This document shows positions 1 to 64,000 of a stretch of 64,000 nucleotides of DNA, piece by piece (position 1 is the first letter of the stretch; every line of letters begins with the position of its first letter). The notes beneath the pieces were generated by a model that searched no databases, was not told where the DNA came from, and worked only from the letters and a program-made list of their open reading frames with translations. The position numbers were made by a program, and so were the translations under genes. Origin of the DNA: Trissonchulus latispiculum (taxonomy: Eukaryota; Nematoda; Enoplea; Enoplida; Ironidae); assembly GCA_030248195.1 (NCBI GenBank), contig JASAND010006816.1, forward strand, positions 57,006 to 121,005, in the 5' to 3' direction.

Positions 1-3000
1 GGTTGAGGGTTAGGCGTCGGGGCCAGATGGTACATGGCCATAGGGTTGAAAACATGGCGTGACGGTCCAATACGGCCATTCGCCGTCAAATGGGTCAATG
101 CCTGCACAAAATGACTAAACATAGGCCACACTTGAGGGGGTATGGTTTCATAGATCGCTGGAGTCAATCCGATCTGATGCAGCACTTCTGCTGATGGCAT
201 CAATTGTAAGAGCGGTTGTTCTAAGCCGCTTGGTTGCTGGATCTGTTGAACCTCCATAGGAGCAGCTCCTTGGGGTGCGGCCATGGCTTGGGCCTGCAGA
301 CCCGAAGGTCCGGCGGTGGGTGCCGCCACCGTGACGGGGGCAGCTTGAATTCCTGGCGGAGCCAGAACCTGAGTTAGGCCTGGCGCTGCCGTCGCGGCTG
401 AAGCCTTGGCCCGCTCCTCTTGCTGCACTATCCGCACTGCTTCCATTATACTCGGGTCAACGTCCAGCAGATCCATCGGATCCTGGATATGTGGGAAGCA
501 CTTCATAAGTTCCCGGAGTTCCCGCTCCTCCTCAGATGAAACCTCCCGGTGTCGTTTGGGTGGTGTTGCGTCCGCTTCGCGGGCTTGTTGGGAGGTGGAG
601 GGCGTCACGCCCTCTAGCCGATCCTGTCGCTCTTGTTGTCTTAAATACTCATCCGGGATGGGTGGCATATATTCCTGATCCGGATGTGCCCACACCGGAC
701 CCGGTTGAGGCCGCGGTTGAGCTTGAGCTCTTCTATACATTTCTGTCGGATCTCTCCACGTTGGTAATGGCTTCGTACCGAACCGGCTTTCAGCAGTCAC
801 TGCTGGCTGGCTACGGGTTTTATACGCGTCGGACTGTGACCGGTCTCGCTGTTGCTGGCGAGATGTAGGTGGAGCGGACTGTTCGTAATAGCGCTTATTG
901 GTATACACCCGTTGCGGGGGTCGAGATCGCGGAGGAGAATCTGGTAATTTCAGAAATTCCGGTGAAGTCTGCCGCTGCCTGGAGTCACGTCGCGTGTCTC
1001 GTTGTCGACTAGTACTAGGTTGATCCAGTGGTGGTGGGCGAGGAGGTCCCCGCTGTCTTGACACTGGTGGCTTATGTGGAACAATTTGTACCTCCTTGTG
1101 CTTACCGTCGCGGTCAGGCACTACCAAAGCAGCCGAGGCTGGAGTTTCACCCTCCTCTGGGAAACCTTCACCGTCCGATGGAATATAGTCCTGAACCCTC
1201 CGGGCTCCCGCCGCATTCAGCTGTTCCACCAACTCCGCATTGGGTTGCAATTCCACCTGGTCTTGCGGTCTGTCGGGATCCCTAGCATGATATCTGCCAT
1301 CCTGCGAAACCCTCACCCGACGCCAGTCGATGGCCGGTAGGACACGAGGCTGGAAGCGCCATCTGGTCCATGCGCGCATAAAAACCAAAAATCGTTGATA
1401 GATAGCTTCCCGCAGCGGGTGGGCCACATTAATGTTTGGTCCCATATGAAAACTGAAAGACCATAAAGGCCGCTGCCTTGGTAGATCCTCATCAGGAACA
1501 TCATCCGTAGGTAGCAGGCGTTCATGAATGATCTGTTGGAATTGTTCCTGGTCTGAGGTTGGACGACCCTGAAGGGGTGTCATGTGCCGTACGCCCGCAT
1601 GAGGCCCATGACCTTTTCTTCGCTCGTGTTCCAATGCCGCTTCCACTTCTGGTCCATAGGCATTATGCAGTGTAGACAGCTGAGTCGCCAGTTCACTGTC
1701 TCGTGCATCCAATAACTCCCGAACAAGGCGCAGTATATGATAGGTGGCGTCCACATCAGCTAGTGCGTAGCGCACGTCCCCTTCATGAGGAACTACTGGG
1801 ATACCCTTAGTGCAACAGCGCTTCAACTTTGGGTTAGGAACAGAACACATACCTGCCATCCTTCGCAACCCAGCTCCTGTGCCATTGATAAACCCATAGC
1901 GGTCCCGCACATATGGGTCCGGTGGTCGCAAATCAGTCTGGTAATTCAGATCACGGTAGTGACTAGATCGTCGTAGATTCCACGCATGAATCCAATATTC
2001 CTGGACCTCGACCAGTCGGTGTGCCAGGCCCTGAAGGCCATAGGCCCGAGCCAACCGTAAGGCATCAGCTTTGATGTCCACTGAAGCCCAACGGGCTTGC
2101 AAGCTAGAGTCCGTTAGTAGCTCCAGCAGCTGGAGGAACGGTCCAAAATCCTTCAGCTGTGCCAAAATATATGCCACCATGATCACAAAGGTCACCGGTC
2201 GCCGGTACCCAGGGACTTGGCCTACAGGGCCCATGAACTGGAGCATGGTAATCGTTCCATCCTGTGGTACTGCAAACTGGATGTCATTACCCCCTTCTAC
2301 GTCGAAAGCCACCAAAGGGGCGTCACCTAAGAGGGTAATCAAGTCCGGTAAATGATAGAGGAAGCGACCCAGTGAGTCGATCACAAAGGTATTTTCGTCG
2401 TTGTTATCATGTCGAATCTCGGCGAAATTTGGCCGCGGAGCCGGCAATCCGGTCAGTTGTTCTGTCAACATAGCCCCCAAGGCTAAGGCGGCTGTTTCAT
2501 ACTCCTCCCCTAATGCCTCAACGCCGAACTGGCGATGGCGTAGTAGCGCATCCGTGTACACCTGCAAGTGGACCTCGAGTCGCTCGTAGTCCTCCCGACG
2601 AAACGGGTCCAGTCGGTCCAACTCTGTGGCTATAGGACGAAGGCGCGGGACTGGAGGGACCACACCTGCTTGAGCCGGTGGGGCCATATAGCCCCCTGCG
2701 ATGGCAGCCTCGGCCACCGCAGCAACTGCCTGATCAATATCCATACCTTCTTGCTGTTGTGGTTGTTGTTGGGCCCCTACTGGTGCCGCATCTCCCTGAA
2801 CCTCCTCCAATACCTGGATATCATCAGAGGCCGCCTCATCCTCTCCCTGAGCCGGCGGATTTTCATCTGAAAATAGATCTTCTGATTCTTTCTCCTCATC
2901 TGACACGTCCTCATAGTCGGCACCGGCCCGTGCTCTGGCGTCGCGCTCGAGCTGTGAGGAGGTTTCCTCCTTATCTGAAGTCTCCATCTGAGCTGGCGAC

Positions 3001-3680
3001 GCGGCTTGTTGCTGCCCTTCCTGTTGTAAGGCCGACGAGGCCGCGAGTCCTAAGAGGTTAAGCCCCTCAGGAACCGTCGCGGTTCTGTGCAAAGGACTGG
3101 GATTTGGCGCCGGATCTAGTAGATTCTGAATTGACCGGCTGGCACTGATCGCGGCCTGACTCGGGCCGGCCTGTGATTCGCTCACTGGAGGGGGTGGAGG
3201 GGTGGGCAAGGTAGGTTGATCTCCAGGGTCAGACAATACTGAGACTGGACTAGGCATGGCAGGAGTATCGGCCCGCTTCAGGAGGACCTTTATCTGTTGC
3301 GTATCCCCACTAGCGGCCCCCTGGTCGCCAGTGGGTACCTGTTGATCCGGTTCGCCACCAGCCATGCCAGTCGCTGGCAGGTCTGAGGCACGTGTGGTGG
3401 AAATTCCTAATATACCCGTGACATCAAAGTTCTGCTGTTGTTGGTCATCCCCAGACCCTGCGGTCGCCGCCGGTCCTTGACTCGGACCGGGCTGCTGTTC
3501 CATTTCCTCCTCAGGAGGTTTCTCCTCCTCAGGTCTGTCCATGAGAGTCACAATGTCCCAAAATCGCTGATTCGGGATTGGGTATTCGTCCAAATCGTTT
3601 AGGTCGCCGGGGTCTCTCGGGACAGGTGATTGTCTTTCCGGAAAGTCTTTCTGAACCCGAAATGAAAATTGATTGCCCAT
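1..3680 (-). CDS. Third ORF of the Gypsy element: DEDDy 3'-5' exonuclease-domain protein (C-terminus outside window)
   Basis: An uninterrupted frame runs from ATG at 3680 to the window edge, at least 1226 codons. Residues 1-400 are low complexity (Q, P, S, acidic). About 440-660 is an exonuclease-like fold: motif I AFDVEGGND gives D460 and E462; a beta/alpha stretch with TMLQFMG follows; motif II VDIKADALRLA gives D539; motif III is YALADVDATYHILRLV with Y638 and D642. This is the D-x-E / D / Y-x3-D pattern of DEDDy enzymes (RNase D, WRN exonuclease, EXD1/EXD2, MUT-7). Motifs II and III are about 99 residues apart, longer than in RNase D, suggesting an insertion. Residues beyond about 850 are Q/R/P-rich. 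The N-terminus MGNQFSF fits an N-myristoylation signal. No transmembrane segment or envelope feature was seen. Activity and substrate are unknown; a host-derived gene beside the element is the alternative. Confidence 0.75.
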   Translation of the reverse strand, partial: MGNQFSFRVQKDFPERQSPVPRDPGDLNDLDEYPIPNQRFWDIVTLMDRPEEEKPPEEEMEQQPGPSQGPAATAGSGDDQQQQNFDVTGILGISTTRASDLPATGMAGGEPDQQVPTGDQGAASGDTQQIKVLLKRADTPAMPSPVSVLSDPGDQPTLPTPPPPPVSESQAGPSQAAISASRSIQNLLDPAPNPSPLHRTATVPEGLNLLGLAASSALQQEGQQQAASPAQMETSDKEETSSQLERDARARAGADYEDVSDEEKESEDLFSDENPPAQGEDEAASDDIQVLEEVQGDAAPVGAQQQPQQQEGMDIDQAVAAVAEAAIAGGYMAPPAQAGVVPPVPRLRPIATELDRLDPFRREDYERLEVHLQVYTDALLRHRQFGVEALGEEYETAALALGAMLTEQLTGLPAPRPNFAEIRHDNNDENTFVIDSLGRFLYHLPDLITLLGDAPLVAFDVEGGNDIQFAVPQDGTITMLQFMGPVGQVPGYRRPVTFVIMVAYILAQLKDFGPFLQLLELLTDSSLQARWASVDIKADALRLARAYGLQGLAHRLVEVQEYWIHAWNLRRSSHYRDLNYQTDLRPPDPYVRDRYGFINGTGAGLRRMAGMCSVPNPKLKRCCTKGIPVVPHEGDVRYALADVDATYHILRLVRELLDARDSELATQLSTLHNAYGPEVEAALEHERRKGHGPHAGVRHMTPLQGRPTSDQEQFQQIIHERLLPTDDVPDEDLPRQRPLWSFSFHMGPNINVAHPLREAIYQRFLVFMRAWTRWRFQPRVLPAIDWRRVRVSQDGRYHARDPDRPQDQVELQPNAELVEQLNAAGARRVQDYIPSDGEGFPEEGETPASAALVVPDRDGKHKEVQIVPHKPPVSRQRGPPRPPPLDQPSTSRQRDTRRDSRQRQTSPEFLKLPDSPPRSRPPQRVYTNKRYYEQSAPPTSRQQQRDRSQSDAYKTRSQPAVTAESRFGTKPLPTWRDPTEMYRRAQAQPRPQPGPVWAHPDQEYMPPIPDEYLRQQERQDRLEGVTPSTSQQAREADATPPKRHREVSSEEERELRELMKCFPHIQDPMDLLDVDPSIMEAVRIVQQEERAKASAATAAPGLTQVLAPPGIQAAPVTVAAPTAGPSGLQAQAMAAPQGAAPMEVQQIQQPSGLEQPLLQLMPSAEVLHQIGLTPAIYETIPPQVWPMFSHFVQALTHLTANGRIGPSRHVFNPMAMYHLAPTPNPQ

Positions 3681-3705
3681 GCACTGGGGCAATCAGATGA
3701 CTCAA
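3681..3705 (-). promoter_or_regulatory. Possible splice acceptor upstream of ORF3
   Basis: On the minus strand a pyrimidine-containing stretch ends in TTGCCCCAG, with the AG at 3684-3685, four bases before the ORF3 ATG. ORF3 is more than 1.1 kb downstream of the pol stop, so a spliced subgenomic RNA, as for retroviral env, is a reasonable way to express it. No donor was identified. This is inference from position only. Confidence 0.35.
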
Positions 3706-4802
3706 AAAGGGAGCAAGTAGCTCTAGTAAAGTCACAGCAAGCAGTTAGTTAGCAATGAGTTGTCCAATAATGAATGAGGCGATCCAAGTCGCTGACTACC
3801 AAATTGTTCTTCTGGCAGAATAAGGCACTGATCGTAATATAAGAGATCAAATCGCACACACAAATTAAATCTGAAATTATAAAAGCAGCACACGGTTAAC
3901 ATGTGGCACAGCAAGCGTTGGCCTATACTAATGACCCTATCTTCAGTGGACCAGGCAGATGAACACAACAAGGTAGCCTTATTGTGACCATTCGACGACC
4001 AAATTCTGCAAGAAAAATCCCCATTCAATAGCTTCCAGCTGACAGGCTCATATGCCCGTCCACTGAAAGTCCCCAACCAAGCAATCACGCAGGCACTAGA
4101 ATCTAAAATAAGCCTCAGAAAAAGTGCAAAAACTAACAGATAGTGAAAGCATGATAGGTGTGATAGGAAAAAGTAGAAAAAAGAAAGGAAAAGAAAGACT
4201 ACACACACAAGAGAGGGTGACCTACCTATAGTTAGCCTACGTAAAGGGAGAAAGACACTACACACACACACACAGGTTAAAAGCATACATACACACACGC
4301 ACCCAGTGTATACACTAATGCATACACTATATAGACAGAAAGATAGGATAGGGCCCCCTTAGCAATTTACAACGAAAGACAATGCCTTAAAGTTAAAAGA
4401 AAACCCCCATAGGTAAATTTGAAAGTGAAATTAAGAGTAAAAGAATCCCCCTGTTAGGGTAAATAATAGGAAGAAAAGAAAAACTTATGGCCAAATTTTA
4501 CAGCCATAAGTATGAGAAATTAGAGAAAACTAGATAGAAAAAAGTAAACCCCATTTTACACCGAAACTAATTAATCGTAAAGGAGGCCCCAAAATAAATT
4601 TAAACCCTACCCTATTCTAAAGGGTTATATAACACGAATGGTGCCAACACTAAATGTTAGAGTTAAAACCCTAGGTAATACGAAAATAGGACGTCCCTAA
4701 AAGAAAAATGAGCACGCAATATTATACAAGTGCAAGGGCCCTTGCGTTACACAAGGCCTATTACAGAAACTAGTGCTGCAAATTATGTACACTGTAGGTT
4801 GC
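3706..4802 (-). other. AT-rich spacer between pol and ORF3, no gene recognised
   Basis: The plus strand is A-rich and has a CA/CACA microsatellite near 4200-4310. A 188-residue minus-strand frame (4298-3732) is cysteine/phenylalanine-rich, spans the microsatellite and resembles nothing I know, so I did not call it. I found no polypurine tract next to a TG...CA repeat unit and no match to the candidate LTR at 14.2-14.7 kb. Confidence 0.5.
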
Positions 4803-7800
4803 CTACAGTGTCACAACTGGCAATTTAATTGGGGCATCCTGAAAAGGCTTCAATCTATTGATGTTAACCACCACCGGGTCACTCAACCCGTTAGTGCGAG
4901 CAATCCGATAATTCGTTACAGAAATCTTATCCAATACCCGATAAGGTCCCTCGTATTTAGGCCGTAACTTCTTACTCAAACCTGTAGGTACATTCTTGTT
5001 CTCAATATTGAGCATAACCAGGGTACCTGGCTTATACTCAACCGGTGAGGCTTTCAAATCGTACCTTTCCTTGTTAACCAATGCTGCCTCCTGTAAGGCT
5101 TCATGCGCCAACCGCCAGGCTTCATTCATTCGAGCCAGTAGCTGGCTCCGTGCGTCGCTATAATTCTGGGTGGTACCTTCCTCACCAGGAAGCTGAAAGA
5201 AATTATCCAGTGGATATCGGTAATCTCTACCTGTCATCAAGAAGTGAGGTGTCTCCTTCGTGGCACTGTGAATCGTTGCTCTGTAAATGGACAATCCCCA
5301 CGGTAAATAATCGTCCCAATCGGACTGAAAACAATTCACGTACTTGGCTACCAGGCTACGTATTGTCCGGTTGAAGCGTTCCACTACACCGTTCGTTTGA
5401 GGGTGGTATGCAGTAGTTCTGAGCCGCTCAGAGCCGCTAGCATCCACTAAAGCTCGTAAGAAGACGGACATAAAATTCGGTCCCTGATCTGTCAAAACAC
5501 GTGCAGGAACACCCCATCGGGCTACAAAACCATTAAAATACCAGTACGCAGTAGTTTCCGCCCGCTCATTGGGCATAGCAAAAGCCTCCGCGTATCGCGT
5601 GAGGTAGTCCACTATACACAATACACATGTGTTACCTCTGTTGGTCTCCTTCTGTGTGAAGTGCATCACGTCCATAGCCACGACATCTAACGGTCGGCGT
5701 ACCACCACCGTGTTCTGCATTGTGGCCTGATATCTACGTGGCCCTTGATTAAATTTTGCACAGGGCTTACACTGAGCGATGAAGTCCTCTAGATCTTGAG
5801 ACATGCGAGGCCACCAATACTTGGTTTCCAGACTGGCCATAGCATTTTGGTGGGCCCGGTGACCGCCCGTCGTGAAATCGGAGTGAACCTCCTGCAAGAG
5901 CTGCTCTCGCTGGACCTTAGGCACTACCACAGTAGGGAAGGGTAGCCCTCTACGCTCTGCATGTTTATTCAAGTGCCAACGATATAACACCCCGTCTCTA
6001 ATAAAAAAGGTAGAGCGTAACTTCTTTACCTCTTGTGCTTCTTGTCGGTTAGTTGGCAGCCGTTTCTGTTCCAAGAAATCCAATAAAACCGCAAATTCCT
6101 CTTCGTCGCGAAGTTCTCGTTTCCAGGTAAGCAGGGTAGGAGGCGCTGGAAGTGCCGCCGTCAAGGCGCACACTTCCGGTGGATACATAGCCGCTGTTGC
6201 CTCATGTTCGCTATCTTCAGGCTCATCAATTGGATCTAATCTGGACAAACAATCAGGGCCCACGTTCTCACGCCCTGGCCGATATTCCACCGTAAAGTCA
6301 AATTCTAACATACTAAGAGCAAATTTAGCAAGCTTACCTTGGCCTAAAGCCTTGATATTATTCAATAGATCCCTGACTGCTTGATGGTCGGTTCGGAGAA
6401 CAAACTGCTTACAGGACAGATAATGCCTGAATTTCTGACAGCCCCATAAGGCTGCAAACGCTTCCATCTCCGTTGCGGAGTAACCCTTTTCACCCTGGGT
6501 CAGGGTTCTACTGGCATAGGCAACTGGTCGTTCCCGTAGCACCCGTGGTCCATTCGGTTTATCGGCGCTACGCGGCACCGAAAATTGTTGCTCCAAAATA
6601 GCACCAAAACCCTGCTTACTGGCATCAGATGACACATAAAAAGTTTTGTCAAAATCAGGAAAGGCTAAAACTGGAGCTTGAGTCAAGTGCCGTTTCAGCT
6701 CCTCGAACGCGTTTTGACAGGCTTCAGACCAGACAAATGGCACCCCTTTCTTCAATAAGTCCGTTAGGGGGGCGGCCACTTTAGCATAGTTAAGCACAAA
6801 TCGTCGGTAGTACCCGCACATTCCTAGAAAAGATCGAATACCCTTCACATCCTTTGGTGGCTTAAGCTGAGATACAGCCTTAACCTTATCCGGGTCCACA
6901 CTAATGCCATTCCGGCCCACATAGTGACCCAGGAAGGGCACTGATTCACGAGCAAAACAACATTTCTTAAGTTTAATACGCAGTCCATTGTCGCGCAGAC
7001 GAGTCAGGGTCGACCTGATCATCGCTAAGTGAGCATCTTGATCTGTAGAGGGAATCAAGACATCGTCAATATATACAGGCAAATCCGTCAAGACCTTTTC
7101 CATTAGACGCTGAAACGTTGCGGGAGCGTTACACAACCCGAACGGCATGACATTCATATGGAAGAGGCCCATATGGGATACGAAGGCTGTTTTCTCCCTG
7201 TGTTCTGGGTAGACCTCAACCTGCCAGTACCCAGCCGCTAGATCGATAGTCGAGAAAATCACTGCCCCTTGGAGTTGATCCAATATTTCGTCGATTTTGG
7301 GCAACGGGTAATTATCCTTCTTCGTAATTTTGTTTAGCCGTCGATAGTCAATGACTAAACGTGTGGTCCCGTCTTTCTTGCCGACCAAGATGCATGGAGA
7401 AGACCAAGGACTAGTAGAGGGGGAGCAGACCCCTTCATCCAGCATTGCCCGTATATGCTTCTCAATTTCCGCTTTATCTTTAGGATTATACCGATAAGAT
7501 CTACCCTTAACTGGCCCTTCCTTACCAGTATCAATCACATGTTGGTCCACTTTGGTCCGACCCGGGTTGCCCGGTCTGGCAACCACGTCATAAAATTCGA
7601 CCAATATATCCCTCAGTTTCGCTTTACCTTCATCATCAAGAAACATAGAATCAAAATCTACGTTCTCATCAATAAATTGTTGACGTTCCTCTAAGGATGG
7701 CATAGGTTGGGAGGTCATTTCGTCTGCGGAATAGTGCATATCATTAAAGGCCTGGAGGCCTTTTTCAGTCAATGCCGGAGGTTCCTCGTAACCCCAATTC

Positions 7801-10652
7801 TGGTCAGCCTCAGCGACACACACCGTGGGGTCGACCCACCTTGGAACTGGTATCTCGTTACCCACGCTATTAACCATAGGGACCGTGTCGCCTGGGTGAT
7901 ACGGCTCCAATTGCTCAACCTCCTCGAGGGCGTGACGTAACTCTTTCTCGTTTAGGCGGGTGGCTGGATGGGTCGCCCAACTAGCCAGGTGAGGGTGCGC
8001 TTGTGCAAAGTTAACCCCTAACTCAGCAGCATACCGAAACCCTTGACGTTCCGTGACCGTAGTGACCGGCTCCGCCTGGCCGAGGGGTAGCCCCTTTGGC
8101 AATTGGGCCGTTCGGTCCAGGGGATTATAGACCTTGATGTAATTGACCTGGGAGGATACTTCCAAGACCCCAGGCACTGGGTAAACTTCATAATCTTCCA
8201 GGACTTCTTCTGATGGTTCAAACACGACTGCCTGGTTGATGGCTGGCTTTACAGCACCACCAAGCCAACAACGAACCGGGACCATAACTTCCGATCTAGG
8301 AGGGAGTTTGCATGTTTCCCGCATACAATAATATACCGTACAGGACACCGCTATACTGAAACGATTAGCTAAGGCCTGCAGGTCGCCTGGGGTCAGCAAG
8401 GGTACCTTCTTCCTGTCGCATAAAAGAAGGTGTTGGTGGGGAAAAATCACCCAATTATGGTCTGCCTGAAAGTCATAGCCAATAATAAAGTCTTGTTGTA
8501 GACTATTTGTCACGTTAAAAGTGTATTCATACCGAACGCCATGCAATTTGAAGGCAATCTTGGTGGTACCCAATATAGCTAGGCTCCGGTCGTCGGCAGC
8601 CGTAGCCACCTCCGTAGCTTTCGTCTCGTCCAGATGTAGACGTTTGTTGCTATTAAGTTGATCGAAGAAATGTTTGGACATCAGGCAGATGTTGGCCCCT
8701 GTATCCAGCAGGGCTAAGGTCTTGATGCCGCGGACCTCCACAATCACATACGGACTTTTCTTCAAGGCAATATGAGTACACTGCGATACGAAAAAGGGGG
8801 ACGTTCCATCCAGGACAGAGAGGACCGCTCTGTTCAAGTGCTTAGTCTGCGCTGTGGGTTGCCCACTATCATCCTCGACGTCGCTAGCTTCTACATCTAA
8901 GTTAAACTCGACTCGTTGAGCTGGGCTAAGGGCAGCCCGCAGTTGTTGTTCCAAGTCCCAGATTCCGTACTTGTCCCCTAGATCAGTAGGAGTCGCTTCC
9001 TGCTGATCTACGATGGCCGTATCGCGTTCGGCTAAGTTTCCAGACGGGGCGGTCGCTCCTGAGTTTGTTACGACCTCGTCCTGATGTAGTACTGGAGCGT
9101 CATCCCTATTAGTGGAAGTCTCTTCCTGCACCACAGGTGCCGGTTCCTCGTCTATAGGTGTGCTATCCAGCACAATGATCTCATTCGGGTCGTTTAGGCG
9201 AATTCCCCGTCTGCCCTTGCGGGGTTGCGGCGGGTCCTCCGACCAGATAGGCTGGTCTGGTTCACGGAGGGTTCCCTGCTGTTGAAGTTCTAAGGTCCGC
9301 TCATAATCCTTCTGAACAAACTCGGCCAATAGTTGTTCAAAGCTCTGGGTAGACTGACGTACCTGGTCCGTCACGGACATTACGTTAACAGCCAATTGTT
9401 GAATCTGTTCGCCAATAGACTGGGCGACCACTTGCGCTTGTTCGACAGCTTGATTGACAGTTGCCCAGCCTTGACGAATGTCTGCATACTCCGGAGTTTC
9501 CAATAGGGCAAATCTATTCCGGGTAGATACACCGGATTGTACCGGTGTTTTCGGATGTTTCATCCCTTTTTCTACCGGTTCCCACTCACCCTGAGTGTCC
9601 CTTCGCAATTTCAAAGGTGTTACTGGAGTAGCTCCGGACCTATGAACTTCAACAGGTGCTAGTGTGAGACCCGAAGTACCGGATTCGTCATCCGATACGT
9701 CCGTTTCCGTGAGTTCTCGTCGGCTAGGATTGTTCGCTGCTGACCAAGGTTTCAAAGAACTCGGCCGCTTGGGTGGGGACGCCCCAGTAATCACAATACT
9801 GGGCGGTTTCTTCGTAGGGATAGGAGTTTCCGGCACCACCTGGGTAGTGACAGCCAGTTCTGACGTTGGGGTTTCCCCAGTGCTTACTGCTGAAAGCCCA
9901 GAACCCGAGGGTTGATTTTCCCCAGGGCTTTTAGCTTGCTCCCCATTTACAGGGGCCTGGTTTTCCCCAGGGCTTTTGCGATAAGCCCCGGCTCCCGATT
10001 GATTCTCTGTCCGTGTTGGTGTCCATTGTTGGAGAGGCCGGATAACCTCGATAGGGTCCGTCTGTACCTCCTTCGAGGTAGATGTTTTCCTTTGCCTCCG
10101 AGCTGTGCCCGTGCCAGGTTGCCTAGCACGAGTCTGTGCCGCCATGGCCGCGGAATTCTCCTGCCACTTCATGGCCTTGCGGACTGTATTAAGCATATTC
10201 CATTCCGTACCGGGTGCTTGTTTCCACCGCCTATTATACGGGACTGGGCGTTGAGAGGCCCCTCCGTCGCCGAAGGGTTTCACTTCCTTACGCCAGCGGT
10301 TCCAGTATTTATATGGCCGAAGGTTGCCTTCGCCATCATAGACCACGTCTCCTCCGTCCGGGAAACCTCCATTTGCGAGGACCACTTCCTCTTCTGGGAA
10401 CCATTCAGCCCGTCTACGTACCTGTTTGCAAGTCTTACACGGACATTTCCACGGGTTTACATCGTAATTCGTATCTTTATTCAGATATAAACACACGGGT
10501 TCTTGTTTCGGTGAGGGAAGGGGGTCGCCTCCTTCACCCTCACTTTCCGAGTCACTACTCCAGAGACCACCATGATTCCAATAAGGTTCGTTATCAGGCT
10601 TGTTAGAAAAATTAGAATTAGTAACAACAAACGCTTGGACCGCACAGACCAT
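4803..10652 (-). CDS. pol: Gypsy-type Pol polyprotein (protease, reverse transcriptase, RNase H, integrase)
   Basis: A 1949-codon open frame. Residues 1-600 are a long low-complexity extension with a small Cys motif (CPCKTCKQ). The aspartic protease is near 650 (LLDTGANICL). RT spans about 1060-1240, with the YIDDVL catalytic box near 1195. RNase H is near 1340 (SSDASKQGFGAIL). An HHCC zinc motif lies around 1590 (H-S-D-F ... CKPCAKF). The integrase core includes VLTDQGPNFMS and YHPQTNGVVERFNRTI. A GPY/F-type region (KYEGPYRVL) ends the protein; I see no chromodomain. The frame is open upstream of the ATG and lies -1 relative to gag, so the product is most likely a Gag-Pol fusion made by frameshifting and the ATG at 10652 may not be used. 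The chain makes cDNA from the element RNA and integrates it. Confidence 0.95.
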   Translation of the reverse strand: MVCAVQAFVVTNSNFSNKPDNEPYWNHGGLWSSDSESEGEGGDPLPSPKQEPVCLYLNKDTNYDVNPWKCPCKTCKQVRRRAEWFPEEEVVLANGGFPDGGDVVYDGEGNLRPYKYWNRWRKEVKPFGDGGASQRPVPYNRRWKQAPGTEWNMLNTVRKAMKWQENSAAMAAQTRARQPGTGTARRQRKTSTSKEVQTDPIEVIRPLQQWTPTRTENQSGAGAYRKSPGENQAPVNGEQAKSPGENQPSGSGLSAVSTGETPTSELAVTTQVVPETPIPTKKPPSIVITGASPPKRPSSLKPWSAANNPSRRELTETDVSDDESGTSGLTLAPVEVHRSGATPVTPLKLRRDTQGEWEPVEKGMKHPKTPVQSGVSTRNRFALLETPEYADIRQGWATVNQAVEQAQVVAQSIGEQIQQLAVNVMSVTDQVRQSTQSFEQLLAEFVQKDYERTLELQQQGTLREPDQPIWSEDPPQPRKGRRGIRLNDPNEIIVLDSTPIDEEPAPVVQEETSTNRDDAPVLHQDEVVTNSGATAPSGNLAERDTAIVDQQEATPTDLGDKYGIWDLEQQLRAALSPAQRVEFNLDVEASDVEDDSGQPTAQTKHLNRAVLSVLDGTSPFFVSQCTHIALKKSPYVIVEVRGIKTLALLDTGANICLMSKHFFDQLNSNKRLHLDETKATEVATAADDRSLAILGTTKIAFKLHGVRYEYTFNVTNSLQQDFIIGYDFQADHNWVIFPHQHLLLCDRKKVPLLTPGDLQALANRFSIAVSCTVYYCMRETCKLPPRSEVMVPVRCWLGGAVKPAINQAVVFEPSEEVLEDYEVYPVPGVLEVSSQVNYIKVYNPLDRTAQLPKGLPLGQAEPVTTVTERQGFRYAAELGVNFAQAHPHLASWATHPATRLNEKELRHALEEVEQLEPYHPGDTVPMVNSVGNEIPVPRWVDPTVCVAEADQNWGYEEPPALTEKGLQAFNDMHYSADEMTSQPMPSLEERQQFIDENVDFDSMFLDDEGKAKLRDILVEFYDVVARPGNPGRTKVDQHVIDTGKEGPVKGRSYRYNPKDKAEIEKHIRAMLDEGVCSPSTSPWSSPCILVGKKDGTTRLVIDYRRLNKITKKDNYPLPKIDEILDQLQGAVIFSTIDLAAGYWQVEVYPEHREKTAFVSHMGLFHMNVMPFGLCNAPATFQRLMEKVLTDLPVYIDDVLIPSTDQDAHLAMIRSTLTRLRDNGLRIKLKKCCFARESVPFLGHYVGRNGISVDPDKVKAVSQLKPPKDVKGIRSFLGMCGYYRRFVLNYAKVAAPLTDLLKKGVPFVWSEACQNAFEELKRHLTQAPVLAFPDFDKTFYVSSDASKQGFGAILEQQFSVPRSADKPNGPRVLRERPVAYASRTLTQGEKGYSATEMEAFAALWGCQKFRHYLSCKQFVLRTDHQAVRDLLNNIKALGQGKLAKFALSMLEFDFTVEYRPGRENVGPDCLSRLDPIDEPEDSEHEATAAMYPPEVCALTAALPAPPTLLTWKRELRDEEEFAVLLDFLEQKRLPTNRQEAQEVKKLRSTFFIRDGVLYRWHLNKHAERRGLPFPTVVVPKVQREQLLQEVHSDFTTGGHRAHQNAMASLETKYWWPRMSQDLEDFIAQCKPCAKFNQGPRRYQATMQNTVVVRRPLDVVAMDVMHFTQKETNRGNTCVLCIVDYLTRYAEAFAMPNERAETTAYWYFNGFVARWGVPARVLTDQGPNFMSVFLRALVDASGSERLRTTAYHPQTNGVVERFNRTIRSLVAKYVNCFQSDWDDYLPWGLSIYRATIHSATKETPHFLMTGRDYRYPLDNFFQLPGEEGTTQNYSDARSQLLARMNEAWRLAHEALQEAALVNKERYDLKASPVEYKPGTLVMLNIENKNVPTGLSKKLRPKYEGPYRVLDKISVTNYRIARTNGLSDPVVVNINRLKPFQDAPIKLPVVTL

Positions 10653-10674
10653 TTCACCAGACGGCTTTGTCGGT

Positions 10675-10724
10675 GCGGGACACGGGGCCAGGTCTACTGC
10701 CCGTGCCCCGCATTCTCGTTTCCC
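10675..10724 (-). promoter_or_regulatory. -1 programmed ribosomal frameshift signal at the gag/pol junction
   Basis: The minus strand carries GGGAAAC at 10724-10718, in the gag phase G_GGA_AAC, i.e. the X_XXY_YYZ slippery form. A 6-nt spacer (GAGAAT, 10717-10712) is followed by a 12-bp stem: GCGGGGCACGGG (10711-10700) pairs with CCCGTGTCCCGC (10686-10675) with one G-U wobble and a 13-nt loop. The gag stop (10696-10694) lies in the loop, and the -1 frame runs open into pol. Confidence 0.85.
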
Positions 10725-13249
10725 GTTTCCGGGAAACCTTCATACCGACGTGGGCCTACATAACCCCGGCTAATAGAGCGGGGTCTAACCGGCTGTTGTC
10801 GTTGATTCCTTTGGTCCTGCTGGCCTTGTTGCCGTTGCGGCTCCTGCGGGTTACGCTGGTCCTGATTCCTTTGCCCTTGGTTCCGTTGGTTCTGGTCGTA
10901 GCGACTCCGGGCAGGGGGGTCACCCTCCTGACCTCTGTCCCGGTACTGTCGATGGACATTACCCCTAACCTGCTGTTGGCCCTGATCATTCTGACTCAGG
11001 TATTGCAGGTAGTCTGGGCACTGTTGTTGCCTATGGCCAACCAGACCGCATTGCCAACACCTGCCCATAGGCGCGCGGGGCGGTAGTCGTTCGTCGTTCC
11101 GTTGATAACCCTGGTTACGATTCTGGTTCTGAGTCTGGCTTTGCCCTTGAGATCGCTGTTGGTCCTGCTGGGGTCGCCCCTGAGTGGCATTATAGCCTCG
11201 TGGTCCCTGACTCTGGGCACTAAAGACCATAACGGCCTGTTCTTTATCCAGTTCTACCTGTACTGACTCCACAATATGGAGAGCCCGCGTGATCAAGTCG
11301 TTCTCCCGCACATGTGGCCAGAATTGAATGTCGGCCAATGGGGCCGCCATTCTAGAGCGTAGATCCGCTTTCAAGCCTCTTTTGAATTGGGCCACTACCT
11401 TCTTTTCCCGATCAAAACCAGGTTCAAACGGAAACGCTTGCACCGCTAGCAAGCGCAGCGCTGCCATATAGTCATGTGGCTTTTCACGCGGTTCCTGCAT
11501 CCGGCTATAAAATTGCTCTGCGTATTGCTCCGTAGTAACAGGCAAGGGTTCGTACAGCTGTCGGATCCTAGTCACTAGGTCCTCGAAAGTGTCCGGTGGA
11601 CAGGGGGTCATAGATTCTTTGACCTTGTCATCAAGCAAGGTCCACAGGATTCTATACTTCATGCCGGCTGGCACGTCATGAACCTTTACTGTGGTTTCGA
11701 AATTCGCCAACCAGCTAGTAAACTTGATATTACTCTGTGACCCTTGAAAGGGTTTAACCCCCTTAAAGCCCTTCAGATATTCACCCAGATGTTTAAAACT
11801 CTCATATGAAGAGGGTTCTCGCTGCTCTGAAAGACGTGGTCGTTGCGACCGCTCTCGTCGAGAGGCAGGGTAATCCCGGTCCCGCGAATAGCGCCTAGGA
11901 CTAGGCGTTCTACGCACGGGTGACGGGGAGTGGTAGCCCCGTGATGGGGTCCTAGACCGCCGTATACCATCTCTCCGCCGGCGGGGTTGCGCCACCGGCG
12001 AACCTCTCACCTGGTCATCAGAGGAATCCAGATCTACAATTGGTGGGGCCCGCTGTGGGCTCCCTCTACGGCTACGGACCGGTTCCGGGCTCGGCTGCCG
12101 AGCTGGCTGAGACTGCCCCATTTGAAACGGGGGAGCCCCTGCATCTGGATCCATGCTGGGGTTGGGCCACATACGCAACAGTTCCATGCAAACTCGAGGA
12201 AAATTCTGCTCGAGTGCCTCCCATGTTTCCCGCGGAATTTCTGCTATCCAAGCTGTAAGCAAGCCTCTAATCACACTATATTCCTGTTCGGTCAGGCCTC
12301 TCACTCGGAAAAGGCCAGCGGTATCCGGCGTTTGGGGCCGGTGCCGGACCGGTACGGTGGGTTGATCCCGTAGCGGGACCACCCACGCATCCATGGGTCC
12401 GCGCACTTTCGGTTTCCTCTCCGGTTCTTGTTCTGAATCACCGCTATCCGGTCGTTGACTACTGCTAGCCCGTTTCGGGCGCTTTGACCTTGTGAGGTCA
12501 ATATGAGCAGTTGAGCGGAACCGTGGGCCTGACACTGCTGGTTCACTAGGGCCTGGTAGCCCCGATTGTCGCGGGGGTCCACCCCCCTCTTGCCGTCGAG
12601 GCTTAGAGCGGGTAAACTGAGGGAATGGTCGCGTTCCTGGTTGTCTGCGTATAATGGAGCTATCCGACCCCAATCTTGGTCGTTGCTGAAATAAATTCAT
12701 TTCCAGCTGGTTAACAAAAGCTCGTAGGTCCGAGACATCAGACATCCCTGGCACCGGTTCTGCCAGCGGTTCCCTATCGGGCTCTCTGTTCCGGAGAGTA
12801 GAATCGATCCGAGCCAGTTTGAGCCGAAGAAACTCCAATTGATCCCTAATGCTTGCCTGTTCGTCCCATTCTTCCTCTATAACCTCACCCTGATCAGTAG
12901 GTGACAAAAACTCATCGGTCTTCTGTGAGGCCTCGTCCTCTTGTTGGTCGTCGTGACCCTGATCCGTGGCTTCTTCGAATAATTCCTCCCTTTTGGAGGC
13001 CTTATTTTTGGCCGAGTCTGATCGCAAGTATGGTCTACTAAGCGTAGCGCTTGTAGAAGCAGGGCCCGCCGAGGCCTGGCTGGATGATGATTGAGTAGAA
13101 GAATTTTTACTCAAGGTCGATGGGGGAAACAGTCGTCCAAAACCATCTGGATTCAAGGGCCGATTATCCATTGCGTCACTTGAAGTGGCCGTATCAGCCG
13201 GCTTGGTCGAAGCCTTAGACGTTTTCACAGGGGAATGTTGAACAGACAT
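10694..13249 (-). CDS. gag: Gag polyprotein of the Gypsy element
   Basis: About 851 codons from the chosen ATG at 13249 (MSVQHSP); an in-frame ATG at 13285 adds twelve hydrophobic residues unlike the rest. The first 450 residues are charged, S/P/R-rich and probably disordered. A Retrotrans_gag/capsid-like region follows at about 500-650 (KFTSWLANFETTVKV, ILWTLLDDKVKESM, QLYEPLPVTTEQYAEQFYSRM). One CCHC zinc knuckle (CWQCGLVGHRQQQC) lies near residue 735. The tail is Q/N/R-rich, consistent with nucleocapsid RNA binding. It would form the particle and package the element RNA. The final codons contain the frameshift heptamer. Confidence 0.9.
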   Translation of the reverse strand: MSVQHSPVKTSKASTKPADTATSSDAMDNRPLNPDGFGRLFPPSTLSKNSSTQSSSSQASAGPASTSATLSRPYLRSDSAKNKASKREELFEEATDQGHDDQQEDEASQKTDEFLSPTDQGEVIEEEWDEQASIRDQLEFLRLKLARIDSTLRNREPDREPLAEPVPGMSDVSDLRAFVNQLEMNLFQQRPRLGSDSSIIRRQPGTRPFPQFTRSKPRRQEGGGPPRQSGLPGPSEPAVSGPRFRSTAHIDLTRSKRPKRASSSQRPDSGDSEQEPERKPKVRGPMDAWVVPLRDQPTVPVRHRPQTPDTAGLFRVRGLTEQEYSVIRGLLTAWIAEIPRETWEALEQNFPRVCMELLRMWPNPSMDPDAGAPPFQMGQSQPARQPSPEPVRSRRGSPQRAPPIVDLDSSDDQVRGSPVAQPRRRRDGIRRSRTPSRGYHSPSPVRRTPSPRRYSRDRDYPASRRERSQRPRLSEQREPSSYESFKHLGEYLKGFKGVKPFQGSQSNIKFTSWLANFETTVKVHDVPAGMKYRILWTLLDDKVKESMTPCPPDTFEDLVTRIRQLYEPLPVTTEQYAEQFYSRMQEPREKPHDYMAALRLLAVQAFPFEPGFDREKKVVAQFKRGLKADLRSRMAAPLADIQFWPHVRENDLITRALHIVESVQVELDKEQAVMVFSAQSQGPRGYNATQGRPQQDQQRSQGQSQTQNQNRNQGYQRNDERLPPRAPMGRCWQCGLVGHRQQQCPDYLQYLSQNDQGQQQVRGNVHRQYRDRGQEGDPPARSRYDQNQRNQGQRNQDQRNPQEPQRQQGQQDQRNQRQQPVRPRSISRGYVGPRRYEGFPETGNENAGHGQ

Positions 13250-14229
13250 TGAAGAATAAAAGAGGATACACAAACAAAAGATCAAAAAGTAGGTACGTAT
13301 GGCAAATCTTGAATGATAATAACAGCACGAGTTAAAAACAAGCTACTTTAAAAGAACAAATTAATAAACAAGTATAAGGAGATCAAATTGGAGAAATAAT
13401 AAAGGAAAGCAATTAATAATTACTAGGCAAAAGACAAAAGATATAAAAGTTAAAACGTAGACAAAAACTAAGACAAAGACAAAGAAAAGGTCGAAGACTG
13501 GCAGCCTAATGTAAAGTTGGAAGTGTAGGGGCAACCAAACTTTACGGGTGGAAACTGTGCGCGTATGGAAACGACGAACCTGGAGGAGACTTATGTTCCA
13601 GTCGACCTGGGCAGATCTCGCCAAGAAATTAAGTAAGCCTAACAAACTACCAGACGAGTGGACTAAAGGGATAAATGAATTGCCTTACTACTGGACTACT
13701 AAAGAAACTTTGATTAAATTAAATACACGCTCAGTAATTAATTAGCCTACCTGGATTTGGAAATAACTCAGAGTCTTACCTACCGAGTATACAGTTCTAA
13801 TAAGACCTAAATAAACACACCCTAACGGTTCAGCTACTGGGACCCACATTTAAAAAAATAATAGACAAAGGGAGAGACTCCCGAAAAGTACACAGCAAAG
13901 TAAATTTTGACATAGAAGCATTCATCAATAAAGTTACAAAACAGAGAAAATTCAGACAAAATATACATTTCAGAAAATAGTTACTTTCAAAAGGACATAG
14001 CAAATTTCGACACATTTATAAAACAAGTCTATTATAACACAAATTCAATCCGAAATTATTTAAACCCTTCAAAAAATACCTACTATCTCAAATATTTCCC
14101 TAAGCCGTCACGGCTGACTAAATAACCTATTTGAAAATGACATAGATAAAACCCTTTTCTAAAATACGCAACCATATTAGATACTAATTAAAAAGGGAAT
14201 AAAACTCAGAAACACACGCTAATAAATTT
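13250..14229 (-). other. AT-rich untranslated leader of the Gypsy element
   Basis: There is no convincing ORF. On the minus strand this T-rich stretch separates gag from the candidate LTR and should hold the primer-binding site and packaging signals. I could not match a primer-binding site to a specific tRNA. Confidence 0.5.
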
Positions 14230-14699
14230 TGGTCGACCCACGAGGTCGCCTTGGAGTCTATGTGTAAAAAAAAAAACGAATCAATAACTTACGGCTACAG
14301 AAAGGGTCCAAAATGAAAGGCAGAAAAAACACGTATTAGGCAACTCAGGCCAAAAAAACACGGCCGCACGCTAGAGAATTTAGACAAGACTGACTGGTTT
14401 TTAAAGTGAAGGCTGAGAGAGATGCCTAGTGAATTTTGATTGGCTGAATTTGAGACCCTCTTGCAGACCCGACTATGCGCTTCCACAAGTCTAGCTCAGC
14501 AGCGCCACCTAGTCGCTAAGTGGGCTGAATAAAACATAGCGCATTTCAACATAAGAAAACAAACACTTTTAGACTAATTTCAACCCAAATTTACACAACA
14601 CATATTTCTCATTAAAAACATCACTCTTACTAAAATTTCACACTAAAACAAACTCACTAAAATTACACATAACTCACACATTACATCACACACATTACA
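14230..14699 (-). repeat. Candidate 5' LTR of the Gypsy element
   Basis: Read on the minus strand it starts TGTAATGTG at 14699. It contains a CCAAT-like box (CAGCCAATCAAAATT, near 14450-14436), a TATA-like CTTTAAAAACC at about 14409-14399 and an initiator-like CAGTCAGTC just after. Its 3' edge is uncertain. There is no second copy in the window to prove it. Confidence 0.35.
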
Positions 14700-15967
14700 G
14701 TTTCTAGAGGATTATCTCTCAAAAATGCGAATGTAGTCGAAATATTTTAAATTTGTCCGGAATTTTCGCAAAATTTTGTGCCTTTGGTCGGTGGGGGGCC
14801 GGGCGTGGGGGATAAACCTAAATTTAGGTTTCCTACTTTGCTACATTATTATTGTGGCAGGCATTGTTGACTTCCTCCTATAGTCAGTCGTGCGTTTTTC
14901 ATTTTATTACTTCTAATGTAATTTTTAGCAACTTATTTTGTTAGCATTGTTAGAAAATTTCGTTGAGTCTAACTGGAAACATGTCGTTAATTTTGCAGAT
15001 CACTAACACAGGAACAGGATCATACTTGCTAAACAGGATTTTAATTTTACTATTTCATTTATTATTTCTATCTTGTGCTCAGTCGGAAGTTGTATGTTGT
15101 GAAATGAATAAACTAATCAAAACTTTCGTAAACTTGTCCGACTGAGTTCTAAGTATCGTATTATGCTGAACAGCAGTGGCCCATGGGCGTTTTTCCGGAA
15201 TAACCAATTTAGGATTTTTGTAATCTAAACAAGCCCCCCCCCGAAAAGAACGCCCATGGACGATATATTGAAAATCAACTTATAATTGCTGTATCGTTAA
15301 TTTTCGATAAGTTTTTGCGGAACCAGCAGCCTGGCAAGTGTCAGTTTCCCCCACAGGTCTATCCAAACAGCCATTGCTTGTTGTACATCTTTGAAATATA
15401 GCTTAACAACTCACTACTTTCTTCACAAGATTGTGGTTTTTAATGCCCATGATAGCGAGCACTGAAAAATCCAAAAAAGAAAGCCCCCCGAAAAAATGCC
15501 CTGGGCGTTTGATTGGTTGGCCATTGTTTGGCATAATACGGTAGTTAACCGGTCAAGTCAGATATTTTGTAAAGGCCTTCATAAAATTAATCGCAGTTTG
15601 GTTTTTAAAAAATAGATCGGAGAATCTCTAAGAATGATATCTGCGGAAACAGAATTTGCCATATGTGCAGATTGAAAACATTAAAGAGCAATCATGACGG
15701 ATTCTACTTCTAGTTCAGCAAAAATAAACCCCTCATAAACACGCCCTTACCCAACTGCAACTTAACCAAAAGTTCTGATTTTTCCCCAGCTCATATGTAA
15801 TTTTGTTCAGTTGTAGGAAATAAAATAAGAGTGCAAGCAATAAACAACAAAACGGTGATCAAACGACACCAAAACTACTGCAGCCGCTGATATATTTTTA
15901 TTTGAAAAGCCGTAAACTGAAAAAATGTGGAAAATAACAAGTTTTTAGGAAGAAATAATACTTTGAC

Positions 15968-16100
15968 TGCGGTAACCGCGCCTTGATTTAACCGCGGTTA
16001 CCGCCAAAAATAAGCGGTAAAAACCGCGGTTAACCGCGCGGTAACCGCACCAAAAAAGCGCGGTATGCGGTAGTGAATATTTGCTACCGCGCCCATCCCT
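15968..16100. repeat. GC-rich block of CCGCGGTTA/TAACCGC units, end of a hAT-like element
   Basis: Many overlapping copies of GCGGTTAACCGC-type palindromes. The right end on the plus strand is TACCGCGCCCATCCCTA, whose reverse complement TAGGGATGGGCGCGGTA has the TAGNG start usual for hAT ends. A matching left end was not found. Confidence 0.4.
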
Positions 16101-16675
16101 AATCTAGACTCGGTGGGGAAAACTCCATGTGCGAGAAAAGACCCAAATTTCAAGATAAATTTTTTGTAGCAGCAAAAGGAAAATTCATGCAATTCTTAGC
16201 TCAGTAGAGCCTCCTGGTCAATTCGGTATAAATTTTACCTTTCTATTTTATCGGTATAAATTTTATCTTTCTATGCGTTGTCCAGGTGACCGAAAGCAAG
16301 TAAAATTCAACCAAAGTTTCAATTTCGTCAAGTGGCCAATTGTTGACTAAGATGGGTCCGGGTTGGCTTTAAACCCAATAAAACGTTTTCTATGTGATAG
16401 TATGCTTAAAGTGCAGAAATTAAGCAAATTTAAAAATCTAAAATTTGCTATGTTTACGTGTTATGCACACACAAAATTCTCAATGGTCAAGTCAAAGGAG
16501 AAATCGGTGTTTAAAGACTGTCAGTCTGTAATTTAACTGGTCTGTCTGAAAAGCTAGAAAATACCTTTGCTTGTTTTATGTCGCCAGTAAAATGCTTCCT
16601 TGTAAGCAAAGCTCGATCTCTTCCCAATTCTGAAATTTGAGATAACTACTTCGTTTGAAAGCGACGCTCTAAAGG

Positions 16676-16813
16676 GCAGGGTTGGGCGAGACCGAGATTT
16701 TACCGAGACCGAGACCGAGAACGAGACCGAGACCAAGGTACCGAGACCGAGACCGAGACCGAGACTGGGCAAGTCTCGGCTTTTGGGCGACACCGAGACC
16801 GAGACCGAGACTA
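16676..16813. repeat. GAGACC/CGAGAC hexanucleotide tandem array
   Basis: About twenty near-perfect repeats of CGAGAC with an AGTCTCGGC interruption, preceded by CAGGGTTGGGCGAGACC. The array looks like the interior of a decayed TIR element, as in the other GC-rich blocks nearby. Confidence 0.6.
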
Positions 16814-17370
16814 GCAATTTTTAGCTTAAAATTAGTTTCAACCATTTTTTGAGGCTTAGATCTAGTATTAGGGGCTTTAACACATAAACATATGGTTTCC
16901 GCACCTGGTTAGTTAATTTTCATAACATTGATTTAAAATTTTCGCCAAAATCAGATGTTTTCAAAAAATTTTAGTAAAGGGACGATCAACCAACCAACGC
17001 TGATAAATTGATAACTATTAAAAAATAGGGTAACACGGACTAAGGTGGCAAGAGCAGACAAAGATCGTAAACATTTGTTTTCAATTTGAACAAATCGAGT
17101 CCACCAAGACCAAGCGCCACTTATTAGCTGCAGAAAATGCTAAATGAGTAATATTCAAAATTATAAGGAAAAGAGAAGTGGGGAAAGGAAGACAAAATAT
17201 ATTTCAATGAGGAAAAGTTTCATTATAATGCTAGAATTCGTCAAAATTCAAACTTTCTTACCTTGTCTTACAAAAAATCGGCCCGCGCGGGCCACTGCGG
17301 GTACTAATTTTTGGCCCGCTCCGCCCCGCCCCGCGGGTACCCGCGGCCCGGGCCCAACACTGGGTGAAAC

Positions 17371-18101
17371 CAAGAGTCCATAATTTATTCCTTTATATTA
17401 TAGAAGAAGAGTAAGCCACTAGAGGGCTTCTCTTCTTGGTATTGCGTAACGGTGCTCCGACCACAATACGCGAATGTTCCCCCGTTTGGTGGGGGGGTCG
17501 ACCAGCATACCCCCTCCCCGTTTGGAGGGGGGGGGGGTAGGCAAAAGGGGTCCCCGTTTGGTGGGGGGGTATGCAAAAGGGGTCCCCGTTTGGTGGGGGA
17601 GTAGGCAGAATGGGGTCCCCGTTTGGGGGGGGTCGCCAAGTCAGGCTAAGATTGGACGAATCTGATTGGCTGTTGGCGACCCCCCCCCCAAACGGGGACC
17701 TCTTTTGTCTACCCCCCCACCAAACGGGGACCTCTCTTTGCTACCCCCCCACCAAACGGGGACCTCTTTTGCCTACCCCCCCCCACCAAATGGGGACCCA
17801 TTTTCAAATAGAACAAAAACTACCGTAATCCTCTGCTCTACCCCCCCACCAAACTGGGAGGGGGTCTCTGCATTCTGATTGGCTGTTGGCTACCCCCCCC
17901 CACCAAACGGGGACCTCTTTTCTGCTACCCCCCCCCCCACCAAACGGAGGGGGGGTATGCTTTGTCGAAGAGAGCTACCCCCCCCACCAAACGGGGGAAC
18001 ATTCGCGTATTGTGGTCGGAGCACCGTTACGCAATGCCAAGAAGAGAAGCCCTCTAGTGGCTTACTCTTCTTCTTATATATAGTGCAATTATGCACTCTT
18101 G
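17371..18101. mobile_element. Foldback DNA element with CAAGAG ends and 7-bp target duplication
   Basis: The ends are CAAGAGTCCATAATT and AATTATGCACTCTTG, flanked by the direct repeat GTGAAAC (17364-17370 and 18102-18108). The inverted arms of about 120 bp include CCACTAGAGGGCTTCTCTTC and GTAACGGTGCTCCGACCACA. The interior is a run of CCCCCCACCAAACGGGG units in both orientations. It encodes no protein, so it is non-autonomous; its transposase family is not identified. Confidence 0.85.
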
Positions 18102-18108
18102 GTGAAAC

Positions 18109-18540
18109 CTTTTGCTCACCTCCCTCCCACCAAACGGGGGAACCTTTTGCCTACCTTCCCACCAAACGGGGATCCATTTTGAAAATGAGTAGAAACCACT
18201 GTAATCCTCTGCACTACGCTCCTCCCACCCACCAAACGGGGTACCCTTTCGCCTATGTACCTTCCCACCAAACGGAGATCCATTTTGAAAATAAATACAA
18301 ACTAACTTACCATAATCCTCTGCTCTACCCTCCACCTCAAACGGAAACGGGGTCTCTGCAATCTGGGCTGTCGGCTACCCTCCCCTACCAAACGGGGAGG
18401 AGCATATTTGTCACCCCTCCATCAAATGGGGGAACATACGCGTATTGTGGTCGGAGCACCGTTACGCAGTGCACTGAAGAGGAGTCCTCTAGTGGCTTAT
18501 ATACTCGTCTTCCCATGCACAGTGCAATTATGCACTATTG
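18109..18540. mobile_element. Truncated copy of the same foldback family
   Basis: It carries the same ACCAAACGGGG interior units and right arm (CGTATTGTGGTCGGAGCACC, CCTCTAGTGGCTTA) and ends in AATTATGCACTATTG at 18540. The left half is missing; the intact copy at 17371-18101 lies directly against it. Confidence 0.75.
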
Positions 18541-18547
18541 ATAATAA

Positions 18548-18823
18548 CAAGAGAATAGGCACACTCCATGTTATCAGAGCAAAAACTATGCTCTGCTCGC
18601 TAACGGCCTACCCCCCCCCCCGTAAATTAGACCCATCACTTCAAAGAATTTTGTGCGCTGTTATGTTTGTGTTCCGAGGCCCGAAGCAGTCGGAGGAGGG
18701 TCACTAGGGTCTGATGTGCGGGCGGGGGGGGGGGGGTGGTTGGGCCGTTAGCGAGCAGAGCATAGTTTTCGCTTTAATAAGAGAGAGCTTACCTTAGCAT
18801 ACTCTTATCATTATGTACTCTTG
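18548..18823. mobile_element. Short related TIR element (TATGCTCTGC/GCAGAGCATA subfamily)
   Basis: It starts CAAGAGAATAGG and ends ATTATGTACTCTTG, flanked by ATAATAA (18541-18547) and GTAATAA (18824-18830), 6 of 7 identical. The arms share ACTATGCTCTGCTCGCTAACG, inverted on the right at about 18749-18771. The centre is C-rich then G-rich. Another TAAGAG end begins at 18835, so elements are stacked end to end. Confidence 0.7.
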
Positions 18824-19005
18824 GTAATAATAACTAAGAGTGTGGCGCGCTCCTTGGTGGGGAGGGGGAAGGTACAATTGCTTTGCAATTTTAAATATGC
18901 AGAAACTTACATATATATAAAACGTACATACTGTTTTATTGCATGAAGTAAGCAGTGTAAGCAAAAATAAAAGCTGTTTTCTTTTGACACCAAGATTTAG
19001 CATTT

Positions 19006-19788
19006 TCATTTGTGGATATGCGTATCTGGTGGTGCTGAGTGCATGGGCTGGGGTACTCCATGCACGCACAGGGGAGCTCCTTGCATGTCTGGGTACGGGG
19101 GAGCTCCTTGCATGTCTGGGTACGGGGGTGCTCCTTGCATGTACGGGGACGGGGATGTTCCTTGCATGTACGGGGGTGCACTTTGCATGTACGGGGGAGC
19201 TCCTTGCATGTCTGGGTACGGGGGTGCTCCTGGCATGTACGGGTACGGGGGTGCTCCTTGTGTATACGGGGGTGCTGCATGCACGCACGGGGGTGCTCCT
19301 TTTATGTGCGGGGGTGCTCTTTGTGTGTACGGGGGTTCTTCTTGTATGAACGTAGATGTTTCGTGTACTGGCGGAGGTGCTTCTTGCATTGTAGGAGGCC
19401 CCCCTTGCATGTGCGGAGGTGTTTCTTTCTTGGGTGGAGGAGCTTTTTGTTTGGGTGGAGGTGCTTTCTGGCCAGACACATCAGGCTTTTTATTCGCATA
19501 CGGTTTACAATGCTTTGCCAACCACCATCTTTTTACGAGACAGTGCACCAGTGGTGCGGTGTAACAAACGCAGCACAAGAGGCCTAGTATGGTGATAATT
19601 GCAATCGGTAGGGCATGAGGAATGCATTTATAGCAGCAATTCTTTTTCAAGGCTTCGTCCTCACACAGATATCTACAATCCTTAACTGGGCTATTACATT
19701 CCATGTTGCAGACGATGTCTCTGTAGCAACCGGTGCATACTGGGTCGACACTTATTAGGATTAGCACAACAGATGCGAAAGAACACAT
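19006..19788 (-). CDS. Cysteine-rich single-pass membrane protein with APPY-rich cytoplasmic repeats
   Basis: Single-exon frame. I chose the ATG at 19788 (MCSFASVVLILIS) because it gives a signal peptide; an upstream ATG at 19845 is possible. The mature part is a compact ectodomain of about 50 residues with roughly ten cysteines (CTGCYRDIVCNMEC ... CCYKC). It is followed by a membrane segment (LPIAIITILGLLCCVCY) and a basic anchor (VKRWW). The remaining ~170 residues are proline-rich, beginning with QKAPPPKQKAPPPKK and then degenerate 7-10 residue repeats of the form GAPPYMQ / GAPPYPDMQ. The layout (signal peptide, Cys-knot ectodomain, one membrane span, proline-rich tail) recalls Shisa- or CYYR1-type adaptors, but I cannot assign a family. 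The repeat tract is expected to vary in length. Antisense frames over it are shadows. Confidence 0.65.
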   Translation of the reverse strand: MCSFASVVLILISVDPVCTGCYRDIVCNMECNSPVKDCRYLCEDEALKKNCCYKCIPHALPIAIITILGLLCCVCYTAPLVHCLVKRWWLAKHCKPYANKKPDVSGQKAPPPKQKAPPPKKETPPHMQGGPPTMQEAPPPVHETSTFIQEEPPYTQRAPPHIKGAPPCVHAAPPYTQGAPPYPYMPGAPPYPDMQGAPPYMQSAPPYMQGTSPSPYMQGAPPYPDMQGAPPYPDMQGAPLCVHGVPQPMHSAPPDTHIHK

Positions 19789-19859
19789 TTTCGAAAAGAA
19801 TATATGCGTTACGTACATGAAGGGTTCGTGATGAAATCTTGGCAATTCTGTTAATTTTA

Positions 19860-21393
19860 TTCATTTCTATTGCAACTCTGAATCATAAGCCTTGATGTAA
19901 AGAAAAGGGTATTTGGGGGTCGTTTTTCTTCAGTTCTTAGTAAATTCTCTACCTTTCCCTATGGACCAGGGACATTCAAGCCTCCGAATTTCCCATCCAA
20001 ATCACAGGGGTCACAAAATAACAGCCTTAATTCCACACCACTAAATGGTTCACTCAGACTTATGTCACTGATGTTAGCTTTCAGATTCTACCTATCTAAG
20101 TTTCAGTATTAATTCGCTCAGACGCAGGTTAAGCCCGTAAGTAAGATAAGAAAGATAAATTTGATTATTTAATATAATAGGTAAAAGATTAATTAACAAT
20201 ATAATAAAATTAAATGTACAATTACAATACAGGTACAAGGTCACAGATCAAATAGCACATGGTATTCATATTACTCAATGACAGATATATTTTAATTCCT
20301 CAAGTTTTAGTCGAATGCTTTTAAAACCTCAACCATTTAAACATACTAATAGCCGTACTCTTGACTCGACAACTCACGATTTCAAGCTACCTTTGGTGAT
20401 CCGGTTTCCAGGTGCGTGTGTGTTGATCCGATCGACAGGTCCTCCGCTGACTGGACGGGAAATGTGGTAAGCAAAGCCAATAAGGAATTAATAGAATAGA
20501 ATGCAGAAAGAAACTGAGTCGTGGCTGGCCCCGTGAACACAAGAAAAATAAGATAGGTCCTCACCGACCTCCGAATAACAATCCAGCAATTGATGACCGG
20601 TCTATCCCACGTAGGGCTCTCGGTCAGAATCCAACAGCGACAAGCGCAAATACCAGAGCAAAAGTGACAACCGTATAGCTGGGCAGCACAACCACGACTG
20701 ATTTGAAAATTTGGAAAAATTTTGAGGTTTCGGGGAAGACCTGTCAATCATGTGTGCGTGACGTGTAAGGCGGAGCTTGCGGCTCCCTTTCGTGTAGTGC
20801 GTTTTGTGAGTGTGTGTATCGTCATACGTCACTTATCTGTGACGTATGAACCCAGCTCTCGGGGTGAAGGAGGCTCCCAAAAATCCCAAACTTGGACGCA
20901 TTAACCCCACTTAGTTTCCTGGGGAGATAAGTACCCAATTTTGGATTCGTTTTGCAAATAAAAGTGTCCATCAGAAAATAGTGAAATTTCCCAACTTCTT
21001 TGTCCAGCTAGAAACAATGTTCAACTTCAAACAAGGACCGCGATTCGTGACGACAATAGCAGACTAACAACCTCTTAGCCCCGAACTCAAGAAACTAACA
21101 GTAATTATTTCATAAGATCAAAACCTAGCTACACAGAACTTGCACAGTAGCAATCGGTCAGGTACAACAACTGCAGACAAAGATATAGAATTCAAAGTAG
21201 GAACTGTACAATAATTTAAAATGTAAAATGTACCATAATTAAAAATGTATGATTGTAATCAGTCAGTGCAAAATCCAACACAGTCATCCCGCAACAAAAA
21301 ACAAAATCCTTCAGTTTTAACTTTAGACCAAGCCCATCCTAGTATCTCAAAAATTCTATCCTCCACATTGATAATAATTAGGTGTGTGCGATG
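19860..21393. other. No gene recognised; possible LTR or promoter remnant
   Basis: AT-rich from 20.1 to 20.35 kb, GC-richer from 20.4 to 20.9 kb. Short frames lack family features. The only structured signal is the palindrome at 20823-20848. Confidence 0.5.
20823..20848. promoter_or_regulatory. Inverted repeat with two CRE-like TGACGTA half sites
   Basis: Ten-base arms CATACGTCAC and GTGACGTATG are separated by TTATCT. The arms contain TGACGTA, a CREB/ATF-type site. It could belong to a promoter or LTR; no transcript is identifiable. Confidence 0.3.
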
Positions 21394-21854
21394 TAGTGTT
21401 TGAGGCCGGCCGGCCTAAGCCGGCCCGCGGCCGGCCGCCGGCCGGAGACTTTTGCTCGCCCGCCCGCCACCGGCTACCGGCCGGCCGGCCGGCCCGTGGC
21501 CGGTGAGGCCGGCCGCCGGCTGGGATACAAATCACCAATCAGAAATTTACAAAATAGAGCAACTAAGCTTAAAATGAATTCCAACTCTAGTTATGCTAAT
21601 TTTCTATGCGATGCTGTGCTATTTTTCCAAGATAACGTCCGAAAATAAATATCTTAGCAGTTATAATAACTGTACTGTAAACTGCACTAGGCCGGCAGCC
21701 GGCCGGCCGGCCGGCCGGCCACCGGCCGGCCTACGGACTCACCGGCCGCCGGCCGGCCGGCCGGCCGATGGTCTCGGCCGGGCCGGCCGGCGATCGGCCG
21801 GCCGGCAGCCGGCCGGCGGCCGGCCGGTGAAACCCCGGCCGGCCTCAAACACTA
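21394..21854. mobile_element. GGCCGG-rich hAT-like non-autonomous element
   Basis: Terminal inverted repeats TAGTGTTTGAGGCCGG and CCGGCCTCAAACACTA flank two arms built from GGCCGGCC units around a 140-bp AT-rich core. The TAGNG start fits hAT elements. The flanking octamers (GTGCGATG / GTGTGGAT) match only partly. An 18-bp direct repeat (ATAATAATTAGGTGTGTG) lies outside both ends, near 21370 and 21887. Confidence 0.65.
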
Positions 21855-22098
21855 GTGTGGATGAATATTACAACGATGTCTTCATAATAATTAGGTGTGT
21901 GAAACGTATTGTTGGTCGGTCTTGTATGGTCCTAAAAAATTGTCTGATAAAAACTTCTCAAAATTTTGGATGTAAAGTGTGTAAAGTGTACGGCCACGGC
22001 GAGCATTAACACTTAGCATAACATATACTATCGTGTTTTGTATACGCATTTGTAATTTGGTTTATTAATAGGTATAATAAAACATTGTTTAGTAATAG

Positions 22099-22426
22099 CA
22101 AGAGTTCGTAATTCCCTTATATAGGAAGAAGAATAGTAAACCACTAGAAGGCCCCTCTTTTTGGCATTGAGTAACGGTGCTCCGACCATAATGTGCGAAT
22201 ATTCCCCCGTTTGAGGTGGAGGAAAGGAGCGACAAAAGTATCCCCTCCCCTTTTGGTGGGGGCTGCAGGGGGCAGTCAACAGCCAATCAGATTGCAGAGA
22301 CCCCCGTTCACGTTTTGGGGGGGGGGTAGCGCAAAGGCTTACGGCGGTTTCGTTTAGGTTAGTTCCAAAAAGGGTGCACGTGAAGGATGTGGGTCCGCTT
22401 GGGGGGGGCTGGTTCCCAAAAGCCAA
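22099..22426. mobile_element. Left-end fragment of the CAAGAG foldback family
   Basis: It begins CAAGAGTTCGTAATT and carries the diverged arm (CCACTAGAAGGCCCC, AACGGTGCTCCGACCATAAT) and C/G-rich interior. No right end was found; it stops near GCCAATCAGAATT at about 22420-22432. Confidence 0.65.
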
Positions 22427-22724
22427 TCAGAATTAGCCAATTCCAGCCTGTTTGGCCGAACAAAAAACTGAATCTGAATCTTAACAAAAACGACTGTATA
22501 GTACTTTCAGGACTAAAATAATTTTGAGACTGATTTACAAATTAAAATAAATTGACAATTCTCAGACTAAAATACTAAGTACATAGAAATACGTCGATAA
22601 AAAGTTGCTATAGACTTCTTTGCCGGATAATCCAGTTATTGCTCTGACGATACGCTGAATTGAGACTTTATTCTGACGATATTATCCGTGTGATGACATT
22701 AGTGTTCCACCAGGCATGCTCTCT

Positions 22725-22960
22725 GTTAGTTCCTTTATCAGAGCAAAACTATGATCTGCACGCTAACGAACGGCTGATCTGACAAACCAGACCCCCAGTG
22801 ACCCCCGGCAAATCAGTACTTGGTCGAAAGGAGGGTATGCTTCAAGCTCGAAAACAAACAAGACTCTGTGCGCGCGATCTCTTTGAATGCCTCGAATCGA
22901 GTTCCATATGAGTTTAGAAATACTGCAGACGGTCAGGCTCCTCACCTGTACATCATCCAA
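22725..22960. repeat. Diverged fragment of the 18548-18823 element type
   Basis: It contains TTATCAGAGCAAAACTATG and TCTGCACGCTAACG, close to the arm at 18571-18605. The ends are decayed. Confidence 0.45.
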
Positions 22961-23265
22961 AATGTGCAGAAAATTTAATGTTAGTGTTAATCTTGATGGT
23001 TAATTATTAATTGTTTGTTTAATTAATTAATAGCTTTGTAAAGATAAAGTTTGTAGTAAAAGTGAACAAAATTTGTGGATGGTCTGCTCTGCATCAATAA
23101 TGTAATAATTTGTGATTAACCTTTTAATACCAAATCACAGCATGCTTTACTGTTACATTTCTCAGTTCATCAGTATATATGAGTGTTCTGTTTAGTTCTG
23201 TTCAGTTCAGTATTCCACTGAAATAAAATTCATAGGATGAGAGAAATATTGCACTTTCCATCAAT
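22961..23265. other. Non-coding, 3' flank of the collagen gene
   Basis: AT-rich, with TAATTAAT runs. It would carry the collagen 3' UTR, but I could not single out a polyadenylation signal with confidence. Confidence 0.5.
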
Positions 23266-26200
23266 TTAAGATCCAGTGATAACCTGAGAATTTCTTCGCT
23301 GCGGACAGGGACAGTATTGAGCATCATTTCCAGGCTGACCGGGTCCACCGGGCGGGCCGGGGGGTCCAGACGGTCCCGGATTTCCGTTGCCGCCCGGGGG
23401 TCCTTGGGGTCCAGGTGGTCCAGGGGTGGGCGTGCCACCTCCCTGCCCGTCCGGACCGGCCGGACCGCGATCCCCTGGCGCGCCAGGCTGACCCTTGGGT
23501 CCGGGTGGGCCCTTTCCTTCCCGGCCATCTCGGCCAGGCGGTCCTTTCGGACCCGGTTTTCCGGCGGATCCTGGGGTTCCCGGTTCGCCCGGAGTTCCGG
23601 GGGGCCCGGGCGGTCCGGTCGGTCCGGAGCCTCCGTCCTGGCCTTTGGGTCCTTTGGGCCCGCCTGGTCCTGAAATAGAGGAAAACAAATGGATGCTAGA
23701 TTTATTACTAATTATTGTTCATTCGTTATTCGGCTCATTAAAGGCTTTCAATTTTAATATTATGTCTTTATACACAGTTTTGACTGAACCTTTGTTTTTG
23801 AAGAGTGTCTATCTCTGTTAAGGTCGTGCACCCCTTACGTGCAGATATAGTTGCAGAAAGTGCAATTATTGCCTGATTTCATTCAAATTTTCAGAAAATA
23901 CATCGAGAACGATAATAAACGTCCTGTAGAAACGCCAGCTTCATAGCATTCATGTACAGTGAGAAACAAAAATTTGAAGTTCTAGAACCATATATAGAAA
24001 ATTATGCCCAGCGACTATAATCATTTTAAAGCTTATTATGTGCTCTACAACTTTACTTTTTACGCAAGTCTCTAGCTCGTATCGTTTTTGAGCAGTGAAT
24101 CTTTGAACAATTTTTGCTCGAAAATTGGTTATTTTTGACACGATCTTGCTGAAAACAGTTTTTGTCGAATTGGAGCCTGTGTACACTACAAGCGTAGGCA
24201 AGTTTATACTCAAATTAAAGAGCATCGAAAGGTTAATTAGAGCCCAGTACACTGGATGAGTCTAAAGTTATGGTCGAATAACTGATTTTTTCTAATTGCG
24301 GCCAAAATGTTTTGACCGAAGATTGCTCCACAACCAATGGGTGGATCTAAAAGATTTTTGCACACAGCATGTTTTGACAATTTGCCCGGGGCGGTTTTTT
24401 ATTTTTCTCTTTATCAACCTCTAATCAAGTGCAATGATTTTTCAAAGTTGGATAAAATGCCAAATTTTCAGAAAATGCTCAATTGCCGCACACTAAAACG
24501 ATATTTTGACAAAATCAAAAAACCGTCGCTGGCAAATTATCTCAGAAACACATTGGATATGACCATTTTCTTTTTGCGTAAAAATTTTTCAGAAAAAAAT
24601 TTGGTCAAAAATTGAGGCTGTGTATGGTAAGTTTGCGACCAATACAAACCAGGTAGACACGTTTCAATGATACCAAACGACGCAGAAGGTGTAGAGCTTC
24701 ATTTTGATATGTGGCTCAATTTATAGCTCCCAATATTGAGTAAGTTATAGCTTTCCAAAGAGGACTGAATGTAAGGGAAGTGCGACCTTAAATGCTATGC
24801 CTTTCCCGTCTAAATTGTGCTAGTTTATTTCTTAACTGGTAAAATTGTTAGGAATTTACAATAAAATAAAAGACGGTCCCTTGCAGTGTAAGGTGTTTTA
24901 GCTTTTTTAGTTTTTTCGATTCCATTTCATTCATGCACTCGATGAAACTTATTATTGCTCAATTCGACTAGAAATGATTAGTGAAAGTTCACGTTGCTTT
25001 TTTTCTGCCATTTCTTAAGTCAGGTTTCAAAAATGGACAAGAAAGAAACCTACCAGCAGGTCCAGCGGGTCCCGGATTTCCGGGAGGTCCACCGGGACAT
25101 TCCCGACATCCGGTATCGGGTCTGGTTGGGACCTCGACGGTTCCGGGAAGTCCGGGTTTTCCCTTGTCCCCTTGTTCCCCTGGGATGCCTGGTTCACCAG
25201 GAGTTCCGGGTGTTCCTGGTGGTCCTTCCGGACAAGCGTTGTTGGCATCACATTCTAAACTATTAAAAGATTTTATTAATTAGTAATTAGTAATTAGTAA
25301 TTAATTAAGTAATTAATTAGTAATTAGTATTAATTTTTCTACAGTCATTTTCTTTTCACAAAATAAGTAAACTGAAATATATTCCGTATGAGATCATAAG
25401 ATTGCCACATCAACATATTCTGAGTGAGATTTGTAAAAATTCAGCTCTCAGGTGGGATTCGAACTCCTACTTGTTATGGCCACCAAAGCGCAGCCGATGA
25501 AGTTCTGAGCGGTCTAGACGGATTTTCTTTCTGGCGAGACTATGTGGATGAAACCACGACGAAAGCTCAAAAGCATTTTAGTAGAATTAGCATAAAATGT
25601 TAAGTGTTAGACTGATTGAGCGGTTGGAAATCTGCATGACTAAAGAAGCCTGAATCAAGCAAGCGTGATTCCAGCTCATGTGCTCACTCAGTGGTTAGCG
25701 GAGTAGAGGTCGTTGGTTCGATCTCGGTCTGGACATTTAGTTTTGTGATTTTCCAATTTCACTCTTCATAAAAAGCATTAGTCGAATTTTTCGTTCACTG
25801 ATTAGGTACTGCTTACCTTAAATCGCCTGCCGATATAATGCTGAGCTGAACACTTTAACATTTTAACACTAGATTTAAATAGTTGAAAATACCTGTTCTC
25901 TTTTGTTATAGGTGTGGTTTCCTGGGTGAATTGCTGTCAACTATAAAAATACGCAATTCTTCAATTTCCTAATACTAAGAGTGTATATATAATACATAAC
26001 AGTGTAACGAGCGTCACACTCTGTTATTAGCTTGCGATACATGCTCTGCACGCTAACGGCCCTCCCTCCCCCGCAATTGCGTAACTAGCTGACCGCCCCC
26101 CCCGAAAATGAGTATCCCGAACCTACGCAATTGCGCATCCTCACTCTTGTTTACAGTAAGCCACGGATATCACCCATCATTTGCCTTATATCATGACCCC

Positions 26201-27029
26201 CCGAAAATCGGATCCATCATTTTTTATGTAGAATGATGGGCCAGATTTGTAGGGGGTGCCTTTCTACTGAAAAGGTGAGCATACCGAATTGCATGCTGGG
26301 TACTGATTTGTAGGGGGGCACTATATTACGCAATTGCGAGGGTGGGCCTTAGCGCGCGCAGCATGGTTGATAACAGAGTGTAACGCTTGCCACACTCTCA
26401 TCTATTATGTACTCTTGTCAATACAAAAAGTTGGCTAAATTAATTGAAGCTTACGGCAGATTTGTCGTTTCTTTCGGAACAACTCTGTCAGGGCACTTTT
26501 CCCATAGTGATCCGGTCTTTTGAGCATCAACATTTGGCGCCAAGTATGATCTGTTTGTAACTGAAAAAGGAAATTCTTGTAGAAACAAATGTGGGAATGA
26601 CACATCATGAATGCATGTTTCAGTCTTGTTTGCAGATATATGCTATTTTTGAAGAGCATAACATTATTTTCTATATATATCAGGATGTCCAGTCTAGCTC
26701 AGTCTTAATCCATAATTAAGTGCGATCGGTCCCTGCTCATGTTTTCTGTCCGTGATCTTCGTCTCTCTGCCTCTTGTCCGCTTTTGCACAAACTAACTGC
26801 GGAGGGGAACACAGCATCACTCTTGCAGGAAAATTTCTTTCAAAACTGTGATCTGTACCTTAAACTCCTGCATTCCAGTAAGGATATCGGCGTGCAACTG
26901 ATTTCCCTCCTGATAGACGATGGGAAGAACGCAGATGCAGGACAAAAAGGCGGCCGTACTGAAGAAGATGCTGCCGAATCCTGCGATCAGAAGCGGATCC
27001 GTCGTTTTGTAGTCCACTAAGCCAAACAT
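23266..27029 (-). CDS. col: Nematode cuticle collagen, complete four-exon gene
   Basis: Reconstructed exons are 27029-26859, 26560-26455, 25254-25054 and 23669-23266, a total of 882 bases, i.e. 293 residues plus stop, the usual size for cuticle collagens. Exon 1 has the N-terminal hydrophobic segment ([20 protein letters not shown]) typical of Col_cuticle_N. Exon 2 carries DHTWRQM and the subtilisin/furin-type site RKKRQ. Exon 3 has Cys-flanked Gly-X-Y repeats ([14 protein letters not shown]). Exon 4 has the long triple-helix block, interrupted near GREGKGPP and [10 protein letters not shown], and ends [15 protein letters not shown]. Splice phases agree (0, 1, 1). The product is a structural cuticle protein secreted by the hypodermis after N-terminal cleavage and disulfide crosslinking. 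This gene is the main evidence that the host is a nematode. Intron 2 contains a foldback element and tRNA-like repeats. Confidence 0.92.
25440..25522 (-). repeat. tRNA-like (SINE-type) sequence
   Basis: On the minus strand it has a B-box-like GTTCGAATCCC (25449-25459) and a decayed A-box region. There is no paired acceptor stem, so it is a tRNA-derived repeat rather than a working tRNA. Confidence 0.4.
25676..25742 (+). repeat. tRNA-like (SINE-type) sequence
   Basis: A-box-like CTCAGTGGTTAGCGGAG and B-box-like GGTTCGATCTC are only about 25 bases apart, too close for a full anticodon arm, so this is a deleted tRNA-derived copy. Confidence 0.4.
25976..26417. mobile_element. TIR element with TAAGAG/CTCTTG ends in collagen intron 2
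   Basis: It starts TAAGAGTGTATATA and ends ATTATGTACTCTTG. The subterminal arms CAGTGTAACGAGCGTCACAC and GAGTGTAACGCTTGCCACAC lie at the two ends, and ACATGCTCTGCACGCTAACG resembles the 18548 element. The flanking 7-mers CTAATAC and TCAATAC agree at 5 of 7. No protein is encoded. Confidence 0.6.
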
Positions 27030-27088
27030 GACGAATTAAATACAGTGAGATGAGAACTGAAAAAAGACTGGAAAATCAGAGTAAAATT

Positions 27089-27187
27089 CACTGTCTAAGC
27101 AAAAAGAATTAATGGCTAGGACACTGTCTAAGCAAAAAGAATTAATGGCTAGGACACTGTCTAAGCAAAAAGGATTAATGGCTAGAA
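27089..27187. repeat. Three tandem 33-bp repeats upstream of the collagen gene
   Basis: Units begin at 27089, 27122 and 27155 (CACTGTCTAAGCAAAAAG...) and differ by one base. They lie 60-160 bp upstream of the collagen ATG, where the promoter should be. Confidence 0.85.
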
Positions 27188-27189
27188 AT

Positions 27190-28246
27190 TTGAGCTGAAA
27201 TTTTAGGATGATGGAAGTTTTAGCCATATATAACTTAATTAATTAATGATTATACGTTGATGTTTGTAAATGTATAGTAAAATTTGATCAGTAAATATAG
27301 GTATACTGCAGTCTTTAGACATTTTCGGTGCAGAGTTAAATTAGACGTCAAAACCTCCACTACTGCGCTACTTTATATGAGGCTTATCTGGTGCATTTAT
27401 AAAATTTAGGAGAATTTATATCAGTTTTGCAAAGTACAGTTGCAACAAAATTTGTCACACTTTAATTTTATGGATTGAAAAAATCACCTATTTGAATTAA
27501 AACTTTTTGTATCCCCCCTCTTAATTCAAAACCTTGCTTATATTTCCTACTTACAAAAATAGCCTCCTGTAGTTTGGCGAAAAAAACTGGGCTACCAAAC
27601 TTTTCTGCAAGGAAAGCCCACTCAAAAAGACTGAATAGTTTCAAAATTTCTCAAAATTCTAAGAAAATTTAACCTAATAAACCTATTGAAACTAATCTGG
27701 GTCAAGCCAATTTATAGTGACAGATTTTTTTCTCACCGTCCTATATTTTGCGACTGAGTCAACAATTAGTGCGTGTACGATAAAGTTTTCTGCTGAAGTT
27801 GGTGCTGAGGTTATGACTTGCAATTGTAATTTCTTCTTAACGGGATCCGATTTCAAACTTAGCATATCTAAATTCTAGTAGTAAATAAATGCATTTCTAG
27901 CTACCACATCACCTGCTGAAAAATACTCTGCCAAAAGTATATTCAATTCGCCCTGAAATTCCCGAAGAGTTCGTTTTTTGCAAGAGCACAAAAGTTATGG
28001 TACCAACATTTGCGGGGTGATAACTGTGAGAACTGAATCAAGAATTCTGAAATCCCTAGATTTTGTCATCATCCGGTTTAGGTGCAACAGTTGCAAAGGA
28101 CAAAAGTTGATAACATTGAAGCTATGCCAAATTGTGCTAGAAAACAGAATCCAGGAAGTGTAAGCAGCGATTTGGTGACAAAATCCCAGGTAGCACGACG
28201 ACAATACAAAATTAAAATGAGAATTACCTAAATTAAATTATTAATG

Positions 28247-28283
<37 letters not shown>

Positions 28284-29456
28284 TTAAAAGAATTAAAAAT
28301 ATTTGTGCACTGATGTGCTTGGTTAATTTGTAATGAACGAGATTCAAATCTTTGTGATATTTGATGACAGCATTACGCTGAAAACGTTAAGTATATGTAA
28401 TGAAGTGGGTAGGATTGGGATTCCAAATTCCGCTGCAGCCTGTCACAACTACTGACTCTTGGGATAGCAACCACTTCGAGTACACGGAAGGCTGACGCGT
28501 TTATCGGTGAGGATAAACTTAGGCACAGGATCTTCGGAAGGTGATTTGTCCAGAACCAAAGATTCCTTGCGGTCAACCTGGATGGGGTCTAGATGTGAGT
28601 TCGTTTGATGAGGATAGGGATCCAAGGGATATCAGTGGCAAGCGGGGTCGACACTTGCCGTTTCTGGATAGGTGAATCAGGTCTGTATCAAAGAACACTG
28701 ATTGAGAATCTTGATTGCCAAATCAAGATTCTAGCACGATGATGATGATGTCTTTGTCGGGACCAAGGGTTCAATTTAAACACTTACTTGTACAGGGACT
28801 GTGAATCCAGATCTTGATCGATCCTTATGTCCTAGTCACTAGATGCAGTAGTAGGACACAACAGTTTAATGACAATAGCTATGGTGATATGGGCAATAAT
28901 AATTATGATAACAAACAGGGAACAGGATTATTATTATAGTGTGTATAAACGATAAAACAGGTTACTAATCACAAACTGTATACTGTATAAACAATTAGAC
29001 AAACAATAATAGTTTGCCAGAGTTGCCAGTATCTAATATACCCAGATGACTAATTGTTGTTGTTAGGGACAAGGTTCCGATGGCTAAACTCAATTCTACT
29101 CTATTCCTCTTTCTTCCCTTTCTTGACTAACTGACTAGCAAGTTATTAACCTATTACCAAACTCTATCGTGCAATCCCTATATGCTTGTGTTCGTGTGAT
29201 AAGATTATAACTCTTCTACCGTCCTCCTTACTAAAGGACAAAACAATATCAATAAGATAAGCTTACTAGACAATCTAAATTAACTAAATTAACGGGGGTT
29301 AGTAGTGCAAAGTTTCCGGTCTTTGGGTGAGCCCGAAATGCTAGTAACAATAGCACTTTCGGTTGCTATACGGTTGCCAAGGGTCAAACACAAGGGGGGT
29401 CCGGCTGGGGGGAATTCCTGGTCCGTTTATGGGTGTTAGTACAGGTTATTTTTAGA
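27190..29456. other. Non-coding region between collagen and the gag-type ORF
   Basis: No gene was recognised. There is a TAA trinucleotide run at about 28249-28281. The part from 28.4 to 29.45 kb directly follows the gag-type ORF on its own strand and could be its 3' region, but I found no pol sequence and no provable LTR. Confidence 0.5.
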
Positions 29457-31613
29457 TTAATCTCTTAGGGGGATAGGGGGATCCAATAGGTTTTCCACCC
29501 ATAAATCGAGTCTTCCAGCATGGGGAGATTCTTCAGGAGCTTCCAGTATATCACTGTCAAGGCAACAGTAGAATTCCTCGTCCGAAACTGATCTTTCCAG
29601 TCTTTTCAATATCCGTCTGCTGACTTCATAAATGGCATCTTGATCAATGGGCTTAAACTTACTTTTCCCTGGATTTTTGATGAGATCTGTGATTTGATAT
29701 TCCAACTGAGGGGGGGATGAGGCTCCGCCCTGGACCATGAAGATACTAGGGTCTAGGACTCGCAGGAGCTCTTCTTCGGTGAGCATCTCCCCCAATCTGT
29801 CCAAAACTCTTCGAGCAAATTTCACAACTGGGCCCATCTCGACAAGGGCAGGTTCCGGCTGATACTCTTGTTTTGATTGAGAGATAATAGAATTCTGAAG
29901 CTGTGGTTTCTGATCCTGTTCCGTCTGATTCCGTTCGTCTTGCTTCTTTTGTTCCATCAGTTCTTGTTCCGAAATTAAGGGAGCATGCAGTAAATCCATT
30001 GCCATGCTACCATGAGCAAGGACTTTCCGTGCACTTTGCATCACGGCAGGCAAATCGATGCCAGGGTTTGGCTTCGGATTTTCAGGAGTTGGGTTAGGAT
30101 AAAGGGAGATGATTCCATTATCCTGATGGCTGACAACGGGCCCAATCTGTGGGGTAGGGGATAGTCCGAGTTGTATTCTGAATTCTCGTACTGCTTCTCC
30201 CAATCCAATGGCTAAAGCGTCTGAGGGAGGAACTGATTGAAACCTAGGAGCAGGATATGCCTGATTGAAGTCGTGACATCGAGGGCTTCGTTGCAATCCC
30301 CGTCCACGTCCCAATGACCGTCCGCGTGGTTGGTTCCGTCGCTGATCCTTTTCATAAGACCCAGGAAATCTCTTCGTCGGTGCGATGGCCATTTGGGCAA
30401 TCTCACCATTTGAGTGTTCAGAAGAGCTCTCTTTCTCTGTATTCTTCTCATGAATAGAAGAGGAATTTGATGAATCCTGTGAAAGCCTTTTCTTCACATG
30501 AGATGGATAACCATACTCTATGGTTTGTGGTTCTTCCAATCTATGGTTGCGAGGATAAGTGACAGACATCGGTTTCTGGTACATAGGCAAAGAATACAAT
30601 TCTCGGTCCAAGCGCTCAGTTTCTGGATCCGCAGAATCCCCTTCTGCATTCAACGTATAGGTGGTTTTCTCCTTTGGTTGTTCAACCTTGACATAAGGAG
30701 GGATAGAAAAATATTGACCTCCCAGATCCTTGATCTCTTGTTCCAATTGCAGAATCTGAGTGGGCAAACTGGAATTCTCGGGCGGGAAGTAGGCGGTTTT
30801 CCTTTCTGGTTCAGCTCCGATGACTTGGACCATAGAAGGAGCATTCCTCTGTTGACCCACATCCGCAAATCTGGATCCATAGGGGGCGTGAACAGCTTCT
30901 GTCGCGTTTCGTCCATCATTCCTGCTCCACTGAGGCCTGGGCTGAGGGTATTGTTGATGTTGTCCTGAAGATCCATTTCGGGGTGGATATCGGTCGTTGT
31001 AGTTTCGATTCATTCCATTTCCATTTTGAGGAAATCTGGACTGTCCGTTGTTGGGCCGGAAGTTATTGGAGTTTCCAGCGTTGTTGTTGCTGTAATTGTT
31101 GCGCGGAGGACCTGGATAATCGGTTCGGGGTCGGTAGGCTCCACCACCGGGTGATCGGCATTCACGCTTTGAATGTCCGGCTCTTCCACAGTTGAAGCAC
31201 CTGAAGTCATTAGGAAAGGGGATCTTATCATTTCCTCTTCTGGGAGGAGGGGCAGGTTTTGACTGTTCAGGAGAGGAAATCTTAATTTCTTTTATTTCAT
31301 TAGCAAGCACGGCTGTGCTCTGGACCAGAGAGCTGATGGTATTTAGAAGGGCAGGACCAGTGAGATTCGCACTTGAGACGGCTGCTTCCGGATCCACTTC
31401 CAAAAATGCAGGCGTTCCTTCTCCGGGATAAACACCTTCTGCTTCTCGGGCCTTTTTAAAGGCCTGTGAATAATCCGCAGTGTCCATTGGAACATGCGGC
31501 TTGAATTCATTCCGCAATCCAATGAGAAAGGCTTTCAGCTTGATATCCTCCAACATATCAGGATCTCCTCTATCTTCCCATGCCCACCAAAAGTAAAGGT
31601 TCCAAACTAGTGA
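29457..31613 (-). CDS. Gag-type ORF of a second retroelement, 5' truncated, without pol
   Basis: About 700 codons. The N-terminal part has capsid-end features (MLEDIKLKAFLIGLRNEFKP, YSQAFKKAREAEGVYP). A CCHC zinc knuckle CFNCGRAGHSKREC lies at about 31202-31161, then a long N/R/P/Q-rich tail ending LLDPPIPLRD. No protease, RT or integrase follows, so this is a gag-only or truncated copy. The frame is open on its 5' side straight through the presumed splice donor of the last visible DOCK exon (31635), in the same phase. The left boundary of the insertion is therefore unclear and the start codon undetermined. It differs in sequence from the gag at 10694-13249. Confidence 0.7.
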   Translation of the reverse strand, partial: SLVWNLYFWWAWEDRGDPDMLEDIKLKAFLIGLRNEFKPHVPMDTADYSQAFKKAREAEGVYPGEGTPAFLEVDPEAAVSSANLTGPALLNTISSLVQSTAVLANEIKEIKISSPEQSKPAPPPRRGNDKIPFPNDFRCFNCGRAGHSKRECRSPGGGAYRPRTDYPGPPRNNYSNNNAGNSNNFRPNNGQSRFPQNGNGMNRNYNDRYPPRNGSSGQHQQYPQPRPQWSRNDGRNATEAVHAPYGSRFADVGQQRNAPSMVQVIGAEPERKTAYFPPENSSLPTQILQLEQEIKDLGGQYFSIPPYVKVEQPKEKTTYTLNAEGDSADPETERLDRELYSLPMYQKPMSVTYPRNHRLEEPQTIEYGYPSHVKKRLSQDSSNSSSIHEKNTEKESSSEHSNGEIAQMAIAPTKRFPGSYEKDQRRNQPRGRSLGRGRGLQRSPRCHDFNQAYPAPRFQSVPPSDALAIGLGEAVREFRIQLGLSPTPQIGPVVSHQDNGIISLYPNPTPENPKPNPGIDLPAVMQSARKVLAHGSMAMDLLHAPLISEQELMEQKKQDERNQTEQDQKPQLQNSIISQSKQEYQPEPALVEMGPVVKFARRVLDRLGEMLTEEELLRVLDPSIFMVQGGASSPPQLEYQITDLIKNPGKSKFKPIDQDAIYEVSRRILKRLERSVSDEEFYCCLDSDILEAPEESPHAGRLDLWVENLLDPPIPLRD

Positions 31614-31634
31614 ATAGATAATAAAAACCCATAC

Positions 31635-34600
31635 CTTCAAACCATTAGCACCTTTATCGTCCGAATCTCTAAACTCAATTCGACAAGCAATATTTCGAGC
31701 CTAAAAATGAGTATTCAAAACTTTAAATTTAAAACTAAATTCCACGAAAAACTCCACAAACAGAAAACAAAATTTGAGGTTGCAAAATCCAGCACAACAA
31801 ATTCCACTCATTACAAAATCAAATCAAAATGCAAATTCATCAAAATTTAAAATTTGACTAATAAAATCCAATATTTAATACTAACTTTGGGAAACTGTTT
31901 CTGTGAATCATATTTCAGTGAGACAGGATACACGTAGAGATTATTGATATAGCTGCAGTAGGGCTGCGCATCGCTCAACGTCTCCATTCCAAAATACTGA
32001 ATTTCTTTTGTTAGGTCAGGGGACTGGCTGTCCCCGCCCCCCATTTCTCCGGTCGGAAAGGGGGCCACAGGCACAAGACTAGGTGTTAGAATATCTGAAA
32101 TTATAATGGAGCACAAAAGATCAAAAATTATAGTGTTACTGATTACATAATTATAAATTTATAGAATTAGGTTGAATTTTAAGAATCAAATCAGCATTAT
32201 TTATATATTTAATTATTCAGTGATGTTATTTACTGCTAGGAACGAAAATAAAATTAATTCAAAAATTAATAGTAGCATCGGGAAGTATATATTGGATAAA
32301 TAACTATTTTAGTGTTATAAAAATATTCAAAATCTAAATCCTTGTCAACTGTCAAAATTTTACTAATAAAACTAACTATTTAGTATATCCGAATCCAAAC
32401 TGAGCATAATCTTCAGATGAATTGAGCCTCCAGGAATAGCCTGAAGTTTGGAAGTCTTTTCTTGTCTACAAAAATAAATTAATAAATTGAAATATCATAC
32501 AACAAATAAAACAAAAGCTTTATTCCTCCGAAAAGAGGGAACTCAGCTTTTAGAAAGTTATGGAGATGCTAAACAGAAAAAGTCGATATGGGCAAATTTC
32601 ATCAACGCAGGAGAACCCCTCCTAAAAATGCTGTTTTCGTTAAATTTATTGTCCACACAAAAGCTAAAAATCCGCCACTAAAGGATAGGCGTTTTTGAAT
32701 GTTACTAGTCCAAACACAAATAGTTTGAAAAATCCGCACATTAGCAGTCGTCCAGTCAAAGATTATAACTTTTGCTAATAATTTAGAATGACTTAACATG
32801 ACAGGCTATCATTCATCCAGTCATATTTTTGACTTGTTTTCTGGTAATGGTTTAGGAAGTCCATAAATGACATACTAATCCTTGCACGAGGCAAAATGTG
32901 TTGTATGTAATTTGAATCAACTCAGGATCAACTAAAGTTGACCTCACAATGGGCCAATGTTTGGCTCCCAGACGCTCATTATATGGGTAAAATGCTTCGG
33001 CTGAATTTATAAATGACATACTATTAAATAAAAAATTCTTGGCCATAGCCATACAGCATCGTGGGTCAGTCAAGCTAATAACCTTTACGGGCCCTTTAGG
33101 GGGGGGGGGGCAGGGCCACTCTCAAAAGGCAGCATAAAGCGCGTACAAATTTTCAGGCATAACTGCTCACAGCGAAATAAAAAAACTGACCTATCAGTGC
33201 AGTGTATGTCAAAACAGTGCGTAAGGTACAGAACACTAAAGTTGAATTACAGATACATTAGGAATAAACCTAGTGCAAAGACAACTAGGAAGGGCAGAGA
33301 AAGAGGGGGTACAAGCCAATGGTTCTAGCGTCAACTACTCAACTAGGGGGGAAGTTTCCTATAAAATAAAAATAACAAAAACGTAGCCTTTGCCATAATA
33401 TTTGTCTGTACGATAATCACCGACCATCACCGGTCACTTATCCCCTGCCCCCTCTGCTGCAATTCATATCCGAACTGGGAGGATGGCAGGGGGCAACTTC
33501 GCTACCCAGCCAGCCTTCATCACCGAAATGGGGAAGGAAGGGCGATGGTCACATACAGACGCACAGACTGGCAGACAAAGAACAATTCCTGACAGGGTTG
33601 TCTAACGTATAAATAGACTTGCTGGGCATGCAGCATCAATCCGATAGGTTTCAAACAGCAACAGCGCATTTGACACAATCTTTTCACAGGATGATTAAGC
33701 ATTAAGCATTAAGCATAACGACATAATCCGCAGATCAAGATAATGTTATTAAAATGCGCGTTACCGCTTCAAGATAATGTTATTAAAATGCGCGTTACCG
33801 CTTCAAATCCGCAATCACTTTGAGCAATTCCTCATCCGACAGCTTAGCACCATCCTGCTTGTAGAGGCTCATGTGGTCCGCTGAACTGTCCGTTCCGCCC
33901 ACAAACTGCTGAAATACTGGCCTGAAAATAGACATAAACTCCTAACAAAGAATTAATATTTACAAAAAGAAAAATAAACTCAAGTAAAATTATCAAAACC
34001 GTTGAGCTTAGTGTCTTTTTACAGGCACCAGAAAAACAGATGCTTTGCCCTACATCCAGGGGCATATCCTCCAAAATTTTGAAAAGGAGGAGGTTTTAAC
34101 AAACAGTTTACACCTTTTTGTAATGACAAATTGACAAAATTTTCCTTCAAACCACCCAGAAGGGAGGGGGTTTCAACCCCTCCCCCCCCCCAAAAACCCG
34201 CCTCTGCCCTGGATAAGCCCCAAGCCCCAAGGGTACGACAACACTCAGACTCGGTAAACTACAAAATAATCGGTCTCCATCATATCAACTGAAGTCTATA
34301 TTTGAAGTAAATTTTGACAGTTTCACAAAATCTCAACACTTTTGAAAACTAGGAATTTCACAAAATTTCAGAAATTCTGAAAAAAGAAATATAATTTCAT
34401 TCTAATACCACCCCTCCCCCAAAAAGCGTACCTAGCAGCCCAGGCAAAAGGCATACGATATCTGCCCAGTTGGGCACAAACAGCCGGCAGGGATCGCTGA
34501 AATTTGGTCACAGATTTGGCGTCTGGCTTCTGATAAAGATCCTGGCCGGCGCCAATACTGCCCTGAAGAACTCGTTCAATGCGAAGCACCAGAAACACAT

Positions 34601-37600
34601 CCGAATGCGGATGACTGACAGAGAAGATCGCCTAATAAAAAAACAAAGTTAACAAACAAACAACATCAATCACAATGTACATTTTACAATAAAACATCGT
34701 CAATTTCAGAAAAAACTTACACCAGTTAAAACCAGAAAATACGTAATTAATTTTTAACGCAATCATAATATTTTGCTATTCTCTTTTGCTACAAAAACGC
34801 GCACACTGTTATCTGGCAAACTTTTCAAAACGCACAGTGTTGCAATCAACATAGAAAATAATTACTCTTATCCATGTTTTAAATCTAATCTAATTTCAAT
34901 AATGATTGCAAGAGTCAAATTTGTCTGGACATTTCAATAATGACCCAAACGAGTTAGCCCCATCTTAAAAATTTCTAAATTCCACAAGTTTTTCAAGAAA
35001 AACGACAGTTAAACAATTACTGCTACGTATACGACAAAGGCGGCTTACTTTACGACAAGGCCTGTTCAGCCAACGATGCGACAGTTTTCGTACAGTAACG
35101 ACAGGAGCTGAATCTTGACCATTCTGAACGGCGGCAGAATTGGACCCTGTTTTCCGGGGAGGGGATTTGGGGGGCGAGTCCATAGCAGCTGTGGTGGCGG
35201 GCAGGAGATTAGCCACAGCCGTAGGATTAAGATCACAGTGGAAATCCTCCGACAACTTTCGACCCTCCTTCACATCATACAGGGCTATTCGACAGAAAAA
35301 TGGCTCACACTGAAAAAAAATTGAAATGGATGAAAAATTAATCTAGACTCATCATTGAAAGCAAACCATAACACAGCAAAAGAACAGAAAATAAATCTGA
35401 TTAAAAATAATTGCAGCGTTGCAAAGAAATCGATATTGAGCCAGCCTTACAATAAATAAGTCCCAATTGAGGAAATGTCTTAAACTGATTTCAACAGTTG
35501 GTCAAGCATTTCACCGATCGGCAGCAAGACAGACAGGGAAAATTGTTGAAAACTGAAAAAAGTAAAAAAAGCTAAATTTTTGGATTAAATTACTCGAGAA
35601 TTACACACTCAGAAAATTGCAGAACGGATATACGTACTTACCTGAGAAGCTTCCGACGCATCGCCCAATTTCAGATTCAGGGCCTTGCATTCCACACCGA
35701 AACGGATTCCGAACTTTTCCGTGAAAGGACTGATTTCCGGACTACTGCCGGGACTTTTCTTCGGACTCAGTTCCAAATCTGGTGTAGCGGCCTGAAATTA
35801 TTTGAAAAACCCAACAAAATAGAAGAGAACCTTGAATTAAACTTCATTTTAAATTTTGGGAGAGTAAAACGGGTAGAAATGTTCACAGAAAGATGAAAGA
35901 TCTTTCAAGAATTAATTCTCAAATTTCAAAATTTTGTCATAAAGTTGCAGGTCGTTTGCGCTTTTTTTAGAAAAATTTCTTTCCCATAAAAAGCCAAAAA
36001 ATCCTTTGCCATTTTCGTAAGCCGGTGTATCGCTACCTTCTAACAGCCTGAGCAATTAGCTTCAGAATGCTGTCTAGAAGAGACCCAAATTACAAATTTA
36101 AATACAATCAACACTTAATATCATGGGCCGCAATTAACATGTGACACGCTTGGCAGACAAAGGACAATTCCTGTTTGATGCTGGGCTAACGTATAAATAG
36201 GCCTAGCCAGTGTGCAGCATAAGTTGGCTAGGTTTCATGAGCATTATTTTAAAGAAACCTTTTGAAAAAATGAATTGAAGAAATTTCAAATAAATTGAAA
36301 AAATTTTACTGAACGCACAATCTGCAGGGTTCTTTGCAAGTCAGGAGATTGGGAAAGTTTATCAGAATTTATGTATGAGGATTTTATTCTTCTTGGGATT
36401 TTTATGTGAAAAAACACAATTTCTGTTTCCGATAAAAAACAAGCCATATTTAACACACAAAAATCAATAAATATATTTAATAAATTTAAAAAACGCATAA
36501 TGATCTAAACTCTGACCAAAAAATCTTGGAACCGAACTGTAAGCACTTGTCCTGAGTTAACGTTTGAAGTTAGTCTGGATAAAGTATATATTTTTAGAAA
36601 CCTCAGTAGGAGGAGGAGAATCCGGTAAAACCATCATATCCGGTCTATATCCGGTTACCGTATACCAAACCGATAAAAACGCTTCAAATTCAGAAGGAAA
36701 ATACTAATTAATCCATATTGTAGTATGTTGGTCCTTGGCCTAAAACATTTCCGAAAATCTGGTCACATTTTGGTCCATGTCCGGTAACCGGATGTCTAGG
36801 TCACAAAAACTGTACAGCAAGATGGGTAGGTCGTACAGTTTCACTGATTACATTTTTGGATTCAACGGGTCGAAATTGGTCTGTATAAGAAATTTTGTCC
36901 GATTTGGACCAAAACTGCGTGATCTATGGCCATATCCGGTTCGATAAAAACCGGAAAAATCGGTTTTTCTGGCCTGGTGCTCGGAATCGCGGACAAAAAT
37001 GTTCCTTTCTGGCACAATTAATATTTGGGAGGCTACTTTAATTTTACCGGTGTCAAAGTATTCGAATATCCGGTCGATTTCCGGTTCTGAGCTTTGACAT
37101 TTGAAATTTCAGGGGCTATTATACCTTAGTATCCGGTTGGTTCGGAAGTCAAATTATTTCATTAAAATGATATTTTGTGTATCCCTAACAAGCATCAACC
37201 TCAAATTATATACTTCATATCTGCTGTAATTTTTGAATGATTGCGTTTATAGACTAACTTCAAAGGTTAACTCAGGACACGTGGTTACAGTTCGGTTCTA
37301 AGATTTTTTGGTCAGACTTTAGTTTACCTGCATTTCTGAGTAGAGTGTGAAGGGATTGAGACGATTTTTCTGACGCTCCAGCGCTGCCGACTGCCCCGTT
37401 TCACTGTCATACTAAAGTAACAGAAATGAAAACAAAGTTGGAAAAAGAGAACGTGGAAAATATTCATCCTAAAATTTTAGATTTTAAATTTAAATTCAGC
37501 TATTACAATTAGTGAAACTAATTTTCTCATTTCCTGAGTTTAGGAACACAACTATTTATCACAAAAACACAAAAATGAAACTGGATATTCTGGTTTTCGT

Positions 37601-40600
37601 GTAACGAGCTAAACTCTAGCTAGGCTAAACTTTGGTTTATAGATCTTCTCGAAGCTTATAGAAACTTTAGGCGATTACGTAACAACTATGCAATCAAGCA
37701 ATCACGCAATCATTTTCATATAAGAGCATATAACCGCATATAGCACCATAGAACAACTGCCTATAAAAGCCGCGTTCCGAGACGCTTAAGGCAGTCAGTT
37801 GCAGCTCGTCTTTCGACCAAACCAGTTTGTCCTTACTTTGTTAGGCAGCCAGTTGCTGCAAAGGATTACGGTAGCTCAAAGCTACATAGGCTACACTTGC
37901 ACTGCAGCTGAAGTCGAAGCTAGGACTCACACTCTTAACCCACACGCACTGACCACACACACCCAAGCATACCACACACACCCACATGCACACCACACAA
38001 TACTGTACTAACCAAAAGTCCTCTTGTACTCTGTAAATTGCAACGAACTTATGTATCGAACCTTTCGTGCTTAATAATAAACGACTGGTATTAATTTCTG
38101 GTTTACTCTAAGTATAGATACCCAGCCAAGTGATCGGTTCAGTAGAGTAGCCGGTCACATTCGTGTACCTTTTGTATGTCTGGGACAACGGAGCGTTCTA
38201 GACTGGCATCTTTGGAGGAAAGGCCGGAGTCACTTCCGTGACTGGATGTGGACATTGTTTCCTCTAGAAAAACAGTAAAAAAACAATAAAAACTAACAAG
38301 GAAATACTACAAAAGAAACCAATACTCAATGAATGAAAACAACACACTTTATAACACCTATTCCACTAGAAAGGGGAGAATTCCCAGAGTATTAATCAGC
38401 GTTATAGCACCGATGCAACATTTAACTGTTAATAGTGGTATAGTTTCTCTGTTTTCCTTTCTCACTAATCACTGTGCTTGTTCTACAAACTCGAAATACA
38501 GCAAAAACTGTGACAAGAAAATTCTGACAACAAAAAATGGCTTTACAGCCTTTGGGGTCCAAAATCCAGCTTTTTTTGCAGTCCACAATTTTTCACTCTT
38601 GTGGAAGAATTTAGTAAAGATAATCGATAAAACAGCCGCTTATTCAGGGATCCCACAAGGGAACACAAAGAACAAGAAGTCAATAAAATAGTCAAAGTCC
38701 AAAACATGACTACCCTCATATTATTTTGACGCCCTTCCTCATAATAATGTTTACCAGTCCTGGCCTTTCTAGCCGCGACGGTTATTCGATCCACAACACC
38801 GCGCAGGGCCTCAAGCCACTGTTCACAGTCCGACTCCGAATCAGAGCCCAGGAAATGCGATTTCTTATCCCCGTCTGACATGATCAGTTCTAGCACTGAC
38901 TTGCCGCCCTTACGGCTGTTCTAAACACAAAATAATTTAATAAAAAACTGTTTTCGGCAAATTTACACTTATGACAGTCGCAATTTTTCCAACACCAACA
39001 GCACATAGTATGAATTACCGATTTAATTATTAATCTGGGTTTACTTTAGTGGGGGGGGCGCCCCCCCACTTTTTGGGTCCCCCCTCGTTCCCCCCCCCCC
39101 CATTTGTTTGGGCTTCCCCCCCACTCACCCTAGGGTGCCTAGAAATTGCCAAATTTTGGTCAAAATTTTCAAAACGTCTTCGCCGGAATTTTTTGGTCAA
39201 AAATCGTCTATTTTTGTACTAAAACTTAATTTTTGAGCATTTTTAGCTTTAGTTATAGCTGTACATGTCGACAACAGGCAAATTTTACTTATTTTTTAGC
39301 ATTTTTAGCCCATTTTATTCCCACCCCCACTCCCCCCATTTTTTCGCCTAAAATAAACCCAGTTAATTATAAACAGAAAGTTATACATAATTTTAAAATA
39401 TCAATTAATGTTTGAAGTAAAACCAAAATCTCAATCAATCACCTTGGTAACATCCGCCAAATAGTCCAAATAGATGCTGCCTTTCAAATCCAGCTTATGC
39501 TTGTCCTTGTAGAAGTCTATACGATGACTCCCATCAATATCCTGCCTGAGGCAACAGTAACGCTTTTTCCATGTCTAAAACACAACAGAATCCAAAATCA
39601 AAATCAAAATCCTAAAATAAATTTGAAACACAAAAGTGCAAAAATATACAACTGAGATTATCCAATTTAGTGCTCAAAAGCGAGACACACAATCGCAGCT
39701 GTTAGTTTGTCAATATATACGCTACAGCGAAAAGTTTTAAAAAATGCAATACGAAACAGTTTTTCAAAAATTAAAATTAGTTAATGAAAATAAATAAATA
39801 AAATAATTACTTTAAAACTAATCAAACTGTCATGACCCAGTGTAGGAGCTTTGAGAAGATAACCCTCCTTATGTATGACCTCTCCCACGGATGCTTTCAG
39901 GGCTGATTCCTAAAACCAGAAAAAAAAGGAAAATACACAAGAAATAAATTAATAATTTTACAGGTAAATCTACAACAATATATACAAACTATACTCAACT
40001 CGTGTATAGAAATACCTTTTCGTATATCCTCTCCCAAAGTAAGGAATCTTCAAATATATACAGCTAAATAAGTATACATATACTACATAGCATAATCGAC
40101 AATAGAAATTAAGAATTTAAGAATTAAAAAACGTAAAAAATTTCAAATTTACTTGCAAGGATGTATCTAAGTCAGCTTCGTATGATATATCGGCAAGGGC
40201 GTCCAAAGAAATTTCACTGAAACAACAAACGTTTCCCTTCTTACACACATTTTTCAATTGCAATAAAACAGCCATTTGTATACCTCCTATTTTATCCCTT
40301 CAGTTTTTAACAGCTTTCACCTAAGCAACGTTTGCTCTAAATCTAAACATTTAGCACCTTTGGGTGATGATCATCACATTGCGATGTCTAATGCAGCAAA
40401 CAACAACAACAACAAACCTAAAATATATGTATATTGGAATTCAAAAAGTGAGCGCATTCACCTAAGCACCGTTTGCTCTAAATCTAAAGCATTGGAATTC
40501 AATAAGTGAGCATAAAATAAATATTCTCCAACCTTGTGGAGGAAAGGTAGTCACGTCCGTAGCGGGCATAGTTGTAGTCCAGGAGGGTCCAGTCACAGGT

Positions 40601-42291
40601 GTAGCTATGGAGACACTCCCTCGTGAAGAGGGACTTGGCCTCTGAGACGACCCCCGGCGGAACGCTGGGCAGGGTGGTGCGCTGTCGACGCGGTTGAACG
40701 GACTGCTGAAATAGCAGGAAAAGCGAAATAAGGAAAGGGATAGATAATGATGGATAAAATGCTAAAAAACCCAAACATTAGGGAAGAAGAGAAAAATTTG
40801 TAATGGAACAGGTATCCTCGAAGGTGAGTAGAGCCAAGGGAATAAAGTCATAAAAATAAGTCCCACTTCAACTCTGTACCAATTAATAAATTAATTAATT
40901 AATTAATTAAATACCGTCAAGTCATCCCGCGGAAACAGGACCATATCCCGAAACGGATCATGTTCAAGTATGGTCCAATGGCGAACCAAAAAGTTCTCAT
41001 AGTCCAAGGGTGGGACAGTTTTCGGTTTCTGAAAATACATGTTGTTGGTTTAAAAAAGTGTGGCTTGTAAAATCAAAAAACCTTAGTTCAGGAAACGGGT
41101 GAAACAGACGTACAAATGTGTATGTCAGCTGGAAAGCGTTAGATGCATAACCATAAACTGAAAAATATATACGTTTAAGCAGCTGTGTGTTCAAAGGAAA
41201 AAGTCTATACCATTGATCAAACTTTGCGTCTAAGCAAACACGTGAATCAGCTAGTACTATCGCACGTACATATCTTGCTTAGATGTTTACTATTTGGCGC
41301 AAACAACATAAAGTACCAATATGAAGCTATTTACTTATACAACTTCAGCGTTCACATACATAATGTTGTATCTGTACAATAATAGTAGTTTCTACTTTAA
41401 AAAGTGTTTAAAACATATATAAATCCAACTCAGTGAATAACTGAATAATAAAGTACATGCTATCAGTAAGATCAAGTGTCAACTAATTCTAACTAAATAA
41501 TTTTCAGTTTCAAAAACAAATTTTAAAATAATATAAGTTGTGCTGAAACAAAAAACTATAAGAAAATATTTTTACATCACTTGAGCCAGGGTATTTTTTA
41601 GGGATTTTTTTCGGGGGGGGGCTTCCCGGGGGGGGGGGCCGGGCCCGGGGGGGGGGAAGAAATTTTCGGGGGGGGGGAAAATTTTTTGCAAAAATGAGCC
41701 AAAAAATGGTATTTTTTGGCATATTTTGCATGGTAAAACGCAAAAAGTTATCAAAAATGCCAGGATTTAATCTAAAAATAGCTATTTTTACGAAAAAAAT
41801 CTCCGGCGACGCCGGAAAATTTTTGAAAATTGGCCTACTTTTGGCAAAAATTTGGGCCTTCAAAAAATCCGGGGGGGAAGCAAAAATCCCGGGAGGGGGC
41901 GATTTCGGGGGGGAAGGCATTTTCGGGGGGGAGGTCAATTTCGGGGGGCCCCCGCCCCCCCCCCTGTAAAAAATACCCTGCTTGAGCCAGCAAACTATAC
42001 ACTTTACCAGAAACCTTTTTCGCAATTAACAAACCTTCCAAACAATCCATTAACTACTCATTATTAAATTAGCTTAGCTTGAACTGATTCAACAAAAAAA
42101 ACCATCTAGAAAAAGCAGGTATATAAACCTACCACCAGTGTTGCTTCTCGAACCGCCTGGGAAGCAGCCTCTCTGGCCTGTTTAGCGGTTCCGGGCGGGG
42201 CCTTGCCTTTGGTGAATTTCCGCTGCTGCGCTGAGGCGGAGTCCCCACTACTCCCTTTACTGCTCACAGTGGATGATACAATACTGCTCAT
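31635..42291 (-). CDS. DOCK-D: DOCK-D (zizimin-type, DOCK9/10/11-like) guanine nucleotide exchange factor, N-terminal half
   Basis: Sixteen exons were traced on the minus strand: 42291-42133 (ATG), 41028-40915, 40705-40533, 40216-40153, 39909-39811, 39574-39443, 38920-38755, 38263-38169, 37411-37328, 35791-35642, 35309-35049, 34631-34432, 33921-33799, 32465-32377, 32094-31886, 31700-31635. Phases join without breaks. The N-terminus (PLDYENFLV, EAKSLFTRECLHSYTCDW) and a PH domain in exons 5-7 (HKEGYLLK, WKKRYCCLRQ, DCEQWLEALRGVV) are diagnostic of DOCK-D. Downstream exons give EISPFTEKFGIRFGVECKAL, IALYDVKEGRKLSEDFHCDL, DVFLVLRIERVLQG, QLGRYRMPFAW and the start of DHR-1/C2 (NNLYVYPVSLKYDSQ, ARNIACRIEFRDSD). 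The remaining DHR-1 and the catalytic DHR-2 domain are not in the window: the gene is either broken by the gag-type insertion or continues across a very large intron. The family activates Cdc42/Rac at membranes. Confidence 0.88.
33378..33672 (-). repeat. Copy of a ~300-bp interspersed repeat (family R300)
   Basis: On the minus strand it reads GAAACCTATCGGATTGATGC, TATTTATACGTTAGACAACC, TTGTTCTTTGTCTGCC and ends ATGGCAAAGGCTACGTTTTT. Other copies are at 36.1, 43.7, 44.8, 50.4, 53.0 and 56.7 kb. It encodes no protein and no Pol III box is evident. Confidence 0.75.
33736..33803. repeat. 34-bp tandem duplication that doubles a DOCK splice donor
   Basis: Two identical 34-bp units (33736-33769, 33770-33803) each contain GCGTTACCGCTT, i.e. 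on the minus strand AAGCG followed by GTAACGC. The upstream copy supports the reading frame; use of the second would retain an immediate TAA. Confidence 0.85.
36128..36243 (-). repeat. R300 repeat, partial copy
   Basis: It contains CTAACGTATAAATAGGCCTA and GGCAGACAAAGGACAATTCC (plus strand as written), matching the minus-oriented copy at 33.6 kb. The distal half is missing. Confidence 0.65.
36512..37315. mobile_element. TIR element (~75-bp arms) abutting a DOCK splice donor
   Basis: Left arm CTGACCAAAAAATCTTGGAA ... GTCCTGAGTTAACG is inverted at the right end (CGTGGTTACAGTTCGG ... AAGATTTTTTGGTCAG). The interior is dominated by ATCCGGT/ACCGGAT motifs. The right end is 6 bases from the donor of the exon at 37411-37328. 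Confidence 0.65.
37600..38159 (+). repeat. Solo LTR with 4-bp target duplication in a DOCK intron
   Basis: It begins TGTAACGAGC and ends GCCGGTCACA (TG...CA), flanked by TTCG on both sides (37596-37599 and 38160-38163). It contains a TATA box (CCTATAAAAGCCGCG near 37761), an initiator-like GGCAGTCAGTTGC after it and AATAAA near 38075. No internal retroelement sequence remains. It lies a few bases beyond the donor of the exon at 38263-38169, antisense to DOCK. Confidence 0.75.
41587..41980. mobile_element. TIR element with CAGGGTATTTTTT ends and 7-bp duplication CTTGAGC
   Basis: Left end CAGGGTATTTTTTAGGG, right end CTGTAAAAAATACCCTG, flanked by CTTGAGC at 41580-41586 and 41981-41987. The interior has long G runs and a core (TTTTGCATGGTAAAACGCAA, AATGCCAGGATTTAATC) shared with 48927-49237. 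Non-coding. It lies in DOCK intron 1. Confidence 0.8.
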
Positions 42292-43340
42292 GGCTGCTGG
42301 GGAGGATTACGGTAGAGATACGGTATCAGGTCACGTGACTGTGTTGACATGGTGCCAGGGGAAAATATGCAAATTAGTTTGCTGTCAGCATTCCTGCTGG
42401 GAGAAGGCGTCTAACTTCAGATGGCATTCTATAATACAAGTAAATCGCACAACAGTTATCAGAATAAATAATTTGTGTGTAGTTTTCAAGAGGAGGGGCC
42501 AAAAAATTCTCAAAACCACTATAACAGCCCAACATTTTGAATGGGGGAACTGCAGTCGGCACGGGATCAATTTCAGGGATTGAGCCACACTTGTTGCCCT
42601 ATTAGGGAACCCTAAGACACATGGCTATCCTTTGGAATATTGGCGCCCTTCCAAAGTTCATCTACGGTAACGGGGCCACTTAGGGGGGAAACGATTAATC
42701 TCTGGACATATTGAACCCGAGTATCCAAAATTATTCTCAGTGGCTCCCCATCAATGATTTTATTTCTCCCCCCCCCCAAAATTGCCACCCCAAAAGCCAG
42801 CGGATGCTCCTTTTTTCAAATTTTACTCCGAAAAATTATAACAGAAGGCTAAATTCCGAAATATTGCGGAGATATTTACTAAATTTGTGTGCCGTTTTGA
42901 CCGCTAAAGCTGCCAATTTTGAGGGAAATATCAACTTTGACAGTGCACACTAGATAAATAGCGCAATTTTTAGCATTCTTTAGGAAAACTTCCCCACTCA
43001 TTGCTTCTCGGACGTTTTGCTAGCTTAGCTTCCGTTAATCCACGGACCAGGCTAGCTCTAGTTAAAAACAAACAATGAAACCTAACAAACAATGAAACCT
43101 ATCCAATTGGAAGGACGAGACCATATTTACATAAAAGTCTTTAACTTAAAAAAAGGGGTGTGGGGGGATTTACGGATATTTTGCAAATTTACTACGTTTT
43201 AGATGTCATTTTGTATAAGACTACGTATTTCATGCTACGTACGTTATGCTGAAAAATAGCCCTAGGAAAGAATTTTTGATGCCCGACCTGATCGCTCTTA
43301 AGTTTAGCACAGGAGATCGTGAAATCCACGTTCAAACATT

Positions 43341-43548
43341 TTCGGGGGTCTCTTGTGCAATTCCCCCCCAGCCCTAACCTTTGATTTTTTGACCAACAAC
43401 TTTGAAATTTCCTAATTTAAAAATTTAAAATTTTTTAAAATTTTTGAATTCATCAGCCTACAGAGCACCCATAGAAAAGTTCAAAGTTATTGTTCAAAAA
43501 ATTAAAAGTTAGGGCTGTGGGGGAATTGCGCAAGAGACCCCATTTTCG
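43341..43548. repeat. Inverted repeat (hairpin) with ~70-bp arms
   Basis: Left TTCGGGGGTCTCTTGTGCAA is inverted as TTGCGCAAGAGACCCCATTT on the right. The arms also share CAGCCCTAACCTTTGATTTT, with an AT-rich loop between. Confidence 0.7.
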
Positions 43549-43728
43549 TGTTATTGCATGTTCTAATCCAACAGTTTAATTCAGGCAGCTGTAATCTGCC
43601 TAGTTATAACAAACACATTCTATTCCTTAAAATGATATAAAAATTATCACTGAACTCCAAAAATTGAGTAAATTACAGTCTTTCAAAGTTTCATGCAAAT
43701 GCTCGAGCCAGCACTTTAAACAGACGAT

Positions 43729-44066
43729 GAAACCTATCCAATTGATGCTGCAAAGTCACCATGCCTATTTATACGTTAGACAACACTGTCAAAAAGTTGT
43801 CCTTCGTCTGTGCACTTGAGTGTCTGTATGTGTATATCACGGCGTCAGTGATGCGGCCCCTAAGCACAGTTCCCCACACATGTCCGGTTGACCCGGCAAT
43901 TTACCGGCCAGTTCGGCCACGCTAACACCGGTTAACCCGGAACGGAACGCCCCGCGTCATCAGTGCTACACAGGGGCCCGTGCACCCAGTACGGGAGCCA
44001 GCGACATTCAGGTATAACACAACCCATTCTGGCATGAATGATGGCGAAGGCTACGTTTTTGTTAAC
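43729..44066 (+). repeat. R300 interspersed repeat
   Basis: Runs from GAAACCTATCCAATTGATGC through CTATTTATACGTTAGACAAC to TGGCGAAGGCTACGTTTTTG; one of the two fullest copies. Confidence 0.75.
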
Positions 44067-44799
44067 TTTTAAGTATCATTATTTTTTATTTAATAATTTT
44101 AATTTTCCTCACTTTCTTGAACATTTATATTTTTCCTTGCACAAACAAGGATTAGGATACGAAATGGTAGTGGATGGAAAGTTAGCGGCAGGCTAGCGTC
44201 AGTAACAAAAATCAGGAAGTCTAGGACCAGACCTTCGCTTTAGGTCAGATAGGTTACTCCCTCAGAAGAAATTGCAAATTTTTCCATTTTCCTATTTTCC
44301 AAAAAACACAGAATTAGCTCTAGCTTATCGCTATTTGCTAGCATTTTTGAAGAATTTTCGTTCGAAAATTGATTGTTTTTATGCTATCTTGTTTGAAAGC
44401 ACGTTTTCTTAAAATTGGAACCAGTGTAACCGTTAATAACCATTATTATAAACAAATTTAAGTTTGTGTGTTTAGTTTAGTTAGTTAAGTATATATTCCA
44501 TAAATCTATCCAGTTGGGACTACTGGGTGTGGGTAAAAAGCAGCCCCCCAGCCCCTATTCCTCAAGAAAGCATAACAGCAACCCTCTCCATCCTTGCTAT
44601 TTGAAATAGAGGTAAAGGAAAGATGCACCCGCTGAAATAACTTGAAATTTGAAACAACATACCTCTACCGTAAGACATTCCCTCTTCAGTTTAGTAGGCA
44701 AGGCGGGGCGTAGCATTTTAAGCAACACATGTGCTAAGACAGAGTTGCGCCAAACCAGAACACACAGCTGACACTGAGGGTTGAGGTTAAAGATAGGAA

Positions 44800-45067
44800 A
44801 TGAAACCCATCCAACGGATGCTGCTAGCCCACTGTGCCTATTTATACGTTAGACAGCACTAGGCTAGAGTTGTCCTTCGTCTGTTCTATACCTGGATGTC
44901 TCTATGTTTACCACTGTTCTGCACGGTGACGCGACCCCTAGGCCTGTTTTCCCCTCCCCCATCCCCCAGACAGCACCAATACTACAGGGGCCACGGTGAT
45001 AAAGGTCTGTTCGCCGCAGCGACATACGGGTCGTCCCTTTGAAATATGGCGAAGGCTACGTTTTTGC
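44800..45067 (+). repeat. R300 interspersed repeat
   Basis: GAAACCCATCCAACGGATGC, CTATTTATACGTTAGACAGC, TTGTCCTTCGTCTGTTC, ending ATGGCGAAGGCTACGTTTTT. It lies about 50 bp upstream of the long-TIR element. Confidence 0.75.
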
Positions 45068-45124
45068 AACATCCTGTAACTGGATCTTTTGCTTTTGGAA
45101 ATTTGCAGAAAAGTAGGATTAAAG

Positions 45125-45985
45125 GGCGATACTAAGGCAGACGCACACGTTGCTAGACTTCAATTTCTGCTGGCAGGAGATAGACATGCATCTACTCAAG
45201 CAGACGCACACCTTACAAAATTGCACTTCTCAGACTAACATTACAATTACATTATATACCTACTGGGTTCTACAGTACATTACGTAGGATTTTGAATTGA
45301 TTTGTTTCTTTAACAGTGATAAATTATATAATGAATGGTTGTCATGAACAATTCCAATGTTATCACAAATATCCTCGTTAAATGTGAAACATAAACCTTT
45401 GGCATTGTGGGAAATATCCCAAATTTTCACCTCATTTCTGCATAAAATTTTATCAGGTATGACTGAAATAATGCATTCAATACTAGCTTTCAAACAACAT
45501 GTTGGCAATAGTGGCACAGTTTTGGCTGGTGCTTTAATGTTGACATTAAAGAGTTTGCAGCGGCTACTTGGCTAAGAGTTCTTTGTTCTTAAGACAGAAA
45601 ATGGAATACGTCGTAAAAAATTATACCACTTAGACAGAGTGTTGTGTTCAGTTAAGCCTTCGCTTAAACTGGTAACGTTTTATCAATTAATTTATCAATT
45701 CATTCACCATGTTAAAGAAACAAATCAATTCAAAATCGTACGTAATGTACTGTAGAACCCAGTAAGTATATAATGTAATTGTAATGTTAGTCTGAGAAGT
45801 GCAATTTTGTAATGTGTGCAGTTTAAATTCGATTTTATGCATAAAAATGACTGGTTAGTAGTCTCCCTAACATCAACATCTCCTGCCAGCAGAAATTGAA
45901 GTCTAGCAAGGTGTGCGTCTGCCCGAGTAGTGGACATCAGTCCACATCTTGCTAGACTCAAGTGTGCGTCTGCCTTAGTATTGCC
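45125..45985. mobile_element. Non-autonomous DNA element with long (~200-bp) inverted arms
   Basis: Ends GGCGATACTAAGGCAGACGC and TGTGCGTCTGCCTTAGTATT(GCC). The inverted arms also share TACTGGGTTCTACAGTACAT and GTTTCTTTAAC. The flanking direct repeat is ATTAAAG (45118-45124 and 45987-45993). The central 390 bp has no convincing protein. Confidence 0.75.
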
Positions 45986-48290
45986 TATTAAAGAAGAGCC
46001 GAAAAATTTTGTCTTCAATTTTGCTGAAACTCTGTACGTAGGATATTCTGGCTCTGGGTTCCAACCTACGAGTTTATGAAATCCATTCCATTAAGTAAAA
46101 CTTAAAAACTGTAGGAAAAGAAACAAAGAATCGAAAGTTTAGTCCAGTTTAGCATCAAATTGAAGGTCTCGTTCGACGCAACGCAAATAATGTAACAATT
46201 AAGCCGATATGAGACAGCACGTGGTTCCAGCAGGCATTTTTTTAATAAAAATAAACAATTGCTCCAACTGTTACAGACATTGCTCATTTGAACGCTCGTT
46301 GTTCTTGGATCATTACCAAAAATGCTATCTGCGAAAGTCATTCTTCTTGAAACACCAAAAAATGGGCAATTTTGGAGGGTTTAACCTTCCCCCTCCCCCG
46401 ACTAACATACGCTGTGAGCTAAATCAAGTCAAACCGTTGCGCTGCTTTGCTTCGTATCATTACACATAGTACGCAAAAGGGCCGAGACTTTCAATTTTGT
46501 TCCAAACTCGACTAACTTCCTTCTCCTACAGTCTTAAAATTTGAAGACTCCAATTAAAATTGATGTGAGCTTTCAGAAAACATTGTCACACTTAACTTGA
46601 ACAATTAACTCTGCAGAAAATTCACTTTTATGGTTTAAGTTTGTTTCGCTATAGCTGATTCATATTATTTAATACAATTGATTTATATTATATATTGCTT
46701 TTTAATTTTGATTGTGCAGGGATTCACAGCAAATATTCAGTAACAAAAAGGTTAGTATTACAAATTTCTACTTGGAAATTTTCGTTTCCGATTTTGTTTC
46801 CGTGGAAGTTTGCGGAAGCTAGAACCGGAAACGGGATCGGTACCTAATTTCAGCAGAGGGACAGTAACAATTTCCATAAAACCCTGAATTCCCGAGTCCA
46901 AACATCCTTGCAATTAAAATTAAAAATAAATTCAGAAATAATCTCAATCTTCTGTCTGTTCAAAAATAACCAAGAATAGTAGGAAAGTTCTTAGTGGAAA
47001 AATTAGGTATGTCAATAGAACAACAAATAAATAATTTACTAGTAGAAACAGAATACGTAATAAAAACAGTTAAACAAGTACGCGCATTATGTAACAATGG
47101 AATCTTAACACCTAAAAAACAAATGACAAAACATGGTTACGTACAGTAAAAAAACACCAGCAAGCAATAGCATTGTTAAAAATTGTAAAAAAACTTTGGA
47201 AAGTTTAAAAATTGCAAAAAAGATTAAATAGTAGCCAATTTCAGCAAAACCTGACTTACTCCACCGAATAACAGAGAACATATGTAAATACAGACTTTGT
47301 AAGTACGTAAGCGTTAAGATCAAACGTATATACAGCGGCATATTATAAACATAGTATAATAATCTTTCAGTTCCAACAATGGAATGAAATTTCTTTACCT
47401 TTTGCTATCACTGGCTTGCACCAACCATTTTTAACTCGGTGTTACGTTAACTCGGTGTTAACAAGAGATAAGCCGCAGTTATAACAACTAAAATTTGCAA
47501 GGAATTTAGGTGCGTATATAATGCAAAGTGAACTAAGTGGCTGAAACTACTCAAATTTGATCCCCTAAAAATCGGTTGGGAAGTGCCTAATGAATAAATT
47601 AAATAATAAATAGCGTTGACGACAATAACAACAACGAGTACCTACAAAATTACCATTTCAATTTAAACATGCAGTTAAATATACATGTGTGTTGTACATG
47701 TATCACACTGGTGATATAAAAGGATTATTCCTAAAAATTTAAGAAAATGAAACAAGGCGGGAAAATTACAGCCTAGGGCAATCAAAGGTTTTTTGATAAC
47801 TATTAACGTAAACTATAGGGAGGGGTTTTTCAACATAAAAACAATCTAACAGTAACAACAGTAACAACAGTGTAACAAAACAATATCACAAAAATTATTG
47901 ACAACTTTGGACCTAGATGACAAAATGTTGTACAGAATCATTAACTGACACCGAAATGATATGCTTAACAAACTGGAAGGAAAAGAATACAGGTATCTAC
48001 ATTACACATATACGTAACAAAATAATAACAAAGTAAACAGTTGATTAAACACAAGAAAGCTATGCATTGCATAATGATTGCATACGGAAGAGCTCTAGTT
48101 CGCGCCAAAAGTTATTTTTAGAGGTAAGGTACATGGATTCAATGAAAAATTGGAGGGGTCGCATAACTACCCTGGATTTACCCTGGTCCAAACTATCCAC
48201 ATAGGGACAGCTGTAAGGAAAGCAAGCATAGGAAAGATTGATAAGCCTGATATGCTAGTTCAGCTGATGGCCCGGTGGTATATGTAGTAG

Positions 48291-48320
48291 CAAGAGTACA
48301 TAATATATTATGTACTCTTG
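48291..48320. repeat. Perfect 30-bp palindrome made of two CAAGAG element ends
   Basis: CAAGAGTACATAATA is followed directly by its reverse complement. This equals the two termini of the CAAGAG foldback family joined without an interior. Confidence 0.9.
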
Positions 48321-48584
48321 CTAGTATTAGATAGTATGTCTGACTAACAACGTATGTTTTTCAGTAATTGCCAAAAACGCTAACTTTTCCACTACGAAGC
48401 TATTAAAAATTATGGAACAATCCTTTAACGGTAATTGAAACTTAAAATTACTCTACAAAAAAGCTTGAAATTCTATTTTTTTCGTACACTAAAGGTAAGA
48501 AGGAGGGCTGAAAACAGGGATATATCGGGGGGTTGCCCCCCCCCACACCCACCCCACGGCACCTCGGGTCAGAAAAAAGGTCCG

Positions 48585-51500
48585 CTATCCCTGGACAGAA
48601 CGCTGTTCCTCAATTTCTTGTTCCACTTCCCCTTCTTCTTCCAGGTCGCTCCCTGTAAGGGTGTCTTCATCAAAGCCATCGAAATCGCCCGTGATCTCGT
48701 CGTCCTCATTGGCAGAATCCGTGTTCAGCGAACTGAGGGCGCCCTGGAGGTGGTCAATTCGCCGCAGAGCCAGTTTCAGATCGCCTAGGCTGGCTTCGTG
48801 CTCCTGCTCAGCACGTTCAAGGGTCTTTTCCTAAAACAGGAAACACGCAGCAAGAAAAATACAATAATGTATGCACGCAGCATGCAATGCAAGGATGCAC
48901 ATTCGTCAAAGCCCCACTGTCTGTGTCAGGGTATTTTTTAGGGATTTTTTCCAGGGGTTTGGCCGGGCCCCGGAGGGGGGGGGGGGTTGCGAAACAGGGC
49001 CAAAAATGGTATTCTTTGGCGTATTTTGCATGGTGAAACACAAAACGTTCTCAAACATGCCAGGACTTAAGCTAAAAATAGCCATTTTTATCAAAAAATT
49101 TCCGTCAATGCCGGAAACTTTTTGAAATTTTATTTTTGGCAAAAATGTAGACCACATTAAGGAAGAAACCCAAAATCTCGGGAGGAGATTTCGGAGGGAG
49201 GGCAATTTCGCCCCCCCCCCCTGTAAAAAATACCCTGTGTGTCTGTCTGCCTTTAGTCTACTTTGTGTCTGCTTCGAGCTTCAGCAAACCAAGTATTGCT
49301 CTGTTCACAATAGTCGCGATGGGGTAGTCGTTAACGTGCAGGCAGAGGGTGTGTTCCGCTTCGCAAAACTTTCAAATTTAATATAAATAAGTTGAATTAC
49401 ACACAAAGACTAGTTCTGGCAAAAGAAAGCCGCATTCATTGAGAAAATGAATCCTAAACCAAAAATTTCGGGTCTTGTCTCGATATTACCCCCCCCCCCC
49501 ACCACCACCACCACTCAAAATCCTTGAAACTTGACCAAATCAGCTAAGATTTGGCATAGGTATGTTTTGGACTACGCTGAGTTCAAACTTCGCGAAATTT
49601 TTCGATTTTGCGAAATTCAATTTTTTCGATTTCTAAGGAGGGAACAAGGGTAACCGAAAAATTTTGACTTCGATTTTGCTGAAAAGTTGTATACAGGGGT
49701 TCCCTTGATCCCCCTTAGAAATTGAAAAAAATCGAATTTCGCAAAATCGAAAAAATTTCGCGATATTTGAACTCAGCGTAGTCGAAAACATACCCATACC
49801 AAATTTTAGCTCATGTGGTCAAGTTTTAAGGAGTTTGAGTAGTGGGGGGGGGTAATCGAGAGCTGAGATCCGAAATTTCCCCCCAATGTGTCTGTCACCC
49901 TCCCCTTCATCCTCAGCCAGACTAGCATAGAAGTGTACCAGTTCCGTTTTCCGACAGACGGCCTCTGATTCCCGTTTCTGGGCCGCCAGGAGTTCGTCCT
50001 GTGCCAGGCCCAGCTGTCGCTGCAGCCGTTGGACGCTTTCCTGCTCCCGATCCCGCCCGGCTCGCAGATCCGCAATCTCATCCTGCAGCCGTTCCAGCTG
50101 CTCACGACAGCTGTGCAGCTGAGTCTGCAAGCAAACAAACAAATAAACAAACAAACAGTAAACAAACAAATAAACAACAGTAAACAATTGATAGTGACCA
50201 TTTGAATGTACACAGTATTAAATTCAATTTTGCTACTTAAATAATTTGCTAAATAAATTTAAATTCAATCTTAAATCAAATTTACCCATTGAATTTGAAT
50301 AAACTTAAATGTCCCCACTTGTGTTGTAGGGACAATAAATGAAAACAAAAAGGAAAAAGAAAAAAGGAAGTATAACTGTGAATGAATCCTAACCGGCTGA
50401 TGTTGCACAGCTAGAGTACTGTTATATACGTTAGCCAACACTGATCAAAACCGTCCTTTGTCTGTCCCAACTTGTGTGTTCCTATGTGAATCTTTCTGGC
50501 CCAGTAATCAACGCTGTCTTCCGTTAACAGTACTTGCAGAACTTGCCTGTACTGGGAAGCAGCGGGGACATAGACTGTTCGCAACTTAGAGGATATAACT
50601 GCTCTATGACCAACACACAGAGTTGTTTCTGCACAAAATGGCAAAGGATTTTTTCCAACAATTTTTTTCTAACTTTAACAGCATAACAGGTCCTCACTGT
50701 AAACCTTAGTTGTCAGCATATGCATTGAAAGTAATCCCCCAAAGTGGGGACACGGGTCGTCAATGCCTTTTCTCTCTTGAAAACCGTTTTGATCCCCAAT
50801 CAGAATATTAATTTGAATAAATTTACGTAGTCTTTCGTACATTGACGAGACTAAATTTAGAAAAAGGAACAGCGATAACTTCACCAATTAGTGAATCTAT
50901 ATTACTAAGAGTGCATAATTGCACTATAAGAAGAAGATTAAGCCACTAGAGGGCTCCTCTTCTTGGCATTGAGTAACGGTGCTCCCCCCACAATACGCGA
51001 ATGTTCTCCCGTTTGGTGGGGGGAGGTAGCTCTCTACGATAAAGCATACCGCCCTCAGTTTGGTGGGGGGTAGCAGAAAAGAGGTCCCCGTTTGGTGGCA
51101 GGGGGAGCAGAGGATTACGGTAGTTTTTGTTCTATTCGAAAATGGGTCCCCGTTTGGCGGGGGGTAGCAAAGAGAGGTCCCGTTTGGTGGTGGGGGGTAG
51201 GCAAAAGGGGTCTCCGTTTGGGGGGGGGAGGGGGGGTTATCAAAAGAGGTCCCCGTTTGGGGGGAGGGGGGCCGCCAACAGCCAATCAGATCCCGGCAAT
51301 CTTAGCCTGACTTGGCGACCCCCTCCCCAAACGGGTACCCCCTTCTGCCTACCCCCACACCACACGGGGACCCCTTTTGCATACCCCCCCACCACCAAAC
51401 GAGGATCCCTTTTGCATACCCCCCCCCACCAAACGGGGACCTGTGTTTGCTACCCCCCCCCCCCCACCAAACGGGGGAACATTCGCGTATTGTGGTCGGA

Positions 51501-54500
51501 GCACCGATACGCAATGCCAAGAAGAGAAGCCCTCTAGTGGCTTACTCTTCTTCTATAATATAAAAGAATTAATTATGGACTCTTGATATTACCCTTCCCC
51601 CTCTCCCACACTCACATAATGTCAAATTTCAGAGTATCTGACTGCGACTATCTTTATCTTTCTAGTTTATATCCTTGAAACTAGCTGTTTCTTGCTTGCG
51701 ATTGACATGTTCAGATGACCAATGTTGCCTACAGTTGTACAGCAGTGACAAAATCGAAAGAAAAAATCTAGTTTTCAGTGGGGATTCGAACCCATACATG
51801 CCCACACAAAGCCTCAGCTTCGAAGTCGGTGCTATTAACCAGTCGGCCAGCCAAGCTCAGAACTAAACCAGCAAAGATGTGACTTATAAAGTTGTGCTGA
51901 CTCTAACTTACTTAGGTAGGCTTACCCCAACTAGCTCGTCGTCTAACCAACCCAACCCCATCGTCCACTAAAGTCGACCCTATGACTCGTTTTTGTGGTA
52001 ATTGTGTTTTTTTACAAGAGTAAAGGCGGACAAACGCCCGAAAAGATAATGAATGAATGGTTACATACATGTATAAATTTCGATTTATACATATATGATG
52101 TAGGCATGCTACGTTCCTCAACGTATGGAGAGCCCCTGCAACGATATTACGTACTGTGGGCCCTTCTATAGTACGTAGTTTGAGGGACCACAGTATGTTG
52201 TTGGGCTCACTCGTCGAACGCACACATATATATATATATATATGTATATATATATGCAGTCTGTTCTTTACTTCCCAGAATGTCGTTGCGGCTGCATATG
52301 TTGTGGGTAGGTATTGTACTGGGTAGGTAGATAGGGCGTAGTATGCCGACGCCAAGGGGAACTGAGGCTGAGCATGCATGCATGCATGCTCAGGTAATTT
52401 CTGTAGTTTATCAATTTTGTCTATTTGCATACAGTTTCCATACCGTTTATTTACATACGTATATATACATGGATATATATACAAACGTTTATGAACTTAA
52501 TATCTCGTTTTTTTTTCTAGCAAATTGTAGGTAGCAAATGTTTGAACTCTAAGTTTGTAGGGCAAATTCTTCGCTTTTTTCGTTTTTCATGGCTCTAAAG
52601 TCTTTAACTTTGCTTTGCTATGCCACTTTACTTTGCTATGTAAGTGGTCTCAGTAGGTATTTGTGCCTTCATTGGGGTCGCTCAGATAGTTATAATCTTG
52701 TATATTTTCAAATGAACTGTTTTGGTTTAATGCTTGCTTTATGTGTTTACTGTTTCGTTTATACGTAGGGTCTATAGAATGTTGGCACAAATGCTAGAGG
52801 TGGGCCCCTCATAATACTTTCATTGAATATGTACAGTTATATACTCGTACGTATATACACATTAACATATCTATTTAGAAAGAAAGTACATTATGAGGGG
52901 AGCGGATACTCCCTAACCATTCATTCATTCATTCATTCATTCATAGCTAACTTATACTTTTACTTGCCTACCTATGTATGTAACTGACTAATTAGTGCAA
53001 CAGACCTTGGTACCTAACTACATGAACACTGAACGTGAAACCTATTCGGTTGATGCTGCACTTCCAGAGCACCGTTATATATGTTAGCCAACAAGCCCGA
53101 CATACCGTCCTTTGTCTGCCCTTACTAGTGTGTTCATTTGGAAAAACCTTTCTGGCTGGCCCAATCAAAAACACTGCATGCAACCATAGTCAACATTGAG
53201 CGCTCGCAAGAAGCCCTGTGACCAATGGAAGCAGTGGGGAGACATAGCCGGCATGCCTACGGTTCTGCGCTGAACCTATGGTTAGAAAGTGATTCTCTAT
53301 GGCCCTATGACTAGAGTTGTGCCCGGGCCTTGAATCGGGCCTCGGGCTCCGGGCCGGGCGCGGGCCGGGCCTGCACCGGGCCGGCCCGGGCCCGGTTGTT
53401 GGAGAGGTAGGCCCGGCCCGGGCCCGAGCCCGGTCGGCCGCGCAGGCCCGGCCCGAGCCGGGCCTACCGGGCCTGCCGGGCCTGGGAGGCCCGGCCAGGC
53501 CCGGCCGGGCCCGGTGAGGCCCGGTCAAATTTTTACTATCCATTTTCTAATTTTTTTCCACAATTTCTTCACTAGAAAGTTCAATTTAAGCTTACGCGAG
53601 TTGTCTAAGTTGTAATAAATATCACTAACTATTGTTTGGCACTGTTTTCTGTATGCCGGGCCTTCACCGGGCCGACCGGGCCTACACCGGGCCGCCGGGC
53701 CCACCGGGCCTACCGGGCCTTGAATCGGGCCTCCGGGCCCGGGCCGGGCTCGGCCCGGCCCGAGGCCCGGCCCGGTTGGTTCAGCAGGCCCGGGCCCGGG
53801 CCCGGCCCGGGAAATTTGTTAATGGCACAACTCTACCTATGACAAACACACGAGACACTCACCTATGGCAAAGGATTTTTGCACTTTCAGTTTTGTTTGA
53901 TTACTCAAACTCACTTTCAGTTTTGATTATTCAAACTCACTTTCAGTTTTGATTATTCAAACTTAGAGGGGCAAAAAACTGGTTAATGCTGTCATTTATC
54001 ATACACACCGCACCAAAGCAACGTAGTAGCGCTGACCCCCCCCGTCACCACCAAAAATTTTTACACATAGACACGCTGTGCATACGTATATCGTACTACA
54101 AATTATTGCATTTTCTAGGTGAGAACAGATCTTCAGCAGGAAACTCAGATCAGTTTAAAACAAATATTACTTCTCCATCAAAAAATTCTATGCCCTGCAA
54201 ACTGCGCCATTAAGGGGGGGGTCACTTTTTTGCCGATTTTTCGACCATCTCCGATTTTGCTCATTTTCACATATTTTGTAGTCCCCATGGGTCCGCGGAA
54301 CAAGACAAGAGCGTTTTGCGAAATATTGCTTCTATCGTTCTGTACAGGCCCTCAAAGGTGACCTCTACATGTGTTAAACATAGGAAAATGAAAAAGTTAG
54401 GTTAAAAAGTTTGTGGCAGAAAATTTTTCGCTGTATAAGAGTCAGAACTCTGCAACCTTTTCAGAACCATTAAGGACATATTGTAGAGTGCAGCTATCTC

Positions 54501-57500
54501 CTCTGAAGCGATTCTGTTCAGTATTGGATTTTTGGGGAATTTTTGAAGTCAGAATTTTGGAAAATCGGCCATTTTTGGACCATGAAAAACAGGACATACG
54601 GTACTCTTTTGCTTGTCCTGAACGATTGGCAAAAGCTACAGAAACGGCCAATCGATAGCTGCACTCTACGCATAAAACCACGTCTTATGAAAGTACTCGC
54701 ATGTTTCTATCATCTACAGTAAGTTCAAAAAAACTTGCCACAAAAACAGCAAATTTTGCTAAAAATGGCCATTTTTCAATTTTCACATTCTTTTGATAAT
54801 TTCTCAGTCATTATGTGGTAAAAAATCACCAAACTTGGCAGATTAATTAATATATCTATGCCTGTCACATAATGTGGCCAAAACAAATGCGTCAATATTG
54901 AACATGCTGCTGTGGCGGCACCTTTGATCTTTATAGGTGAAAAATGTCAATTTTAAAATTTTTCCAAATATAGACAAAATGGGTATCAATCGATAGCTAA
55001 TGGAACGAGGAGCAACTTTCTCATACAACCACGGGTCTAAAATGTTGTCTGTGCAAGATAAAACGAGTTAAAATTATACTGGGCAGTCCTGCAAGGTAAG
55101 GTCAGTGCAGCACTCAAGCATGCATTATGAACGCCTGGATAGCTGGCCTTGAGCCACGTCTGCACTTAAATATTACCTTAGTAAAGGCCTTAATTTGGTG
55201 TATCGGTTAACCCTGTTTTCGGTCGCGTTTGGTCTCCACCTGACCTTGCAGGGCTCATCACCGGAATTTTCAAGTTTTCCGGCTTTGAACCTGAATAACT
55301 CTGTCACAGTTTGATTTCGAGCGCTAATATTCTAAGTTATTTTTGAGAACATATGGGGGCATATTATGTGTGAAAATGAGCGAAATTCGTGACTATCGAT
55401 TTTTGACCAAAGTGACCCCCCCTAAGCATTGTTTTAGGTTGGACTAGGATCTAAATGTGCTCAAAGATAAATAAAGTATAAAATCTACTCACACTAAAGT
55501 GCACTAAACTTTCTTGGCTAAGTCAAGCGAAATGCACTTAATGCTTTTGGGGAATATTTTTGGGCACACTTTGTTCAATGTAAGTTACGTATTGAGAACA
55601 ACAACACGCAGAGACATCCAAATTTGTTTCTCGAAATGTCAAAAGTTAAATCACACAAATTTACGTTCGTGTTAAATAATGTATCTTTACATTAAACATG
55701 TATATACTTCAAAACTTGTGACAATCAGAAAAACCTCCAAAGCACATTTACGTGCATGCGTACCTCGTGTCTAACTTTGAGTGAGAGTTCCAGTTCTAGC
55801 TTAGCCTCCAGGTCACGTGCCCTATTTTCCGCCAGGGTTAGCTTATGCTTATCTACCATTGCCCGTTCCATATACTGCAGTTTAGTGCTCAGTTCAGCAA
55901 TCTACAACAAGAACACAATTTGCAATTAAATCTTTAGTTTCTTTCATTTTAAAAGTCGTGAAATTATTCAAAGCATTTTTAGCAAAAACTATAATTTTCT
56001 CCGAAAAATCGGATGAATTTCTAAGCATTTCCAACCTTTCTGAACACAAAAAATGCAATTAACAAACGGAAAGCTTGCCCCGACGGCCCAAAATATTTAC
56101 GTTTTAGCCCTTTTTCTATTTTTCTCCTTAATTTTTCCTACTTTCAAATCGCGACCACCCTGGGTCCGCCCCCTGAATATACGTACCTGTTCATTTTGAT
56201 TGGATCTCTGGCGTTCCAGATCCGCTATCTGACCAATCTGATCATTCATTGTGATATGATCCACTGAACTCTAAAACAACATAACAAAGAATAAAATACT
56301 AACGAAAATACAAAAATCTATGCATTTATATACTATGCGACTCTCGATTATTTTAGAAATTGCTGCCTTATATCACAGGAACAAGTTAGGTTACGTATAT
56401 ACCATTCTTTTTCCTTTTTCAGAATTTATTTCTGGGATGAAGTGGGCAAAAATAGAAATCCTTTCAAAATTAAGGAAATAAATAAAATATGTACTCCCTG
56501 CAGGGCAGACATTTTGTCATAGATTACTCTCGGCGATGAAGCGATGAGTAACACTTTACGCCATGATTGACAACAAAAAATACCTGGAAGGACATATAAA
56601 GCAACAAAATTGTTTGATGTTTTCACTGTCTCAGCCCATGTAGGTATTTTGACAAAACTGAAACCTATCCGATTGATGCTGCACAGTTAGCGTGCTGTTA
56701 TATACGTTAGCCAACACTCTGCCAAGAATTGTCCTTTGTCTGTCCTAACTTGTGTGTCACTATGTTAGCAGGTGGCCCAATGACGCCCCACCTTTCAACA
56801 ACCATCAGTAACACATTCCCTCGGGGAATGCAACCAAAACGGCCGCTTGGGGTAGCAGGGAATGGGTGGAAGGGCAGCTTGCGCTCACGAACCACACACG
56901 AGTATCATCTTCTATGGCAAAGGAATTTTGCAACCACGTATTTTTTTGTAAATATGTACGTATTTTTGCTTCTGTAGTATTGCAATAAATTTTGCAATTC
57001 TAAGCTAAAGCTGAAAAACTAAAAAAACAATCCCAAATGGCAAAAACACACCCAGGACACATCAGTTTTAAAATTTTAAAATTTTAAACAAAATTTTAAA
57101 ATTAACCTCAAATCTAAAAAAATGTTAAAATTCACCTCAAATTTAAAAATTATTATTCCTACCTGTTGAACCTGCGCCTTGTATTTTTTGAGGAGCTGAT
57201 TCAATTCTTCTTCCCGGTCATCCAGCTGTGACTGAAGGCTGGTCCGATGCTTCAGCAGGCTGTGGTAGCGATTTTCCAACTGGGGAAAAACACAACACAA
57301 AAACAGTACCAAAAATACCCAAACAAAAGTACATTAAATCAATCAAAAAATTGGGACCATAACTAAAATCCGGATTTAAATTACAGTATCTGTATCCCCC
57401 CCTCCCTCCCCCGATAGCCTCAATTAATTAGCTTTCAGTCACAGGTAGGGATCTTACCTCCATCTTCGAGGCGAGGGCCTGCTCCATTCGGGCCCTAACT

Positions 57501-60500
57501 TCACCCAGCTCCGACTCAATGTTCTGTCGACTCTTTAGGATGCTCACTTTCTCTGACTCAACGTCGTCAAGCTGCAGACAAAACAAAACATAGACACAAA
57601 AGAGAACATAAACTTTAAAAAGGTACCCATGTCACAAACAAAAACAGAAAACTTGACTACCTACACAATAGACAAGAAAATTCCGTTCATGCAAATAATT
57701 ATCAAAAGACAAACAATTAATACACTACCTGTCCAACTAAACTATTCCAAAAATTCCTTCGTTGTCTAAACAAGCTATTCCCTTACTGGGGCTTATTGAA
57801 TAAAACAAAAACCCTTAGAACCCTTAGGACTCTGGCTTTTTCTTAGGCAAAAATTTCTGGTGAGGGGGGAACGGATTTCTGGGGGGGGGGGAAAGTTTTC
57901 GAAAAATGCCTAAAAAATAGCTATTTTTGCTGCTGAGTTAAAATATTAACTATTTTTTATCCTAAATTTAAGCTTAAAATAGCTAAAAAATGCTTAAAAT
58001 GTCTAAAAATCCGGCGAAGCAGGAAAAATTTGTCAAAATTTGCCCTCGAAACCCTATTTTTCCGGGCACTTTAAAGTTCTGGGGGGGGGAAGGCCCGAAT
58101 CCTGGGGGGGCGACCCAAGTCTGAGGGGGAACGAATTTCTTGGGGGGGGCGCCCGCCCCCCACCCACCACCCCCTGTAGGAAAAAGCCAGGGACTTCCAG
58201 TAATTCTCTACATACCTGATTTTTCAACTGTTTCATAAGACCGCGATTGGGTGCCTGGGTCTGAAACTGATGCAACATCGTTTGCGCGTCACTCAGCAAG
58301 GCTTTGGTTCGCTTCAAGTCTCGCTTCAGGGCCGTTTCAACCGACTGGTCTCTGCAAAGAACAGAGAAACACGACAAAAAGTTCACAAAAATGCTAACCT
58401 AAACAAGTCAGTAAAATTACATCAAGAAAATGGTAGGAGCAGGAGTAGGTACAACCAGGTACAACCTTTAATAAAGAATGGATTAAAAAAATAAAAATAT
58501 GTCTGTAATTTGTAAAGCTGGCATTATTTTGTGAAGAATTTATTAATTAATAATAATAAAGGTAGGAGCTCCAGAGACTAGTTCTCACAGCACCAATTAG
58601 CTCTCTCCTTTTGGACTAAGGCTTCGGCCTTAGTGACTGCAGGCAGGCGTTTTTCATTACTCTTCTCCATGAAGTCAGCAAAATTAGCTAGCAAATTAAG
58701 AGCCAGAAAGGAGACAATATGACAGGAAAATTAATTCAAAAGGAAAAAAGTCGGTAAAATCGAAAGCATTAACGTCTGACGTCTTCAACAGACTCACCGG
58801 ACCACTTGTGTGTTGCTTAGAGAGACGAGTTTGGACTTCAAATCGCGCAATTCCTCTTTCAGATTTCGATTCTCTTCATGCTCATCCTCCAGCTGCTGTT
58901 CCACATACCTCACCTAACAACACAGACAAGAACAAACACATTATGATGACTGCAAGCAACTAAGAGGAAATATTGCAACGCATGGAAGCGTTTTAAGCAT
59001 ACATGTGGACTGGAAGAAAATTTCCGAGGGTGACAGACAACTATTGTGCAACTTTCAAAAAGCCGAAACCTTTGCGCAAACACACAAAATTCAGGCGCGA
59101 CTCAAACTCGACTCAAACAGGAACTGAACAACTTTGCGAAAACTATAGAGATTATACCGACCAGCAAAACAACAAGTATCTGCAAATTTTCATAAATACT
59201 ATACGCTTTACATTCCCAAACACTTTCTGGACAAATTTTGAAGAACACTAAGCAGAAAGAAAGCTTCAAGAAACTGCCGGGTTCCCCCTTTATCTCGCAC
59301 CTGTCATCCCAGCCTCGCTAACATCACCCCCCCCCCCCGAGGACACAAAACCTATCTATCTTTTTGATTTTTATTTTGATTTTTGATACCTTTTTGAGTG
59401 CGGAATTTCTGGCAGACTCCACCTCCTCATCCTTGGCCTCCAGTTCCCGGGCCAGCTCCGTCCGGGCTCGCTCCGATGCCATCTCCAGACGCAGAATCGT
59501 CTACAACAGGAGAAACAAACAAAAACAATTCGATTTTTATGACAAAAGTCAAAAACAATACGTGTTGATTTTATCAAAAAAATTCAGGTAAATTGCTAAG
59601 ATCATTGCGAAAAACCATAGTTACTATTGGCAAATGTTTTCATTGAAACCTCAATTATTGGCATACCCCTACGACTGCCCCCCCCGCATTTTTGTCTCTT
59701 CTCTACACACCTGTTGCATCTGCTGCACCTGTCCGGCCATGTCGTCCAATTCCTGTTCCTGATCCGCACATTTCGCCTCTAGGCTCTGTTTGGCCTTTGT
59801 TAGGGCCAGAACCTAAAAGAACGGAAAAATCTCAAAAAGCACAAATTACAAAAGAGTAAAAACATTAAAACATAAAATGTGCTACGTACATTATTACAAC
59901 AACAGTTAAACAAAACGCAGAACATTTTCAACGAATTTTGTGTGTACAGTTTTGAACGTACAGTTTAATGATATCTCAAGATCAGTTAAACTAATCAGAA
60001 ATAAAAAACCGAAAAAAGAAACGGAAATAAAAATTCTAATTTCAAAGATTAAGAAAAATATTCTTCCTACCTCAGCGGAATTGATCCCACGCCCTGGTCG
60101 CTCCCCGCTCCCACTATCAGACCCGTCCACCAACTGAGACTCCAGCGTTTTCACTGTTTGCTTCAGTTTCTCATAGTCCTCAGTTACATCCTAAACAAGA
60201 CAATAGTTACTGTTCCCCGAGTAAAATCACTAAAATTAAATAAAATTAATTATTAATTAAACTAATCACAGCTATAAAAATGTTGACTTCAGACTAAAAC
60301 TAATGAGTAATGCCGAGAAACAAACAAACAAACAAACAAACATTTCTCTGTATTAATCATGTACAGAGATTGGATCAGATTAGCATTCTGTCATCATAAG
60401 TCAACAACAATAAAAACAATTAATGCAAAATTATCATAAAATTCGTTCAAAATTTTATTTATTTAATTTAAAACTGAAAAATTAATCACTCTAAGTTCAG

Positions 60501-61140
60501 CGTCCAGACTTCGATTTTTCACCAACAAACTTTCATTCTCGCGCAGGAATCGTTCCTTCGCATTCTGCTCCGCCGAGGTAGCCTCCTTGGCGCCACGCAA
60601 CTCAGAGTCAAATCTGAAACAGAACAATTAACAAAATAAAACTTTTAATTATAAACCTGAATCTGCATATTACAATTTTCTTTGTAAAAAGTAGAAATGC
60701 CCTGGTGGTACGGCCGGCCCAAATTCAACAATTCTGTATGATTTGTTGCAAACGCTTAGTTGAAAGACAAAAATGCTACTGCATTAAAGTTACTTGTAGC
60801 TTAAGACTAAAACCATCGAACAGTAGGCAAAAACATTGACAAAATAAGACATTTTCTATCCCATAAAAACCTAAGGAAAGCCCACCCCACCCCCATTTCC
60901 AATTTTCCATCACACAATACCGAGTAACCGGGACATACATGACAGGATGACAAAGACAGACACACGGGGGGGGTGAGACTATTACTTTCTCTGTATCCGT
61001 TCCAGTTCAGTGTTCCTGGCGGTCAACTTTTCCAGATGTAGTTTCTGATCCTGCTGCTCCTCAAGGGCCCGCTTCCAGCGACGTCGCACCTGAGCCAACT
61101 CTTCACGCTGGTCCTCACACTGCCGCTGCAGCTCCGATAT
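48585..61140 (-). CDS. MYO18: Class XVIII unconventional myosin, coiled-coil tail and C-terminus
   Basis: Thirteen exons were traced: 61140-60986, 60613-60490, 60190-60071, 59812-59711, 59500-59390, 58913-58798, 58351-58216, 57571-57458, 57279-57163, 56270-56187, 55901-55764, 50124-49939, 48830-48585. The last ends in TAG at 48587-48585, and phases join without breaks. About 500 residues of heptad coiled coil line up in order with human MYO18A as I remember it. Examples are KFDSELRGAKE, DQEQELDDMAGQVQ, QQLEDEHEENRNLK, LKRDLKRTKALLSDAQ, DREEELNQLLKKYKAQVQQ, YMERAMVDKHKL, SVQRLQRQLGLAQDEL and GDLKLALRRIDHLQGAL. An acidic tail follows (TGSDLEEEGEVEQEIEE). The DLKRTKALL block is especially characteristic. 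The motor domain and other upstream exons lie beyond the window. The protein is expected to be an actin-linked scaffold that dimerises through this tail. The intron 55763-50125 is swollen by transposons. Confidence 0.9.
48927..49237. mobile_element. CAGGGTATTTTTT-ended TIR element in the last MYO18 intron
   Basis: Ends CAGGGTATTTTTTAGGG and CTGTAAAAAATACCCTG. The core CGTATTTTGCATGGTGAAAC and AACATGCCAGGACTTAAGC match the 41587 copy. The flanks TGTGT/TGTGT give at most a 5-bp duplication inside a TGTC repeat, so its length is ambiguous. Confidence 0.75.
49463..49880. repeat. Long hairpin (foldback) in the last MYO18 intron
   Basis: Arms approaching 190 bp: left GACTACGCTGAGTTCAAACT and TTCGCGAAATTTTTCGATTT are inverted on the right (AAATTTCGCGATATTTGAAC, TCAGCGTAGTC). 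The loop is about 60 bp. No target duplication was established. Confidence 0.75.
50390..50655 (+). repeat. R300 interspersed repeat
   Basis: GATGTTGCACAGCTAGAGTA, TATATACGTTAGCCAACACT, CGTCCTTTGTCTGTCC, ending AATGGCAAAGGATTTTTTCC. Confidence 0.7.
50906..51585. mobile_element. Foldback DNA element with TAAGAG ends and 7-bp target duplication ATATTAC
   Basis: Ends TAAGAGTGCATAATT and AATTATGGACTCTTG, flanked by perfect ATATTAC at 50899-50905 and 51586-51592. The arms match the 17371-18101 element (CCACTAGAGGGCTCC, GAGTAACGGTGCTCC, ATACGCGAATGTTC), as does the CCCCACCAAACGGGG interior. Non-coding. Confidence 0.85.
51775..51864 (-). repeat. tRNA-like (SINE-type) sequence in a MYO18 intron
   Basis: On the minus strand an A-box-like TGGCCGACTGGTTAATAGCA and B-box-like GGGTTCGAATCCCC are spaced as in a tRNA with a long variable arm. 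The acceptor stem does not pair, so it is a tRNA-derived repeat or pseudogene. Confidence 0.45.
52224..52256. repeat. TA dinucleotide microsatellite
   Basis: An almost pure ATATAT run with one TATG interruption. A GCATGCATGCATGCATGC run follows at about 52374-52391. Confidence 0.85.
52917..52947. repeat. CATT tetranucleotide microsatellite
   Basis: Seven consecutive CATT units in the large MYO18 intron. Confidence 0.85.
53033..53885 (+). repeat. R300 interspersed repeat, interrupted by a hAT-type element
   Basis: Left part 53033-53311 (GAAACCTATTCGGTTGATGC, TATATATGTTAGCCAACAAG) continues at 53844-53885 (ACCTATGGCAAAGGATTTTT at the end). The break is exactly the hAT-type insertion. Confidence 0.75.
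53312..53835. mobile_element. GC-rich non-autonomous hAT-type element with 8-bp target duplication
   Basis: TIRs TAGAGTTGTGCC and GGCACAACTCTA, flanked by perfect CCTATGAC at 53304-53311 and 53836-53843. The 8-bp duplication and TAGNG start are hAT hallmarks. Two arms of GGCCCGG/CCGGGCC units surround a 120-bp AT-rich core. No transposase is encoded. Confidence 0.88.
54211..55425. mobile_element. Probable TIR element with TTAAGGGGGGGTCACTTT-like ends
   Basis: The left end TAAGGGGGGGGTCACTTTTT is inverted as AAAGTGACCCCCCCTAA on the right. Subterminal GCTCATTTTCACATA and TGTGTGAAAATGAGC are also inverted. Inside, TAGAGTGCAGCTAT and ATAGCTGCACTCTA form a second inverted pair. No transposase is recognisable and the target duplication is unclear. 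Confidence 0.6.
56656..56947 (+). repeat. R300 interspersed repeat
   Basis: GAAACCTATCCGATTGATGC, TATATACGTTAGCCAACACT, TTGTCCTTTGTCTGTCC, ending ATGGCAAAGGAATTTTGCAA. Confidence 0.75.
57832..58190. mobile_element. Diverged relative of the CAGGGTATTTTTT element
   Basis: Ends CTGGCTTTTTCTTAGGC and CCTGTAGGAAAAAGCCAG, flanked by GGACT (57827-57831 and 58191-58195). The interior shows the same G-run and AAAAATAGCTATTTTT style. The right end is about 25 bp from the exon at 58216-58351. Confidence 0.65.
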
Positions 61141-61204
61141 CTAGGAAACAGGAAAAAATAGGAAATAATAATGAAGCAGTAGGAAAAAAATCGTCAAACA
61201 CTGT

Positions 61205-63984
61205 CGCCAGAAAAAACCGAACTGTGTTGTCAACCGACAACGAAACCTACACAATACACCACAGTGGGCATGCCACAAACAAGACGGAGGGCGTTGCTAT
61301 AGCTATCTCGGAAAAAGTAGCAAAGGCTACTATAAATGTTGAATCCATCAGTGAAAGGATAATGGTTGCGCGTTTCCGAGGCCAATTCCAAAACGTGTCT
61401 GTGGTAGCCTGCTACTCTCCGACTGAGGTGTCGGACCCTCTGTCCAAGAATTCCTTCTACCATCAGCTCAGTAACACGGTTCAAAACTGCCCCAGATCCG
61501 ACATGCTGATCATTTGCGGCGATTTCAATGCGGAAGTTGGCATGGATAGATCTGGGTGGGAACATACCATCGGGCGCTTTGGCAGTGGAAGTATGAATGA
61601 CAATGGTCTGCGCCTAGTTAGCTTTGCTGCTAACTACCAACTGAAAGTAATGAACACCTACTTTCAGCACAAGCCCAGTCACCGTTTCACCTGGTACAGT
61701 AATGCTGGGAACTCAAGCAAGCTGATTGACTTTATACTAATCCGTCAAAGATGGGCTTCTTCAGTTCAGGATGTGTGAGTCCGACGCGGGACCAGCTTGC
61801 CCAGCGATCATGAACTGGTGCTAAGTCGAATTAGACTGCGGTTGAGAGCCTCGCAACAACGCTATTCGTGCCAGAAGAAACTTAACGTTGAACTACTTGC
61901 CAATAGCGTTGTACGCAACAACTTTGCTATCAAATTGACCAACCGATTCAGCTTGCTGGGCAGCATGGAAGATCCAAACAATGGCTGGAGCTGTATGGAA
62001 ACTGCTCTGCAGGAGACTGCCAAAGAAGTCCTGGGCTACCGACCTCCCAAACCACGGACAATTCCTTTGAGTGAATCAACTATGTCCCTGTCAGATCAGA
62101 AGCGGAATGCCCCTAATCCAAGGAAAAGGAAGGAATTAACTAAAAGACTACGTGCAAGCCTGAAAACCGACCGAGAAAATATGTGGAGAACGGCAGCGGA
62201 AAATATGGAGCGAGCTGCTGCATGCGGCAACTCCAGAAAGCTATTTTCTTTATTGAGAGATGCTACTGGCCGCAGAGCTACGGTCAGTGAGTCCATATTG
62301 GATGACAATGGCCGAGCTATCCGCTCGAAGCCGGACAGACTGCGACAGTGGGCACAATATTACTCACAGCTGCTAAATCGACCCGCCCCAGGAAGACCTG
62401 ATGCTGAGCTGGAGGTGCTAGCAAACAATATCCAGCCGAACGACGAAATTGCCACCCACCCACCGACCCAGGAGGAAATCCTTAAGGCTATCAGCGCCCT
62501 GAAACGGGGGAAAGCAGCCGGACCGGATGGACTCTCGGCCGAGATCTACAAGGCTGCTGCCCATATCATAGCTCCAAAATTAACTGAACTCTTTGAATCA
62601 GTGTGGCGCAACGAGAAGACACCGAAAAATGGCAGGAAGCTATTCTGATTCCTGTGTATAAAAAGGAGATAAGCGCCTGTGCAAAAAGTTATCGGAGAAT
62701 CTCGCTACTTCCAGTTGCCGGAAAGATCTTATCAATTGTCATTTTGGAGAGACTGGCCTCTGGACTGGACTGCAGGGAAAATCAGGCAGGCTTCCGTAAA
62801 GGTCGTGGAACGATTGATCAGATTTTTGCCCTCCGCCAGATCCTTGAACGTCGCCACCAATACGACCAGCCCACTATTGCTGCTTTTCTTGACTTCTCCG
62901 CCGCCTTTGATAGTGTTGATAGAGACACACTGTGGAAGCTTCTAGCTGCCAGCGGCGTTCCATCTACTTACGTTAACCTGATTCGGAACATGTACAACGA
63001 CTCAACAACGAGAGTGCGTGTTTACGGTGAGCTAAGCGAGCCGTTTGCTGTAACAACCGGTGTAAGACAGGGAGATGTGCTTTCTCCACTCTTGTTCCTT
63101 CGCAGTAGATCGAGTCATGTCGAAGTGTGTCCAGCCAGAAGACGGTGTAAGTATCAGCGAAAACGACTTAGTTGCCGATTTGGAATATGCTGATGACATC
63201 GCAATGCTGGCGGCGAATGCAAACGATATGCAGCGATTGATCAACGAAGTTGTACTGCATAGTGAACCTGTTGGGCTGACCTTAAACTCCGCAAAATGCA
63301 AGTACATATCTTCAGTTGCTCTCATTGATGACCTAATGGTTGGGAATGATGTTATTGAAGGAGTAGATGCGTTTCCCTATCTCGGTAGCCAAATTACGGC
63401 AGATGGTTCCCCAACGCCAGAAATCAACTGCAGAATTGGCAAGGTCCTAAGTGTGTTCAATCAGCTTGGCAAATACCTGTGGCGCCGTCGGGAAATTTCG
63501 GGCACCAAGCTGAGGGGTCTTTGACAGTTATGTCAGTACTCAAGCTTATGGGCTTGAGACTACTCCCTTCGTCTTGACATCCGCAAACTGGACGTGTTTG
63601 AGAACTGCTGTCTGCGTCGTGATCTGGGCTTATCTCGGGAGGATCACATCAACGCCGAACTTAGAGAACGTGCTGGGAACAGAACCCCAATGGAATCTCG
63701 CTTGCGAACGAACCGTTTGAAATGGCTTGGCCACGTTGCTCGAATGGATGAACGTCTTCCAAAAGATCATTCTTTGCCGCCAATCCACCAGGTTGGAGGA
63801 TGAGACGAGGCCACGCCAAACCTGGCAGCAAAATGTTCACAACGACCTATACAATATGGCCTTATACTCCATTGGTCGCTTCGACTGGAATGACGACACT
63901 GTAAAGACCCTAGCAACGGACAAGGCTCAGTGGAAGGAGACTCTTACACAACCGAGAGGCCACCAGTCTTCGTGGCGAAGATGA
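61205..63984 (+). mobile_element. Degenerate non-LTR retrotransposon (LINE, probably RTE-like), 5' truncated
   Basis: Partial apurinic endonuclease at 61224-61778 (IICGDFNAEVG, FGSGSMNDNGLRLVSF, SSKLIDFILIR), then reverse transcriptase in three frames. 61797-62648 ends KRGKAAGPDGLSAEIYKAA. 62603-63193 has AFLDFSAAFDSVDRDTLWKL and VRQGDVLSPLLF. 63075-63524 has LEYADDIAML. A C-terminal segment RLRTNRLKWLGHVARMDER is at about 63690-63755. At least four frame breaks separate the parts, so it is inactive. The endonuclease style favours RTE over Jockey/CR1, but this is a judgement by eye. It lies antisense in or upstream of a MYO18 intron. Confidence 0.88.
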
Positions 63985-64000
63985 TGGTGACCAAGTACAA

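What the first reader, a model, noticed from the sequence alone, without database searches (positions are those of the whole stretch)
1..3680. A Gypsy retrotransposon apparently carries its own DEDDy 3'-5' exonuclease
The ORF after pol is open for at least 1226 codons and holds an RNase D/EXD1-like domain with D460, E462, D539, Y638 and D642 all in place. Third ORFs in Gypsy elements are usually env-like; I know of no described Gypsy element with a DEDDy exonuclease. Nematodes use DEDDy nucleases such as MUT-7 in small-RNA silencing of transposons, so a captured copy could act in counter-defence, RNA processing or replication. Membership in the element is inferred from strand, order, composition and the lack of an LTR between pol and ORF3.
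Basis: partly seen in the sequence, partly recalled or inferred. Interest (0 to 1): 0.9.

Follow-up and report, generated by a model that had tools for sequence, protein, structure and literature searches.

The report
Giant Gypsy retrotransposon with enzyme-like ORF3
A 21-kb jumping gene in what is probably an invertebrate genome carries, besides its usual genes, a huge extra protein that looks like an RNA/DNA-trimming enzyme joined to an ADP-ribose-removing enzyme; some copies have lost it, yet where kept it is strongly preserved.

Summary
Confirmed: on the minus strand a Ty3/Gypsy gag (13342-10694) and pol (10739-4803) are followed, without an intervening LTR, by a long ORF3 (ATG 3680) that leaves the window and ends after 2246 codons. 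The 3' LTR lies beyond it, so gag-pol-ORF3 is one LTR-bounded unit of about 21 kb. ORF3 is multi-copy, in two families (about 50% identical), its window part under strong purifying selection (dN/dS 0.07 and 0.11).

The DEDDy reading is supported, not proven: D460, E462, D539, Y638 and D642 are invariant in 28 of 28 sequences compared; Pfam's 3'-5' exonuclease family is a sub-threshold hit (E 0.17 for one cut of the window's domain, none for a longer cut; 8 of 17 members, best 0.023). PDB searches and a single-sequence fold gave nothing.

New: the C-terminal part holds a NADAR-like domain (E 0.00033, below curated cut-off), and the protein starts MGN(Q/G)F(S/A)F. Eight of eight ORF3-less loci read are internal deletions of more than one kind.

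The combination was not seen in my searches. New variant of a known kind.

The parts
13510..14699 (-). 5' LTR of the element (starts TGTAATG at 14685 or 14699, ends TTTACA at 13510)
   Evidence: 85.9% identical over 1205 aligned columns to L117:3573-4748 (= C4639:50578-51753), the 3' LTR beyond ORF3
10694..13342 (-). gag frame, 882 codons stop to stop, first ATG of the MSVQHS reading at 13249, CCHC knuckle
   Evidence: open frame; weak zinc-knuckle matches E 0.011 and 0.25
4803..10739 (-). pol: protease, RT, RNase H, integrase; 1978 codons; overlaps gag by 46 nt in another frame
   Evidence: Pfam RVT_1 2.4e-30, RT_RNaseH_2 1.4e-28, Integrase_H2C2 1.8e-14, rve 8.8e-8, Asp_protease_2 5.1e-5
3693..4802 (-). 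1.1-kb gap between pol and ORF3; no LTR in it
   Evidence: best match to window 13.25-64 kb is 23 nt; found between pol and ORF3 in other copies
1..3680 (-). ORF3 from its ATG to the window edge; continues to C4639:53960 (L117:6955), 2246 codons stop to stop; begins MGNQFSF
1623..2375 (-). DEDDy 3'-5' exonuclease-like domain (stop-to-stop residues 440-690; D460 2303-2301, E462 2297-2295, D539 2066-2064, Y638 1769-1767, D642 1757-1755 in ATG numbering)
   Evidence: PF01612 E 0.17 for a 266-residue cut, none at E<=1 for a 321-residue cut; 8 of 17 members, best 0.023; catalytic residues invariant 28 of 28; dN/dS 0.04

Best explanation
This is an LTR-bounded Ty3/Gypsy retrotransposon of about 21 kb whose third gene encodes a ~2240-residue accessory protein with no recognised envelope domain. 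The protein starts with a myristoylation-like MGN(Q/G)F(S/A)F, contains an RNase D/EXD1-like DEDDy domain with all five motif residues, and near its C-terminus a NADAR-like domain with an E and a K spaced as in NADAR active sites. Shown: position inside the LTRs, copy number, two families, purifying selection on the window part, loss by internal deletion of more than one kind. Inferred: that the two domains fold and act as their namesakes. Most likely mechanism (inference, about 0.4 for the role): a helper made from a separate, perhaps spliced message that trims 3' ends of the element's RNA or cDNA (DEDDy) and strips ADP-ribose put on its nucleic acids or proteins by the host (NADAR). Because copies with an intact pol but no ORF3 exist, it can be dispensed with in cis and perhaps shared in trans.
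For: Open ORF3 after pol; pol domains; LTR pair flanking gag-pol-ORF3 with a PPT-like GGGGAGA before the 3' LTR. The 3' end of pol precedes ORF3 on the same strand in 9 of 17 family-1 loci examined (L100-L116; in the other 8 no pol match was seen, the flank beginning within the gap or ORF3 or the match stopping inside them). Of 6 further copies, 3' LTR found in 6 and 5' LTR in 5, one of them partial. Family 2 has gag, pol, ORF3 in order in C14517. Catalytic residues invariant in 28 of 28. PF01612 in 8 of 17 members. NADAR E 0.00033 in family 1 (one locus) and 0.0039-0.0077 in family 2 (two loci); E+7K aligned with YbiA, the same spacing as the E and K tested in PMC11543638 (passages). dN/dS 0.07 and 0.11. 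MGN start in 23 of 23 other copies printed.
Against: The window part of ORF3 has no Pfam hit at E<=1, no NCBIfam hit and only chance PDB hits (best E 0.43, DSCAM); no homologue scored among 3953 and 4919 candidates of two protein-database searches. A 321-residue cut of the window's own domain and L107 have no PF01612 hit at E<=1. A two-family profile finds no exonuclease in the PDB. With a bacterial RNase D profile two of 326 window ORFs scored above the domain; hhalign against that family gave wrong registers, and with a broader DEDDy set a weak local match (2 of 150 shuffles as good) and no global one (103 of 150). The single-sequence fold is uninformative (pLDDT 40). NADAR is below Pfam's cut-off (21.4 against 35.1 bits) and no NADAR chain appeared in the PDB searches. 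ORF3-less copies with intact pol show ORF3 is not needed in cis. No expression or enzyme data.
Confidence: 0.65

Rival explanations
1. The DEDD domain has the fold but works as an RNA-binding module, like EXD1 and Maelstrom, rather than as a nuclease.
For: EXD1 and Maelstrom are described as catalytically inactive DEDD derivatives that keep RNA binding (PMC5408684 discussion passage). The histidine common before the exo II aspartate in RNase D (A1) is a tryptophan or glycine-flanked position here (alignment).
Against: All four acidic residues and the tyrosine are invariant in 28 of 28 sequences, and of the three parts compared the domain has the lowest dN/dS in both families; a dead domain would be expected to lose some of them.
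Confidence: 0.2
2. ORF3 is an unrelated structural or envelope-like protein and the DEDDy and NADAR resemblances are chance.
For: No significant hits for the window part of ORF3 or its two-family domain profile in the PDB; long Pro/Gln/Arg-rich stretches; third ORFs in Gypsy elements are often env-like (general knowledge).
Against: PF01612 is the commonest family among members (8 of 17; the next, HTH_IclR, 2 of 17) and matches at the expected exo III place; NADAR is found in both families; invariant motif residues. I ran no transmembrane prediction.
Confidence: 0.15
3. ORF3 is a host gene next to an unrelated Gypsy copy, or an assembly join.
For: Within-copy LTR identity is only 0.84-0.94 in four of five other pairs and 0.86 in the window's copy, and no target-site duplication is obvious.
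Against: The same order recurs at many places with the same 1.1-kb gap, the 3' LTR follows ORF3 in 6 of 6 further copies, ORF3-less copies keep its last 65-82 codons, and one pair of LTRs is 0.997 identical.
Confidence: 0.02

Closest known systems
Juno and Vesta LTR retrotransposons of bdelloid rotifers with DEDDy ORF3 (Rodriguez, Kenefick and Arkhipova 2017, PMC5408684)
   Same: LTR retrotransposon, gag-pol followed by an ORF3 with RNase D-like DEDDy motifs; ORF3 present in some families and absent in others; same functional guesses (3'-end processing, mut-7-like role)
   Different: There the homology was found by HHpred and the motif reads DEED; here it reads DEDD. No NADAR domain is mentioned in the passages I saw.
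Gypsy elements of Ectocarpus with a YbiA-family NADAR domain, and oyster Tx1 LINE ORF1 (PMC12477816, passages)
   Same: NADAR-type domain captured by a retrotransposon, including Gypsy
   Different: There it sits at the N-terminus of Pol or in LINE ORF1; here it is near the C-terminus of a separate ORF3 and accompanied by a DEDDy-like domain
Dada DNA transposons with a DEDDy exonuclease domain (PMC3706591, passages)
   Same: DEDDy DnaQ-like domain carried by a mobile element; proposed to process 3' ends
   Different: DNA transposon; domain inside the transposase
Invertebrate RNA viruses with NADAR, including nidoviruses (PMC9503650, passages)
   Same: NADAR proposed to counter host ADP-ribosylation; nidoviruses also have an exonuclease (ExoN; abstract start of PMC7968707 in the listing)
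   Different: RNA viruses; nidoviral ExoN is not of the RNase D-like DEDDy type (recalled)

Membership tests
Ty3/Gypsy LTR retrotransposon | pol in the order protease, RT, RNase H, integrase | tested here: met
Ty3/Gypsy LTR retrotransposon | LTRs on both sides of gag, pol and ORF3 | tested here: met
Ty3/Gypsy LTR retrotransposon | target-site duplication | tested here: inconclusive
   none obvious by eye in the flanks printed; LTR ends of some copies not exactly placed
DEDDy 3'-5' exonuclease (RNase D/EXD type) | D-x-E (exo I), D (exo II), Y-x3-D (exo III) in order | tested here: met
   invariant in 28 of 28
DEDDy 3'-5' exonuclease (RNase D/EXD type) | profile match to DNA_pol_A_exo1 above curated cut-off | tested here: not met
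   best printed 14.8 bits against 23.6; E 0.023 best of 17 members; 12.1 bits for the window's domain
DEDDy 3'-5' exonuclease (RNase D/EXD type) | RNase H-like fold | tested here: inconclusive
   single-sequence model pLDDT 40, pTM 0.22; no fold search run on it
DEDDy 3'-5' exonuclease (RNase D/EXD type) | metal-dependent 3'-5' nuclease activity | not testable with these tools
   -
NADAR (PF08719) | profile match above curated cut-off | tested here: not met
   significant by E-value (0.00033; 0.0039-0.0077) but 21.4 bits against 35.1
NADAR (PF08719) | active-site E and K seven residues apart | tested here: met
   E59 and K66 invariant in 3 of 3, aligned to YbiA SEHYFQAQK; E43/K50 and E88/K95 named in PMC11543638; the correspondence rests on spacing and alignment

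The most novel reading that the evidence does not exclude
A retrotransposon ORF3 that joins a 3'-5' exonuclease with an ADP-ribose eraser in one membrane-targeted (myristoylated) protein, acting as a counter-defence factor against host small-RNA silencing and host ADP-ribosylation; a retroelement counterpart of the macrodomain or NADAR erasers of RNA viruses, made by some copies and used in trans by ORF3-deleted ones.
Probability: 0.25. Interest if true: 0.85.

Novelty: new variant of a known kind. Interest (0 to 1): 0.6.

Why it matters
Enzymes captured as third genes by LTR retrotransposons are rarely described and their use is unknown. Here one genome holds copies with and without the gene, two diverged families that both keep it under strong purifying selection, and a second candidate enzyme domain linked to ADP-ribosylation. 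That makes the old question of what a DEDDy ORF3 does for a retrotransposon directly testable, and suggests that ADP-ribose removal may be a retroelement trait as well as a viral one.

Tried and rejected
Host gene or intervening LTR: rejected. Protein-database searches with the domain found nothing, nor did viral contigs, phages, PHROGs (only a tail protein at E 0.23) or Rfam on the window. A bacterial RNase D profile was built to test the fold; it gave the domain 3.3 bits at exo III, third of 2329 sequences, behind two other window ORFs and equalled by 1 of 2000 shuffles. The same family's profile A1 recovers EXD1 only at E 0.03, so its failure on ORF3 is weak evidence. Idea that ORF3-less copies are retrocopies of a spliced RNA: not supported, the junctions differ among copies. 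Idea that the stops listed break ORF3 in several copies: partly rejected; in L099, L101, L103, L106, L108 and L114 a TAG lies just 5' of the ATG. L106 has a further stop inside the stretch; the second TAG of L114 was not placed.
Rows dropped: L112, L115, L116 (partial) from the 28; two rows with stops; L102 and L106 (family 1) and L122 and L128 (family 2) not used for dN/dS; L097-L099 left out by an error in my id list; one search failed for the same error and was rerun.
Full report
Observation. On the minus strand of the window a gag frame (13342-10694), a pol frame (10739-4803) and, after 1.1 kb, a third frame from 3692 to the window edge are open.

Is ORF3 part of the element? The gap 3693-4802 has no match longer than 34 aligned columns to anything between 13.25 and 64 kb; the best is 23 nt at 91% (E 0.004), and one search lists one repeat pair there in 1-40 kb, 33 nt at 76%. 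The window lies in a 734-Mb genome at C4639:57006-121005. The next 10 kb to the left (L117) hold the rest of ORF3, open down to C4639:53960, and then, at C4639:50578-51753, a 1.2-kb sequence 86% identical to window 13510-14687. The pair starts TGTAATG and ends TTTACA, and the one beyond ORF3 is preceded by GGGGAGA, a likely polypurine tract. These are the LTRs; the unit between and including them is about 21.1 kb.

Other copies. ORF3 has 46 matching pieces in the genome. Twelve family-1 places, the window's included, cover at least residues 1-1190 of the 1230 searched at 92-100% identity; eleven places form family 2 (51-53%), seven of them with an open frame of 2178 codons. Counts are lower bounds, as the tool says. 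In 9 of 17 family-1 loci examined the 3' end of pol precedes ORF3 on the same strand at about the same distance; in the other 8 no pol match was seen, the flank beginning within the gap or ORF3 or the match stopping inside them. LTR pieces of six further copies were fetched: the 3' LTR was found in 6 of 6 and the 5' LTR in 5 of 6, one partial. In family 2, three flanks were fetched: C14517 shows gag, pol and ORF3 in order; C2649 and C1941 have shortened pol.

Copies without ORF3. Of the 24 pol copies scored by the genome search, all 96-100% identical and 22 of 24 without a stop, 5 lie beside an ORF3 match (C4639, C19404, C4656, C4137, C18861). Downstream DNA of 8 loci of the other 19 was read: in 8 of 8 the gap is joined directly to the last 65-82 codons of ORF3 (in two pieces in L151, L153 and L154) and the region after it. 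One of these loci lies between two facing pol copies, and the second of them shows only the first 450 nt of the gap. Aligned junctions fall into at least three types; two of them cannot be nested in each other, since each keeps sequence that the other lacks. On a tree of the gap the ORF3-less copies do not form one clade (20 sequences, FastTree supports 0.80-0.96 at the separating nodes), although L147-L149 share a junction. So ORF3 was probably lost at least twice; since its tail remains, the long form is the older one (inference). ORF3 is not required in cis.

Selection. Over the part in the window, mean pairwise dN/dS is 0.07 in family 1 (45 pairs of 10 of 12 copies) and 0.11 in family 2 (36 pairs of 9 of 11 copies); for the exonuclease-like part it is 0.04 and 0.08. 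The domain is 61% identical between families, against 46-51% in the parts on either side.

The exonuclease-like domain. D460, E462, D539, Y638 and D642 are invariant in 28 of 28 sequences. Pfam's DNA_pol_A_exo1 is the only family hit by a 266-residue cut of the window's domain (E 0.17, 12.1 bits, profile 134-165, the exo III part); a 321-residue cut has no hit at E<=1. Among 17 members of both families it is found in 8 with a best E of 0.023, HTH_IclR in 2; singly, L128 has 14.8 bits over profile 118-170, L119 13.1, L107 none (cut-off 23.6). So for family 1 the match rests alone among the results I can tell apart. A bacterial RNase D profile gave 3.3 bits at exo III, below two of 326 window ORFs and equalled by 1 of 2000 shuffles. 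A broader DEDDy profile scored the window's domain 4.0 bits (2 of 3000 shuffles as good; no alignment printed) and L119 6.1 bits (3 of 3000) at exo III; hhalign placed exo I correctly, D-x-E on D-x-E, with 2 of 150 column shuffles as good. Against: the window part of ORF3 has no Pfam or NCBIfam hit and only chance PDB hits; a two-family profile finds no exonuclease chain; hhalign with bacterial RNase D misregisters; global alignment is no better than shuffles (103 of 150); the single-sequence model is unusable. I put the DEDDy fold at about 0.75.

The NADAR-like domain. The C-terminal 1015 residues, outside the window, match NADAR (PF08719, E 0.0051), E 0.00033 when trimmed; two family-2 loci match too (E 0.0039-0.0077). 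All are below the curated cut-off. An E and a K seven residues apart are kept in 3 of 3 sequences and align with E. coli YbiA; PMC11543638 (passages) names and mutates an E and a K with that spacing in other NADARs (E88/K95, E43/K50); the mapping is mine. PDB searches gave no hit for the 1015 residues and for the trimmed profile only chance hits to ribonuclease I (E 0.56 and 1.4); hhalign with YbiA alone, though in register, was weak (probability 5.5). About 0.85. ORF3-deleted copies lack both domains.

N-terminus. ORF3 begins MGN(Q/G)F(S/A)F in 23 of 23 other copies printed, which fits an N-myristoylation signal (pattern recalled, not computed).

Host. Not identified. A cox1-like fragment (C17523) reads with the invertebrate mitochondrial code except for a few stops; by eye and from memory it looks nematode-like, which I did not test. 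Among the 120 relatives listed of 6356 matched, pol residues 1000-1490 are only 36-49% identical.

Known before. PMC5408684 (abstract and passages) describes DEDDy ORF3s in Juno and Vesta LTR retrotransposons and in Athena elements, says the invariant residues are intact with DEDD changed to DEED, proposes 3'-end processing, and mentions mut-7. PMC12477816 (passages) describes NADAR in Ectocarpus Gypsy pol and oyster Tx1 ORF1. PMC6338049 (passages) calls a DnaQ-like exonuclease a well-known accessory domain of LTR transposons. Eight searches touching one or both domains in retroelements listed no element with both; several lists were capped (for example 15 of 104, 15 of 3376, 8 of 2173 and 8 of 44 papers), and the library lacks most subscription papers, so this is weak evidence of absence.

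Mechanism. Shown: architecture, conservation, selection, loss. Inferred: two enzymes. The role I find most likely is a helper that trims 3' ends and removes host ADP-ribose marks; PMC9503650 (passages) argues for removal of host ADP-ribosylation by NADAR in eukaryotic RNA viruses. Loss of ORF3 in copies with intact pol fits a factor that works in trans or matters only under host attack.

Noticed in passing
window 13510-14699 and L117:3573-4748; LTR pairs of C18861, C4656, C20409, C4137, C15560: 5' and 3' LTRs of one copy differ by 0.3 to 16% although the window copy's gag, pol and ORF3 are open; in the window's copy the difference is concentrated in the middle of the LTR. Unexplained (recombination, conversion or assembly).
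   Followed up: partly
window 4790-4810: Perfect 9-bp palindrome (CACTGTAGG CAA CCTACAGTG) that overlaps the pol stop codon.
   Followed up: no
window 10694-10739: Gag and pol frames overlap by 46 nt; the geometry fits a -1 frameshift.
   Followed up: no
window 29457-31700 (-): A second gag-like frame of 747 codons with a CCHC knuckle (by eye).
   Followed up: no
window 60951-63524 (+): Broken LINE-like element, endonuclease and RT in pieces (by eye).
   Followed up: no
window 17387-18620 and 22120-22430: Dense direct and inverted repeats around a CCCCCCACCAAACGGGG unit, a possible palindromic mobile element or MITE cluster.
   Followed up: no
window 23266-23718 (-): Collagen-like Gly-X-Y exon (by eye).
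   Followed up: no
G000:C11216:747-8965: Two ORF3 copies in direct orientation 0.94 kb apart (L102, L098), a tandem of part of the element or an assembly effect.
   Followed up: no
G000:C15796:3396-18970: Two pol copies tail to tail with only 3.7 kb between them.
   Followed up: partly
G000:C17523:28493-29676: cox1-like fragment with TGA and TAA codons, a NUMT or a poorly assembled mitochondrial piece.
   Followed up: partly
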